A stretch of DNA of 64,000 bases, from contig CM057061.1 of assembly GCA_029945375.1 (NCBI GenBank), positions 310,001 through 374,000 of the forward strand, read 5' to 3'. This document shows positions 1 through 64,000 of the stretch, piece by piece. The DNA comes from Agaricus subrufescens. Taxonomy: Eukaryota; Basidiomycota; Agaricomycetes; Agaricales; Agaricaceae. A program made the translations under genes and the position numbers. The number at the start of each line of letters is the position of its first letter. Within the stretch, counting starts at the first letter, position 1. Below the pieces are notes generated by a model. The model did no database searches. It worked only from the letters and a program-made list of their open reading frames with translations, and was not told where the DNA came from.

Positions 1-1410
1 AAAAGAGCACATTCACATCATTCAGTAGGAAAAATCATTCAGTTACTGAGCAGTCTTCCGAGATTCCGCGCAAGGCCATGATGCAGTCTCTCAAAGTTCT
101 GTTCGCCTTTATATGCTTGGATTTCATCAATGATTTTCGGGATTCAGTCAAGCGTCAAGGGGCCATTGTCGAAAATCACAGGAACTCTAGTTCGTGTCGC
201 AAAATCTATAGGCAACCAGTCTTGATGCATAACCATACGTTGGGAAAGGCAACCTTGCGTGCATTTCAAGAAGAAACAAGGATTCGTCATGCTCAATCTT
301 GGGTTCAAGAAGTCTTCAGCTACTGTGGGTCCATCAAACTTTCTTGTGTCTTGCGGCATATTCTTGGATCAAATTGATCGGCCTTCTGGGACTTGCGAAA
401 ACAAATACTCAGACCGTAAACCTCAGAACAAAATCAGTTTTTAATTTCGAGATGGTGGAAGAAAGAGAGCGCGATGCATGACTCACATCAAGTCCGCGTC
501 ATATGGGGCTCGGCACCGCCACCCGCCGCACGATGCCCGACTCCGGGTGTACCTCGTGGGCGCGCCCAGAAAAAAATTGACTCGAGTTGGTCTTCTCTGG
601 GACACTAGGGCGGCTTGTGTGGGGTGCTACCTGCGCTCACACGACCTGCGTTGAATTTATCCCTCACCTCGAATTTGCAACTACCAGAGCGAGCACGGGC
701 AGAGAAAGCGACAATTTCCCGCAACATAGGGCGTCATACCTTTGCTGAAGCCCGACGTTCATATCACTTTGGATGGTAGCCCGGTGTGAGTCACCGTTAT
801 AGAGCCCAAAGACAATCCAGAAATCAACGGCATGAACAGGGAGAAGACAGCCACTGCGAGCTAGCAGCGTGAAAAAACCAAAACGGACAGCATATCGATG
901 GGTCGCAAATTCTCCTGTGCAGCACTGCTTTCTGATGCATTGACGGTGAGCGGTTTAGGCGGGGACGAGTCGTTCGGGCGGTGATAGGTTGGTCGGCCTT
1001 CGGCCAGCAATATACTGGAGTATATTGGGCCTCAGTGCAGGTTCGTCTCCCTTCTATGGCCGTGTCTATGTGTGCCATTGTGACACCGCGACGATATACA
1101 GGTCTTCTTGACCTCAGGCTCGAAGTTGTAGGCAATAGGTATTGTGTTGCCAGAGTCTACAGGTCGTATAACAGACCAACCCTGCGGTTGCCCTCCCCAA
1201 GGAACCAGGTTGAATGCCAGTAGCGAGGTTAGGTAGAAGTCAAAGAATATCGAGCGTATAAGAAGACGGTGCACAAGAAAAAGTGATTTGACTGTGATGG
1301 TATTGGCTCGGAGACGCCCTAGATCTTTAAGAAGCAACGCGGTCCACTTCTTCGTCTTGGACCTCAGCATCATTGCTCATCACTCGCCTCACGCGTATTT
1401 TACAACAATA
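1..1410. other. No recognisable gene
   Basis: The open frames here are short, overlap on both strands and show no domain, no family resemblance and no consistent exon chain. The stretch 480-700 is GC-rich and has no codon-like structure. I see only the upstream flank of the gene starting at 1411. Confidence 0.5.
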
Positions 1411-2174
1411 ATGGCCTCTTCCACCGCTTTCAATGTTAGCAACGGGGCAACGAACCCTTCATCGCGTCATTCAAGTGATACACAACCAGAAACTGGATCT
1501 GTACCACTTGAAAATCCGTCTCGCGTTCATGGGGGTTCAACTGTGCCCTCTTCAATTCAACACTCCAATGGCATTTTTGTGCCTCTCGTGCCTTTGCCGC
1601 GGGTTTCACCGACCAATCCCTACGCTGAACGCGAATTTTCCATGGAATTGTACCAACGGGTCAGTGCACATGTTGTGAGTTTTTGGGGAGAGCTTTCGTC
1701 GGTTTCGAACAGCCCTTTTTTCTCATCATTGTATTCCTCGTGTAGGTCCGTATGCAGGAACATCCATATGAGAAAACGTTGAAATACAAGGTAGGTCTTC
1801 ATAAACCCACAATGTTTTGTCATTGTTTCTTGGCCTTTGCGCGCCTCAGTTTTCATGAACGCGTTGTATTCTCATCTGACTGTACTTTGACATAGGTTTC
1901 GCGCGTACGGACAGTTTGTCGCGGTTATTTTGCGCGTTTTAAAGCGAGGCTGTGGAGGAAACTACGAGTATTCTCGGCTTCTGTGGCTAGGCACATCGGA
2001 AGGTACTGGGGGTATTTTACAGTGAGTATATCTCATGTTGGCTCCCCCCTAAATAATAAAATGTTGAAACGGTTTATGTTGACTACTCAGGCGTTTTTTG
2101 AGGCCGTTGCCTACAGGTGTCACGTTGCTCTTCGACGAGTTTCTTTTGGATGCGTCGGGCAAGTGTTGTTTTAG
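1411..2174 (+). CDS. Small Arg/aromatic-rich protein of unknown function
   Basis: Not recognised. A four-exon model stays open with canonical GT-AG introns: 1411-1674, 1746-1790, 1896-2021, 2091-2174, all in phase 0, giving 172 residues. The first 60 residues are rich in Ser, Asn and Pro and look disordered. A short PTNPYAEREFSMELYQRV segment follows, then a basic aromatic C-terminal part (RTVCRGYFARFKARLWRKL), which looks like an amphipathic helix. I chose ATG 1411 because the earlier in-frame ATGs sit in a stretch without similar composition. No transmembrane segment is clear. The orientation is away from the F-box-like gene on the other strand. Confidence is moderate: the splice sites and frame agree, but there is no family match. 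Confidence 0.5.
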
Positions 2175-2452
2175 CGGCTTTTACCCAACCGGAAAAGGGC
2201 ACGGATTCATAAACAATATGGTACTTTTTAGGAGGATATCTACTCGCGGATTTCGTTTTCTTTTCGACCTTCTTTATTTTTCTTTGGCTGGCTATGATAC
2301 GATCTTTTCTACTATAAAGTCTAATTTCATTTCAACAGTGTTAATAATATACATGGAAAATTGGATCATATATGCTGTGACATTACTGAGTTCTGGTCAA
2401 TGTCGTCACGTTAAAACCCCAAAGGAAGAGATACTCGTGATGCCGAAACAGC

Positions 2453-3920
2453 TCAAGTCCGGCTCCATCGCTGCCAGACAATATCTCGAAACCCGAATTC
2501 ACCTTCCACACCCTCGTCCTCGTCACCTGAACCGGGTGTACAAGGCCATCTGATTACAGGTTTACCCAAATTACGTCTCCTCTCATTCCTCGCCTCCAAT
2601 CGCCTCTCGATAATCTCTTCTGCCACATCCCAACTTTCCCGATGTAGCTCCGTTGACACAGTGAAATCCCAATCATAAGAATTCCTTGGCCATATGAAGT
2701 TGACCATATTGTCCTTCATGAGATGGCTTGGTTGCAGACAATCGCTTACGATACCAAGCACAATGCGAGGATCTTGCATACCGAGACAAAGTCGAGTGAA
2801 ATAATGGAGAGAATGTTCGTCGACTAGTGTTGGTATTAAAGGACTACCGTTATACCAATCTTCTGGGAGAACATGGAGCGGTGATTGTGTATCATCCATT
2901 ATATCAAAATCTCGACTCCACCAACTGACACATGCGAATATGACGACTTTGAGGTATGGCAGAGTTTGACAATAATGAATTGTTTCGTCCATGCATAGTT
3001 CCATTTCGATATAACTGAGGTCGACGAGGGTCAGGAAGTCGAGGGCGATGTGGGTTAGGTTTTTCATTGCTTTTAGAGTGGACCAATCGTATTTTCGGCA
3101 GTAATATATATCGAGATGGGTGATGTCACGGAATATACGATGTGTGAAGTCAAGGCGATGCTCTCTAACAGCAAAACCTGAAATTGAGAGTCTACGCAGG
3201 TCTTTGAACGGGAATGGATCCTCGGGTTCTTCGGGGTCTTGGCTGAGTTCGACCGGGAAGAAATGGGTGTCTTCTTCCTGAGCTAGAGCTTCAAGCTCGA
3301 ATATCCCTTGAGCCGCATCCACCTCGATTGCGTCTCTTCGCCTTCTTTCCTGTTCGTCCCTCCACACTCCTTTATCCCGCCAAACAAGAAGGTCATTACA
3401 CCAGTCTATAACCTCCGAAAATCTGAGCATTGACAAACTTGGGCGGTCAAACGCCAGAAAGCCGAGAATATGACAGCCCCAAGAGTTGTCCCAACCAGCA
3501 ATAGATTTCAGGCCTCGCAGGCCCTTGCCTATGGCCACAAGTTTCTCCCTTTTGGGAGAGGCATCCTCGAGAATATGCAGGGACTTTACGTTTTTGGCGA
3601 AAAATGCGGTTGATTTGGTTGTTGAGAAGCGGCGGTTACGGAAAGTGCGGTAGAAAGCAGATAGACTGAATGCGTCGCGGAAGGTAAGGTTGCGGTATAT
3701 GAGAGGTTCAACCCTGTGGCGCGAAAGATGAGCGGCGCAGTGGAGCGAGAACGGAAACATACCACTGCTGAGCTTGTCGCGAGACGAGAGCCAGGTGGAC
3801 GGGCATAGGAGAGTCCTCCATGGCTTTCTCAAATATCAGACGAGCAATATCCACAGGCATCTCGGGAAACACTTCCTGGGCAGCACCCGGGCCGGAATAG
3901 GCCGCGAGGTCCACAGTCAT
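2453..3920 (-). CDS. F-box/LRR-like protein, copy 1
   Basis: Two exons, complement(2453..3713, 3763..3920), with a 49 nt GT-AG intron. The product is 472 residues from ATG 3920 or 452 from the in-frame ATG 3860; the second start (MPVDIARLIFEKA) aligns with the start of its paralog at 34.8-36.2 kb. The N-terminus has the F-box-like pattern of basidiomycete proteins (P-V-D-I-A-R-L-I-F-E, then V-S-R-Q-A-Q-Q-W). A long region follows with spaced Leu/Ile and Thr-His-Leu-Asp motifs that look like degenerate leucine-rich repeats (ITHLDIYYC, NLTHIALDF). Such proteins are usually taken to be substrate adaptors of SCF ubiquitin ligases; that is family knowledge, not shown here. It is divergent with the HIRIP3-like gene, sharing about 215 bp of promoter. 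Confidence 0.7.
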
Positions 3921-4134
3921 TGTCCGGCGCGTGTGCAGGGGCGGGCACTGGGACGGGGCCTGGGGGTTGGGCAGAGAACAGAGGAAAGGCTCATCCGGCT
4001 TCTCCACCCTGTCCACTGGGGCGATGCCTGTCAAGAACCCGAGCGCCGTTTCGGGAAGGTGCCTCTTATGTAAGCACATAGACGCGTGATGTCACTGCCA
4101 TTAATACGCGCCGGTTCCCACGAGGGCCTTCACC

Positions 4135-5819
4135 ATGGGTCTCCCCAGCGTCAACCGCGTCAGGGAACTAACGCGCAAGTTTGTGCTGCAGGCCAATGAA
4201 AACCATGTTCTTCAGTAAGCTTGTGCTGGGAATCTGATGCACGTGCTGAATCTGCTCCTAGTACACTCACACCAAAGTTACTTCGTCGCGAAATAGAGAC
4301 TGAATTGGAGCTCGTCGAAGGCGACCTTGATTCGCCAGAGCTGAAGAATGCCGTGAAGGAGGCTATTGCTGCAACCATGGTCGGTCATGCCTTCTCAAGT
4401 CAGTCTCTCTCGAATTCATGTCGCCTAGGCCGAGGTGGGGGAGAAGGCGGAAACGCAAACCGAACCCAAGTCACCTGGAAAGAAAGCTAAGAAACGGTCA
4501 TCTGACGTTGCTCCCTCCGAGGAAGCTCCCAAAAAGAAACCTCGAGTCGCTCAGAAAAAGAAAGACGACAAAACCACTGATGTATGTAGCCCATCATCCA
4601 TATATACTCTGATTCCAACTCGTCTATAGAAAACGAAGAAAGGAAAAGGAAGAGCGTCCAAGGTGGTCACTTCGCCTGTCCGTCATTTTTGGTTTTCCCC
4701 TCTCGACCTGTCTGCTCAAACACTAAATTTCAGGAGCCTAAATTTGCCAAAGACGAAGGCCGTCAAGACGATGAGGTATTTTTATAATTCAAACTAGTAC
4801 TCATTAAGCCATTGACCTTGGTCGTTGCGTAAGGTCCAAAGTAAAACTAAAAAACCGCTGAAGAAAACCACCGCTGAAGCGTCGCACGCTTCAGGTGATG
4901 AACAAACAGCTGATCTCAAGTCAAAGCCCGCGCCCGCTAAGCTCGACGTCGTGATGTCGGACACCGTTGAAGAACCGCCATCACTTTCCAAAAAGGACGA
5001 CGACAAGGTAAATTCGAATTCTATCAACTTACTCCCTCTTGACGACTGGATACAAGAGTGACTCAGAATTATCTGTCCTTATTGACGATGAACCACCCAA
5101 AAAACGCCGCAGTTCGAAATCCAAGAAAGTGAGGGAACTGAAACGGTTCAATTGACGGTTTGATTAATACTATTCTAGGATAACAGTAGCACATCATCAC
5201 TCAACCCGAAGAAGACTACAAAAAGTCGGAAAACAGAAAATCTGAGCAAAGGTGACGAAACTATCAAAAAACTGAAAGTATGTCATTTTTCGTGATGTTT
5301 TTTTTCCAGTGCTCAACGATATTGCAGTCTCTAATTCTGGCGTGTGGCGTCCGAAAAGTGTGGTCCAGGTTTTTTAAAGGGGTAGACTCATCGTCGCAGC
5401 AGATCAAGATGCTGCAAGAAGTCCTGCAAGACCTGGGAATGACAGGGCGGATGACCCTTGAACAAGCGAAAGTGATCAAAGCGAAACGTGAGCTGGCACA
5501 AGAACTACGTGAGTCTTGTCTATCAATTTTTTCCGCTGTGAACTCATCGACTCTCTCTATTTTTTAGAGGATGTTCAGGAATTTGAGAAAGCTGTGACGA
5601 AATCCGGAATTCAACCTCAGGTGACCGAACAAGAAACGAATGAGAGTGAGGAGGAGGAGGAAGACGAAAACCCAAAACAAAGAAGAAAAAGAGTACGTAC
5701 ACCTTGCTTTTTTGAGCTTGGACGCTGAGCGAATTCACTACTTGTAAAAAAAAATTTAGATGAATGCTGCGCAAAGTATTTCGGCGTTTTTGGGTGACCA
5801 GAGCTCAGATGAGGATTGA
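4135..5819 (+). CDS. HIRIP3-like H2A-H2B histone chaperone
   Basis: A gene of about ten small exons (first ones 4135-4214, 4262-4379, 4429-4581; last from 5760 with stop 5817-5819). The N-terminal part has a DEK-C/SAP-like helical segment (LLRREIETELELVEG, then SPELKNAVKEAIAATM). The middle is Lys/Asp/Glu/Ser-rich and disordered. The conserved C-terminal block has CGVRKVWSRFF, then LGMTGRMTLEQAKVIKAKRE, the signature of HIRIP3-type and related nuclear chaperones; an acidic tail follows. In that family the segment after this block (CHZ-like) binds H2A-H2B. The role is therefore likely nuclear histone handling. Most introns are near 50 nt and separate charged low-complexity exons, so the central exon borders are less certain than the two ends. 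Confidence 0.8.
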
Positions 5820-6106
5820 ATTACTAATTCATGATCATTGGTGGCCCTTTGCTTGTATTTATTCGTCTTGTTAATTTCACCAGGTGGTGAACTGTTTTTT
5901 TGTGTACCGCGTTGGGCCCGGTTGTGTAATTTAGTACTATGGTACGGCGAGTCGTATCGTGATCGAAAGAAATTTTTGACCTATGGCGCCGGAAAAGACT
6001 GGGGATTGGACTGAGCCGTGACCAAAGGCAACCGGAGCTTAGTGGCATTCAAGAGTATTATTCCACGGGGTCCGTAGTACGATGTAAGCGAAGCAATGCT
6101 ACATTC

Positions 6107-7012
6107 TTAAACATTCTCTTCATGCGATTGAGTGTTTATCGAGAAATCAATTGTTTCCTGAAGACCTGCTTGACAGTTAAATACAATAGACGTTAGCTTG
6201 CTTCCCTCTGAAAACCCATTCAATTTTGGGTCCCGGAGATTAAGCATCAAGTGGGACATCATAATCGATGAGATACTATTCCACCATGTTTAACGATGGA
6301 AAAAAACAATCAACTTATTTGAAAAATGATAAGCCGTTATGTAAACGTACGTGCTCATTGGGCCAGTCATAGTACCCCGGTTCAATGGCTGAAAGTATCC
6401 AATCAGGTCAGAGAGATCACTTTCAGTTGGGCTAAAAAAGAAAACGCGCACATCAGGAAGCTACAATTCATCAGGTTCAAGAACATGCTAGGGATAAGTA
6501 CGAGCTTACGGTAAGAGCAATAATGTTGGCGAGATTGCAAAGAGTTATCACACTAAGTGGAAAGAAGTGTCAAAGGGTTGCAAAGCAACTGATAGATGTA
6601 CCGTGGATTTACCCAAAATAAACTGTCCCTACAAGAACCAGACACTTAACAGCAGTTCGAGAGGAGTAAACCAAGTTACCGTACATACCGTCTCGCATCA
6701 TCAAAAGACCAATGTTATTTCCCTTCGAAAGCTTTAACGTTCTGTGAAGTGTCATAGCAAAGATGACGACATCAAACAGAAATTCTACCGCCCAGCCAGC
6801 CACCACATCTATCAGATATCATCTGATTCTGCTACTTCCTGTCACGAGTAGATTGAACATACAATAGGCCCTACAAAGTGTTGTTAATCATACATAAACA
6901 TAGGAGTCTGAAACTTTGACACACTGTTTAGCAGTCAATTCAAAATGACAGCCGAATGGAGTTGTATCTAAACGATTACATTCAGTGTCCCCACGAGGGT
7001 TCCACTTTTTTT
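6107..7012 (-). pseudogene. DUF6533-like membrane protein gene, C-terminal half cut off by RT1
   Basis: On the minus strand this stretch encodes the C-terminal half of a multi-pass membrane protein like the intact copy at 29.2-30.8 kb. A transmembrane exon (VVAGWAVEFLFDVVIFAMTL) parallels ATAWAGVFVFDAVIFAMTL in the intact copy. A TVYFG exon follows, then a tail with SHLMLNLRDP against SRLMLNLRDP, stop at 6107-6109. The homology runs into intron sequence and ends at the RT1 LTR near 7013; the N-terminal half resumes at 27235. What I see is one gene interrupted in an intron by about 20 kb of retroelements. Unless that insert is spliced out, the gene is dead. DUF6533 proteins are common in Agaricomycetes and have no established function. 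Confidence 0.75.
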
Positions 7013-7013
7013 T

Positions 7014-7180
7014 GAGTATTTCCAAGTTGTGTATTCAAGAACGTAGAAGGAGAAGGATACGCGTATCAAGTATGGAGGTTATAACAGAAGTAAATGGGAA
7101 GAAGGAAGAAGCACTATACGTACGTCAGTCTTTATATCTGTCTAATAATAGTGTGATGACGTTGTAAGCTGGGGCTTACA
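7014..7180 (-). repeat. RT1 3' LTR
   Basis: 167 bp, matching 27068-27234 with one visible substitution (G against A near 7120). Read on the minus strand it starts TGTAAGC, has a TATA-like ATATAAA at 7131-7137, and ends in ATACTC. The first 18 nt form an inverted repeat TGTAAGC-CCCA-GCTTACA. Base 7013 would add the canonical terminal A of a TG...CA LTR, but the other copy has C there. Confidence 0.9.
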
Positions 7181-7194
7181 CTCTTCCCCCCTTT
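7181..7194 (-). other. RT1 polypurine tract
   Basis: On the minus strand the bases directly before the 3' LTR read AAAGGGGGGAAGAG, a classic plus-strand primer. It fixes the LTR edge at TGTAAGC. Confidence 0.85.
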
Positions 7195-7202
7195 AAAAAA
7201 TT

Positions 7203-10200
7203 TTAGTCAGTATTAACAGAGAGTGGCCCGTTGTCTTTCAAATATCGTTCCAGCGCCGCAGTGTGTTTCAATGCTGAGAAGGTTAACCACTCGTTGTGGC
7301 TATCGGGGAATCCCTCCCATTTGACCAGGAAGCGAAAACCGCGCCCGCTTTTTTTGTGGTCCAAAATAGAATGTATGTAGTGTTCCGGGCCATGTGCCGT
7401 CTCTTTGACTGGTGGACTGGAAGCAGGGACTTCAACTTCGTGTGGGAGATCGTCCTCAAGTGCAAAATATGGTTTAATCAAGGAGGTGTGGAAAACTCTG
7501 CACTTATTCGCTGGTCCAGGGATATCCAATGTAACAGTGCTGTGAGGTAAGTCGCAGGCAGTTATCGTGAAGGGCCCGATGAATTTCGGTTGTAGACGGC
7601 GTGCGTCAGAAAAGCGTTCGAGGAGCGGGTCGTTCTGCAAGTTTTTTGTAGACAACAATACTTTATCTCCTACTGCGAGTGGTGTGTCTGCTCGTCGATG
7701 TTTGTTCGCTTGTGAAGCCTGCAAGATCTTCGCTTCCAATAAGTTATCCGCGGCAGTGCCAACATCTATCACGACATGCTCGAGGAATTGGAGAGGAGTC
7801 TCCATCTCATCATCAGTAGGGTCCTTCGAAATAGGGGGAATTAAATGCGGTGACACTCCGAGCCGTAGTTGGAATCCCGAATAGCCTGTGGAGGCGTTGA
7901 CGTTATTCATAATATTGAAGCGAATACGGGGCAAGGCGGCAGTCCATCCCCTGGGGTGCTTTAGCAGAGCAGCCTGAAGGGCTTGATTTAACGTTTTGTT
8001 GGTCCGCTCCGATAGTCCATCTGTCTGTGGGTGGAAGGCAGAAGAGAGCTTAAGACTGATTCCTGTCATCTCGTGTAAGTGTGTCCAGAAATGCGATAGG
8101 AATAGGACATCTCTGTCCGAGATTATTGACTCAGGTAATCCATTTTCGCAGAACCAGTGGTCAAAGAACAGGGATGCAAGGTCACGCGCTGTGAGATTTT
8201 TTTTGCAAGGCACGATGCGTATATCAGCGCCTAACTGATCTGTCATGGTGAGAACATGGTCGCAGCCATTCTCCTCGGGGAAAGGCCCCACAAAATCAAT
8301 GGCAACGGTTTGGAATTGCTTATCCGAAATCGGCAAGGGATGCAACGGACCCACAGGCTTCTGCATGGAGGACTTGGTGCATTGACATACGTCACAGCTA
8401 GGAATATAGGAAGTTTCTAAAAAGGTACGCATGCCTGGCCAGTAAAAAGATTCGCGCAATGCCATGTAGCTTTTTTCAAATCCGAAATGGCCCAAGCTAT
8501 TGTGGGCTAGTGCGCATATAATGTTCAGGAGATTGTTTACCCGTGGGATCACGAGCCAGCCTTTGAAATACAATAAGGTACCCCTTTTTTCTAACCCATC
8601 CATGGCCGTTTCCAAGGCTTTCTTGCACCAAGGATCAGCCATGTAACTGTCTGCAATGGCCTTATAGAGCTCGTCGTCATGGCTAATTTCTAAGGCAGGG
8701 GCAACCAAATAGGGATTGGAGGTGAGTTGTTTACAAGTGTCCATCGGTGAGGAACGAGAGGGTTTTAGGACAGCGCACACTGGTATGTCCAGCTCGTCTA
8801 CAGTGTCACAGTTGGACATATGCCAAGCTTCAGACTCAGTTGCGCACTCCAGGAAGGAAGTCCTCAACAACACATCGGCAGCTGCGTTATCGTCACCATT
8901 GACATAAACAATCTCAAAATCATATTGCTGTAAAAATTCAGACCAACAGGCCTGACGGCGAGAGAGGTGTTTTTGTGACTGGAAGCATTCAAGTGTCCGG
9001 TGGTCAGTCAGGACAGTAAACGGCACTCCAAGTAAGTCAGAGCGCCATTTATCTAAGGCTCTCACTATTGCCAGTAACTCTTTTTCATGCACAGGGTAGT
9101 TGAGTTCCGCATTTTTGAATGGGCGGGATTCGAATGCTACGGGTCGGGAAGTCTCCCATGTAGGTCCGAAACTTAGCATTGCACCTGACTGAAAATCAGA
9201 TGTGTCGGTAGTTACAAAAATCTGTGAGTCAGGCATCTTTGTATGGTCAATAACGGTCAGACAATCTGCGCTCAGGACAATAGATTTAATCCCCTCAAAC
9301 GCAGTATTGTGAGCAGGCGTCCAGACCGGGAAATCTAATTCCGCCTCTTTGTCTGTTAATTTATTAAGAATGCGAGTATGCTGTGCCAATTGTGGCAGAA
9401 AGGCTGCCAGATAGCGGACAAGCCCCAAGAATTTACGAACATCTTTTGCGCAGGAAGGTCTCGGCCAGTTAAGGATGCGTTCCACTTTGTTATTGTCGGC
9501 GTATATGCCTCCAGCATTTATGACATGTCCTAGGAAAAAGATCTCTCTCTGAAACAGTTTGGTTTTCTTCAAATTACAATATAGTCCCGCATCTCTCAAT
9601 GCGGCCAGAATTTGTCGTACGTGTTCTCGATGTTCCTCGACTGTGTCGGACCATATGACAATATCATCCAAGTAGATGTGGCAGAATTTTCCAATTAGAT
9701 GTTGAAGGGCTTTGTTTACGCGTCTCTGGTGTATAGCTGGCGCATTCCTCAAGCCCATGGGCATAACGCACCATTTGTAAAGACCGAAGGGAGTAGTGAC
9801 TGCAGTAAGAGGTATGTCACTGGGCTTCATCCTGGTTTGAAAAAATGCATTCGTCATGTCGATCGTTCCCCAAATTTTTCCTCTCCCACAATCAGAGAGA
9901 ATATCATCGATCCGTGGCAGTGGATACCTGTCTGGTACCGTATTTTTATTCAATTGTCGGTAATCGTTTACCCATCGGGGCAAGGCAGTTGGATCTGCTT
10001 TTGGTATGATAAAGGCCGGGGATGCGGTTGGTGCTGAGGAGACGCGGATCCTCCCAGCATCAAGGTGTTGTTGGATGAGCGTTCTCCATGCTTCCCTATA
10101 TCTTCTTGGGCAGGCATAAGTGCGTGACTGAATCATCTTTGTAGCGTCCTTTAGTTTAATTTCCGCCAGGACATCATCCAGCAGTCTATCCACATGCGGC

Positions 10201-10973
10201 ACATCTTCAAATACTGAGTGAAACTCATTCAAGATTTTATCTCTCTCTGCATCGAGAGAGTTAATTTCTTCTATTTGTTGTACTCTTGCGACGAGTGCTT
10301 TGGTCACAATGTCAATAGGTAGCGATGATATGGTGTGCTTTAAATCCAATGTTCGTTTTGCAATAGCTAAACGGTTCTTTAAATCGGCGAGTAATGAATT
10401 ACGATACTTTCTTGTGGTCATCAGCCGTTTGTGTGCGGAAGGGATTTTTCGATGTTTGTGGCCTGGTATCTTGCAAGTGCAGCCGTTTACAAGTAAGGCG
10501 TTCGCTGATTTATCGGTTACACTGCCTTTAGCTGCATCAACGATAATAGAGTTTTTCTCAAGGAACGGCATGCCAAGGATAATGTCGTTGGACAATGCAT
10601 CAGAAACAATAGCTCGAACTGGTTTCGCATTGTAGAGGGAATCGCGAGAGGACAGGTGAAGATTTACATAGTAGTCTAATTGTTTATGGGTCTTAGTAGC
10701 GGTTTCAATGGCTATTGGTTTCGCCAGGTGGAAACGTGGAAGACGAAGCTTTTCTGCAAGTGTGTCCCTGATTAAAACTACGGAAGCGCCTGTGTCAATC
10801 AGCGCCTCAACGTCTGTGATTTCTCTAGAATCATCGTTAATCAGTGCGCATGTCCATAGCAACTGTCCCAAGTTAACGGCACTCACAACTGAGGATACAT
10901 GAACAGGCGGTTCATCGCCTTCCATAACCTCTGTTATGAAGGGGGTGTTTCTAGGGCGTGCTACACGACGCAT
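7203..10973 (-). CDS. RT1 Pol: protease, RT, RNase H, integrase, chromodomain
   Basis: 1,256 residues from the first ATG; the frame is actually open back to the gag stop at 11007-11009. Domains in order: aspartic protease with DTGASVVLI near residue 60; reverse transcriptase with active-site YLDDIVIW; RNase H with DTSDFQSG and a VHEKELLAIVRAL block; integrase zinc finger HNSLGHFGF...CDVCQC; integrase core with IDFVGPF, ISDRD and GLSERTNK as the D, D, E residues; C-terminal chromodomain (RFLVKWEGFPDSHNEWLT). All catalytic residues are present. The chromodomain places it among chromoviruses, whose integrase tail usually targets heterochromatin. The usual ADxLSR near the end of RNase H reads ADVLLRT, perhaps a single C-to-T change. 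Confidence 0.93.
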   Translation of the reverse strand: MRRVARPRNTPFITEVMEGDEPPVHVSSVVSAVNLGQLLWTCALINDDSREITDVEALIDTGASVVLIRDTLAEKLRLPRFHLAKPIAIETATKTHKQLDYYVNLHLSSRDSLYNAKPVRAIVSDALSNDIILGMPFLEKNSIIVDAAKGSVTDKSANALLVNGCTCKIPGHKHRKIPSAHKRLMTTRKYRNSLLADLKNRLAIAKRTLDLKHTISSLPIDIVTKALVARVQQIEEINSLDAERDKILNEFHSVFEDVPHVDRLLDDVLAEIKLKDATKMIQSRTYACPRRYREAWRTLIQQHLDAGRIRVSSAPTASPAFIIPKADPTALPRWVNDYRQLNKNTVPDRYPLPRIDDILSDCGRGKIWGTIDMTNAFFQTRMKPSDIPLTAVTTPFGLYKWCVMPMGLRNAPAIHQRRVNKALQHLIGKFCHIYLDDIVIWSDTVEEHREHVRQILAALRDAGLYCNLKKTKLFQREIFFLGHVINAGGIYADNNKVERILNWPRPSCAKDVRKFLGLVRYLAAFLPQLAQHTRILNKLTDKEAELDFPVWTPAHNTAFEGIKSIVLSADCLTVIDHTKMPDSQIFVTTDTSDFQSGAMLSFGPTWETSRPVAFESRPFKNAELNYPVHEKELLAIVRALDKWRSDLLGVPFTVLTDHRTLECFQSQKHLSRRQACWSEFLQQYDFEIVYVNGDDNAAADVLLRTSFLECATESEAWHMSNCDTVDELDIPVCAVLKPSRSSPMDTCKQLTSNPYLVAPALEISHDDELYKAIADSYMADPWCKKALETAMDGLEKRGTLLYFKGWLVIPRVNNLLNIICALAHNSLGHFGFEKSYMALRESFYWPGMRTFLETSYIPSCDVCQCTKSSMQKPVGPLHPLPISDKQFQTVAIDFVGPFPEENGCDHVLTMTDQLGADIRIVPCKKNLTARDLASLFFDHWFCENGLPESIISDRDVLFLSHFWTHLHEMTGISLKLSSAFHPQTDGLSERTNKTLNQALQAALLKHPRGWTAALPRIRFNIMNNVNASTGYSGFQLRLGVSPHLIPPISKDPTDDEMETPLQFLEHVVIDVGTAADNLLEAKILQASQANKHRRADTPLAVGDKVLLSTKNLQNDPLLERFSDARRLQPKFIGPFTITACDLPHSTVTLDIPGPANKCRVFHTSLIKPYFALEDDLPHEVEVPASSPPVKETAHGPEHYIHSILDHKKSGRGFRFLVKWEGFPDSHNEWLTFSALKHTAALERYLKDNGPLSVNTD

Positions 10974-11006
10974 GTAGGAAGAGATGTCTGTTTGTATCAG
11001 GGAAGG

Positions 11007-11884
11007 TCATGTGAGATTTGCAGGTTTGTTATGAATGAAAGAGGATTCATTAGGGGAATGGTGTATGGGGAGGCTCCTGGAGGGCAGGACGGGCATAATG
11101 AAGGATTCTTCAAGCGAGTCAGATCCCGCCGCATACAGGGCAGCTGCAACGGCGATATTGCTATCACCTGAACTATCCTGCTGTATGGCATTGGTCTGTT
11201 TGACCCGTTTGGAAGAACCAGAGCCATCTTGACCGCCATGAGGGCGCTTGCCGCCGGAAGATGACGTAGAAGTATGATTGGAAGAGTTTGTGTTGTTGTT
11301 TTTGTAGGACGAGGAAGATGATCTGTTTGTTGGGTTGCCATTACGATCCTTCAGCAGTCGGTAAGCAACGGGTCGATAACCGTCTCCGGAAGGAGCATCG
11401 CTCCTGCACTGAGCAATAGAGTGTCCCGCATTCACCTGCCGGCACTTGTTACATCCTCCGTTTTCTTCCAGAATACGTCGCTCTTCCGGAAGTAACTTTG
11501 GTGGGGCCGGGTTAGGTCCATCCTCAGTGAAACAAGAATGTGCAAATGCTGAGACGGGCTCCGACTCTTCTACAGGGCGGGTAGGGAAGTATGGTGAACG
11601 CCAGTGATGTTTAGAACTGGAGGTAGAAGTGTTATTGGAAGTATTATTGGAAGGGTTACCGCGAGAAGCGTAGTCGTTCCTCCCTTGGTTCCCAGTCGAA
11701 GCTTTCATAAACGAATGCCAATGCTTGTTCTCTAGCGTATGAGAGTCGTCGAGTTTATTCATCTCAACCTGCCACTTCTCTATAGTGTCATAAACAGAGG
11801 TGTCGTACAGCCCTTTAGCTATAGCCGTATTATAAAGATGTTCGCGGACATTTGCCCCGATGACAGTGATGAACTGTTTGTCGG
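11007..11884 (-). CDS. RT1 Gag, C-terminal part (downstream of the RT2 insertion)
   Basis: The minus-strand frame enters at the RT2 junction with DKQFITVIGANVREHL, continues through an Asn/Ser/Thr-rich region, and holds a zinc knuckle of form C-x2-C-x6-H-x4-C (CNKCRQVNAGHSIAQC). It stops at TGA 11007-11009. It is in register with the upstream Gag part at 26197-26734 once one copy of the TCGG duplication is removed. The stop is in the same frame as Pol, with 11 open codons before the Pol ATG. Either readthrough makes Gag-Pol or the TGA is a lesion. Confidence 0.8.
11881..11884. repeat. RT2 target-site duplication, left copy (TCGG)
   Basis: TCGG lies directly before the RT2 5' LTR and again directly after the 3' LTR at 26193-26196. 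Removing one copy rejoins the RT1 gag frame exactly (Ser-Asp-Lys across the junction), so it marks the integration staggered cut. Confidence 0.88.
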
Positions 11885-12483
11885 TGATACGGCCCGCGCC
11901 GTTTTACGCGTAGAAATGTACTAGCTAGTATTTACAAGGGTATAACACCCACTAGCCAAGGTGCAGGGTCAGAACCTAACCATCTCTCGACACCTCAATA
12001 GTATCTCTCGTAGTCTGATAAATCCGCCTTGACTCTTATACGGGAAAACTGTACCGTGTAAGGCAAATATAGTCACTAGCTACCAGGAATGATCCGAGTA
12101 GAGGCATTAGATCTGGTGGTGACAACTAATTAGGCCGAAATACGACGATGACGCTCTAACTACCTAGACGAAACGTCGATTTATGCTTAGCGAAACTACA
12201 GATCACTCCTCCCGAGATATACTATTCGAAGCAGTTGACCCGCAGAAGACATCGGCTCGGACAGGGAACGGCTATCACGCAAACTAGCGAGCTGAAATCC
12301 CATCAGATTATCGTGGACCCACTAGCTAGCCGGACATATCACCGATTAGGATTCTCATCACATATCGATAACGAATCTGAACGGATAGAACGTTCAGCCA
12401 AGCGGCCTTCGGCATTCTGAAACCTGACAACGTACCCATGTGGATGCCAGGGGTAGCACAATGGGGACTAGCTACCATTGTTA

Positions 12484-12563
12484 GTTGGAAGGGGTAAGGT
12501 GCTAAGCGACGTCAGGCAGCACCTGCTCCAACCATGATGATTGGTGCGGATAGGATCTATCCG
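12484..12563 (+). other. Hairpin cluster in RT2 LTR U3
   Basis: Two nested perfect stems, GTTGGA (12484)/TCCAAC (12527) and GGTGCT (12498)/AGCACC (12518), are followed by CGGATAG-GAT-CTATCCG (12547-12563). They lie about 75-155 bp before the TATA box and are conserved in the 3' LTR. They may be factor-binding palindromes or RNA structures near the 3' end of the transcript; this is inference. Confidence 0.55.
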
Positions 12564-12639
12564 TACCCTCAGCCCAGTCCATATGATACCCTTAGTAATA
12601 GTAGAACTACTTTGTTAATATTTGTACGCATAATGTGAA

Positions 12640-12647
12640 TATAAAAA
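12640..12647 (+). promoter_or_regulatory. TATA box in RT2 5' LTR
   Basis: TATAAAAA in the context GTGAATATAAAAACCC. It is the best promoter element in the LTR and would start transcripts near 12670, leaving about 560 nt of R-U5. The same sequence is at 25597-25604 in the 3' LTR. Confidence 0.65.
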
Positions 12648-13237
12648 CCCTCTAGCTAGCGTCAAGAAAGGCAAGCAATCTCCTGCCCACGTCTAGCTTT
12701 GAGGATCGTGATTTGTAAAGTAGCGATCTAATAAGTGAATAACAACTAGCTTGCGAGAGAGCTTCTAGAAAAACTCAGACTAGTTCAGCAGTTCACGTCG
12801 GAGACGCTACCCGTTCAGAGAATTCACTAAGTTGCCAGTGATACGATAGTTTAAGAGACTAGCTAGGCTACCATCGCACGCTTATATCCAGCAGAGGTGT
12901 AAGTCGGTGCTAGTTTGAGTTGTAATTGCGGAGTCGGTGGATAACTGGCGAGTTAGATCATCGCAGCTCCTCATTAAACGTCATTGGTGCGACTTAGTTT
13001 GGCTACAACGCAGTAGCTAGAGTTCAAAGTTCACGTAGCCCTTCGGCCCGTTCGTAGCTAGAACAAGTTTGAGGATTCTTTTATTTGGAATTCCTTCTTT
13101 ATTAACTTTAACTTCGAAATAACCTTTTCTCTTGAATATCTCCCCACGAACTTGCATTTACGAGTACTAGTTAGTGAAGTGTGGTGTGTTTATTAAACTA
13201 GCTACACCCTTAACGTTTCATTTACTACCTCTACATC

Positions 13238-13254
13238 TGGAGCCCACCGCGAGG
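13238..13254 (+). other. RT2 primer-binding-site candidate
   Basis: TGGAGCCCACCGCGAGG begins two bases after the LTR end, with the TGG expected opposite a tRNA CCA tail. I cannot name the tRNA without a search. Confidence 0.6.
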
Positions 13255-13319
13255 GGAGTTTCAGTGTAAAGGTTTTATTCGATATTTCATATCCTTTTAC
13301 TTCTACTTCTTCAAGGCAC

Positions 13320-15296
13320 TTGCCTGAGCAACAGAAAAACCAACCTCAGCACTCTAGGAAGCCAAGCTTCATAGAGTTAAACAATACCAGCCCAACTCTG
13401 TCGCGTTTCAATCCAAGAGCGAGACAGACTAACAATTCTCAGTCAAACGAACTAGTTCCTAGACTAGACGATCCTGATCAGATCTTATTCCAAAAGCGTA
13501 AAGCTAGGAAACAAAAAGCTCGCGAAACTAGCGAAAGCCAAACGAGCGCCCAATCAGAAGAACTAGCTAGCGGATCTAGGTCGGTCAGATTTAGGGAACC
13601 GGTTATCTCTTCACCCACAGACACAGAACCGAATCCATTTTATCAACCAGCAGTGTTCGACGAAAGTTCATCACAGTTGGATATACCAGGGCAGTTTAAA
13701 TCCGCAGACAACACAGTCTATCACTCTCTGCCTAATTCGCCCGTGTCCCCTTTACCTAATACAGCGCAAACTAGTTTACCAAACAGCCGAGCTAGTAGCC
13801 CTACTCTTAATCAAAGAGTACCCGCACCATCAGCATCATCAAACTCGAACTCAGCACAAAACATGCCTTCACCACATATGCCAGCACCTTTTTCCCAAGG
13901 CGCACCCAAATGGGACGGCGAAATAGACAAGCTAGGAGACTTCATCTGGCATCTAGAACGTCAGTTCGAAGTATCTAGTATTACCGATGACGCTGAAAAA
14001 CTTAAATGGATGGTTAGTTATGTCAGCAAAAGCGTCAGGGACGAATGGATCAGTTTTGAAGAATACACCAATCAGAATTGGTCAAACTTCCTAAAACGAT
14101 TAAAAGAGGAATACCCTGAACTAGTGACCGAAGAAAAAGGGTCAGTGGCCAAGTTAAAGGCAATTTGTAGAAAGTTCAGACAGATAGGAATAACCGATCA
14201 GGAGGACTTCTCTAGTTTCCGTCGGCAGTTCCAGTCGCAAGCAAATAAGTGCCAAGCGCCACCTTCGATTATCTCCAACAGGGAGCTAGTAGAAGAATTC
14301 GTGAATACTCTAAGTCCAGCTTTCAGGGATGCACTTGTGGCCAGACTAAGTCTACAAGGAACCCGTCAAGCATTACAAGGACAAGGAAGATCCGAGGATC
14401 CTTATACAATTTCAGAAGTAATCAGAAAAGCGGTCGAACTAGTTAACGGGAACAGCCTGACAGGAGTATATGCGATAGACGCAGCCCGAGAACGGAACCC
14501 TCGATCACACACTTCTAATATCAAAAAGGAAACTAGCAGTTCGTCCTCCTCTGTGCAAATGGAAATTGATGCTATGCAACAAGATATTAGCCAGATAAAA
14601 GATTCCATAGTGATTGGACGAAAAGAGATGCAAGAATCGTTAGTAACGAGCCAGAAGAGCATGCAAGCTTATGTAGACTCGTTAAGTTCCAATATAACAG
14701 CCAGTATCGCTAAGCTTGGAACAACTAACTCGCATCAGCAGAACCGTAATCCGTCACAAAATCAGACCAGCTACCAAGGCAATTCGAACGCAAATTCGAA
14801 TTGTTTCTATTGTAATGAAACAGGGCATCGATGGATAGTCTGTCCTTATAAAACTCAGGACGAGAAGGACGGAAAAATAGTACAGGATGGGTCGAAGCTA
14901 AGGTTCGCAGATGGCTCCGGAATACCCAGAGAACCAGGAGTACCGATTAGAAAAAGTGTTGAAAAATACTTGCCCGCTTCCATGGCAGCTCTTATCTTTG
15001 GAGCGCCTGAGCTACCCCAAGGAGAAGACGAACCAGATACCGGGTATTCAGTAACTAGTTCGAGTACCTCCAGGCCTATCCCACTTGTAGCTATCCAGAA
15101 AAGAGAGGATGTACAAAAAGCCAATGCACAGGCTTTGGAAATGGAGCGTATGAGAGGTCGTCTAGCAACAATGGAAACATTTGTACAAAACCTGATGCCA
15201 CAAGCCAGACCGGAAACGGCTGAGGAAGATGAGCTCATACAGCAAATGATGAAATTGTTTACTCAGAGGACCGCCGCCAAGAAGGCGGATTTTTGA
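13320..15296 (+). CDS. RT2 Gag (no AUG start)
   Basis: The frame is open from 13197, inside the LTR and across the primer site, to TGA 15294-15296, with no ATG before 13863. The stated start is only a TTG with coding-like sequence after it, so the true initiation site is unknown. The N-terminal 180 residues are Ser/Pro/Asn-rich. A retrotransposon Gag capsid region follows (PKWDGEIDKLGDFIWHLERQ, then KLKWMVSYVSKSVRDEW). The nucleocapsid zinc knuckle is CFYCNETGHRWIVC, exact C-x2-C-x4-H-x4-C. The end overlaps the next frame by a slippery GGATTTT. Translation must begin at a non-AUG codon, by a spliced leader, or by another route. Confidence 0.85.
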   Translation: MPEQQKNQPQHSRKPSFIELNNTSPTLSRFNPRARQTNNSQSNELVPRLDDPDQILFQKRKARKQKARETSESQTSAQSEELASGSRSVRFREPVISSPTDTEPNPFYQPAVFDESSSQLDIPGQFKSADNTVYHSLPNSPVSPLPNTAQTSLPNSRASSPTLNQRVPAPSASSNSNSAQNMPSPHMPAPFSQGAPKWDGEIDKLGDFIWHLERQFEVSSITDDAEKLKWMVSYVSKSVRDEWISFEEYTNQNWSNFLKRLKEEYPELVTEEKGSVAKLKAICRKFRQIGITDQEDFSSFRRQFQSQANKCQAPPSIISNRELVEEFVNTLSPAFRDALVARLSLQGTRQALQGQGRSEDPYTISEVIRKAVELVNGNSLTGVYAIDAARERNPRSHTSNIKKETSSSSSSVQMEIDAMQQDISQIKDSIVIGRKEMQESLVTSQKSMQAYVDSLSSNITASIAKLGTTNSHQQNRNPSQNQTSYQGNSNANSNCFYCNETGHRWIVCPYKTQDEKDGKIVQDGSKLRFADGSGIPREPGVPIRKSVEKYLPASMAALIFGAPELPQGEDEPDTGYSVTSSSTSRPIPLVAIQKREDVQKANAQALEMERMRGRLATMETFVQNLMPQARPETAEEDELIQQMMKLFTQRTAAKKADF

Positions 15297-15346
15297 AAAG
15301 TCCAATGAAGAAGTCGACTTCTGGAAAAGAGGTTCGCTTCCAGAAG
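15287..15346 (+). promoter_or_regulatory. Gag-Pro -1 ribosomal frameshift signal
   Basis: In gag phase the sequence reads G-GAT-TTT-TGA. A -1 slip on GGATTTT (15287-15293) places the ribosome on TTG AAA AGT, the open pro frame, before the gag stop is read. GGAUUUU is a known natural slippery heptamer. Downstream is a perfect 9 bp stem, CTTCTGGAA (15318-15326)/TTCCAGAAG (15338-15346), though the 24 nt spacer is longer than usual. Confidence 0.75.
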
Positions 15347-16366
15347 GATCAGACGACCGAGGACGATACAGAGAAAAGAAATAGAACTACAGACAACAGA
15401 GGAGTGTTCCCTTATAGAAGAGTGCCGGCTATGAAACCAGTAGTGGAGGTACCACCTTTACCAGCCAGATACATGAATGAGACCAGAAAGCCTCCTAGTT
15501 ATAAACATCAGACTCAAGTAGAGGAAAATGTCGATATTAAAGAGGTTTTGACGCGTCTATTCGGCAAGGAGGTTACCTTAACACAGCAGGAGTTACTAGC
15601 TATGGCACCTAAACTCAGAGAAATGTGGAAAGAAGTGATCAGTAAGAGAAGAGTCCCTACAGGAAACAACACCCTAGAAGTGGAAACAGAGTTAAGATCA
15701 GAAACGGGACTAAACAGTACTTCCTCGCAGGAGAATGGTTGGGATGTAGTAGATACCGCTTCGCTGGAAATCCCTAAACGCACTAGCGAGTTAGCTAGAA
15801 ACGCGGCGGGGATATACGTGCAAAATTGGCGTATCGAAGATCCGATCATGCAATATTTGTCTACGTTGAATTCCAACGAACGACAAAAACAGATCTTCGC
15901 GGTAGCTAGCACAGAAGCAGTAGCCGCCAAAGGTATGGAGCATCTCAGAGTAATCCCAGCCTTAGTAAATCGTGTTTGTGAAGAAGAAGCGTTACTAGAT
16001 AGTGGATCACAAATCGTGTCCATGTCTAAACAAGCTGCCAGCGAATGCAAGATAACTTGGGACCCCAAGCTCAGTATTAATATGATGGGTGCTAATGGTG
16101 CTGTATCGCGAACAGAAGGAGTAGCTAGAAATGTGCCCTTCACCTTCGGAAACATCACAGTCCATTTGCAAGTTCATATTCTGGAAGGTGCAGCATACAG
16201 ATTACTATTGGGCAGACCTTTTGATGTAATAACCGAGAGCAAGATAGTAAACTCACAGGAGGGTCTTCAGTATATAAACATCACAGATCCGAATACTAAA
16301 GAGCAGGCTACCTTGTCAACATACGCGAGAGGACAATTACCCAAATCAGTAGATGTAAATTTTTAA
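15293..16366 (+). CDS. RT2 Pro: retropepsin-like aspartic protease, separate frame
   Basis: 357 codons counted from the shift codon TTG; the first ATG is at 15305, but entry from gag by -1 frameshift fits better. The first 200 residues are basic, hydrophilic and of unknown role. The protease motif is EEEALLDSGSQIVSMSK near residue 240, with Asp-Ser-Gly as the catalytic triplet, then a GRPFD turn and a hydrophobic LLLGRPF segment typical of retropepsin folds. A protease in its own frame, between gag and pol, resembles the betaretrovirus/deltaretrovirus layout more than the usual Ty3 layout. It ends at TAA 16364-16366, overlapping pol through AAATTTT. Confidence 0.82.
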   Translation: MKSPMKKSTSGKEVRFQKDQTTEDDTEKRNRTTDNRGVFPYRRVPAMKPVVEVPPLPARYMNETRKPPSYKHQTQVEENVDIKEVLTRLFGKEVTLTQQELLAMAPKLREMWKEVISKRRVPTGNNTLEVETELRSETGLNSTSSQENGWDVVDTASLEIPKRTSELARNAAGIYVQNWRIEDPIMQYLSTLNSNERQKQIFAVASTEAVAAKGMEHLRVIPALVNRVCEEEALLDSGSQIVSMSKQAASECKITWDPKLSINMMGANGAVSRTEGVARNVPFTFGNITVHLQVHILEGAAYRLLLGRPFDVITESKIVNSQEGLQYINITDPNTKEQATLSTYARGQLPKSVDVNF

Positions 16367-16399
16367 GTAGCTTCGAGGAATTCGAGCCCTGGCTTGAAG
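16357..16399 (+). promoter_or_regulatory. Pro-Pol -1 ribosomal frameshift signal
   Basis: In pro phase the sequence reads A-AAT-TTT-TAA. A -1 slip on AAATTTT (16357-16363) gives TTA AGT AGC, the open pol frame. Seven bases later a stem can form between CTTCGAG (16371-16377) and CTTGAAG (16393-16399), 7 bp with one G-U pair and a 15 nt loop. That spacing is typical of -1 signals. Confidence 0.78.
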
Positions 16400-19300
16400 G
16401 AGAAGCGGCCTGCATCATCAGTCAAGACTCCGACACTAGTCAGCCATATATCAGTGAGGTCTTGCCGATTCAATCCAACAAGCTAGACGATGAAGAAGTA
16501 AAACTAGTATATTTACAGAAGAGCTTGGAAGAAGTAGACCTTCCTGAGAAGGCAATTTTCAGTCAGTACCTGCAAAACGTCACCACAGACTACCAACCAT
16601 ACCATAAAGTAGTCGCAGTCGAAGAAGATAAACAGTGGAAACCAACCATGGTGCTAGCTAAGAAATATAAACCCGTGGCGCTAAAAGTAAAACCAGTCCT
16701 GGGAGAGCTACCAGCGAAATTCCGCATAGAGCGAGATATAACTGGGGATCCGTTAGAAGGAATGCCCAAGTTAATGGTAAACCCACCCGAGTTTGAAGCC
16801 AAGGGGCGCTATACTCAGGAAAGAAAGGACAAACTAGATACCGCACACGGCGGAGATTTCTTATGGCCTGAAGAACGAAAGTTAATGCACTGGCTGATCG
16901 CCCAGCAGAATGAGTGTTTTGCCTGGGAAGACAGTGAACGAGGTAGCTTCAAGGAAAAGTACTTTCCAGCAGTAGAAATACCCACAGTGGCACATACCCC
17001 ATGGGTAGAAAAGCAGTTTAGGATACCCCCAGCCATATACGAGGAAGTCTGTCGTATAATAAAGCGCAAAATAGATACAGGAGTCTATGAACCATCAAAC
17101 TCGTCGTACAGGTCTAAATGGTTTTGTGTCTTAAAGAAAGATGGAAAAAGTCTCCGTCTGGTACACAGTTTAGAACCGTTAAACCGGGTTACGATCGCAC
17201 ATTCAGGGCTTCCTCCAGCTACTGAGGAACTAGCTATGCACTTTGCAGGGAGAGCCTGTACAGGAGTACTTGATCTGTGGGTCGGGTACGATAACCGTAA
17301 ACTAGCTAGTTCATCCAGAGATCTCACTACGTTTCAGTCACCCTTCGGAGCCCTCAGGCTAGTAACTTTGCCGATGGGATGGACAAATTCGGTTCCTATT
17401 TTTCATGAGGACGTGACCTTTATACTCAGAGAAGAGATCCCTCAGTATACGTTGCCCTATATAGATGACGTGCCTATTCGAGGACCCGCTACCAGATACG
17501 AACTAGATGGGTCTACTACTAGCTACGAGGTTTTAAAAGAAAACCATGGCATCAGACGATTCGTATACGAGCATCTACAGACAGTTAATAGGATCCTACA
17601 ACGAATGAAATATTCAGGAGGGACCTTCTCCGGTCCCAAGACTACGATATGTGCAGATTATATCACGATCGTAGGATTTGAGTGCTCATATAAAGGTAGG
17701 AAACCTTCTAGGGATGCCATAGGGAAAATACTCCGTTGGGGGGAATGTACCGACACTACAGATGTCAGAGCATTCTTAGGGACGGCAGTACAATGCCGAA
17801 ATCACATTCCTAACTTTGTGACCTTGGCAGCACCTTTATATAATATCTGTAAGAAGGGTGTACCGTTTATATGGGGGCCAGAGCAGGAACTAGCACAGCA
17901 AAGACTAAAAGACAGCATAGCTAGTTGCTTTCATACCCGAAATCCTAAATTTCCAAGTACTCAGCCGATAGTGTTAGCCGTTGACTCCTCTTGGCGCGCG
18001 GTGGGATACTACATCTATCAAAGGGATGAGGAAAATCCGAAGATTATCCATTATGTGAAATTCAACTCTATCTTGATGGATGAAAGGCAGCAGAGGTATT
18101 CACAACCTAAGAGAGAGTTGTGTGGACTTAGAATGGCGCTAGAAGAAGAAGTTTATTTGCTCAGAGGAAGCAGAAATCTCATCGTCGAGACGGACGCCAA
18201 ATATCTACATGGAATATTAAACAATCCGGGCAAGTTACCTAATGCAACAGTTAACAGATGGGCGGATTATATCCGAACTAATTTCCAATTAGTTTTACTC
18301 CATAAGAAAGGAAAGACTTTTGGACCCGATGGGTTATCTAGACGCAAATGGTATCCGGGAGATCCCATAGAACGGCGATTCGACGATGTGTCAGAAGATG
18401 ACCAAGGAGACTTCGAACTAGTAAAGGAAAACCCGGATGATGAGGATCCCTTGCCTTTAGAGGACTTCATTGAGGAAATTGATGACAGAACAGGCTTCAT
18501 ACAGCAGATAATGAACGAAGATAGTCTGCTACAGTTAACAATAGCAGAAGCTAACCAGGTTTTACAATCAGAAATACAGCAGAGACGACAAATGGCTAAG
18601 TCCGCAGACTGTCCGGATCCGTTGAGGATATTTCTGAATAACGTAGCAGACATGGAGGAACAAGCTACGTATCAAGAACCTGAAGGGCCGACAGTAGATG
18701 ACGATTCAGACGAAATTAATGCGGAGGAAGATCCTTATGATCAAGATAGGCGTACTTCCGAAGCAAGGATGCAGGACAGACAATTAACTCGAATAAAAGA
18801 ATGGCTAGCTAGTAACCCTAGTAATGTCAATACATCGAAAATGTCCCCAGAACAAGCGAGGTTCATCAGGGCAGCCTCACATTTCTGGATAGACGATCAA
18901 GGACGGCTATTTAGGAAGATATCAGGAACCGGGAACCCACAGCTAGTTGTGGAAATCGATCAGCGCATGTACATTATGAAACAGTGTCATGACAAGTTAG
19001 GACATCGAGGGGTGTACGCAACCAACAAGCTAGTATCGCAGAGATTCTGGTGGCCAGAGATGGAAGGCGACGTAGCCTGGTACGTCAAGTCCTGCCACCT
19101 GTGTCAAGCTAGACAGAAGATGGCAATGGAACTACCGCCAGTAGTAACCCATACACCATCGATATTTCAGATTCTGCATGCCGATACGGTACATATCTCT
19201 ACAGCCTCCAACGGTTGTAAACATATAGTGCATGGGAGGTGTGCGCTCTCATCATGGATGGAAGCCAGAGCATTACGAAAAGAAGATGCCAAGTCTATTG

Positions 19301-20172
19301 GGGCTTGGCTCTTCGAAGACATAATATGCCGATGGGGTAGCTTAGTCAAAATTGTCACAGATAACGGTGCCCCATTTAGGAAAGCAGTCCGATGGCTAGA
19401 GGAGAAATATGGGATTAAAGGAGTAGCTATCTCCCCATATAACTCACAAGCTAATGGGACAATTGAGAGACCGCATTGGGATCTGCGGCAGATGCTTTAC
19501 AAGGCTACCGGAGGAGATCTGAAACGATGGTTCTGGGTATTACACCACGTAACCTGGGCCGACCGGATAACAGTCAGAAAAGGCACAGGTTGCTCACCAT
19601 ATTTCATGATAACTGGGGCCCAACCAACCATCCCGCTGGATATAGAAGAAGCAACATGGCTAGTTAGCTACCCTAATAAGATGATATCCACGGCAGAATT
19701 GCTAGGGCTACGGGCGCAAGCGCTAGCTAAGCACATCTCGCATGTAGAAGAAATGCGACAGAGAATTAGTGAAGAAAAACTTCGACGGGCCTTGCAGCTG
19801 GAAGAAGATATGAAACATAAAATAAAAGATTTCAATCTAGGACCAGGAGATTTGGCTCTAGTAAGAAATTCGGCTATAGAAATGTCAGCAGACAGGAAAA
19901 TGAAAACTAGATACTTAGGTCCAGTGGTTATCGTCAAAAGGCTTAAAGGAGGAGCATACCTTGTGGCAGAATATGACGGCTCAGTATGGCAGAATAAGGT
20001 GGCAGCCTACAGGATAGTGCCCTATCTAGCTAGGCGAAAAATCGTATTCAGCGATAAAGTTCGCGGCCTCTTGGACGCTACTGAGGAAGAACTGGAGTTG
20101 TTAGAGAAGCAAGAGCTCGAGAGATCTTTAGATGAGGAAAAAGACGTCGAACTAGTAGTCTCAACCACTTAA
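16363..20172 (+). CDS. RT2 Pol: RT, RNase H, integrase
   Basis: The frame is open from the shift codon at 16363 and has no natural ATG at its head, fitting expression only as a fusion. Reverse transcriptase: LVHSLEPLN, TTFQSPFGALRLVTLPMGW, active site PYIDDVPI. RNase H: LAVDSSWRAVGYYIY and a GPDGLSRR end motif. Integrase zinc finger: HDKLGHRGVYATN...CHLCQAR; core: LHADTVHI, VTDNGAPF and NGTIERPHWD as D, D, E. The C-terminus (LGPGDLALVRNS) is a simple integrase tail without chromodomain. An acidic linker of about 150 residues lies between RNase H and integrase. The RT type, with PFGALRL and YIDDVP, is familiar from agaricomycete gypsy elements. All catalytic residues are present. Confidence 0.92.
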   Translation, partial: LSSFEEFEPWLEGEAACIISQDSDTSQPYISEVLPIQSNKLDDEEVKLVYLQKSLEEVDLPEKAIFSQYLQNVTTDYQPYHKVVAVEEDKQWKPTMVLAKKYKPVALKVKPVLGELPAKFRIERDITGDPLEGMPKLMVNPPEFEAKGRYTQERKDKLDTAHGGDFLWPEERKLMHWLIAQQNECFAWEDSERGSFKEKYFPAVEIPTVAHTPWVEKQFRIPPAIYEEVCRIIKRKIDTGVYEPSNSSYRSKWFCVLKKDGKSLRLVHSLEPLNRVTIAHSGLPPATEELAMHFAGRACTGVLDLWVGYDNRKLASSSRDLTTFQSPFGALRLVTLPMGWTNSVPIFHEDVTFILREEIPQYTLPYIDDVPIRGPATRYELDGSTTSYEVLKENHGIRRFVYEHLQTVNRILQRMKYSGGTFSGPKTTICADYITIVGFECSYKGRKPSRDAIGKILRWGECTDTTDVRAFLGTAVQCRNHIPNFVTLAAPLYNICKKGVPFIWGPEQELAQQRLKDSIASCFHTRNPKFPSTQPIVLAVDSSWRAVGYYIYQRDEENPKIIHYVKFNSILMDERQQRYSQPKRELCGLRMALEEEVYLLRGSRNLIVETDAKYLHGILNNPGKLPNATVNRWADYIRTNFQLVLLHKKGKTFGPDGLSRRKWYPGDPIERRFDDVSEDDQGDFELVKENPDDEDPLPLEDFIEEIDDRTGFIQQIMNEDSLLQLTIAEANQVLQSEIQQRRQMAKSADCPDPLRIFLNNVADMEEQATYQEPEGPTVDDDSDEINAEEDPYDQDRRTSEARMQDRQLTRIKEWLASNPSNVNTSKMSPEQARFIRAASHFWIDDQGRLFRKISGTGNPQLVVEIDQRMYIMKQCHDKLGHRGVYATNKLVSQRFWWPEMEGDVAWYVKSCHLCQARQKMAMELPPVVTHTPSIFQILHADTVHISTASNGCKHIVHGRCALSSWMEARALRKEDAKSIGAWLFEDIICRWGSLVKIVTDNGAPFRKAVRWLEEKYGIKGVAISPYNSQANGTIERPHWDLRQMLYKATGGDLKRWFWVLHHVTWADRITVRKGTGCSPYFMITGAQPTIPLDIEEATWLVSYPNKMISTAELLGLRAQALAKHISHVEEMRQRISEEKLRRALQLEEDMKHKIKDFNLGPGDLALVRNSAIEMSADRKMKTRYLGPVVIVKRLKGGAYLVAEYDGSVWQNKVAAYRIVPYLARRKIVFSDKVRGLLDATEEELELLEKQELERSLDEEKDVELVVSTT

Positions 20173-20297
20173 CAAAAAGCTAGATTGCGAAACAAACACT
20201 AGCTAGGACACGATCTTCAACGGAAAGGACAGGACGGTCTCAGAAGTACAGAACTACTACAGTAACCTTGAAAAGGGACAGGGGCTAGGCTAGCTAG

Positions 20298-21632
20298 TTA
20301 GGTGCCCTTGTTAAGCATACCCGTCAAAGTATCTTGTTGTTGTGCGAGGAACTCGTAACGGCGTACAGAAACTTCCAAGTCCTGAGCAGCCGAAACTAAT
20401 TGGCCATTAGTGACCAAGTATCTAGCCTCCAAGTTGTGCTTGGATGAGGTCTTGAGGGCGGCATGGTCGACCTCGAGGGCGGAAGCTGCAAGTCCTTGTA
20501 CAACACTAAGAAGGCCTTTGCCTAATAGATATGCATCAGTACAGATCATAAACTAGCTAGTAGCAGATACCGCACCAGAATGTAACGGGGCAGTTATGGA
20601 TGCCGCAGTACCCATACCAGTAAGGAGCTGTACAGCGCGTTTGTAAGTCCAGCTACTAGTATCCAAGCCGGGCACAGTGGCATAAGGAATACGCACCGTC
20701 TGGGGACGAATAGGAGATGGCCCCTGAAACGACCAGATAGAGAGGACTAATCAGGAATGGGTGCGATATCAGAAGTAGTTAGTTGCACGCACCGCAGCAG
20801 AACAAGAGTTGCTTCGAGTTCTGGCGGAAGAGGCTTCACTACCTGGGGCAGTGGGGACGAGAGAAGGAATAGACCCATCATCGTCGATCTCCATGGCCTA
20901 GGGGCGATATTAACCACTAGTTAAGAAACAAGAAGAAGATCAGCTTACGTTAGATGTAGCAGGAAGCTTAGGAGCATTATGAGGAGGGACGACAACGACC
21001 TCCTCTTCGCTACCGCTATCGCTACTCTCGACAGTGGCAGAGGACTTAATAGTCTTAGCATAACGACGCTGAATCCTCATCAGCACCTAATAGAGCAAGT
21101 AGCTAGAGGTTTACCTTTTTAGAAGGAGGGACGTTAGACGCCTCAGACCCAGCCGAGGAACCTTTAGTGCTGATATTGGATACAGGGGTGGCGTTGCCGG
21201 ACGAGGGACCCTTGGTACGAGTCTTCTGTTCCAGGATCTCAACTAGCCTGGAGTATACAGTGGGATACTTGTAATCCTTTTCGAAATTGTCCTGCCAGTG
21301 GTCGAAACAGCGTTTAGTACGGCCCAGCAATTTGAATATCTCGGGCTTGTCAACGGCTGCGGGATCGGACTTGAGCTGCTGTAGCAAGGCAGTCTGTATG
21401 GCATCGTTAGATAAAACTAAAATAGGACAAGCTAGCCACAACGCACAGCAGAATCAGGCACCAGGGACAAGGCATTGCCTACAGAACCTCGAGTGGTTTG
21501 TTTCGACTCGTAGCGATTGACGCGATGGTGATAATTAGTGACATTATCTTCCAACTCGGTCTTAGCTAGTTGCGTATCGGGACGTAAACCGCCAGAAGGG
21601 CCAGTAGGGGCATTGGAAGGGGTCGAAGACAT
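20298..21632 (-). CDS. RT2 antisense accessory gene B, unknown function
   Basis: Not recognised. A six-exon minus-strand gene: complement(20298..20521, 20576..20723, 20793..20897, 20949..21068, 21115..21393, 21447..21632). The total is 1,062 nt, exactly 354 codons, through five short GT-AG introns (46-69 nt; GTGCG, GTAA donors). The start (MSSTPSNAPTGPSGG) is 62 nt downstream of a TATA box. Visible features: a charged helical segment (GRTKRCFDHWQDNFEKDYKY) near residue 90, a Ser/Thr/Gly-rich linker, an acidic SDSGSEEEV patch, and a C-terminal helical part with heptad-like spacing (LVSAAQDLEVSVRRYEFLAQQ). No enzyme motif, signal peptide or membrane span. Stop 20298-20300 lies 125 bp after the pol stop, tail to tail. 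The 3' acceptor of the fourth intron is the least certain. Confidence 0.7.
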
Positions 21633-21693
21633 GTAGGGCGAATCGAGGGTAGGGTAGGCGGTTCGATGTCTGAAAATAAACCGAGGAGGGCCT

Positions 21694-21701
21694 CTTTTAT
21701 A
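21694..21701 (-). promoter_or_regulatory. TATA box of antisense gene B
   Basis: On the minus strand the sequence reads GGCTATAAAAGAGG, a near-perfect TATA box, 62 nt before the ATG at 21632. Confidence 0.65.
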
Positions 21702-22439
21702 GCCGCCTCGACCAGCAAAATCAGATACGAAGCGAACTCGACCCATGGCATCCTGCTAGCTAGTGAGCGATAATAAAGCATGGGTAGGGGGACTTGTTCA
21801 CTTCTCGGGTACCTACCGACCACATGCTCCAGAGCACGTAACTTGGTAGTTCGGAAAAATGTAAGCGGCATTCGCTTAGACCTGCACACTTGTAAAGGAC
21901 GTGCTAGCTGGTGTCACAAGGGCAACTTATGCACTAAGTGTTCGACGAGGGCGTCTTAAACATATAGTGGGGGGGAGGGGTAAAAGAGAACCTCCGTAGG
22001 TTTTTTCAGGCCAGGCCGTAAGCAGCAAGGGAATATACAAGACCTTTACCTCGCAAAAAGACAGAAAAGCAACCAGCCTAATGCTGGGAAGAGATCGGCT
22101 TCCGATCTACTCTAAAAAGAGGAGCGATCGGATTACAGATAGCCCAATTTCAAATAACAGAGCGAAATCTCAAAGGTGTGACGCGATGAAATAATTGCCA
22201 CCAGAAGGAGATAAGTTGTAGTTACGGATCAAGAATCCGATTAGGGCACCAGCTAGCTGTTTGCGGAAACACAAGCTAGGAACGGAACAACAGAAATTTG
22301 AATTCAGTACTTTAACTACGACAGAGATGGGAGTGGATACCCGAGTTAAGTACAGATTCAAAACAAGACAACAGCAAGATAAGACAGAAAAATAAAATGA
22401 AACCGTGGCAGAAATGGAGACCCCACCAGCAGACGACGA
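21702..22439. other. Spacer between antisense genes B and A
   Basis: No coding frame holds up here. It contains a G-run near 21967-21978 and a perfect hairpin AGATCGG-CTT-CCGATCT at 22092-22108. It should include the 3' end of gene A and the upstream promoter of gene B. CTAG motifs continue. Confidence 0.5.
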
Positions 22440-24226
22440 TCAAACGGCAGACTCGTCCACCACAGCCTTGCCTTTGCCTTTGGACGGCGAGGAGCGAGAA
22501 GAGGAGGTAATGGGGACGACGGCCTCAGCGGCCACCTCCTCTTCAGAAGCATCTTCATCGGCGGCCTCCTCTCCAGCAAGTTCGTCATTGACAGAATCTT
22601 CAGAAGCCTCAGTTGGCTGGCGAAAGTGCATCTCCTGAGCCATCGTATTACGAGTTGAAAAACTAGCATGAAGGGGGGGCCTCTCCGGGAGGTTACTCCA
22701 GTAATGACCGCCACGGTGCAAGTCGTCGGTCTCATGAATAAAGTTCATCATGTCGCCGTAAGCCTGATAGAGACGAAGAGCGGCTTCATGAGAAGCTTCG
22801 GGGGCGCCAGGGGACGGAAAGAATTGTTCACAAATCTCGAAAAGCGTATCGAGTTGCGAACGATCCTTGACGAGATGGGCGTTGACGAAATAATCGGGAT
22901 CGTGGGCATGCACTGCTCGAGCTTGCAAAATCTCCGCGGCGTGACAGGCACAATCAGACAGAAGACGAGCTTGGGACAATGACAGAAGCTTCTGTTGCAT
23001 CGTCAATTGAGTGTAACCAACGCTAAGATTGCGCGCGGCAACACGAAGAGCTAGAAAAGAAGTAAAACCGACAAAATCAGTACAGAAAAAGACCAAAGAG
23101 AAAAGACGTACAGGACTCGCTAGAGAGACCATGAGAACGGAGGGCCTCGGCCAAGAATTGGACCACAGGCGCAGGCTTATTGTGGGAGCAATGGGAACGG
23201 CCTTTAGCGCGACAAGTTAAACATGCAGCACCAGCTATAGCAGCGCTGAGTTCGTCACGCACGTCCGCCGTCGCTGCCCGAGTCTCACCAGAAAGAGTAT
23301 CGTAAGAATGATCACAGATGTTGAAATTCAACAAACAAGAGATACAACCGCCATCCGGGACCGCACGAGAGCAGATATCAGAAGCCATAGTGAAGAGGCT
23401 AGCCGTATGATCAAGGATGGGGGTGCCAGCAACAATACCATAGTCCCGTACTAAGTCGTCGCTACGACGTAAGCCTGTAAAAGAGCAGATCAGCGAAACT
23501 AGTTTAAAAAGAAACGGAAGTCTTCAAAACATACCACTGCCACGAACCGGGGGGGGGTGTTTCTTATCGAATTTGGCCTTCTCAGTGATAGTAAGCAAGG
23601 CGCCTTTGCGACGCTCGATAGGGTCCGCCTTCGGAGCTTTCGTTTTGGCAGGGAGGGTTGTTTTGGACGTGGAAGCGGGAGGAGTAGCTTTGATTTTGGA
23701 AGCGGCAGCAGACTGACGCGCAGAGGTGCGAGGAGCTTTAGCGGAAACCACCTCAGGCGAAACAGAACGAGGGCGCTTCTGGCCGCGGGCTGGGCGCTCA
23801 GCAGAATCGTTAGCCAATTCGTCAACGCTTCCTTCGGCAGTTTCATCGGCGGAATCCTCGCTAGACACCGAACAATCAATAGCATCCCTAGTTAGTATCA
23901 TCCTAAGGATCGACTCACGGATCAGAAGCAACGGGGTCCTCTACCTCAACAACGGGAAGAGGGTCCGGTTCAGCGGCTTGCAACTTCGCCAGTTTCTCGG
24001 CGAGGGCAGTCTCCTCAGCGCGAGCTTGTGCGAGTACGCGAGCAGCAGTCTTTGCAGTCAAAGAGGCCTTCAAAGCCACAAGCGCCGCCGACGGAGGGGC
24101 AGATGTAGTAGCAGAAGAAGCGGCGACCTTTTCCTGTTTGATATGGGGCCGAGACTTAGATTTGGGAGCAGTTTGAGGCTTCGAGGCGACAGTAGACTTG
24201 CGAGGCTTGGGTTTAGCAGCAGGCAT
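22440..24226 (-). CDS. RT2 antisense accessory gene A, double CCCH-motif protein
   Basis: Not recognised. Four exons: complement(22440..23050, 23112..23474, 23535..23860, 23919..24226), introns 58-61 nt with clear branch sites, total 1,608 nt, exactly 536 codons. The N-terminal 100 residues are Ala/Pro/Lys-rich and basic; the next 100 are acidic then basic (RGQKRPRSVSPE, nuclear-signal-like). From residue 246 a cysteine region has two matching motifs: C255-x2-C258-x6-C265-x-H267 and C296-x2-C299-x7-C307-x-H309, likely two metal sites. A helical, His/Cys-containing region follows (SQARLLSDCACHAAEILQARA) to about residue 440, then an acidic Glu/Ala/Ser tail ending in a basic patch. The layout suggests a nuclear or nucleic-acid-binding protein; that is inference. 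It has its own TATA box. Confidence 0.75.
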
Positions 24227-24280
24227 CGTAGAAGCAGGAGGCAAGAAACAAAGGACACGCTACCAAGCCAAGGAAACGTT

Positions 24281-24287
24281 TATATAA
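24281..24287 (-). promoter_or_regulatory. TATA box of antisense gene A
   Basis: On the minus strand the context is GCCTTATATAAACG, 55 nt before the ATG at 24226. This and the matching box of gene B argue for internal antisense promoters inside RT2. Confidence 0.65.
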
Positions 24288-24667
24288 GGCGTTCCCGGCC
24301 GAGTTGGTAGTTGGCCGAGCCCGTAACCGCCGTACCTAATAAAGCAACGCCACCTACCTAATCCTATGCCATCGCAGGAACACGATTAAAATCGGACGAG
24401 ACAAAAAGCACGGACGAGCTGTTTTGTCCATCCATACCAGTTACAGCGATGTTTCTGTCTCTACACAAGTGAGCTAGACAGTAAAAAGACAGAAGAATCA
24501 GTAGCTATCGAGGAACGGAGGATAAGGTATAAAAATAGAAGCGGAGATAGCGAGTCCGATCAAGCGATGGAGGATCCGCCAACCCGGGAACTAACTAGTT
24601 AACCCCGAGGTCCGAGATCTAAAAATATTCGCCACGTGTACCCAATATTCCGCACCCCGTAGTTAAA

Positions 24668-24844
24668 ATGACAGGCAGACCGCTAGTTCCTAAAACATCA
24701 GCAACACGTGTGGCTAAAAGCACCCGAGGGATTCGCGTAGGCACAAGTCAGTATACCAGAAGCATGGCAACAGCCCCGATAAACTCAGAAATATCCAGCA
24801 GTTCGATGACTGGGGACAGTCAGCTTATAGTGAGGGGGAGATGA
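24668..24844 (+). CDS. Small ORF ending in the RT2 3' LTR
   Basis: 58 codons from ATG 24668; the stop TGA is the first triplet of the LTR. The product is basic and Ser/Thr/Arg-rich (MTGRPLVPKTSATRVAKSTR). The frame runs through the polypurine tract, which limits how much selection it can show. It could be the remnant of a longer sense-strand gene, a spliced reading frame, or chance. Confidence 0.25.
   Translation: MTGRPLVPKTSATRVAKSTRGIRVGTSQYTRSMATAPINSEISSSSMTGDSQLIVRGR
24830..24841 (+). other. RT2 polypurine tract
   Basis: GTGAGGGGGAGA lies directly before the 3' LTR start TGATACGG and is the expected plus-strand primer. Confidence 0.8.
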
Positions 24845-26192
24845 TACGGCCCGCGCCGTTTTACGCGTAGAAATGTACTAGCTAGTATTTACAAGGGTAT
24901 AACACCCACTAGCCAAGGTGCAGGGTCAGAACCTAACCATCTCTCGACACCTCAATAGTATCTCTCGTAGTCTGATAAATCCGCCTTGACTCTTATACGG
25001 GAAAACTGTACCGTGTAAGGCAAATATAGTCACTAGCTACCAGGAATGATCCGAGTAGAGGCATTAGATCTGGTGGTGACAACTAATTAGGCCGAAATAC
25101 GACGATGACGCTCTAACTACCTAGACGAAACGTCGATTTATGCTTAGCGAAACTACAGATCACTCCTCCCGAGATATACTATTCGAAGCAGTTGACCCGC
25201 AGAAGACATCGGCTCGGACAGGGAACGGCTATCACGCAAACTAGCGAGCTGAAATCCCATCAGATTATCGTGGACCCACTAGCTAGCCGGACATATCACC
25301 GATTAGGATTCTCATCACATATCGATAACGAATCTGAACGGATAGAACGTTCAGCCAAGCGGCCTTCGGCATTCTGAAACCTGACAACGTACCCATGTGG
25401 ATGCCAGGGGTAGCACAATGGGGACTAGCTACCATTGTTAGTTGGAAGGGGTAAGGTGCTAAGCGACGTCAGGCAGCACCTGCTCCAACCATGATGATTG
25501 GTGCGGATAGGATCTATCCGTACCCTCAGCCCAGTCCATATGATACCCTTAGCAATAGTAGAACTACTTTGTTAATATTTGTACGCATAATGTGAATATA
25601 AAAACCCTCTAGCTAGCGTCAAGAAAGGCAAGCAATCTCCGGCCCACGTCTAGCTTTGAGGATCGTGATTTGTAAAGTAGCGATCTAATAAGTGAATAAC
25701 AACTAGCTTGCGAGAGAGCTTCTAGAAAAACTCAGACTAGTTCAGCAGTTCACGTCGGAGACGCTACCCGTTCAGAGAATTCACTAGGTTGACAGTGATA
25801 CGATAGTTTAAGAGACTAGCTAGGCTACCATCGCACGCTTATATCCAGCAGAGGTGTAAGTCGGTGCTAGTTTGAGTTGTAATTGCGGAGTCGGTGGATA
25901 ACTGGCGAGTTAGATCATCGCAGCTCCTCATTAAACGTCATTGGTGCGACTTAGTTTGGCTACAACGCAGTAGCTAGAGTTCAAAGTTCACGTAGCCCTT
26001 CGGCCCGTTCGTAGCTAGAACAAGTTTGAGGATTCTTTTATTTGGAATTCCTTCTTTATTAACTTTAACTTCGAAATAACCTTTTCTCTTGAACATCTCC
26101 CCACGAACTTGCATTTACGAGTACTAGTTAGTGAAGTGTGGTGTGTTTATTAAACTAGCTACACCCTTAACGTTTCATTTACTACCTCTACA
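24842..26192 (+). repeat. RT2 3' LTR
   Basis: 1,351 bp copy of 11885-13235. Differences seen by eye: T/C near 12592, T/G near 12682, A/G and C/A near 12829-12835, T/C near 13137. The copy is followed by the TCGG target duplication. Confidence 0.93.
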
Positions 26193-26196
26193 TCGG
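26193..26196. repeat. RT2 target-site duplication, right copy (TCGG)
   Basis: Second copy of the TCGG found at 11881-11884. To its right the RT1 gag frame continues on the minus strand. Confidence 0.88.
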
Positions 26197-26734
26197 AGAA
26201 GTGGGAAGGGGTGCCAACCAAACGGCCATTCATGGTGATAAGCTCTTCAATCCACGTCACGAAGTTGTCTTTATCTTTCATGATGCGACGGGACATCTCC
26301 AAGTGTAACGTAATGTGCCAGTTGTCAGGAAGAAAACGTTGTCGTAGTTGAATGATGAACTCATCGAGTTTCAACTTAACCAGATCTGCTCGTTTAGTTG
26401 CGATCCAGTTGGCAATGGGCATACATGTAGACAGACAAGTCATGGCACGTGCGACCTTGAGTTCGTCGGCCAAGGGCTTTGTCAGACCGTCAAAGTAATT
26501 TGCGCATGCAGTATGGAAATCGGCTAGGAATGCCGCATTAATGGAGGTGATTGGAACATTGGGGATCGAGGGTAAACACCCCAGTTGTAACACGATTCCA
26601 GAAGGCAGTTTAATGCCAGACATTGTTGTGTGAAAGATGATGTCTGTAGAATCGTCTGATGAAGTGGGAGAAGGAGGACGAGGCGTTGGGTTATCCGCTG
26701 GTGGAGAAGGTGCAGGTGTAGGTGTAGAAGGCAA
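26197..26734 (-). CDS. RT1 Gag, N-terminal part (upstream of the RT2 insertion)
   Basis: The minus-strand frame begins in a Pro/Thr/Ser-rich region and has a Gag capsid-like core (LADFHTACANYFDGLTKP, then WIATKRADLVKLKLDEFI and RQRFLPDNWHITLHLEM). It runs in frame into the RT2 junction at Ser-Asp. The stated start is a TTG; the frame extends further upstream without a clear ATG, and the first internal ATG is MSGIKLPSG near 26624. The start is therefore undetermined. Together with 11007-11884 it makes one Gag with a capsid region and zinc knuckle. Confidence 0.75.
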
Positions 26735-26840
26735 CGGAGGGGTATCCTTTGTTCGCCGAATACGAGAACGTGTAACTGGTGCCAGTACTATGGGACAAGT
26801 GATACTTGTTAATATATGTGTGAAAAATTGGGATATATGC

Positions 26841-26933
26841 GGGGGAAAATTGCGTCAAAGCGCGGGGGAAAATTGCGTCAAAGCGCGAAGGGAAATTGCG
26901 TCAAAGCGCTAAAGGAAAACTGCGTCTGAGCGC
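26841..26933 (-). repeat. Four tandem 23-24 bp repeats in the RT1 leader
   Basis: Units begin at 26841, 26864, 26887 and 26910. The first two are identical (GGGGGAAAATTGCGTCAAAG plus CGC on the plus strand); the third and fourth have diverged. They sit between the 5' LTR and gag. Confidence 0.85.
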
Positions 26934-27067
26934 TTGTTTGTGAATTAAAGAAACTACTAAGAGTTTCTGAGTGTGGCTGTTTGTTCTCGACGAATGAATT
27001 CGACGAGTACACGATTGGAAGTACTCAAAATGTAATCGTTTAGATAACTCACTATCACACGTAAAAG

Positions 27068-27234
27068 GAGTATTTCCAAGTTGTGTATTCAAGAACGTAG
27101 AAGGAGAAGGATACGCGTATCAAGTATGGAGGTTATAACAGAAGTAAATGGGAAGAAGGAAGAAGCACTATACATACGTCAGTCTTTATATCTGTCTAAT
27201 AATAGTGTGATGACGTTGTAAGCTGGGGCTTACA
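27068..27234 (-). repeat. RT1 5' LTR
   Basis: Direct copy of 7014-7180 with one substitution; TATA-like ATATAAA on the minus strand at 27185-27191. On the element side (27067 downward) there is no TGG-type primer site, so the priming mode is unclear. Confidence 0.9.
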
Positions 27235-27957
27235 TTGTAGGTGCATCGTAACTTAAATATCTAGTTGACGTCATGATAGCCTTTTGAAGTCGAATTAGTC
27301 AATTGTCAATCGAGGTACAGATCAGGCAACCTACAATGGCAATGGCAATGGTACATATGACGATAATAGCAGAGAAAGCAAAAATGCCTACTCGTCGTTG
27401 ATAGTACAAGGCGCATATACGCATCAACATCATCCCTACACAACGCATAGTATCACATGTCTGTTTGAAAGCTTAAAAAACTCACAACCAATGATGATCT
27501 GTACTGTAATTTGCCACCAGATGTTATAGACACGGAGATGTCTACAACTAAGCAATAAAGAATAAATCGGTTGTACCTAAAAGGTAATGCAGAGTTATTC
27601 ACCTCTAGAACAACTCATCAGGTTATTGAATGTAGAATAACAATCGGATGATTAACTAACCATTGGACCCATGTTGATTTGATTCAAGCTCTCGAGACTC
27701 AGCAATTGGTATATACCCTAAAAGCGCCAAGTACCAATTTGCAAAGAAGAGGAGCGAACCACGACTTGGTCGCTGACAGAATATCCGTTTCCAATACCTC
27801 TCAATTTCGGAGGCAAGTGTGAGGAGGTAGTCATACATAAGGAGGGCTAAGATAGTAGGGCCAAGAAGGAGCTAGATTAGATAAGAACATGACGAATTAG
27901 AATATAAGCACCTAGCGATGCCAAAACCATCACCTGTTCCATGGTTCTGATCATCAT
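27235..27957 (-). pseudogene. DUF6533-like membrane protein gene, N-terminal half cut off by RT1
   Basis: Minus-strand exons match the intact copy: LMYDYLLTLASEIERYWKR against LVYDYFLTLDFEIERFWKR, then FFANWYLALLGYIPIA, YNIWWQITVQIII, MMLMRICALYYQRRVG and AFSAIIVICTIAIA. The first ATG candidates are at 27957 and 27942. The homology stops at the RT1 LTR, and the missing C-terminal exons are at 6107-7012. YDYxLT and the W-rich helix are the hallmarks of DUF6533. Exon borders near the N-terminus are uncertain, so other lesions cannot be excluded. Confidence 0.75.
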
Positions 27958-29231
27958 GTCATGTCATTAGTTGATGGCATTCATACAAAGGAGCGATGAA
28001 GCCCAAGTAATGATGTTATAAGAAAATGGACACCTGACTGAGGCGAAATTTTTGCTGGCTCCCGCAACGAGAAGACAGAACGAGACGACCTATTTGGCAC
28101 TCACATTGAAACAACGCTTGTGTCTGTGGTTTCCATATCTACAGTATGTTATCAATGAAGCTTCAAAACGGTAGTTGGTCAGAGCTATGTCAGCCCTTGA
28201 AAGCTATTAGTAGGCGAGAGGGTGACAGGTAAGATCCAAAGACCTGGAGGTGTTTGTGCAAGGAGAGAAGTAGTATTGAAAGATTCCCTGAATCTCCAGG
28301 ATATATAGTCTGCCAGAATGGGGATAAAAGTGGACCGGACCAAGCTGGTTGCCTGCCTAAGTACTGCCGGTCACCACAACCAATAATACCTCAACCCCCA
28401 AATGATTAACAGGCAAAAAAAAGAGCAAAGAATGAATTACCAGTGTGCAACCATCAACGAACAGTACCCAGAAACTGCGGTGATATGGGATCTGGAACAC
28501 CCTAATTATGGTAGTCAGTGTAGTAGTATGACACGCTGATCAAAGTGCTGTATACTTTGCTTACGCCGCATTAACTCAAGCTGCATGTAGATTGGAGTTG
28601 AATGGAGGGAACACCATCACAACTACTTGATGTAGCTAAATCCAGACTTGAGTTACATATAGCGGTGAGCAGCAGATTCATCTCGGGATTAAATGCCCTT
28701 GAATAGTCGTATAGTGTAATAGTGTATTTTACCCGCTTTTCACCATTCAATCTTCGAATGTGACATGAACCTAGTCCACAATTTGACATAGTCATGACCT
28801 TCATTTTGATTTTTGAAGCGTGAATTGTCATATCTGTCGCCGTGGAGAATGGGGCATGACCAAGTACAAACTATTTTGGGGGAGGCAGGGACAAGGAGGC
28901 GTGTTGTTTTTGACATGAAGACAGCTAAATACTGCTCTTACAGGGAAAAGATTGTCTTGGCAGCCACGAGCACCGTCGATGCCTCCTCGACAAAGGTTGA
29001 TAATAGGAAATTGGCTGCCAGACCCCTGACATCAAACATGATCAATTCGCTAATGTGTGCAATAGAAACCAGCTCCCCAAGTAAGCTCGTCATTAGAAAT
29101 AGCACGCATTGCAGTTTCGTACCAGGTAATCTTCGAAGAACCCACAGATACAATTAGACCAACCTCAATACAATTTAGTTACAAATGTAGCATAGCTTAA
29201 GATTTAAACAGGCTGCACACTACTACTGAAA
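27958..29231. other. No recognisable gene
   Basis: The spacer between the two DUF6533-like copies. Short frames exist on both strands (for example 28571-28831 and 28813-29157) but none forms an exon chain or resembles a family I know. Confidence 0.45.
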
Positions 29232-30793
29232 CTAGACACCTTCAACGTTTTCTGAGTGACTATCAATCATACTAGATCTCACTTGTCTGTTGAATCCACC
29301 GATGTCAGTTGTCGTTGTTTTAAATCCTTCTGTGCCCCCATACAATTGAGGGTCACGGAGATTCAACATTAAGCGACTCATCATAATAGATGACATGCTA
29401 TATCAGAGTGGTTCAGGAAAAAAAAAAGATGATTAAATGATTACGAAACAATGGAAAGTCCTTAGTTTGACGTACGTGCTCGTTAAATCAGTCATAGATG
29501 CACGGTCGGTCTGAAAATATTCGATCAGAGTAAAGACATCACCTTCTGTTAGGCTGGAGAACAACCTACTTTTACGAGCTGCAATAGTTTAGTCTAAACT
29601 GAATAAGAAGATAATTTGGAAACAATTATCGACTTACAACCAGAATGAGTATATTTACAAGATTGAGAGTGGCGACTAGGCTGTTTTCGGATCTTGTGTC
29701 AAAAGATTGAAAAGCTGCAAAATTGGCAACTTACCCAAAGTATATTGCACCTGCAAGGATCATACAGTTATATGTAGTATTACAGGAATAAACTCGCTAA
29801 TTGTACGTACCGTCAAACATTATCACCCCCAATATTCTAATGCCACTTCCCCTCGGAAGCGTTAGAGTTTTGTAGAGCGTCATGGCGAAGATGACAGCAT
29901 CAAAAACAAACACCCCAGCCCATGCAGTAGCCAGATCTATCAAAAGTAACTTTGAATTCAGCTCTCTGCCTATAACAAGAGAAGATACTTCGGCGTACAA
30001 TGAGTCCTACCAACCATTGACAATCAGAATCAAATTTAAAGACAACTTCAAGAGTAGGTCTTGACATACCCACCAGCAACCAGTATAAAATGACAGCCAA
30101 GCGGGATCTTAGGTATGTCATTTCCTGAGTGTCGTCTTGTCATCAAAACCTTGGAAAGTCGGAGTGATTATTTTCCGACACAATTTGAGAGAACATATAA
30201 AGACTTACAGCCATGATAGAAATAAGACATATGGCGGTAATTGCAGTGAAGGCCAAAATACCTGCTCGGCGCTCGTACAAGGCACATATGCGCATCAACA
30301 TCATGCCTGTATGCGTTACATTACGGTCCTGATAAATGTTAAGAGTAACGTACAACCAACGATAACCTGCAGTACAATCTGCCAAATTACCGTGTACACG
30401 CGTAGAGATCTGCAACTGAGCCATAAAACTGTCGATAACTCATACTTAACACCGATTGCGGTAGGCTCACCTCTAAAAAAGATCCCCTTGTCAATATGTA
30501 TATGAAATGCAAAACAGCGTCGAGAAAACTGACCATGGTACTTATTTTGATTTGATTACCCAAAGCAATCGGAATATACCCGAACAACGCCAAATACCGG
30601 TTGGTAAAAAAAAAGAACGCGCTCCAAGTTGGTTTCTGACCGAATGACCGTTTCCAGAACCTCTCAATTTCGAAATCAAGAGTTAGGAAATAGTCATACA
30701 CGAGAGGGACTATTTTTGTAAACCAAACATATTTGAAATTAGATGCAGCAACGTGAAGCGACCATTGCAAGTACCCAGAGACACCACGGTCAT
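29232..30793 (-). CDS. DUF6533-like multi-pass membrane protein, uninterrupted copy
   Basis: The spliced minus-strand gene shows the family hallmarks in order: VYDYFLTLDFEIERFWKR near the N-terminus; FFFTNRYLALFGYIPIAL (helix); YTVIWQIVLQVIVG (helix); MMLMRICALYERRAG; AFTAITAICLISIMA (helix); LAVILYWLLVG; ATAWAGVFVFDAVIFAMTLYKTL (helix); a small GAIYFG exon; a cytosolic tail with SRLMLNLRDP; stop 29232-29234. Introns are about 45-110 nt. The start at 30793 (MTVVSL, then VPLVYDY after a 65 nt intron) is the best I find, but it gives a short N-terminus and one alternative frame has stops there. Some inner borders are also uncertain. Function unknown; probably plasma-membrane or endomembrane. 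Confidence 0.6.
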
Positions 30794-32909
30794 TAATTGC
30801 TCCACAGGTCTGACCACATCAAGTTGTTAGTTGATTGCGCTGATATGGCGGGGATCCAAGTGCGGAATGGTCCAGTAAAAGTCAATGCCGGAGCGAGGAA
30901 ACATCCTCTCCAGCACCAGACTACTAGAATGAGAAGAGACAGGGGAGTATATCGCTCACATTGATTCAACAGGCATGTTCTTAATTTCCACAGACGAAGC
31001 GTAGGAGGAGGACTTGAGTATATCTGGATAAATTTGTTGCTGGAGAAGAACGTGTTCTGGATTCGGAGGTGTTTATAGAGCAAGAGTCGAAATTTTGGTT
31101 TTGACGTAGATCATGAGCTATATAATGCATCTGGATCCAGGATCAGTACAACTAAATTCGGGTCAGCCCGCTCATTCAAGTGGCTATGGTCATTGATCAT
31201 CATAACAGATAGTCTCATTCGAGCTCGCGTAGGTTACCACATTTCGGGAAGAGGCAGCAATTATGCCTGTTGCAAATATAATAGAACGCCATCAATCAAC
31301 CAATCATATGATCTTTGTAACGTGGATGGAATGAGGTTCCAGTACATCAAGAGATTTTCATCAAGTATCTTGGGGACATGATACAGAGCGTGAGTCGAAG
31401 GTGACTGTGAAGAGTTACGAACGAACCATCAAGAGAAGCTGATGAAACTTCGAATCGAGCTCCTTTCAGGGTGGTAGAGTCGGCCACAATCCACCTTCTA
31501 TTGCCTTTGGTTGTAGACGTGGACAGACCCACCAGAATGACTACGTTTAGGCGGTCGACGAGTCGTTTTATGGAGATATGTCTAGAAACCAGAAAAGTAG
31601 TAGTAGAATCAGGTTCCAGTGTGGAGGGTACAACATTCCGTTCCTTAGAGCTTCTTGATGATCTGATTGATAGCGATGTCTCTTGTTGGAGGCTTTCAAC
31701 CGATACCGTGAGCTGGATTTCTCAGCCTTGAAGAACGTGATGAGAACAAGTGTTCGAGTATAAAGCATAGATACCGGCCTCGGAATAGAACATAGATCAT
31801 GTTTCAATCGCGTCCAAGAGTGGGAGATTGAAGGGATCCCAGGCGGTAAGGTCGGAGTAAGCGGAAACTGTCTGATCACTCAAAACGTGTCTTTGTCCTT
31901 TTGCCAGTGCAGTCCTTGTCTTAGCCTTTTGCGTTTCATAAAACAAAGTATGTGAGTTGGCCACGAGTATAGTGTCGCACCTGATGTGCGATTGGGGGCA
32001 ATAATTCTGAGATAAGTGGTGGAAAGTAGCGAACTGCGTTGTTAGGGAGTTCCCGGGTCGTGAGCGACATGATGTGATTGGGTATGGATACAATGGCCGT
32101 AAGTTGCCAACTGATCAACTTGATGAGGGGAGCTTGTCCTTGATCTCACTTGTATTTGACTGTCATCAAGAGAGTCTAAGAGCGCTGGAATAGACGAGTT
32201 AGACCGATCGTGACAGTGGCCGTGAACAGAGTCTTCTATTGGCTGTTCGTAGTCCCACCGCGCCCCGGTTGTAAACCGCCTACGTGTTGTGTTGGGTTCG
32301 GAATTCGCAGCCTATTCGAGGGACTGCGTATGTGGAATAGCTAACATTGGCTTGATACTCACGTTCATAACTTCTATGGCCGCGCTGTCGAGCGGGGCGA
32401 GCTTTTGATAATTCCGCGGAGAGAGATCGTATAGGAGTTAAAATACAAATGTGGCAGCGGGGGAAGAACGCCGGCGGGTGGTATCGCACGGTAGCCGGCC
32501 AACCGAGTTTTGACACCATGTGCAATACAACAGGGGTTGATAATTCCTACTGTACGCGGACTTGAAGGGGTGCAGATATAGGTGGACCGGACTGGGGCAT
32601 GTAATATCCGTACAAACTTGGTGGCAACAACTCGATAGTGGCGCCCGTCTTCGCGGGATTTGTGGCTGTCTGTGAGGTAGACTGGGTAAAAGCATCAGAT
32701 CCAGACCTCAGAGGAACTCGTACCTCGCCGGAGTCCATAAGATAATTGGTTGCCACTGTTAGTGTTGGAGGATTCGGGCGCAAAAAGTTTGCCTGACAAA
32801 GCCGAAGCCTAAGCATTACCTGTGAGTAACATAAAACCCACTTGAAGATCGTTCAAACCAGTTCTATCAAACACTTGTCCCCCTCTGTTCACGATATTGT
32901 AGAGCTTAA
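30794..32909. other. No recognisable gene
   Basis: Several minus-strand frames of 60-103 codons overlap (31347-32816) without a convincing exon chain. Their composition (Pro/Arg/Ser-rich, mixed frames) could be a decayed gene downstream of the P450 remnant. I cannot name one. Confidence 0.4.
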
Positions 32910-34440
32910 TCAAGCGGTTTCGCTCAATTCATTTTCCAACACAGCGGGTTGAATAGCACGCTCATGGCGATCACTGCGGGGTTTAATCGAGCACCTGAAA
33001 AGTTTGAGGAATCTGCGTGGACATAAATTTGTCAAGCTATTGGGTAGCAGAGTCAAAGAAATAACGTGACGTACACGACGAGTGCGATACCGTTTTCGCC
33101 CACCGCCTTCCCGATGTCAAAGCAGTATATAACAAAAGCGATGGCGACTCAAACTGCAGAAAAAGGCACGTACTATAACGACCAGGGCAGATTAGTACGG
33201 CAACCGCCGAGTCCAAAGCAACTGTACGCCTCGGGTCTCTGGCAGTCTTGTCCATCTTTCCATCTTTGGTGAAGAAACGCTCACGTTTGAAGGCGAATGG
33301 ATCGGAATAGACCTCGCCATCGTAGAGTATGGCCCTGCTCGCTGATCAGTTTGCAAAATCACCTGAACTTCCCAAGCAGCCCTTACCAAGCACTCGGAAT
33401 TACAATAGACCCCCCTGGTCTTCTGTATCCTTTGTATTCGTCATCGACCAGTAAGTATCCCGGGACCGCAATCGGTGCGACGTCTCTCCGGCAAAGTATT
33501 TTCGTATGCCCCAGTAAACGAAGACAAAGCTTCACAAGAAAGAAAAACGTACAGCCTTATCCGAATCAGCTAGTGAGATTGATATGAGATTGGTTGGAGG
33601 CCGACGCAAGATAATTTACTACTCACCAGCATACATAGTTCCCGCACTACAGCACACGACATTTTCCTCACTTTTCCATCTTTGGTGAAGAGACGCTCAC
33701 GTTTGAAGGCGAATAGATAGGAATAGACCTCGCCATCGTAGAGTATGGCCCTGCTCGCTGATCAGTTTGCAAAATCACCTGAACTTCCCGAGCAGCCCTT
33801 ACCAAGCACTCGGAATTACAATAGACCCCCCTGGTCTTTTGTATCCTTCGTATTCGTCATCGACCAGTAAGTATCCCGGGACCGCAATCGGTGTGACATC
33901 TCTCCGGCAAAGTATTTTCGTATGCCCCAGTAAACGAAGACAAAGCTTCACAAGAAAGAAAAACGTACAGCCTTATCCGAATCAGCTAGTGAGATTGATA
34001 TGAAATTGGTTGGAGGCTGATACACGTTAATTTACTACTCACCAGCAAACATAGTTCTCGCACTACAGCAAACAACATTTTCCTGACTCTAAGCCTCATC
34101 ATTTTTTCTCAGACGCCCTCTGCATGCTGTACAGTGTAAACGATGGCTTGGCTTTTCCTTCCGCCTAACGAGTCCAATAAAGGAGTTCTGAAACCAACCA
34201 CTATCCCGAGAAACAAACTCACAATCAGTTCTTTCGCAGCTCCAAATGGCGCGTCTACCATCGCCAAGGCAAGTTTCTCCCATTCTCTCGCTTTCTTCTA
34301 CAATCCAACACCAGGCATCCACTCGGAGGACATACTTCCGAGTCAGAAGCGTAGATGTCGACACAAGGTTTCAAGGTGGATTATGGATGGATCCAGCTGC
34401 TCAGTCGTGGAGGATCTCGGAAGGAGTGGTTAGCTCTAAA
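32910..34440 (-). pseudogene. Cytochrome P450 pseudogene (CYP64/OrdA-like)
   Basis: Minus-strand fragments follow P450 order: EWMPGVGL-stop-KKAREWEKLALAMVDAPFG, with an in-frame TAG; QENVVCCSA(R/G)TM(F/Y)AG from the I-helix; VDDEYKGYRRPGGSIVIPSAW; ILYDGEVYSDPFAFKRERFF; a heme-loop region where FGLGGCR and ICPGRY lie in different frames; then VAIAFVIYCFDIGKAVGENG with a TGA just before, and the tail CSIKPRSDRHERAIQPA ending at 32910. So the gene has at least two stop codons and a broken heme loop, plus a 416 bp internal duplication. The ancestor was a microsomal monooxygenase. The N-terminal membrane anchor and first exons were not found. Confidence 0.8.
33257..34088. repeat. Tandem duplication of about 416 bp inside the P450 remnant
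   Basis: Copy 1 (33257-33672) and copy 2 (33673-34088) are nearly identical from TTCCATCTTTGGTGAAGA to the TTTTCCT end. Each includes the exon pair YKGYRRPGGSIVIPSAW / LYDGEVYSDPFAFKRERFF and part of the I-helix exon. The few differences indicate a recent duplication. Confidence 0.88.
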
Positions 34441-34784
34441 CTCGAACAACTATTACTCATAGTCACGGCATCGGCGTGCGGTGGTGAATTGGCGTAATGC
34501 ACTGATCTATTCCTGGACTCTGATGGGATCAACGTGGCTGTGCAACACTTGAGATATTTTTGTCGAACCCCTAAACTATTGAAAGTTGTTCGGTGATCAG
34601 GTCTAGTCCACTAGTTGGATTCTGGATACGTCAACCTGATGCTGGAATATAAAGAGATTATCAAATAACAAGGCGTGCTCGGGTATTAATATAAGGGTGA
34701 TAAAATAACTAAAAGGGTATGTTAGAGAAGGATAATCTAACAAAAAAGTCCATAATTTAACAAAAAAAGTCCTCTCCGGAGACG

Positions 34785-36211
34785 TTATGAGGCCTCATTC
34801 CATCTCTGCCAAACAAGATCTCCGAACCCGAATTCGCCATCTACAACCTCATTCCGGTCATCAACCTCAAACGAATAAGAATCCCAATCAATAATGGATA
34901 AACCCATCGCACGTCTCCTCTCATTTCTCTCCCTCTTTCGCTTTTCGATAATCATCTCTGCCACCTGCCAACTCTCTTGATGTTGTTGTTGCGATAAAGC
35001 AAAATCCCAGTCAAAAGATTGTTTTGGCCAAGTGAGATCAACCATGTAGTCTTTCAAGAGGTGAGTTTGTGCAAGACCTTTGCTGACGACGCCGAGGACA
35101 ATGCGGGGGTCGTGCATTCCGAGAGAGAGTCTGGTGAAATAATGGAGAGAACCTTCGTGGACTGTGGTTGATATCAATGGTCCGCCGCCTTCTGAAAAGG
35201 CTTCTGGGGGGGCGCTCAGAGAAGAGCACGAGTCGTCTAGTAAATCGAAATCATTGGTCCACCAACTGACGCAGGCGAGGATCATGATTTTGAGGTGTGG
35301 TAGGGTTTGGCAGTATCGGACAATATCATTTATGCATTCTTCCATTTCGGCGAAACTGTGGTTACGTACGCCGATAGTCATAAAGTTGACGGTAATGTGG
35401 GTTAGGTTTGTCAATGCCATTATGGTTGACCAATCGTATGCTCGCCAGTAATATACGTCTAGGTGGGTGAGGTCGCGGAATATACGGTGTGTGAAATCGA
35501 GACGAAGTTCGCGGAGAGCTTGTACTGAGGTGGAGAATCTCCGTAGATCTTTGAAGAAGAATGGGTCATCCTGGGATGATTCTGGTACGGGCTTTGGTGG
35601 GGGATCGGTTGGTTCTTCGTACTCGCTTAGAGGCTCAGGCTCGGAGTATGTAAAAGGAGGGGTGTGGGTTTCGAGCTCTCTTCTTCGTATGTTCTCCTGT
35701 TCATCCCTCCACTGCTCTTTGCCGGCTCTGAGCTTACCGAGACTGAAGTTCAAATCGAGGGCCCTTGGGGTGGGGAAAGTGGTGCAGTCGTAGGCGAGGA
35801 AGCCGACGACATAGCAAGCATGGCAGATGTTCCAGGCCGCGATGGATTTGAGACCTTTGAGGCCCCTGCCGAGGGCGATCAGCTGTTCCATTTCGGGGGT
35901 AGCATCGCCATGGATGTGGAGGGACTTGACATGTTCTGCGAAAAAGGCGGTCGACTTTGTTTTTGAGAAACGGCGGTTGCGGAAGGTGCGGTAGAAGGCG
36001 GCAAAGCTGGTTGCGTCATGGAAGGTGAGGTTACGGTAGACGAGGGGTTCGACCCTGTGACGAGCTGAGCCAAATTTGGACGGGGAGAGTTAGGAACGCA
36101 CCAGTGCTGCACGCGGCGGGATACCTGGGCGAGCTGGACGGGGAGGGGCCTGTCCTCGAGAGCACTCTCGAAGATGAGGCGGACGACGTCGAGGGGCAGC
36201 TCAACAGGCAT
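34785..36211 (-). CDS. F-box/LRR-like protein, copy 2
   Basis: Two exons, complement(34785..36054, 36102..36211), 459 residues, 47 nt intron after Q-H-W at the same place as in the paralog at 2453-3920. The N-terminus MPVELPLDVVRLIFESALEDRPLPVQLAQVSRRVQHW is F-box-like. The body has matching blocks (RNLTFHDA, YRTFRNRRFSKTKSTAFFA, LDFTHRIFRDLTHLDVYYW, LTNLTHITVNFM, RLSLGMHDPRIVLGVVS) typical of irregular leucine-rich repeats. Similarity to copy 1 extends to the C-terminal FGFGDLVWQRW. Acidic Pro-rich insertions in the middle differ between copies. It is probably an SCF substrate adaptor by family analogy. The start is 58 bp from the VPS25 start, so the promoters must overlap. Confidence 0.75.
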
Positions 36212-36269
36212 TGCGGGTGTGGCTGTGCGGGCCGTGGAGAGCAGTGCATGCGATCAGTTGGGCACGGCA

Positions 36270-37036
36270 ATGGCCCTTGCATCCCACAGAACACCCTCAG
36301 GTAGGCCGGCCTCCTCATCGCGCGCGCGTCCTCACCCCCGCCCAGGCTTTCTGCTGCCCTCCATCCACGCCGCGCCCCCCTTCTTCACGTGCGTCCCCGC
36401 CGCCCCATCCGACCCCCCGCTGAACTCCCCCCAGCCAGCAGCCCAACCCCGTCTCCCAGGCCGTCGTCACCGATCACTGGATAAAGCTCATCCTGTCCTA
36501 CGCGCGGTACCGCAAGCTGTGGACCCTGCGACTAGAAGACACACAGACCGCTGGAGGCGACTGGCATGAGATAACACGGAATGACCGGATCAAGCGTACG
36601 GCAGTACCTTTTCTTCCTTTCTCTCACACTCATACCATGTCTAGGCCGACTTTTGCCTGCCCATCTATCCGCGATCCTCGCCGCCATGGTCCAACGCGGG
36701 TGCGCAGCGTATGAGCCCTCCAAGCAGACCAGCTCCGTCCTCCTCTATTGGCGTCTCCCAGAAGAGTGGGCAGACGTCCTTCACCGCTGGGTATGTCTCG
36801 TCTTTGTCGAAACAACGGGGATAAACTAGACTTGCTTCCAGGCGACAGATACCGGCCAGCTGAACACGATCATGACCTTTTACGAAATCACAGACCCACA
36901 GATCACTTCACCCCTCTCTGGCATACCTGTCTCTCTGCTAAAAAAGGCGATAGCGATCTTATCCAAGAGCGGAAGAGCCCAGATAATCAGCATAGCCGAC
37001 GGAGAAGGTGTCCGATTCTTTGCTGGAGGTAGATGA
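36270..37036 (+). CDS. VPS25: ESCRT-II subunit VPS25
   Basis: Five exons: 36270-36300, 36346-36388, 36435-36595, 36645-36790, 36842-37036, in total 576 nt, 191 residues, close to the family length of 176-202. The N-terminal PPFFT motif is the conserved PPF/Y that contacts VPS22/VPS36. HWIKLILSYARYRKLW is the first winged-helix domain; VLLYWRLPEEWADVLHRW, TIMTFYEIT, GIPVSLLKKAIAILSKSGRAQI and EGVRFF form the second, which binds the ESCRT-III subunit VPS20. It works in sorting ubiquitinated membrane proteins into multivesicular bodies. The first two exons are GC-rich and very short, so the start at 36270 is the weakest point. It is divergent with the F-box-like gene. Confidence 0.9.
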
Positions 37037-37178
37037 GTTCTGTGTATTAGTAGCTACGTCACATGATGCGTAAAATCTGAACATTGTATCTTATCACCTT
37101 CTCTGCCATCCACGATCCTGCAAAACAGAGGTATGCCCGACTCTTCATCCGACCCCGTACACTCACCTGTTGGCAGGA

Positions 37179-40100
37179 ATGCTTATCCTCCCTGGATCCT
37201 CGTCCATTTCAAAACCCAAACGGGATGCGCTTTTACGCACCATCCAAAAATCATGTCCGATAGTGACATCCATCGATGCAGTCTGGGTGCACCTGGTCAA
37301 ATGTCGCACAGGGCCATTGCAAGATGAGTTGGCAGACACCGCCTCCTCGCCGAGGAAGATCTTGGACCAGCTGCTGGCATATGGCGATAATACACAACTA
37401 CCATCCACCCCTGCTGCTCTCTCAGGAGGACAAAATGTTGCGTACGTTATTCCGAGGCCGGGTTCCATATCTCCATGGTCAAGCAAGGCCACTGATATCG
37501 CCAACTTGTGCAACCTCGGTGCTCATATAGAACGGCTTGAACGTGGGGTTGCTTATATTTTTGAGACTCCCCAACCTATCACATCCACCGACCTTTCTCG
37601 ATTCTCCGCCCTCATCCATGATCGCATGACCCAAATCATCCAACTTTCTCTCCCCCTAGAAGATCGCATTTTTGCTCATCATGAACCTCGATCTCTCGTC
37701 ACAGTTGATCTTTTATCTGCTGATGTCCAAGTAGATCCTAAACTAAAACTCGCGACTGCAAACAAGGAACTTGGCCTTGCCTTGGCACCAGACGAAATCG
37801 ATTATCTCGTCAACGCTTATGTCTCTGGTACACCAGCAATGGGACGTAATCCAACCGATGCAGAGCTGTTCATGTTTGCTCAAGTCAATTCCGAACATTG
37901 CCGTCATAAAATATTCAATGCTTCCTGGACAATCGACGATGAGCCTCTTGAATCTTCCTTGTTCCAAATGATTCGCAACACAGAAAAGATCAACAATAAG
38001 GGGACTATATCTGCCTACTCTGACAACGCTGCCGTACTCGAAGGTAACCCCGCGCCTCGTTTTTCTGTTGGGAAAGCCTCCAAAAATGGTCCCAATCCGA
38101 ATCTCCACCGCATGTATCAATCACAGAAAGAAGATATACCCATTCTCATAAAAGTCGAAACGCACAACCACCCTACGGCCGTTTCACCCTATCCCGGTGC
38201 AGCAACCGGTTCCGGTGGTGAAATCCGTGATGAAGGTGCCGTTGGACGTGGTTCAAAACCCAAGGCGGGTCTCGCGGGATTCACAGTATCCAATCTCCTT
38301 ATTCCAGGTTTTATCCAACCTTGGGAGACTGATTTCGGCCGTCCGTCTCATATCGCTTCTGCTTTGGATATCATGTTAGAAGGTCCTATTGGTGCAAGCG
38401 CGTTTAATAACGAGTTTGGACGACCGGCTTTGGCAGGGTACTTCCGCACGTTTTCGGAAAGTATACCACTTTCTGTCGATGGTACAAAACGCGAAGTGCG
38501 GGGGTATCATAAACCTATTATGATTGCTGGTGGGTATGGAAATGTGAGGCCTCAATTCGCGAAAAAGTCTCCATTCAAACCTGGAGCCAAGATAGTTGTC
38601 CTTGGTGGACCCGGTTTATTGATTGGTCTTGGAGGAGGCGCAGCTTCGAGTCAGGTTTCAGGTGCCAGTTCTGCAGAGTTGGATTTTGCTTCGGTGCAGA
38701 GGGAGAATGCGGAGATGCAGAGAAGGTGTCAACAAGTTATTGATGCTTGTGTTGGTCTTGATGATGAAAACCCTATTCAGAGTATACATGATGTTGGTGC
38801 CGGTGGTTTGTCGAATGCGTTACCCGAGTTGGTTCATGATTCGGGACTTGGAGCGACTTTTGAAATTCGGGATGTGTTGGTCGCCGATACGTCTATGTCT
38901 CCGATGGAGATATGGTGTAATGAAAGTCAGGAGAGATACGTTTTGGCAATCAGCGAGGAGGGTATTGGAGAATTTGAGGTGATTGCGAAGAGAGAGCGGT
39001 GCCCGTTTTCTGTTGTGGGTGTTGCGACTGAAGAAGAAGAGTTGGTTGTGACTGATAGATTGTTGGGTGGAGACGTGATTAGGTTGAAGATGAATACGTT
39101 GTTTGGAAAACCGCCGAGAATGTCGAGGAAAGACATTCACCGAGCGGTTGAGAGACCCGCCTTCGATCAATCTCTCGTTACGTACCTTTCACCGACACCG
39201 ACACCGACCCTCCGAGACCGGTTGGAATTGGCCGTGCAAAGGGTTCTTCGCCTACCTTCTGTCGGATCCAAGTCGTTCTTAATTACTATTGGTGATCGGA
39301 CGATTACAGGTCTGGTAACCCGAGATCAAATGGTCGGACCTTGGCAGGTTCCAGTTGCGGACGTCGCGGTTACTCGCTCTTCATACGGGTTCGATACTAT
39401 TACGGGAGAAGCAATGGCTATGGGTGAACGTACACCACTTGCGTTACTCAATGCGGCTGCTTCGGCGCGTATGGCTGTGGCTGAATCTTTGACCAACATC
39501 GCTGCTGCATCCATTTCTGATATGACTCGCATTAAATTAAGTGCTAATTGGATGTGTGCTGCTTCAAAGGAGGGCGAGGGCGCTGCTTTGTATGAAGCGG
39601 TTCAGGCGATTGGGATGGAACTTTGTCCTGCTTTGGGTGTTGGGATACCTGTGGGTAAAGATTCGATGTCGATGTCGATGAAATGGAGGGAGGGTGAAGA
39701 ACAAAAGGAGATTAGTGCTCCGTTGTCGTTGATCATTACTGCCTTTGCTCCTGTACAGGATGTGAGGAAGACTTGGACACCGCAATTGCGCACGGATGTG
39801 GATGAGCCTACGGTCTTGGTTTTCTTTGATTTGGCTGGTGGGAACACGAGGTTGGGTGGTTCAGCGTTGGCGCAGGTTTTCAAAGAGATTGGAACCGTGT
39901 CACCGGATGTTGAGGATCCAGCGGTTGTGAAAGCGTTCTTCCAAGGTTGTCAGAGGGTGAAGGAGGAGGAATCTGGATTGGTGTTGGCTTATCATGATCG
40001 CTCGGATGGTGGTTTGATCACGACGATCGTCGAGATGTGTTTTGCTGGCCGCGTTGGTGCCGAAGTCTCGCTGGACAGTCTCAGTTCCCACTCGGACCCG

Positions 40101-41261
40101 ATCTCATTGTTGTTCAATGAAGAACTGGGAGCCGTTTTCCAGGTCAAGGCATCGGAGATCCAAAAGTTGTCGGGAATCTTTGTGGGTGCTGGCTTCCCAT
40201 CAACTTCCATTCATGTTTTGGGACGCGTCAATACTGGTGGAAATCAATTCATATCCATCATTCGTGGTAGCGAGATTATATATACGGGACATCGTGCCGA
40301 TTTACAGCAGGCGTGGGCGGAGACATCTTACCGCATGCAAAGTATTCGTGATGATGCCGCCGCTGCGAAAGAGGAGTTTGACCTCATCAAAGATGAAAGC
40401 TATACTGGCCTGTATTACGATCTCACGTTCACCTACACGCTCTCAAGAGGTTTATTCCGGCGTCCCAAGGTTGCGGTACTTCGTGAACAGGGTGTTAATG
40501 GTCAAATTGAGATGGCTTGGTCTTTTACTCAGGCGGGTTTTGATGCCGTTGACGTTCACATGTCTGATATTCTTGATGGAAAAGTTTCACTTGGCGAGTT
40601 CCGCGGGGTGGTTGCGTGTGGTGGGTTTTCGTATGGTGATGTGTTGGGTGCTGGAAAGGGATGGGCTCATTCGGCTTTGCTGAATGGTACTGCTCGTAAA
40701 GAGTTTGTGGAGTTCTTTGGGAGAGAAGATACATTTGCGCTTGGGGTTTGTAATGGTTGTCAATTTCTCAGCCATCTTCGTGAGATTATACCTGGTACGG
40801 AGTCTTGGCCGGATTTCAAACCGAATCGAAGTGAGAGGTTTGAAGGTCGGGTTTCGATGGTGGAGATTGTTGATAATGAGGTTACGAAGAGATCGCCCTT
40901 TTTATCGCATATGGCTGGATCTAAATTGCCGGTGGCTGTTGCGCATGGGGAAGGTCGAGCGTCGTTTTCGAGAGATGATCAGCAGAGAGAGGTGTTGGAG
41001 GGTCAGGGTTTGGTCGCGTTGCGGTATGTGGATTCGAGGGGATTACCGACGGAGGTGTATCCGTTGAATCCGAATGGGAGTGTGGGAGGTATTACGGGTG
41101 TGCAGACTCCGAATGGACGGGTGTTGGCGTTGATGCCCCATCCTGAGAGGGTGGTGAGTTTGGAGAGTAATAGTTGGTATCCATCGGAGTTTGGGGAGAC
41201 GTGGAATGGAAGTGGACCGTGGTTCAGGCTTTTCCAGAACGCTAGAGTATGGTGTGGGTAA
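37179..41261 (+). CDS. ADE6: Phosphoribosylformylglycinamidine synthase
   Basis: Intronless, 1,360 residues from ATG 37179 ([19 protein letters not shown]), the usual eukaryotic length. It converts FGAR, glutamine and ATP to FGAM, the fourth step of purine synthesis, in the cytosol. Domains in order: N-terminal PurS-like part; linker with [16 protein letters not shown]; two AIRS-type synthetase halves ([69 protein letters not shown]); C-terminal class I glutamine amidotransferase with nucleophile Cys in [12 protein letters not shown] near residue 1190 and His-Glu in MPHPERVVS. An in-frame TTG nine bases earlier is not needed. Intron absence over 4 kb contrasts with every neighbour. Confidence 0.97.
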
Positions 41262-41441
41262 TTATTGGTATTGTTATTTGGGGCAATAGATGACTTGGAA
41301 GAAGGAGTGCATCGGAATCGGACGAGGAGGGGAGCTTCTAATTTGATGCCACGTGATGGCACGCGACGTGCCAGTAATTGAGGGAAACGCGACCGGTCAC
41401 CGCGTGCCCCTGGACACACGCTAGAACTCTGCCCTGTTCAC

Positions 41442-42846
41442 ATGTCGTCTCCTCTCTCTCCCATGCCCTCGCCACTGTCCGTCCGCGGGGAATGCCCCAT
41501 CTGCTTTGAGAGGAAGGAAATTGGCCTCTTTCGAGTGTTTCCTTGCGGCAGGTGTGATTCCATCATCTACTGGGACCCAAAGTGCTTAAATTCCTCTTGT
41601 TGGCAGGACATTGTTTTTGTGCGTCTTGTGTTCATAAGCTTCGGCCAGCGCCGAATGAGAGGAAGATAAAATGTCCGCTGTGTCGTAAGAAATACCTCAA
41701 GGATGTGGAAGTTAATCCACTTGGATTCGAACCTGTCGTTTATGACGAGAGCAAATCCCCGGTTGATCATGTTGTGGATGGGATCAACCTCATGGATAGG
41801 ACGTGTCCGACTGTTAGCGTCAAACGTGCTCATAATAAGTTGACCAAGGCGGCGGAGAATATTGATGATGATAATGCGGTGCGTTTGAGGTTTTTTCGAG
41901 CCCCGGTTGATTGTGTTGATTGCATGAAAGGCGAAACTGTTGAAAGCTATTGATGATTTTGCGAAACGGATTGTCCCGCTTTTTGAAGAATTAGAAATGG
42001 GAAGGATGAGGATACGAGAACTTGAAGATGAACAACGGGGATCGGTTAATAGCCTGATAACGAAATCACGTCAAGTGGAAGTTATGCAGAAGGAAATAGT
42101 TGATCTTCGTCGTTCGAATGATGTACTTCAGACACAGTTTTCTGAAGCATTGGAGTCTGCTGAACTTTTTCAAATGAAGACTGAAGAATCGCAACGGCAG
42201 TTGATGGAGGCGAGGCAGAGTCTTGTGATGAGAGAAGAAGAACGTAAACAAGCTATAGATTCGTTGAAGAGGTTTAAAATCTCGGTAAGTCAACTACCAT
42301 TGAGTATTGAATTTTCATGATCGACTTGTGGGCTGATAGTGCTCTCTGCTCATTAGGATGAAAAGAAGTCGGAGAAGATCAAAGGTCTGAAAAGGGAAGT
42401 GATCGAGTTGAGTCAAAAATTGCGACGGGGGGAGGGAATGAGAGAAGAAGAGCAGGATTCATTGATGGTAAGGTTGATTCTCTGAGCATAGAAGCGAAGG
42501 TATCTTAACCCGCGGCTAGGATATCGATCACGATCATAGCCGTACCGCCGGTGCACCTTCTGGAACTCATACTCAGCCGCCTGCCATTGCATCTCTCCCT
42601 AGAGTTGCGGGAGATGGAGGGTGGGAAGCGGCTCGAATATTTGAATTCGAAGGAATGCCGCGGCCTGGTTTCGGTTCCAAGAAGGGCGTAGAGAGCAAAC
42701 AGATGAACCGTCTAACTAAAAAGCGGCCGCACAGTGGCTCTAGGGACAGCGTGAGCTTTCCGTTGAATCTCGACGGGAAAGGACGGCCAAAGACTGCAGT
42801 GCAGACCGGACCCAAGTCGATCCTCCGAGTTCCCCAACGGTTTTGA
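41442..42846 (+). CDS. RING-finger/coiled-coil protein with a GC-AG intron
   Basis: Five exons: 41442-41547, 41607-41878, 41931-42284, 42357-42467, 42520-42846; 1,170 nt, 389 residues. The N-terminal C3HC4 RING is CPICFERKE...FPCGHCFCASCVHKL...KCPLCRKKY. To keep PCGHC intact the first intron must use a GC donor (G|GCAGGT at 41548). Residues of about 130-290 form a Glu/Arg/Leu/Gln-rich coiled coil (ELEMGRMRIRELEDEQRG; QKEIVDLRRSNDVLQTQFSEAL). The C-terminal part is basic and disordered (KKRPHSGSRDSVSFPLN). RING proteins of this build are usually E3 ubiquitin ligases; the substrate is unknown. It lies 180 bp after ADE6 on the same strand and converges on RPL11. Confidence 0.8.
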
Positions 42847-43036
42847 AACTATTAGATCACCACTTTTCGCCTCTTGAATTCATGACGATGTATTATTATC
42901 TCACAATATTTAATCAAACGGACCGCATGGCCTGAGAGACGAAATGAATTGCGCTCATGATGCATAATATGTACAGTCCCATAGGAATGCATGGGTGGAC
43001 GCAAGCGAAGGATGGCGAAGCGTCGATTTTAGATGT

Positions 43037-43715
43037 TTATTTCTGCAGAAATTTAGTGAATAACGTTCAAAAGACAACCTGGCAAAGACGTACAAGGATG
43101 ATACCATCGAAACGTTGCTTGAACCATGCCATGGTATCCTCCTTCTTAATCCGATGAGTGAAACCGACCCGGGTCTTCTTTGCTCTCCTCCGTGCCACAC
43201 GATCTCCTGGTCTGCCCATCACGACGTAAAAGTCCATGCCGAAGATACCAATGCTGGGATCATAACGGGCACCCAAATCGATGTGTTCTTGGATACCGAA
43301 ACCAAAGTTACCGGTATCTGAGAAGTTCTTGCGCCGCAGCTCGTACTCCTTCACCTTTAAACCACGCTCTAGAATCTCCTCAGCTTTGGGGCCACGGATG
43401 GTGACGTGAACGGCGATCTTTTCGTTACGACGGATACCGAATGTTCGGACGGTGTAGCGGGCTTTTGATGTGACGGGTGTTTGACCGGTGAGCTGCTCCA
43501 GCACCTTGGAAGCACGAGTGAGACGATCACCGGATTCACCGACGGAGATGTCTAGTGGAATGAGGATTGGTATTGCGAGCTCATGCAGGACGTACTGATG
43601 ACGAGTTTGTCGATGCGGGGGTCCTTCATCGGGTTGGAGGGCGGCTGTGATTTTGAGTCGGCCTGGGGGGATCAGCATCTGCGGGTCAGTTGGCAGAGAG
43701 AGTGCTGCTCACCAT
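43037..43715 (-). CDS. RPL11: 60S ribosomal protein uL5 (L11)
   Basis: Four exons: complement(43037..43042, 43094..43551, 43596..43662, 43713..43715), 534 nt, 177 residues, the normal size. The first exon is only the ATG and the last is AAA-TAA. Conserved stretches: [96 protein letters not shown]. It binds 5S rRNA with uL18 in the central protuberance. The start exon choice rests on the exact rejoining of M-A-D-S-K and the [11 protein letters not shown] block. Internal stops in the alternative upstream frame rule out a longer exon 2. Confidence 0.93.
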
Positions 43716-44705
43716 GTCGTCGGCGGTGGTGGTCTGTCGCTGCTCTTGCCTGGGCTGGACGCGCCGCCGGGTGGCTGAAACCTTGTTTGTTGTGCTGGCC
43801 AGCCCATCACGGGCATCACCGCGGTCACCCACGTGACGACTTAGCTAAGGATGCCTTGTGTGGCCCGCTGTCAGCGACGCGATTAGCGAGGGATCAGTGC
43901 GAATAAGCAGATGATTCATTCACCACGCCGGAGGCCACCCTGCTTAATGAGCCCCCTGTCTGCCGATGTAATCGCTGCGTGTGTGCGTTCCAACGCCCCC
44001 CCGCCCGCGGTGAGCTGCTCGGATTCCCAAAATACACCGAATGTTCTTACGCACGCACCGTCTCGCTTCGGTCGCCAACTTCCTCCGTCCCCAGATTGCA
44101 GATGGGAGATCCCATCAATCCATATAACGTGTTGGATATCCTGAACAGCTCGGGATGGCCGAGCTTCACAGACACTGCAGGAAACGCGCAGGGATCGGTC
44201 AGCCACGCGTTGTGTTTTTTTCCGCACGTCGGAGTAAGCCACCAATCTGACAAAGATCGCGATCCCTGCCTTACGTTCCGGCCCCACTCGCGACTCCTTT
44301 GAACGGATAGCCCACGGCTGGTCCAGCACCTTGAACACCTGTTCCTGATCTGGAAACATCTCAACGCGGTCTTTATCATTCTCCGCATTTGACCCTACAA
44401 ATATCAATGGGGAAGGACTCATATGACAATATGTCACTCTACGCTTGATGGACCAATGGACTGCATGTGCTCGACGGTCGTCCAGGAGAATTCCGGCATG
44501 GTTTAGCCTATGCTGAGTGACCCTGATTTGATGGCTGCTTACTTGGTGCTAGACTGTGCACAGTCAATTTGCACGGTGCACATCACGCCTCTGACAAATC
44601 CGAACGAGGCTCACCCATCACGCCCGACATATAAAGAATCTCCATTTCACATGCTGTTCACTCTCAAGTCTACTGCTTCCTGCTGCTCAACTCTCTCCGT
44701 CGACC
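43716..44705. other. Intergenic, no recognisable gene; TATA at 44630
   Basis: A 173-codon minus-strand frame (43916-44437) has no family resemblance, and other frames overlap it. TATAAAG at 44630-44636 stands 70 bp before the ATG of the next RING gene and is its likely promoter. The region next to 43715 should hold the RPL11 promoter. Confidence 0.5.
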
Positions 44706-45640
44706 ATGTCGTGTTGCATTTGCTTAGATGATTTCCAGTGCCCGGTCTCTCTGCCCTGTGGTACGCAATCACTTACCTGTCTCTCCTATTCCATCCTTAA
44801 TTAGCCTACAGGCCATATCTTCTGTCGCGATTGCCTCAAAAGGGTTGTCCAAGCAGTTCAACCTTACTCTACCTTACATGCTTGTCCAACATGTCGGGCA
44901 CACTACTACATTCGTATGTCTGCTCTACATTGCGACCAAGCACTGTTCTCAACAACCCCCTCAGCATGCCCTAATTTATCAACTGTCCCCCATCATCTTC
45001 GACCCTACATCGTACCCAGCATAAGGAGGGTATACCTCGACCTTCCTTCAAAACCCGAACAGTCCTCGTCATCGGGCCCATCAGACGACCTATCGACGGA
45101 AGTTGCCCGACTGCGGGCCGAGAATGACGCGCTCCGGCACAACTGTTCTATGTGGAGAAAAAGAGCTGAAGTTCACTCAGCCGCTACCCTTGGTCTTCTG
45201 GAGATGTCGAGAACAGCCAAAGATCAGATCTTTCAACTTGCTCAGGAACGAGACAAAGTTCGCAATGAGCACCGCAAATTAGAACATGATTATCGCCAAC
45301 AACAGTAAGCATTTTTGTCGCGTGACATACTTTTCGGGGGGACTAATAAATTGCAAATAGGGTTATCCTTCGATCTATAATGGCAACTCAACCTCCGCAG
45401 ATAGTCAATTCAAAGTCCCATATCTGTTCCCACTCGTCGTCCGGTAGCGATGCGCAGCCCGCTACAACTTCAGTCCCCAGCTCTGATCCGCAACCATCTC
45501 CGCCATCTCCACTTGACTCTGAACGATCCCGTAAACGGCGGCGGACGGATACGGAAAACATCGACACCTCCACTCCTGACTTTCTTCATTCTGCAGCAAA
45601 ATTCGCGCGGGCAACGAGCTCAATGATGGAGACATTATAG
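44706..45640 (+). CDS. Small RING-finger protein with coiled coil
   Basis: Four exons: 44706-44760, 44812-44913, 44965-45304, 45361-45640; 777 nt, 258 residues. The RING starts at residue 3: CCICLDDFQCPVSLPCGHIFCRDCLKRV...HACPTCRAHY, with all eight metal ligands. A Leu-rich coiled coil follows (TEVARLRAENDALRHNCSMW; QLAQERDKVRNEHRKLEHDY), then a Ser/Pro-rich tail with a basic cluster (RSRKRRRTDTEN) that looks like a nuclear localisation signal. It is likely an E3 ubiquitin ligase; the substrate is unknown. A RING plus coiled coil is also found in the gene at 41442, but sequence outside the RING differs, so they are not clear paralogs. Confidence 0.82.
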
Positions 45641-45937
45641 ACGCGTTCTCCCGCTTCATTTCTTTTCATTTGGGAACATTACGACATTCTTCTCTATTAT
45701 TTGGCTCGGACCCAGACGACAGCATCCACATCTTTACGTTGGCCTACAACTTCACATTACCATAACTTATGTACTATAGTCGCATATCGCAATTGAGTAG
45801 ACATGACAATTTCGGATGATGTTGGGACTGATCGCCGGGTGATCTTGATGGGCCTCGAGGCATCCACTTGGCCTTTGTAATACCTACTCAGTGTCTCTGG
45901 GCATTAACGTCCGATACTATACTCCCGATTACACGCA

Positions 45938-46988
45938 ATGTCGACTACGTCCTCCAGAGCGCCCCGGCTCACAGTTATGGCCCCGGAACCATTTGATCAC
46001 CCCGATGCCGACGTTATCCTCCGCTCCTCGGACAAGGATCCTGTCGACTTCCGAGTCTTCAGACTATTGTTGTCGCTAGCATCGCCCTTCTTCGCCGTAA
46101 TCTTCACCCTTCCTCAATCAAATTCTCCCATCCGAGTTGAAGAGTTTGAGGACGGGGTACCTGTCATTCAAATGTCAGAGGACCAGCGGACCCTTCACCT
46201 TTTGTTACAGTTTTGTTATCCCATCGCGCTGGTTGATATGCCCCGACTATCATCATTACAAGAATTACAAACTATCGCGCAGGCAGCGCTGAAGTTTGAG
46301 ATAGGCGGGGCGCAACGTTTTGTGAGGAAGACGATGCTTGAACCACGGTTCATAGAGTCCCAGCCTTTGAGAGTATTCGCCATTGCATGTCGATTTGGAT
46401 GGGCTGCCGAAGCCAAAAAGGCGGCACGATATACCCTTCGACAGCCGCTCTCAAGCTCGGATTATTTTGAAGAGCTTACTCAAATCACCGCTGCATCATA
46501 TCACCGCTTGCAGCAATATCATCGGATCTGTGGTGAAGTGGCTGCGTCTCGTGTCAAAATGCAACCTGCGTTGGCAGAGTTTGATGATGAATGGACCTGG
46601 GTCCAGTGTCAGAGATGTCCTGGAACCAATGCGCGCGCGAGTAGGGAGGCAGGATACCCTGACTCACGAAGGTGGTTTGCTGAGTGGATTGGGAACGTTG
46701 CGGCAGAGATTCAACAGCGGCCCTGGGGTGTAGTTGTGAAGAAATTCGACTTCAGGGAATGGGCCGTCTCAAGAGCGCGGCGTTGTCCAATATGTGGGCC
46801 TCGCGCAGCTGGAGATTTGGAGACTTTTTCGGAGATGCTGGCTGTTGAGATCGAAAGAGAGTTGGCTTCGGTGCGTGTTTTACGCACATTTTGCTCAGAG
46901 ACACGCAGCTCAATATATTATGATTTTTTTTTTTCAGATCGAAATTGATGTCAACTTTAGTCAGGAATCTGGCTGTGGCTGGGATTGA
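45938..46988 (+). CDS. BTB/POZ domain protein
   Basis: Two exons, 45938-46870 and 46938-46988, 327 residues. The N-terminal BTB fold has DADVILRSSDKDPVDFRVFRLLLSLASPFFAVIF, the pattern of agaricomycete BTB proteins, then MSEDQRTLHLLLQFCYP and a helical region (LQTIAQAALKFEIGGAQRFV; FAIACRFGWAAEAKKAARYTL). The second half has a Cys-rich part (WTWVQCQRC; RRCPICGPR) that may bind metal. The family is greatly expanded in mushrooms; members are thought to be CUL3-type adaptors or transcription-related, but this one's role is unknown. The last intron (67 nt, T-rich before the acceptor) leaves the short tail IEIDVNFSQESGCGWD. Confidence 0.82.
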
Positions 46989-49877
46989 GCAGTCAAGTCC
47001 AAACTGGCGGAGACTATCCTCCTGCGCACTTGAAAAGGGCTTGAGGCGCCTCTTCTTCAAACTGTACTAGTATTGTCCCATCTAGTCGACATCCATCTCC
47101 TCAGCATACTATCATCCGGCCTACGCCGCCGTTTTCAGGCTTTGGTTAACGAGACCGTTCTCAATCCCTTGGTCCGTTACGCTTTAGAGCCTGAGACATA
47201 CACACAGTAACCAGCGTAAACAATAGGATACTGAGTTTTTCATTAATTCTGTTCCCCCACTCTCAGAGCCGACCCCAAACTCTGCTCATTGCCACGGACC
47301 AACGTGACAATATCCTCAGGACATGTCAATCTACAAACGTTGAATCTCGGAATGTTCTGTTCTATACCTCGTGCCAATCGGAACTATTCGTCAAACTTCT
47401 GCTGGTCAGCGGACTGGTCAGCGGATCTTTGGGAGTGTCACACGAACTTACGACATTTGACATTAGAACTGTCATTAACAAGTGGCGAATGTTATTGGGG
47501 TGTGAAATTCTGGTTTCCGGATATTTTTAACGCAACTTCTCGAATCCCCCAGACTTCTAATGCTATATCATTGATGCTCATTACTCCAAAGCCTTCTCCT
47601 TTTCTGTTCATTGGGTGGACTTTCGAAGCTTAATTCGAATAAGGCAGCTTACCAACAGTGCGGCAGTGAGTCTTGTGATCTAGTATCGTGAGTAAAGAGT
47701 GTTCATCGACTAGTTGTATTAGTTATTCAATGTGTTTTTTAGGCGAGTATATTTGTTCTCGTGGTATACATAGGGACCCCATGCGTGATTAACGATCGCG
47801 TGAGCAGTTCCTTAGCTTAGGCTTTACTCGGCGTCCTCAATCTGACGGATAGCGTATTTTCCGCCGTGACCCTAGGGCTGCTGTTTAATTTCATAGTCTT
47901 TTGGGGGGTCCCTGGTCCTCGTTGCGGAGATATCCGAGGTCTAGTATGTTGGATACTTACTTCCCTTCCATCGCTTGAGTGGTGCTGATTCTCCTTAGTG
48001 AATTTTATTGAATTGGGGCAAAGCCACATGAAATTCCATCCAATGGAGGACGGTGCATACCCTCAGATGATCTGATAACGCATGAAGTCTGTGTGGCATA
48101 ATATAACAAGACCCTGTTCCATATCCTTTCTTTCGGGTGCTCGATTAGGGGATAAGAGAGAGAGAAGACGTTTGGATGTATTGATGTTCCAACTTCGAAG
48201 GTACCCTATGCCGTGTTCACTGTTCTGCTCAGGATCAAATCATCATAATGATGTTCATTGTTTATAGAATACCGGCAAGTCACGGGCCAACCATTAACTT
48301 CTACTATAGCTTTCTAATTTGCGATCGCAATCGACGGAATATGGCTCACTGGTCCCTATCTAATGATCAGCATCAGTATTTTAGCGGCCAAGAGAATTAC
48401 GGGATATAGATCATGTCATCGTAACATCACAAACTCAATCGTAAGCCGGTTGAGACGCCGCTACCTCGTCCAAAGCTCTCTATATTTGAAACGACCCGGT
48501 GTTGAACGTTGATCCTTCATAGCTTACTGATAGATCACGTTCCGAGTGGTAACTTGATGACTTAACAATAACCTCCCCGGTCTCACGGATGAGCATCGTC
48601 ATATTCTTTTCACTGATGTGTAAGAAAGTCTCTAAATTCTTGCTTACTAGGTTGACCGGGATGCACATAATCCAAACCCGTTGTTAGAATGGACGTGACT
48701 GCAAACTTGATGGCTGTTCCGCGTTTCGTTTCGCCCCCCTCGTCAGGGTCGCGGGTGCACAGAGAATTCAAACTTGATTAAAAACGCTGTGTTACTTCCG
48801 GGAACAGCCTGCTTTTTGGTATACGGTTTTCGAGCCGGGTCGTTGTGCGAATCTATGTGACTAGTAGCGAGCTAAAATTCGATCAGGCCACAACAAAATT
48901 GAATGATGGCCTTCGGTATGAAATTTCGTTGCCTGTTCGTCTCGGGTCCGGCAACCCCAGAAAGAGATCGTTCCGAACCGGCGGGCTGTTAATTTCGTCT
49001 TACCGACAAATCGAAGTTCTGCAACTCCCGATAATCACCCGAGCTTAGACTTGACGGCGCACCGTGCGTTGAGACCGGTAACTCATGGATCAAGGCTTGG
49101 GCTTGTGCACAATACTGCCGCTGGTCTGGGTGTCCGGGAACGCTCTTTTTCACATTTTGATATCGATAACGTTCAATACATTACCCTGAACGGTATTCTT
49201 GGACTCGTCGAAACCTGAAATTCAGGATAAATGGAGCTATTCACAATACACTGTCTGGCTTATCTCATTGGCTCCCCTTACTTTCCACAAGATGTACTGC
49301 ACCCTGAATATTCCACATCTCACCGCCAATAAGACCCAATGCCCAAAAAACTTTGTCATGGACGGGCAACTAGGTCCCGAACAGTGTTAACTTCGTTGGT
49401 ATTCAGTGAAGAACTTGGTGCGAACCACGCGCGAACTCAACGACTGGAATTTCTCTCACGTATTCACTAAATTCGAATTATCAGCTTCCTTTGGGAGTTA
49501 CACTGACAGTTTCGCTCCAATGTGCTCCAAATCGTTTGATGCGAGCTTGTTGCCCTTCGGGAATCTAGGCAAGTCGGCCGACCATCTTGCCTTTGTAGCC
49601 GCCCTCCTTCGCCTCCAAAGAAGGGGAATGAGATGATTGCCAATACATTATCGATGCAACAGTCCCAGTGAAGGAGAGAAACTCATTCTTATCTGATGGC
49701 GTCTTAAATACAGTCAACGTTCCTTGTCCTATATATAGGAAAGGAAAAGGAGCTTAACCTAATTTAATCCAGTTTTCCTTCCTGATCTTCTTTTTTTTCG
49801 TCTTTCCTTTTGTCCTCCTCCTCTTATTACTCACTAGCATCTTCTAGAACCGACTCACTTTAGCGTCGAACTACACC
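46989..49877. other. No recognisable gene; possible decayed fragment at 47070-47635
   Basis: Near 47090-47210 the plus strand reads LLSSGLRRRFQALVNETVLNP, then LVRYALEPETYT, which looks like protein sequence. A 114-codon frame follows at 47289-47633, but the pieces do not join into a gene I can name; it may be a decayed F-box or BTB relative. From 47650 to 49700 I see only short frames. TATATATA at 49730-49737, 140 bp before the carboxypeptidase ATG, is its likely promoter. Confidence 0.4.
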
Positions 49878-52057
49878 ATGCGGATCAGCTATGTGCTGGC
49901 AATGGCGACAATTGTGTTGGGCGCAGAAGGAAATATGTCCGGGATGTTGTCGCATCAAGACGTACAACCCGAACGCACCCCTGGTCGATTACGAAGTGTA
50001 GTGGAGGATTCCGGAATATGTGGTGAGTAGTTCCTGTGTACATACGTCTTCCTTTCCACTACTAAATCATGATCTGTGGTTTTCAGAAACGATGAGTGGG
50101 GTGTATCAGGCTTCTGGTTACGGTGATATAGGTCATGATGGAAGTCTCTGGTACTTACTATGTGGTTAGCTCAAGATGTTTCTATTCTTATAATGTCGCT
50201 CGTCAGGTTCTGGTTCTTTGCCGCTCGCAACAACCCTGATACAGCTCCTCTTGTGCTCTGGTTCAATGGCGGAGTAAGTGACTAGCTCGTTCAAATCGTG
50301 CACAATGATTGACATTCTATGCAGCCAGGAGAATCCAGTATGGCTGGTCTCATGCAAGAACATGGGCCTTGCCTCATAAACAACGACTCCCACACGGTAT
50401 CACTAAACCAATATTCTTGGAACGAGAGAGTCAACATGCTTTACGTTGACCAGCCAGTTGGTGTCGGCTTTTCAACAGGAAATCGGACGATCGGTACTAC
50501 AGCTGCCGCTGCCGAAGATGTTTGGAACTTCACGCAGATATGGCTTACCGATTCAAGATTTTCACGTTACCAGAGTAGAGACTTAGGTATTTGGACAGAG
50601 TCGTGAGTAACACGGTAACTACAGATTGAATAACTACTGATGCTCGAGTATGTGTAGTTATGGTGGTCATTATGGCCCAGCATTCGCTTCGTAAGTTCCT
50701 GGATCTTTTGTATCTATGGGCCTCATATTCTAATAGTTATTTCTTGTCTCAAAATGAGGCTATTGCTTCTGGGAAAGTGAAAGGAATTTCTATCAATCTC
50801 AAGACGATGGGAGTTGGTAACGGCTTAGTGGTCTGTATTATTCCATGAACTCGCGTGATGCTGAACCGAACTAGGGACCAGGCTCCTTTAGTTCAATACC
50901 AGGGAATACTGGACTATGCTTCCAATAATACTTACCGCACTTTCAACGCTAGTGATCTCTCTACCGCCAAGGCGGCTTGGGAGAAACCTGACGGATGCAG
51001 AGACCAGGTATGTCACTTATAAGTTCATCGACCTTCTGGTATTGAGCCATACTTTTAGATTGCGGCGTGCTATAATAATGGAACAGATGCAAAATGCTCG
51101 AAAGCTCAAGAAGTTTGTAACTTAGATGTCGTGGGGCCCCTTGCTCAAAACATTAACGTGAATAATATCTCATTTGAGGTGCTGCTGCTAGCTCATAGTG
51201 ATCATGCCTATCATTCAGCCTTACTATATCCCTAACCCCGCAACGGACCCATACCCTTATGATCCAGAGGCGTATCTAAACTCCATCAGGTCCTCTATTG
51301 GAGCCGAGACTGAATGGTCCATGTTGAGCGACAGTGTCGGCACGAACTTTGCAGCGACAGGTACGTTCGCGTCTGCGGGTATCCTCGTGAATAGGTGATC
51401 AATGCCCCTAGGTGACTGGATGAGGGATTTTAGTCGCGATGTTGAGCACGTCGTTAATGCCGGAGTCAGGACGCTATTTTACGATGGAGATGCTGTAAGT
51501 CACTCTCTTGGCTCCTCTGTTGCCTTATGTGGCTCAAGGATTATATCTAGGATTTATCTATCGCTTACCCGGGCATGCAACTTATGGTGCGTATTCTTTC
51601 AGTACAGAAACCCGAAGACAAACTCACCCGTTGTAGATTGACGCACTTAATATCACCTTTTCAGAAGAATACCATCAACAGAACTTCCAAAATTTTGTTG
51701 TTTCTGGGCAAACCGCAGGCCTTTACAAAAGCGCGGGCACATTTTCATATCTTCGTGTCTTCGGTGCTGGCCACAGAGTACCAGCATACGGGGTAGGTAC
51801 TCTCTATCTTCTGGCCGGTGATTCACGATTTTCTTATTCTTCTCTCTTAGGATGGGAGTCTAGAACCAGGTCAAGCAGCGTTCCAGATGTTCAATCAAAT
51901 CATGGCGAATCAATCTCTTGGTAGCAATAATTCTGGGCCTGGTTTACCCGACAAAGATCACGATAGCTCGGTCTCATTGATGTGCCTGAGGAGCACGAAT
52001 ATCTCCCTGTTGGCCTTGCTCGTAAGCTGGATTTCCTTGCAGATATGTATATTCTAG
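49878..52057 (+). CDS. Secreted serine carboxypeptidase (S10), possible frame break
   Basis: A thirteen-exon gene: 49878-50022, 50087-50150, 50207-50273, 50325-50602, 50658-50690, 50737-50827, 50876-51007, 51059-51178, 51219-51360, 51412-51494, 51551-51586, 51637-51792, 51851-52057. It has a signal peptide ([18 protein letters not shown]), the oxyanion motif FNGGPGESSM, nucleophile Ser in [11 protein letters not shown], Asp in [14 protein letters not shown], and His in [11 protein letters not shown]. The C-terminus is hydrophobic ([19 protein letters not shown]) like a GPI-anchor signal. Role: exopeptidase, vacuolar or at the cell surface. At the sixth intron (50828-50874) the only AG acceptor leaves the next exon off by one base, which could be a frameshift, a sequencing error or an unusual splice. 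Confidence 0.82.
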
Positions 52058-52770
52058 GTATCCCCTCGGACTTATGTTCTATTGTAAATTATTCTTATCT
52101 TGCTCCTCCGTAACTGTAGTGATTTGTGAGACCAGATCATGAATTTCGTTGTCAAGCTATGTTGTATGGTTCTTCTTTTATTGATTTTTTAAGGTCACAG
52201 ATCTTTGTCGACATCCACTGTCAATCAGACAAACATTTAACCGACTCTCGACTCTATCTCAGTAGTTTGACTGATGGATGGGCCTGACAGATTTTCCTAA
52301 TTCTTGCTCGCTTAAAGGTTCTTCTAACGAATCTGACACATTCTGACCCGACTCGACTGACAAAAATCATGATGACTCGTCCTCTTTGACGTGCCTGGGA
52401 GACCCAGACATTTTTGTGTTGACCTTATAAATTGGATTTCCTTACGAATATGTATCGGGTATTCTCCGAGTCCCAGGACATAGGTTCTAATATAAATTAT
52501 TCTTATTTATTCCCCCACGACCCTGGCTATTTCCAAGACTGGGTCATTAGTTTTCTTACCATCTTGTGCTTATTTTACCTGATTTATTTGATGTTTAAGA
52601 CCGCAGGTCTTTACCGAAATCCAATACCAATCCAAAAAAATTTAACCGATCCTCGACCCCATCTCAGTTGTTCACATGATGGATGGACTTTGACAGATTT
52701 TCCTACTTCTTGCTCGCTTACAAGTTCTTCTCAAAAGTCTGATACTTCTTGACTCAACTATGACGACACA
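51950..52770 (+). repeat. Degenerate tandem duplication of the carboxypeptidase 3' end
   Basis: About 400 bp covering the last codons and 3' flank (from GACAAAGATCACGATAGCTC near 51953) recurs, diverged, from about 52363, with shared blocks TTGGATTTCCTT, ATTATTCTTAT, TCGACTC/TCGACCC and CAGATTTTCCTA. The second copy has no intact frame with the first. It marks an old local duplication. Confidence 0.6.
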
Positions 52771-53119
52771 CCCTTGGTACCCACCTCAAGCACCGCCCCG
52801 CGGGACAAATTCGGCTAAAATCTCCTTCTCTTCTCATTGGTGGCGTAGATAATTTAGCTCTTCCAAACCCGCCGGCGTTTGGAATGATACTAAACCCCCG
52901 CACCGATATGCGATGAAGTTGACAAAGAAGAAGGGGCCGGATACCCGGAGAGTTAGAACGATCTTCCGGTGGTTCCTTGCTAGGTGTTCCGGTTGAAATT
53001 CCCCGATGATACGACGCTCTCGGCCGAGCAGGTTGTACTAATGCCGAGACGAGTAGCCGATCGGGCCGGCATCCGTAAAAAGGTTTACTGTTCAATTAAG
53101 ACCGTTACGTACTATCATC
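52771..53119. other. Intergenic, no gene seen
   Basis: A 113-codon minus-strand frame here has no recognisable features. The 3' part is presumably the promoter of the methyltransferase gene that starts at 53120. Confidence 0.5.
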
Positions 53120-54202
53120 ATGTCGCTGCGTGTCCTCCCCGGTGCCAATGAAGAATATGGAACAAAAGAATACTGGTCGGTTGCATACATTTGAGGACCT
53201 TTATAGTACCATGTTCATAGAGACCGTACAACAGGGACCAAAGATATTCGCAGTACGTGCAATCTATCGAACTTTTGTTATAAACGCTCCGATTGATTAG
53301 ATCTTTGCAGAGAAACAGAAGATGCGGGTTTTGACTGGTTTAAATCATACAAGGATCTAGCTGAAATATTGCATGAACTCATTCCGAACAAAACGTCAAG
53401 AATTCTAATGTTGGGCTGCGGCAATTCAAAGTTGTCTGAAGATGTATGTATTGATGAGTTGGGTATTCGGAACCGGGAGGAATGAGTTTTGACCTTTTGT
53501 AGATGTGGGAGGATGGATACAAGAACATCATCAATACCGATGTGCGTTCTTTCGTCCGACTCTCATTGAGTTCTTGTCGCAATGGGGAATGAAATCAGTC
53601 TTTTTTCCGTGTAGTATTCCGGCGTCTTGATTGAACAGATGAAACAACGTCATGAAGATGCACGTCCAGAAATGGAGTGTATGTATCCCCTTTGAAAGTA
53701 TACAACAAGTAGAGACTGATTGGGTTTTGAAGGGCACGAAATGGATGTTCGTGATCTCAAATTCGATGAGGAATCATTTGATGTGGCAATTGATAAAGGT
53801 ATTCTCCGCTTTTGGTTGGCTTCAAAGAATTTCTTTTGACTGTCCTCGACAGGTACAATGGATGCTATGATGACTGCCAAGGGTGATGTATGGGTACGAG
53901 TGACATCAGTTTACAGAGATATATGATCACTTCAACAATTTCCAGGATCCTCCCGAACAAGTCATCAAAGACTGCAATAAGGAAGTAGACGAGACCCTAC
54001 GGTAAGTTAACTCCCCATTTTCAATCTTCTAGCGTCTCATCAAAGCAACAGAGTGCTTCGAAAGGGTGGATCTTTTATTTATCTAACTTTTGGTCAGCCA
54101 CACTTTCGCCGAAGGTACCTGACGAGACCAGAAACCACTCTTGAAATCAAATCTCTAGGGGACGCTTTCCATTATTATTTATACATAGTCCGTAAGATAT
54201 GA
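53120..54202 (+). CDS. EEF1AKMT4/METTL13-type SAM methyltransferase
   Basis: Nine exons: 53120-53175, 53235-53252, 53311-53443, 53503-53541, 53615-53678, 53733-53798, 53853-53893, 53946-54001, 54052-54202; 624 nt, 207 residues. Start MSLRVLPGANEEYGTKEYWDQRYSQE matches the family opening (YG..YWD.RY). Motif I RILMLGCGNSKLSEDM, motif II INTDYSG, the acidic WHEMDVRDLKFDEESFDVAIDKGTMDAMM, and RVLRKGGSFIYLTFGQPHFRRRYL are the class I methyltransferase motifs of the METTL13/EEF1AKMT4 group, which methylate lysines of translation elongation factor 1A. That target is family knowledge. The second exon is only 18 nt. It converges on the NDUFAF7-like gene, 104 bp between stops. Confidence 0.88.
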
Positions 54203-54306
54203 GTGACTGAGTGTCAGTCACTCATTCGACTAGATTCCGTAGACCTCTCGTTGTCCAGCATTATAATTAACAGACTTCCCCAAATATACGCATTCTCGCA
54301 CAATAA

Positions 54307-56022
54307 TTAGAACAAGAACTTGACATTTTTATAAAAATCGAGCATTGGATTCTCGCCATTGCGCAATGTAGTCTTTCCCAGGTCGGCATAGGTTTCCATG
54401 AATTTCGCGTGCGTGAAAACACTTGACTTGCGTTCTCCCACCGGTAGGCCACTGGTGGAGGTCATGCCGTCCACAGGAAGTCGTCGATTTGATCGTAAGT
54501 GATACGAGTCAAAGAAACCGGCTCCCGTTGACAAGGGACTTGAACTTGTCATCAAAGGCGACATTATCCCACTTATGTCTGAATGAGGCTGGGAAAGAAC
54601 ATGTTCATACATATCTCGTAGGCGGTCGAAGTTCGTTGGAAAGAAGATGTCAAAGTACCCTTGTTTCACAAGTAATGTTGAACACGGCACCGTGGCATTG
54701 CGGAAACGCGTCTGAACAACGGGAGAGTTGACTCCAGGGATGGTGTCGGGTAGAGATGAGAAGTCAGATAAGAGAAGGCGATGTCGGGGGAAATGAGTCC
54801 GCAAAGATTTTAGGAGGCTCAGTAGACGAGTCGGAATGTATTCCTCTCGGGATAAATTAGGGGCAAATGGGAGAGATGTGTAAATTTTGCGTAATGCTTC
54901 CGAACGTTGCAGGGGAGTGGAAATGGGAGGACCGTGGCCTATACGGGTACGGATTTTCAGGAATGAAGCGATTAATGGGTCTGTAACGGGTTGATAAATT
55001 ATGTCGAAATCGCCTTGCTCGTCAATGGTCACGACGCCTTGATAGGGTTTCATAGTGCGAAGGTCATAGCGAATAACGTCGTGTGCGAAGTTGTCCTTGA
55101 ACGCAGGTACAATTAGCGGGGTGATAAATATATAGAAGGAAAGCACTGACGACGACCTCCAAGGCTAGTAAGAAACAGGGAGCGGTTTCTCGTGTTTTCC
55201 AGTGAAAAACACTTTGATGGGTTACCTTGACGCAACCATGGTGTCTCGCTAGGTTTTTCTTCTGCAATTTGGCAAGTTTGCCACTTATTTCAATGATGTG
55301 GTAGCGCGTGCGTTCGTAGACATCAGGGTAATGCTCCTTGAGAAAGTCTAAGATGCTCTCTGCTAGTGAACCATTTCCTGCACCAATCTCGTAGATGACA
55401 AAGTCCTCGTATGGAAAATACTTGAGGAGGTATTCCGACACCAGACATTGGGCGAGGGCTTGGCCATAGTAAGGCTAAATGAATGTGTTTTAGGACGTGA
55501 AAAGGGAGGAAGCTTGACAATGCTCGCCTTGAACAATTCAGTGGGAGTATGCCACAGCTGTCTTCCAGGCCCGTCATGTCTATCTGCGCCATATGCAGCA
55601 TATTTCTTCGCCACTTCTTCCTGGAATTCGGCCGAGTCCCGCAGTTTCCAGAACTCAAATGAATTCCCCCGAGCATCGAAGATGTTGACCTGCTTTGGAA
55701 AATAGCCATAATGAGGGTTGTAAAGGGAGTCTTCAATGAAGTCGCGAACAAGCATCTTCACTCCTTTGGGCGGAATCTGCTCGTGCTCCAGCATATTGGC
55801 ATTGACCTGCCTAAGCTGAGCCTGGGAGGCAGTAAGCTCAGCACCCAGCGCGCTTTTGTTATAGTTCCATTTGTCCTTCGGCTCAGGCAACGGCTCTTTC
55901 GAACGGTTCTTGAAGTGTACGCAAGTAACAGAAAAGTGACGGGCAACAGTGGATGGTGGACACAGGAAGCTACGGGGGTTGTGGAAAAGACATCTGGAAG
56001 AGCGTACCCTCAACGCTGTCAT
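54307..56022 (-). CDS. Mitochondrial NDUFAF7/MidA-like protein arginine methyltransferase
   Basis: Three exons, complement(54307..55095, 55151..55474, 55528..56022), 536 codons, 535 residues. The N-terminus MTALRVRSSRCLFHNPRSF is a typical mitochondrial presequence. Family blocks: DFIEDSLYNPHYGYF, TELFKPYYGQALAQ, FVIYEIGAGNGSLAESIL (SAM site), YHIIEISGKLAKLQKKNL, CFLLALEVVDNFAHDVIRYD, a KQGYFDIFFPTNFDRLRDMYEH block, and a C-terminal NPMLDFYKNVKFLF. NDUFAF7 methylates an arginine of a complex I core subunit during assembly. The first intron has a GC donor (AAG|GCGAGC at 55527), needed to keep LFKPYYG. The gene is divergent from MMS19 by 138 bp. Confidence 0.88.
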
Positions 56023-56160
56023 GAGAAGGGTCTGGGACGGCGCCGGGATGTACAGACTCGAGAGTTGAGACTTACGACGCGGTGCTAGAGATGGACATGT
56101 GACCAGATTCCGTGCATCTAATCTTCTTCTTCTCTTCTTCTTCACCGCTGACCTTCCTCC

Positions 56161-59100
56161 ATGGAAAACACAGAGCGTTTGATTAGGACCTGGATTGCAA
56201 CAGAGAAGGATGAAGAGGTCAAGGAAATTGTAGCAGGTACTACTTCCTTCCATATGACCTCAACGAACTTGAATACTAGTACTAGACATCCTCAAGATAT
56301 TTCTGCGGATCGTACCAGCCTAGTCGACGTCGTCAAGGGCCTTGGCGAGTACCTCACCGCGGACGAAGAAGATCTACGACGGAAGGGTGGGCTCAACTCT
56401 TGCACTCTACGCAAGGGCTCTTCTCAACCGAAGATCTAGGCGTCGAGTTCTTGTCGCTAACTTTGGCCAGCCTCCCCCCGGAGAAAGTTAACAAGCAATC
56501 TAGTAAGGCAATGCCGTCCATCACTGCCGACACGAAGTGTTGAGTTCTTCATTAGCTCGCGTACTCGCGAACTTCTATTGTAGTAAGCTCGAAGACTTTG
56601 CGACCGTCATACCGGCGTTGAAGGGGATACAAACTCTGGTCAAGCTACCAACATGCTCAGCTCTTGAGGTACAGAGCTTGTTACGCAGGTGCGAATTTTT
56701 CTGAGGTATACCGTTAAGTCGCTGACCCCCCAACAGCATGTTTATGCATGTGAGAGTCAAAGGCTTCGTGCAGTCCGTCCGGTTCATCATCTTCTCCATT
56801 CTGGACTCTCTTGTCGCCACCCACAGAGAAGGTTCGCGTGTCTCACCGCACACAAGTTCTCTATCCAAATAATAATAGATCCATATAGTTCTTCGGGCTA
56901 TGGGCAAGGAGTTCCTGGATGGTTATGTTGGCCTTGCAGATGGAGAAAAGGATCCCCGTATACTAATCCTTGCCTTTGCCATCGCTCGCGTGATTTTAAT
57001 CGAGTTCGACATTCATGAGAGGATAGAGGTACGATCATGCACGTATCCCCCTAGTCTATGGTTCTAAATTCCTCTAAAGACGCTTTTCAACATAACATTC
57101 TGTTACTTTCCCATAACTTTCAGACCCCCGCCCAATGACCCGTACGGGATATCAGCTGATAATTTACGCGATGCTCTTCGGTGCGTTTGTTTGAACCTGG
57201 GTGTTGTCTGCTTCTGAAACCTCTCTAGTGGGTGTTTAAGCGCCACGCCGTATTTCGGCCCTCTAGCGATTCCTGTATTCTTAGAAAAGTTACTGGCAGG
57301 CACCAAGGTGACAAAGGTGCGTCTCTGGTTACGTCGAGTGTTGATTGGTGTGAGATTTACTGCTGCAACAGCGAGACACATTACAAACTATGGGGATTTG
57401 TCTTCCTGTATACGGTTCAGCCCTTTGCCAGGCTGAAGCTCGAAAACTCTGGAGTTCTCTGAAACTCGAGGCAAGCCTCATCATTTCGGCCTTTGGGAGG
57501 CATATATTGACGTGCTGTCTTTAGATTTTCCAACCGACAGATTCTGCGAATCAGGAAGAGGCTTTACGAACCACTCAAATTCTAGTGAAGACCATCTATG
57601 CGGCGGACAAACCAACAGAAACTGATGCAGACATAAAAGGCTTGGCCCGCGATGCTTGTGAAGAATGTATTGGTATTCTAAAAGAACCAGAGAAAAGTCA
57701 AGCACACGCTGCGGCAAAAGTCCTTTGTGCGTTCATGAGCACAACACGTAAGCTTGCTTTAATCGCTGAGCCAATCCCATGCTCATATGGCTGTGATAGC
57801 ATCCGTCGCAAAGTACACCATCTCCCAAGCCATTCCACATCTTGTCAAATTATTCCACAATCCCGATGAGGCAGGAAATCGTGGCCCCATACTCACGGTT
57901 CTCTCTGAATTCATTACCTCCGCCCGGGATTCATTATCAAGGCTGTCCCCTCAACCTGCTCAAGCAGAAAATGATCTCGAGATAGAATTGACATCCCCGC
58001 CTTTGATGCCTTACAAAGACTCGGCTCTTGGCGTGTTAACGGTTGGGTTGAAACAAACCTCATCTAGAAAGCCTGCTCTGGCCGGCCTACAAGGGATGGT
58101 CACATCCGAGAATCTGCTGACCGACGCGGAACTTACGTTTGTCGTACACAATATTAATGAGATCATGGAAGAGGCTGCAGATGATTCCGATGGCACTAGG
58201 TTGTGTTGTGTTGTTATCAATGGCTTCAAGATTTTTGGCTAACATTCCTTCAGCGATGCTGTTCTCGAGCTCCTGTCGACCGTGTCCAACATCAATGCCA
58301 GGATTGTGGAAGAGCAGACCCTCCCTCTACTGTTTAGTTCAGTTCCGGATGCTCCTCCAGCTCGCGATTCTATCGACGAACGCGTTAAAATTCTGAATGC
58401 CTTGTCTGCTCTAGAAACACTCTGCGTTCAAGCTCAACTTTTCGAGACGCTGGTCATCCGCCTAACCACAAAACTCGACTTAATTTGCGTTCCGAACGCC
58501 TCTTCCTTAACTCCTCAGTCCTCCACGGGGGAAGAGCTGGAACTACACGCTGCTTATGCTCATTGGATTCTGAGCATTCTAGTAAAGACGCTCCAAAAGA
58601 AGATAGACAAGGAGCATCCTGATGTCGCTAAATACATCGACAGACTCGTTCCTAGGCTTTTTAACTTGCTCTTTTTTGCGGCGATTGTTGTTTCGGATGA
58701 GACGAGCGATCCCACAGAGAAAATGCAGGTGTGGAGAAAGAGAGTAGGAGTCGCTGGTGATCACCGAGTAGTGAAGAAGGCGGGGGAGCTAGTGACTTTG
58801 GTTGTGCAGACTTTACCTCTGGAGTGAGTGGCCTCACGAAGAACACAGGTTAAATGCTGAACGGCTTTGGTGAAAACAGGCGGCAAGAGAATTATGCAGC
58901 ATTGTTGTACGATGCTTTAATAGGAGGAAATATAAGGCCGATCTCGGAAGGACAGCAAAAAATTGCAGCGGATAATAAATTGCTCGTATTTTCGGTTGGT
59001 GAGATTCTTGATATTCGAATCATTCTAACTATCGCTCCAGGATTCCGCTCCGGTTGTCCATAGAAACTTGCTGGCTCTCTTCACTGCGGCCATCATTTCG

Positions 59101-60483
59101 CTAAGGAAAGAGGTTAGTCTGAACGACACAGCTGGGGATCGTATACCAATGACTTTGCCTCAGGTCCAACCCGTGGTTTCGGACTTGAGTGTTTTCTTAA
59201 ACGAGATCCTTCAATGGAGTCTTACCAGAGCCGACTCGGAATTCCAACGTGACGCTGCTTTGGAACTTCTTGCTTCAGTTCTAAACAAGCATGCGGACTC
59301 AAACGGTAAGTCGGCCTACTTACAACTCGTGAATATATCATATTGACTGGGACATAGCTCTCAAAGATTTCCTGGGCAGTTTGCTTTCCTCATTCTGGGT
59401 TCAAGAGATAAGTGATACAAAAGTTTCTCATGAGAGGAGGAGGCATGCCATTAAAGCTTGGTCATGGGTTTGTCCTCCTTTCGAACCCCGGCGGCACTAT
59501 TCATAATGCAAATTAGGTATCCAAAGCTCTCCTCATACGCAATCATCCAATGGCTTCGCAATTCATCAGCAAATTGTTTGAGGTCTTCCCTGACGAAGTG
59601 GTAGGGTGGGATGCTGCAAGGATCGTTGGGGAAGTTGCAGCCCCGGACCACGTATTGACCAAAAAACATCATGCTGTGATCCGAGTGTGTTTTCCCCCAT
59701 GAAGGCTTCTCGCAAAATCTGACGGTTGTTTCATAGATTCTATATGCTCAAAAATTCCTGAATAGTGTCCTCCCAAGGATCACTGCGAGTGCTAACAATT
59801 CAAGCGGTGAGTGCTTCGTATCTGCTGGAGTTCCGTTGACAATGTTTGATCGGTTATATGAAGTGCCTCGAGAACAAACGGCGTCGTTGGTCGCTCTGAC
59901 TTCATTAATCAAGTCAATTCCCAAACCAACCTATCAGCATGAACTCCAGGGAGTATGTATTTTCAGCAGTATCTAATTGCGTGTAAAATCTCACAATTTG
60001 TCCCAACCAGCTTATCCCATTACTGATACGTGGTCTCGAGCTTCCGGACACTGACATTCGCTTAAGTATCATCGATACATTTCTAGTGGCCGCGGAAGGT
60101 GACTCACCAGAACATTGTCTAATTACAAGTCACGCGCCCACGCTGGTGGACATCATGTTGAAGAACAGTAGTGTGACTGAGATGCCCTCCTTGGTACGTC
60201 TTTTCCACCTGTCTCCGTTGGGAGGGGCTCAATGGAAGTGTAGAGAGTGAGAATCTCTGCTCTCAAGTTCTTGCAGAAAATACCATCAATTGTGCGATAT
60301 GACATCCTACATCCTTCAAAAGCTTCTGTGATCAAAGAACTGGGGAAGGTGGTTGATGATCCGAAACGGGTGGTGCGGAAAGAAGCTGTAGATGCCAGAA
60401 CAGCCTGGTAAGAATATTCGGCCTGATCCGCCTGGAAAGTGACTCACGTATTGAGCAGGTTTGCATATCATGGGTCTACGTAG
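56161..60483 (+). CDS. MMS19: MMS19 cytosolic Fe-S targeting / DNA repair HEAT protein
   Basis: A large gene of about twenty exons, all HEAT-like. Start MENTERLIRTWIATEKDEEVKEIVA, then DRTSLVDVVKGLGEYLT, the conserved MMS19 N-terminal block LFNITFCYFPITFRPPPNDPYGIS (near 57085-57155), a central GYDS/HEAT region, and a C-terminal block of the family (EALQKIPSIVRYDILHP; KASVIKELGKVVDDPKRVVRKEAVDART). The last intron (60408-60458) gives the tail WFAYHGST, stop 60481-60483. MMS19 works in the CIA targeting complex, giving iron-sulfur clusters to DNA polymerases, primase and the helicase XPD. The central exon borders were not all resolved. Without the last intron the gene would stop at 60409 right after TGG, so the spliced ending is preferred because it matches family length. 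Confidence 0.88.
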
Positions 60484-60630
60484 AAAACATGGCGAGAGTA
60501 GAATTAGCTTTCATTTGTCACCATATTTAGGGATGTAACCGGCGATATCCGCAGTGGTTGCCACGGCATATTTTGAATAACCTCTGCGCGTCCAGCCACA
60601 TCTGCTATATCACAATTATCACAGGCACAA

Positions 60631-62244
60631 ATGCCTACCTACGCAAGCCAGGACGATCTCTTTGCCACTCCTCAATCCTCACGCTTTCTTTCCCCCTCGA
60701 AGAAACCTGTCTCTCGTAGATCTTCCAGGCAGGACATGACTCAACGCAAGGCGCCGTCCTCACCACGCGCATCCTCTAGTTTGGCTCAAGCTCTGAATAT
60801 GCCAGAAGGCGACGACGGAGCGGATAATGCACCTTCACTCAATGGAACTGCTAATGGCGGGGGAAGGCAACATTCATTGGCACACGAACTTGCTTTTGCC
60901 TTAATGCCTGAACCGAGTGCTGGTTCAAAGCTATTGGCGGAGGAATTTGGTATTGAATACGACGAGGGGGCAGAAGGGATTGATGAACCTATGAATCCCG
61001 CTGCAAAACCAGAACCAGAGGTCGGAGAAGTACAAGATCAAGAATTCTTAGATCAGGAGCATGCGTTAGTCAATGGTGTTAGCGAGGCTCTTAGCCCCAA
61101 TGGAACCAACGACGAAGCTGCTCTCGGACATTCCTTTGCTGACGAGCTGAATGGGATGGGTGGTGCTGGCGTCGAGGAAGAGATCAAGCAGGACGATGTG
61201 TATAACGGCCTCGGAGCTCCAATGCTTATTGCCAAGGTGGCCAAACCTGTTATAAAGGTGCAAAAACCGGAGGCAGATGCTATGGACGTGCTAGCACAAG
61301 ATCTAGAGTCAACGGAAAACTTCCTCAGAAACCTGAGAAAGCTGGATAGTGACACTACCATTCCAGACGTTTCGAGTCGAACGGCATCGTCATCACACCA
61401 ACCTGCCCTCGAACGCTATGCCTCGGATATCATCCGGCGAATGGACGAAGCTGTCAGAGATAGAGAAGGTCAACTACGAGAGTTATTGGAATACGATCGA
61501 GAATTTAGAAAGATTGCTGGGGACGTCAACGGGACGGAGGTCCTCAGCCGCGTTGACGAACTTCCCTCAATGGACGATGACGATGGTGATGGTAGTGCCA
61601 GCTTGACCTCACCGACGACACTCGTTACACCCACAGTAGCCTCTTCTGGACATGTTCTGAATGCAGTGACAGAAGAGGATCCCACAGGACAGGGCGAATG
61701 GGACTTAGATCCCCATGAAGCCCAATTACGCCGTGAACTCGGAGACGAGTTATTTTCACCTTCAGATTCCGTTACAGCCACACCAACTAAAACTGCATTC
61801 TCTAATATACCCCCTCCACCTCCTATACCCACAGCTTCAAAAACGACTCCTGCTAGCGCAATTCCTCATCTTACTCATGTTCGGACATTCACAACATCTC
61901 TTATCACATCTCTTACAACAATATCAGAACAAGCTCAGGTGAATGGGGCTGCTACGACCGAGGCTGGAAGGAAAATTAAAGCTCTAAAGAATAAAATGGG
62001 TGGGTGGCAATCGGAATGGGAGAGTGCGGAAAGAAGTAGAGTGAGGATTGAGAGATGGGAGGCTGGGATTGTGGATTGGCAGAGCGGTGATAATGATGAG
62101 GGTACGTTGGGGAACGTTAGCCCCGCTAGACTAGCTGCTAGAAGGCGAGTTGATGGGAGGAAGCTTGTGGAAGAATATCTTAATGCTTCGGAGAAGGCGA
62201 TTAAAGATGCGACGGAGAGGACTCGGGCAATCATGGCCCGATGA
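60631..62244 (+). CDS. Disordered/helical protein of unknown function
   Basis: Intronless, 537 residues. Not recognised. The N-terminal 60 residues are Ser/Arg/Pro-rich (RFLSPSKKPVSRRSSRQDM). A hydrophilic acidic part follows (HSLAHELAFALMPEPSAGSKLLAEEFGIEYDEG and a similar GHSFADELNGMGGAGVEEE), with two motifs of form H-S-L/F-A-x-E-L. The middle holds helices (MDVLAQDLESTENFLRNLRKL; YASDIIRRMDEAVRDREGQLRELLEYDREFRKIAGD) of coiled-coil character. Then come a PPPPPIP stretch and a C-terminal helical region (AGRKIKALKNKMGGWQSEWE; KLVEEYLNASEKAIKDATERTR). Length, helices and a Pro stretch recall cytoskeletal or vesicle-coat accessory proteins, but that is only a guess. It lies 147 bp after MMS19 on the same strand. 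Confidence 0.75.
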   Translation: MPTYASQDDLFATPQSSRFLSPSKKPVSRRSSRQDMTQRKAPSSPRASSSLAQALNMPEGDDGADNAPSLNGTANGGGRQHSLAHELAFALMPEPSAGSKLLAEEFGIEYDEGAEGIDEPMNPAAKPEPEVGEVQDQEFLDQEHALVNGVSEALSPNGTNDEAALGHSFADELNGMGGAGVEEEIKQDDVYNGLGAPMLIAKVAKPVIKVQKPEADAMDVLAQDLESTENFLRNLRKLDSDTTIPDVSSRTASSSHQPALERYASDIIRRMDEAVRDREGQLRELLEYDREFRKIAGDVNGTEVLSRVDELPSMDDDDGDGSASLTSPTTLVTPTVASSGHVLNAVTEEDPTGQGEWDLDPHEAQLRRELGDELFSPSDSVTATPTKTAFSNIPPPPPIPTASKTTPASAIPHLTHVRTFTTSLITSLTTISEQAQVNGAATTEAGRKIKALKNKMGGWQSEWESAERSRVRIERWEAGIVDWQSGDNDEGTLGNVSPARLAARRRVDGRKLVEEYLNASEKAIKDATERTRAIMAR

Positions 62245-64000
62245 GCTTGAGTCGCCGTATATATTAGGATTCTTCAAGAATTCCTTCAAACTAGTACACC
62301 CCACACACTTATTTCATGGTAATGTTAGATTTGATTCCTTTGTATTGGCTCACATTCTACGTTTGTTCTCGTACATACTTTACTGGTGGTTACACTTTTT
62401 GGACACGGATATCCTGTATATGTTAATCTCAATCCTATTTTTCTCGGAGTGTGGTTTGGATGTCTTCGGAGGGCTGAAAATTTTGCAGAGACAACAGGCT
62501 CGTGATCTGCAATCCTACGACCCAGGTGGCACATAAGGTAGTTGTAGCGATACACTTGCATCGTTTGAGATACTAAGTGCAGCCTTTAGAAAAAGAGAGC
62601 TGAGAAAAAGTCAAAAATTATCAAGTCAGTCTAAGTGGCGGAAACTTGATCAAAAGTATGCTCGTGAGCTCCCTTACTGCCATGCATCTGAAAAGAAACA
62701 TAGTCCGCGCGATGTGGGCAATATGTGTACATACCGAACCATAATAGTGCCAGCATTACTGGTGATAGTGGCGCCACCAAGGCCTCCATCGCTGTCAACA
62801 AGAACGAAGTTCGAATTTTCTTCGTAGAGAATTCCCCGAGCTTATACCGTAAATAATGTTTAGGAGAGCCTGCCACCTTAAGAGCCTTGCTTCATGACTA
62901 CGGGCCGTGGCCTGTTCAAACGCATAGGTCAGCCGGGTGACACTGTTCTGCATCCGAGAGGTGTACCCAAGGTCAAAACAATGGTGGGAAGGTACTGTAA
63001 TATAACAATCAGTAGCCCAGCTATGATCAAGAAATTCGTCACTCCATCGAGGCGAGAATCGGTTACGAAGTGAACCACACTTTGATCTTGGGGGTGGGAT
63101 CAAGAACAGCTATTCTCAGCGAAAAACCAATGTTCATTACAGCTCTAGTTGCCTTTTTCGACAGAAGGAGAAAGAGAAATGTGCCCTATGGTTCAACTTT
63201 TCACCGAACAGTCCTTGAAGACGTCATACAGCATTCAGTCTTCTTGAGCTGAACTCTTTCTTTAATAGGTGGAAAAAAGCTCTATATGCGCCGCAAGACC
63301 CGAAATTGTCATCCGATTTAGCATTCGATATGTTTGGCGTGAGTCCATATCTGGTAGGGTAGAACGAGTTTTCGCGCATGGAGCTACTGTCGGAATCCCT
63401 GTTCTCGGGGAGGCCATTACTGGCTTTGTTCCGTGGTGAAAGGATATGACACGCGATTAAAAGGCATACCTGCTGTCTATTTAAACTCCTGCCCTCGGTA
63501 ACAGAAGAGCCTCTTGTACCCCGTATGTAAGGATCAATGCAGATACTTAAGGTTGGTGATTGCCGACCATTAGCGGACAGAAACCCAAAGCCTGTAGACA
63601 GTATATCCCATGTCAAGAGTGAGATAAATAAGATAGACCTTGCATCTAGGATGGTTTCAAGGTCTCTGGGTGCCTGAACTCAACCCGGAAGTCCGCACCC
63701 AAAAGTGACGATACTTCACAGCCACTGATACCATCAGTGGCACAAAAATAGATTGGCTTCTTAACACCAATTCAGAATACAACGGCGATCACCACAAGGA
63801 CAACGTTGCTGCTCTCCAGTGCTCTGAGCCAGCCATGTGACGAAGTCGCTCCACGGGGCCATTTAATGACTCCTACGAGTCCCGATTCCCGAATTCCCGG
63901 TGCTGCTCTTTCCGTTACGTACTTGGATGGGAGTAGTTCAGCCGGGAGTGATACTAGTCCAAACCGAGGGCAGCTTTAAACGGAAAAAGCCGCATGTCGA
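62245..64000. other. No recognisable gene at the right end
   Basis: Minus-strand frames at 62631-62876 (with a hydrophobic SPVMLALLWFGMY stretch), 62795-63103 and 63224-63616 could be exons of a membrane protein gene running leftward. I could not join them in phase or name a family. Nothing else stands out. Confidence 0.4.

Follow-up and report, generated by a model that had tools for sequence, protein, structure and literature searches.

The window analysed here is a stretch of 64,000 nucleotides from Agaricus subrufescens (assembly GCA_029945375.1, contig CM057061.1, positions 310,001 to 374,000), and it contains a whole Ty3-type LTR retrotransposon, RT2, on the plus strand at 11885..26192, which was delimited by extension of its LTRs, its target duplication and the domains of its pol. 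RT2 is a young, recently active fungal retrotransposon. Its 5' LTR (11885..13235) and 3' LTR (24842..26192), the latter placed by LTR extension, both lie on the plus strand, measure 1351 bp and run from TG to CA; they differ by 5 mismatches over 1351 bp, and the target duplication is the 4-bp sequence TCGG. The element sits inside the gag gene of another retrotransposon, RT1, which lies on the minus strand and whose gag pieces flank RT2 on both sides. On the plus strand, RT2 has an open gag frame at 13197..15296 with about 38-40% identity to the gag of related elements, an open frame at 15233..16366 (47-49% identity to related elements), which we take to be the protease from its position and its D-S-G triad, and pol at 16300..20172 with reverse transcriptase, RNase H and integrase. 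Pfam matched RT_RNaseH and Integrase_H2C2 in pol and gave no match to RVT_1 at E 0.001. A plus-strand polypurine tract, recognised from its sequence and given its role by analogy, precedes the 3' LTR at 24829..24841.

Between pol and the 3' LTR, RT2 carries two spliced genes on the minus strand, A and B, separated by a spacer at 21633..22439. Gene A (22440..24226, minus strand) consists of four exons (24226-23919, 23860-23535, 23474-23112 and 23050-22440) and encodes 535 amino acids, or 536 codons with the stop; gene B (20298..21632, minus strand) consists of six exons (21632-21447, 21393-21115, 21068-20949, 20897-20793, 20723-20576 and 20521-20298) and encodes 353 amino acids, or 354 codons with the stop. 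These exon and codon counts exactly reproduce those of an earlier sequence-only reading of the window, which had also described short GT-AG introns and a TATA box before each start codon. All eight introns are indeed GT-AG and 46-69 nt long. Intron 1 of gene A (23861..23918, 58 nt) runs from GTGAGT to GTCTAG, and introns 2 (23475..23534, 60 nt) and 3 (23051..23111, 61 nt), all on the minus strand, are both in phase 1 and share place and phase with two related families, C4 and C13b. The exon model of gene A ranked top in a spliced-ORF search from the given start codon that scored splice sites and branch points; alternatives with 31 nt for intron 1 and 84 nt for intron 2 had ranked equal or higher in a cruder first search, and branch-point scoring favoured the 58-nt and 60-nt forms. 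For gene B, the same search recovered all five introns together with one spurious sixth. The TATA boxes were found as well, TATATAAA at 24279..24286 (minus strand) beginning 60 nt before the ATG of A and TATAAAAG at 21694..21701 (minus strand) beginning 69 nt before that of B, and TATA-like boxes lie 67-94 nt upstream of B in C13b and C4.

A and B are real genes under protein-level purifying selection. When RT2 was compared with older copies in the proposed frame, dN/dS was 0.29 (L021) and 0.29 (L022) for gene A, and 0.22 (L021), 0.24 (L022) and 0.21 (L023) for gene B, the counts of L021 and L023 for gene B being near-identical and so not independent, and L021 looking mosaic. In the remaining two frames of that strand, the values were 0.80-1.72 for A and B. 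The sequence-only reading had proposed comparing other copies for a conserved frame and low dN/dS, and both are present there, at 0.2-0.3 against 0.8-1.7 for the other frames. Across 23 RT2 loci, which cover all 24 genome matches, gene A is intact at 17 and gene B at 20. The accessory module proposed at this position stands as two genes, antisense, spliced and under purifying selection.

The antisense two-gene module is also old and is coupled in related elements. All 10 loci retrieved from pol families akin to that of RT2 carry both A and B. Seven of them were retrieved through a match to A or B; the other three (C13b, C14 and C2_3434) were picked by pol alone and carry both genes. At least 14 further loci in the genome, with pol at least 57% identical to that of RT2, lie outside this set. 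The proteins recur in the related families at 21-29% identity, against 67% for pol, and the A and B of C4 and C13b are closer to each other than to those of RT2. The place and phase of the introns are common to the related families. This fits the proposal that introns persist here because the genomic RNA is the opposite strand. Of the A and B genes of C4 and C13b, only A of C13b gave an exact GT-AG path; an automatic gene-model search likewise gave a complete A for C13b and nothing convincing for the other three. Tested junction by junction, gene A passes at all three junctions in both C4 and C13b, while B passes at four of five in C13b (none at RSNSLNA/DKYPQ) and three of four in C4 (none at AFHFSKHM/MEVDSEANP), with some weak splice scores. 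In the alignments A1 and A2, the C13b and C4 proteins were joined by eye, and some joins are imprecise.

In both protein searches of the whole genome (E up to 0.001), every match to A or B lay within RT2 copies or related elements. A protein search with gene A returned P0001 of Agaricus bisporus (44% identity) as its sole relative, and one with gene B returned none. A profile search with alignment A1 gave no match, P0001 included; since P0001 is itself a row of A1, blank protein and profile searches weigh little. Viral contigs gave no match to P0001 or pol, solved structures none to A1 or A2, and PHROGs none to A2.

The two proteins have conserved features of their own. Gene A has two C-x2-C-x6/7-C-x-H motifs, from residues 255 and 296, and this double motif, pointed out in the sequence-only reading, holds in RT2 and in the Agaricus relative and does not extend across families, where the invariant part is C-x2-C ... 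C-x2-C-x6-H-C. A Zn2Cys6 domain has six conserved cysteines in set spacing. A GAL4-type domain of this kind was considered for A and rejected, as only five cysteines are invariant among the four aligned sequences (four in two C-x2-C pairs that stand about 37 residues from each other, the fifth in the H-C pair) and Pfam gives no match. The A protein also has basic patches, and B is conserved in its PPxKK and R-x-RSNS stretches and at its C terminus. With full-length A and B of RT2, Pfam returned no family at E 1, and no DNA-binding domain was recognised. The AlphaFold model of the Agaricus relative of A, made with 17 exon pieces, has a mean pLDDT of 57 and a pTM of 0.36; it is best at residues 22-82, a long N-terminal helix, and at 353-460, which are helical, and it is poor at the cysteine cluster.

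RT2 is strewn with the palindrome ACTAGCTAGT, an example of which lies in the 5' LTR at 11920..11929. With at most one mismatch, it has 15 sites in one LTR plus the internal region against 0.4 expected, and ACTAGCTA occurs 28 times with both LTRs counted against 0.6. The shorter CTAGCTA occurs 53 times against 3.1 expected with both LTRs and 40 times (3.09 per kb) with one, AGCTAG 58 times against 10.8 with one LTR, and CTAG 22 times against 5.2 in the 1351-bp LTR, which is dense in this word. Coding sequence is enriched too: CTAGCTA is found 11 times in pol (0.5 expected), a count reached by none of 500 synonymous-codon shuffles, 3 times in gag (0.4 expected; 7 of 500 shuffles) and 4 times in the protease frame (0.6 expected; 2 of 500). 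No tandem arrays were detected in RT2 at score 40. An EM motif search returned a palindromic CTAG repeat for RT2 and no usable consensus elsewhere, and word counts were used instead.

The sister family C4 has another word, AGTCGAGACT. With both LTRs, AGTCTCGA occurs 23 times against 0.9 expected and AGTCGAG 40 times against 3.7. Among all 4-bp inverted repeats with spacers of 0-8, the top one is CTAG-0-CTAG in RT2 (within ACTA-2-TAGT) and AGTC-2-GACT in C4. In both families the words are densest in the LTRs, reaching 22-24 sites per kb in those of C4, and least frequent around gene A and upstream of it. The C4 word is biased to the sense strand (15:3 for AGTCGAGACT with at most one mismatch), in the LTRs too. 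A third family, C13b, has a weaker word, a variant related to that of C4, which in the 3' 5 kb by itself is no denser than in shuffles and gives no palindrome outlier. Within pol, RT2 and C4 carry their words at unrelated positions (5 overlaps, 3.4 expected), and C4 and C13b share theirs (18 against 4.6). In the RT2 reading frames, words of the other family are no commoner than in shuffles, and AGCTAG of RT2 is mildly enriched in C4 gag (4 against 1.0 expected; 6 of 500 shuffles). Among the first 100 genome-wide matches to ACTAGCTAG listed, all on contig C1, five RT2 copies account for 85 and a cluster with LTR spacing for 3, which leaves 12 at other places. RT1, scored over 7014-11884 of the window, and host DNA have no comparable word. 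Two other controls, both short fragments, are weak exceptions: C33, where ATATCG has z 7.6 in 5 kb and falls to 4.6 in 11 kb, and C6, where two runs on 4 kb gave TAATAA z 5.5 and 8.0. The link between words and genes is drawn from three families and few negative controls.

Old copies bear marks of decay. In L022, 245 of the 631 differences from RT2 are CpG decay, with 11 in reverse, and such decay suggests that the host probably methylates old RT2 copies. Words survive in these copies only slightly more often than matched words (56/70 against 1007/1515 in L022, 59/68 against 1182/1409 in L021 and 26/34 against 532/735 in L023), a difference that is suggestive at most.

VANDALs are Mutator-type DNA transposons. 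In the available portions of the relevant reports (Hosaka 2017, PMC5735166; Sasaki 2023, PMC10398659), the VANC protein encoded by Arabidopsis VANDAL elements is described as reading a short word repeated in its own family, with different words in related families, and protein and words as changing together; the words lie in non-coding tandem repeats. RT2 resembles this system in its over-represented word, in family specificity (RT2 against C4) and in fast-changing proteins, a likeness seen here at the level of sequence. It differs in that its words also lie in coding DNA without tandem arrays, that it is of the LTR type, having RNase H and integrase, rather than a Mutator-type element, and that it has two candidate proteins, antisense to gag-pol, whose binding and demethylation are putative. 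Plant LTR elements with antisense genes, as far as the available text of PMC11963269 and PMC7264820 goes, share with RT2 the place, the orientation, the presence in most copies and the suspected nuclear role. For the antisense gene of Grande, an own promoter has been shown, as told in the part of PMC7264820 available, whereas in RT2 it is predicted from TATA boxes. RT2 differs in having two genes, A with 3 introns and B with 5 (the term "intron" is absent from the text of PMC11963269), and in its family-specific word, of which the available parts of PMC11963269 and PMC7264820 make no mention for the plant genes. Unlike those genes, A and B have no TRP28 domain, Pfam giving no match to PF04195 at E 1. 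In fungi, brtn is reportedly an antisense extra gene in the Boty elements of Botrytis, which PMC8365987 cites to Zhao 2011; like RT2 these are Ty3 elements, with one gene by the title rather than two. HBZ of HTLV-1, a bZIP protein, is expressed from the 3' LTR. It resembles A and B as an antisense regulator of a retroelement, whereas these match no Pfam family and have internal TATA boxes of their own; antisense HTLV genes are also mentioned in the available text of PMC11963269. Antisense genes in LTR elements are already known. What looks like a new variant is the combination of a spliced pair and a dispersed word specific to the family, of which no description was found among the titles and abstract beginnings listed in searches of open-access literature.

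The reading that we prefer, with a probability a little under one half (about 0.47), is that A and/or B bind the word of their own family and counter host silencing in the manner of VANC. We infer that both would be expressed from TATA promoters of their own, through spliced mRNAs of host type, apart from the gag-pol transcript, and that one or both proteins would recognise the palindrome-like word (ACTAGCTAGT in RT2, AGTCGAGACT in the sister family), probably as a dimer in the nucleus. With the word accumulated along most of the element, the proteins could coat their own copies and keep or bring them into an expressed state against cytosine methylation, leaving other families and host genes alone; the effect would be anti-silencing rather than plain transcription control. 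Gene selection, coupling, family-specific words, CpG decay and the VANC precedent count in favour. Against it count the strand bias of the C4 word, which would fit an RNA signal, the weak C13b word, the lack of a known DNA-binding domain, the control exceptions, and words in coding DNA without tandem arrays. Among the roles suggested in the sequence-only reading, a regulator is favoured, and the dispersed family-specific DNA word, of which that reading made no mention, gives it concrete form; silencing suppression is our best guess.

A and B may instead be nuclear regulators of another kind, namely activators or repressors of the LTR promoter, Rev/HBZ-like proteins or import factors of the integration complex; the word would then serve them in transcription, or be recognised by something different, for instance Gag, integrase or some host factor. 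This possibility, which we regard as real though distinctly less probable, draws on the density of words in the LTRs (22 CTAG in the 1351 bp of RT2, 22-24 sites per kb in C4), on the strand bias of the C4 word and on the nuclear role proposed for plant antisense genes in the available text of PMC7264820 and PMC11963269. A promoter switch, however, needs no words throughout pol beyond the level of synonymous-codon shuffles, and word sites differ between the families with the most divergent A and B, among the three families compared.

It is improbable that the antisense transcripts act as RNA, pairing with genomic RNA, feeding RNA silencing and limiting copy number, with the proteins secondary. 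Antisense transcription does allow double-stranded RNA, a point raised for plant elements in the available part of PMC7264820, but an RNA role alone would call for neither the purifying selection on both proteins nor the conserved introns. That composition or codon use gave rise to the words, with no connection to A and B, is very unlikely: the correlation spans three families and short controls gave weak exceptions, yet Markov and synonymous-codon shuffles miss the pol counts, LTRs are enriched too and the other family's words are at shuffle level. A retroviral env lies between pol and the 3' LTR, the slot that A and B occupy. A structural or envelope-like module for particles or cell-to-cell transfer, the envelope replacement of the sequence-only reading, has nevertheless slightly less to commend it still, as the genes are antisense, their proteins bear basic patches, the top 19-residue hydropathy (1.14 for A, 1.11 for B) is below the level usual for transmembrane segments, and neither has a signal-like N terminus. 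Host-like introns and TATA boxes would also fit a recent capture of host genes, or a nested transposon, playing no part in the life of RT2, but this is the least credible reading, given the same place of A and B in related families, the confinement of the genome matches (at E up to 0.001) to RT2 copies and relatives, and dN/dS of 0.2-0.3.

Extended beyond this element, the preferred anti-silencing reading would mean that fungal LTR elements evolved self-recognition independently of plants, a coupled antisense, intron-bearing pair reading a near-palindrome of about 10 bp, spread along most of the element with its coding DNA included, and exempting its own family alone from methylation while sister families rewrote both reader and word; we hold this broader claim more tentatively. 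If it is true, sequence-specific anti-silencing would not be confined to one group of plant DNA transposons, and retroelements of another kingdom would have reached it independently. The role of antisense genes in LTR elements such as Retand, Grande and Boty would become testable, as the target word could be read from the element itself, and any family with such genes could be scanned for its word. The co-evolving pairs of protein and short word would also be useful for the study of how DNA recognition changes.

Between pol and the 3' LTR of RT2, a Ty3-type LTR element on the plus strand, lie two spliced minus-strand genes, A (22440-24226) and B (20298-21632). Their models are exact as the sequence-only reading gave them: gene A has four exons and 536 codons, and gene B six exons and 354 codons, the stop codon included in both. 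The eight introns are each 46-69 nt long, and a TATA box starts 60 nt (A) and 69 nt (B) upstream of the start codon. A conserved frame and low dN/dS in other copies, which the same reading had looked to, were both found. Among 23 loci holding RT2 copies in the genome (L001-L023), A is intact in 17 and B in 20. GT and AG are kept at all eight splice junctions in each of L001-L022, and at all five gene B junctions of L023, from which A is absent. Measured on L021, L022 and L023, which are about 5-12% diverged from RT2, dN/dS is 0.29 for gene A in both L021 and L022 (529 and 534 of 535 codons compared, with no A sequence in L023) and, for gene B in the three loci respectively, 0.22, 0.24 and 0.21 (353, 338 and 316 of 353 codons), L021 and L023 not being independent for gene B. 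The two other frames of the same strand, taken as controls, gave 0.92-1.30 (A) and 0.80-1.72 (B). Few changes are available in the slightly diverged copy L020; its values are 0.28 and 0.33, and its control frames scatter erratically between 0.32 and 1.82.

RT2 itself (11885-26192) is bounded by LTRs and a 4-bp TCGG duplication and encodes gag, protease and pol; each LTR is 1351 bp long with TG...CA ends, and the two differ at 5 positions. RT2 has inserted into the RT1 gag gene and splits it, within about 7014-27234; RT1 is a minus-strand element with a chromodomain. Its own ends are probably marked by a pair of 167-nt repeats, 99% alike, at 7014-7180 and 27068-27234. Outside RT2, two 300-nt direct repeats (33257-33556 and 33673-33972) are 97% alike and lie 416 nt apart, start to start. 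RT2 pol (16300-20172) matched the Pfam RNase H and integrase models, with no RVT_1 at E 0.001, and represents a diverged Ty3-type lineage. The 3.9-kb stretch of A and B has 24 matches in the 44.65-Mb genome, and the 99-100% identity of 19 of them points to a recent burst. Loci L015-L019 form a subgroup that is 14-25 nt longer than window 20100-24400 and differs from it in a few other ways, which means that two or more sub-lineages took part in the recent spread. Set against window 20298-24830, L021 (G000:C21) looks mosaic: 1 of 806 positions is changed in the spacer between A and B, whereas gene B is about 8% different and its counts equal those of L023. This pattern suggests that old and young copies exchanged sequence by template switching or gene conversion. 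L020 (G000:C12:1036948-1043040), otherwise nearly identical, has some 50 small gaps, of which many fall in gene A and none in B; assembly error or odd local decay may be the cause.

When A and B were used as queries against the same genome, further weak matches appeared in other elements, in several places about 2 kb apart; over alignable parts, pol in those elements shares about 60-75% identity with RT2 pol. Ten loci out of a larger set with related pol were examined (C4, C5, C2, C37, C11, C2_3602, C13_1126, C13b, C14 and C2_3434), and stretches resembling A and B lie antisense downstream of pol in every one of them; seven were chosen for matching A or B, and the three chosen by pol alone also carry both. 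In two elements of a more distant pol group, C33 and C6 (38-43% identity), the 5 kb and 4 kb covering the end of pol and the sequence beyond it contained no credible match to A or B (best E 0.096). Downstream of pol in one locus of that group, L036 (G000:C33:3701-8700), an open frame of 301 residues, counted from stop to stop, runs on the sense strand. Direct-repeat arrays of about 125 bp (L033, ~2150-3570) and 155 bp (L028, ~4855-5742) occur in or near two related elements.

A introns 2 and 3 and B introns 1 and 2 have the same place and phase in RT2, its sister family C4 and a third family, C13b, and B intron 3 is common to RT2 and C13b; some by-eye exon joins in the relatives are approximate, and some B junctions have weak or alternative splice sites. 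These shared positions indicate that A and B were probably already spliced and paired before the families split. Relative to C13b and C4, RT2 A (conserved part) is 21-22% and RT2 B 28-29% identical, against 67% for pol, so both genes evolve much faster than pol. A relative at 44% identity in Agaricus bisporus, the sole protein relative of A among the matches listed, places gene A in another genome. Blank results of the protein searches say little, since a profile search missed a sequence forming part of its own query.

A short, near-palindromic word is dispersed along RT2. Strings of CTAGCTAG occur 16 times in the window, always inside RT2. With both LTRs and strands counted, CTAGCTA is found 53 times against 2.4-3.1 in Markov shuffles, and the 8-mer ACTAGCTA 28 times against 0.6. 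With one LTR counted, CTAGCTA reaches 40 (3.09 per kb), with none in 27.3-64 kb, and AGCTAG 58 against 10.8 expected. Density is highest in the LTRs (CTAG 22 against 5.2); gag and pol also have many copies, the introns of B have some, and gene A shows no enrichment. The excess is not accounted for by codon use: the 11 CTAGCTA of pol (mean 0.5) were reached by none of 500 synonymous-codon shuffles, the 3 of gag (0.4) by 7 and the 4 of protease (0.6) by 2. Genome-wide, ACTAGCTAG has 621 matches on both strands and a backwards control pattern 401, which suggests that the word is not special outside RT2. Of the first 100 of the 621, all on contig C1, five RT2 copies account for 85, at 17 apiece, a cluster with LTR spacing for 3 and other places for 12.

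Other families have words of their own. With both LTRs counted, C4 holds CTCGAC 80 times against 12, AGTCTCGA 23 against 0.9 and AGTCGAG 40 against 3.7; its CTCGAC count exceeds all 500 synonymous shuffles in each of three sense frames, where counts of four other tested words were reached by 0-13 of 500. C4 has no CTAGCTAG, and its gag shows a mild excess of AGCTAG (4 against 1.0, reached by 6 of 500). CTCGAC is also the top 6-mer in C5, C2, C37, C11, C13_1126, C14 and C2_3434 (C2_3602 lay outside the test). The C13b set is related to that of C4 and weaker (CCTCGA 45 against 10.3, CTCGAG 25 against 5.4, TCTAGAA 13 against 1.9); the 3' 5 kb of C13b taken by itself does not rise above shuffles. 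Overlapping 5-kb pieces gave top 6-mer z of 7.8-12.0 (RT2), 7.1-14.2 (C4) and 5.6-8.9 (C13b), against 4.1-4.9 on average (maximum 5.8) for shuffled sequences, 4.6-5.0 for RT1, 5.8 for 30 kb of host DNA, 4.9-6.0 for pieces of the window between 27.3 and 64 kb and 4.9 for C33 (11 kb). Weak words may be present in two exceptions: C33, where ATATCG has z 7.6 in the first 5 kb and 4.6 over 11 kb, and C6 (4 kb only), where TAATAA has 5.5 in one run and 8.0 in another.

At spacers of 0-8, the top 4-bp inverted repeat is CTAG-0-CTAG in RT2 (within ACTA-2-TAGT) and AGTC-2-GACT in C4, and none is clear in C13b. Two families thus have a near-palindrome of about 10 bp, which would fit a dimer on double-stranded DNA; the lean of the C4 word to the sense strand (15:3, likewise in the LTRs) counts against such a dimer.

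Word sites were also scored for overlap on a codon alignment of pol. RT2 sites coincide with those of C4 (5 against 3.4) and of C13b (2 against 2.3) at chance level, and C4 and C13b sites overlap each other strongly (18 against 4.6). The latter two families are also closer in A and B (about 42-63% in aligned pieces) and in pol (74%, against 67% for RT2 with either). Amino-acid identity is somewhat lower under the words, both from RT2 to C4 (43/70 against 807/1202 elsewhere) and from C4 to RT2 (77/141 against 773/1131). Word and genes would thus appear to change together, a pattern across three families and not a proof.

Pfam searches assigned neither A nor B to a family; the best matches, at E 0.03-0.35, came from single members and carry no weight. 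Gene A encodes basic patches and a conserved C-x2-C ... C-x2-C-x6-H-C cluster; its Agaricus relative has a confidently predicted long N-terminal helix and helical C-terminal part, the Cys region being modelled without confidence. In the gene B product KKRRYAK forms a basic patch, and an R-x-RSNS stretch and the C terminus are conserved. Neither protein has a transmembrane-like segment. Such features would suit nuclear, possibly metal-binding proteins, and do not thereby prove DNA binding. Residues 176-182 of B (EEEVVVV), an acidic stretch followed by valines, resemble a SUMO-interacting motif.

The main rival account makes A and B a plain transcription or import regulator. To anti-silencing by self-recognition we give a little under one half, odds slightly lowered by the exceptions in C33 and C6. 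Among working models the closest is VANC, an Arabidopsis transposon protein that, in the cited accounts, binds a 9-base word recurring within its own family, the word of a sister family being different, and induces methylation loss (PMC5735166, PMC10398659). RT2 is like VANC systems in visible anatomy, as read from its DNA; unlike VANDAL, it is an LTR element, and its words also lie in coding sequence, without tandem arrays. The nearest parallels in layout, as far as the cited accounts describe them, are antisense genes in the plant elements Retand and Grande (PMC11963269, PMC7264820) and brtn of Botrytis Boty (PMC8365987). A and B, unlike the Retand gene, have no TRP28 domain.

Old RT2 copies differ from RT2 mostly by transitions, and changes from CpG to TpG or CpA outnumber the reverse by 102:5 in L021, 245:11 in L022 and 81:2 in L023. 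In the sister family the direction relative to C4 is mixed (for example, 311:55 in C13_1126 and 35:105 in C37), as expected if C4 itself has decayed. An excess of this kind is a mark of cytosine methylation, and the host probably silences these elements. The decay in old copies implies that a target exists for an anti-silencing factor to counter.
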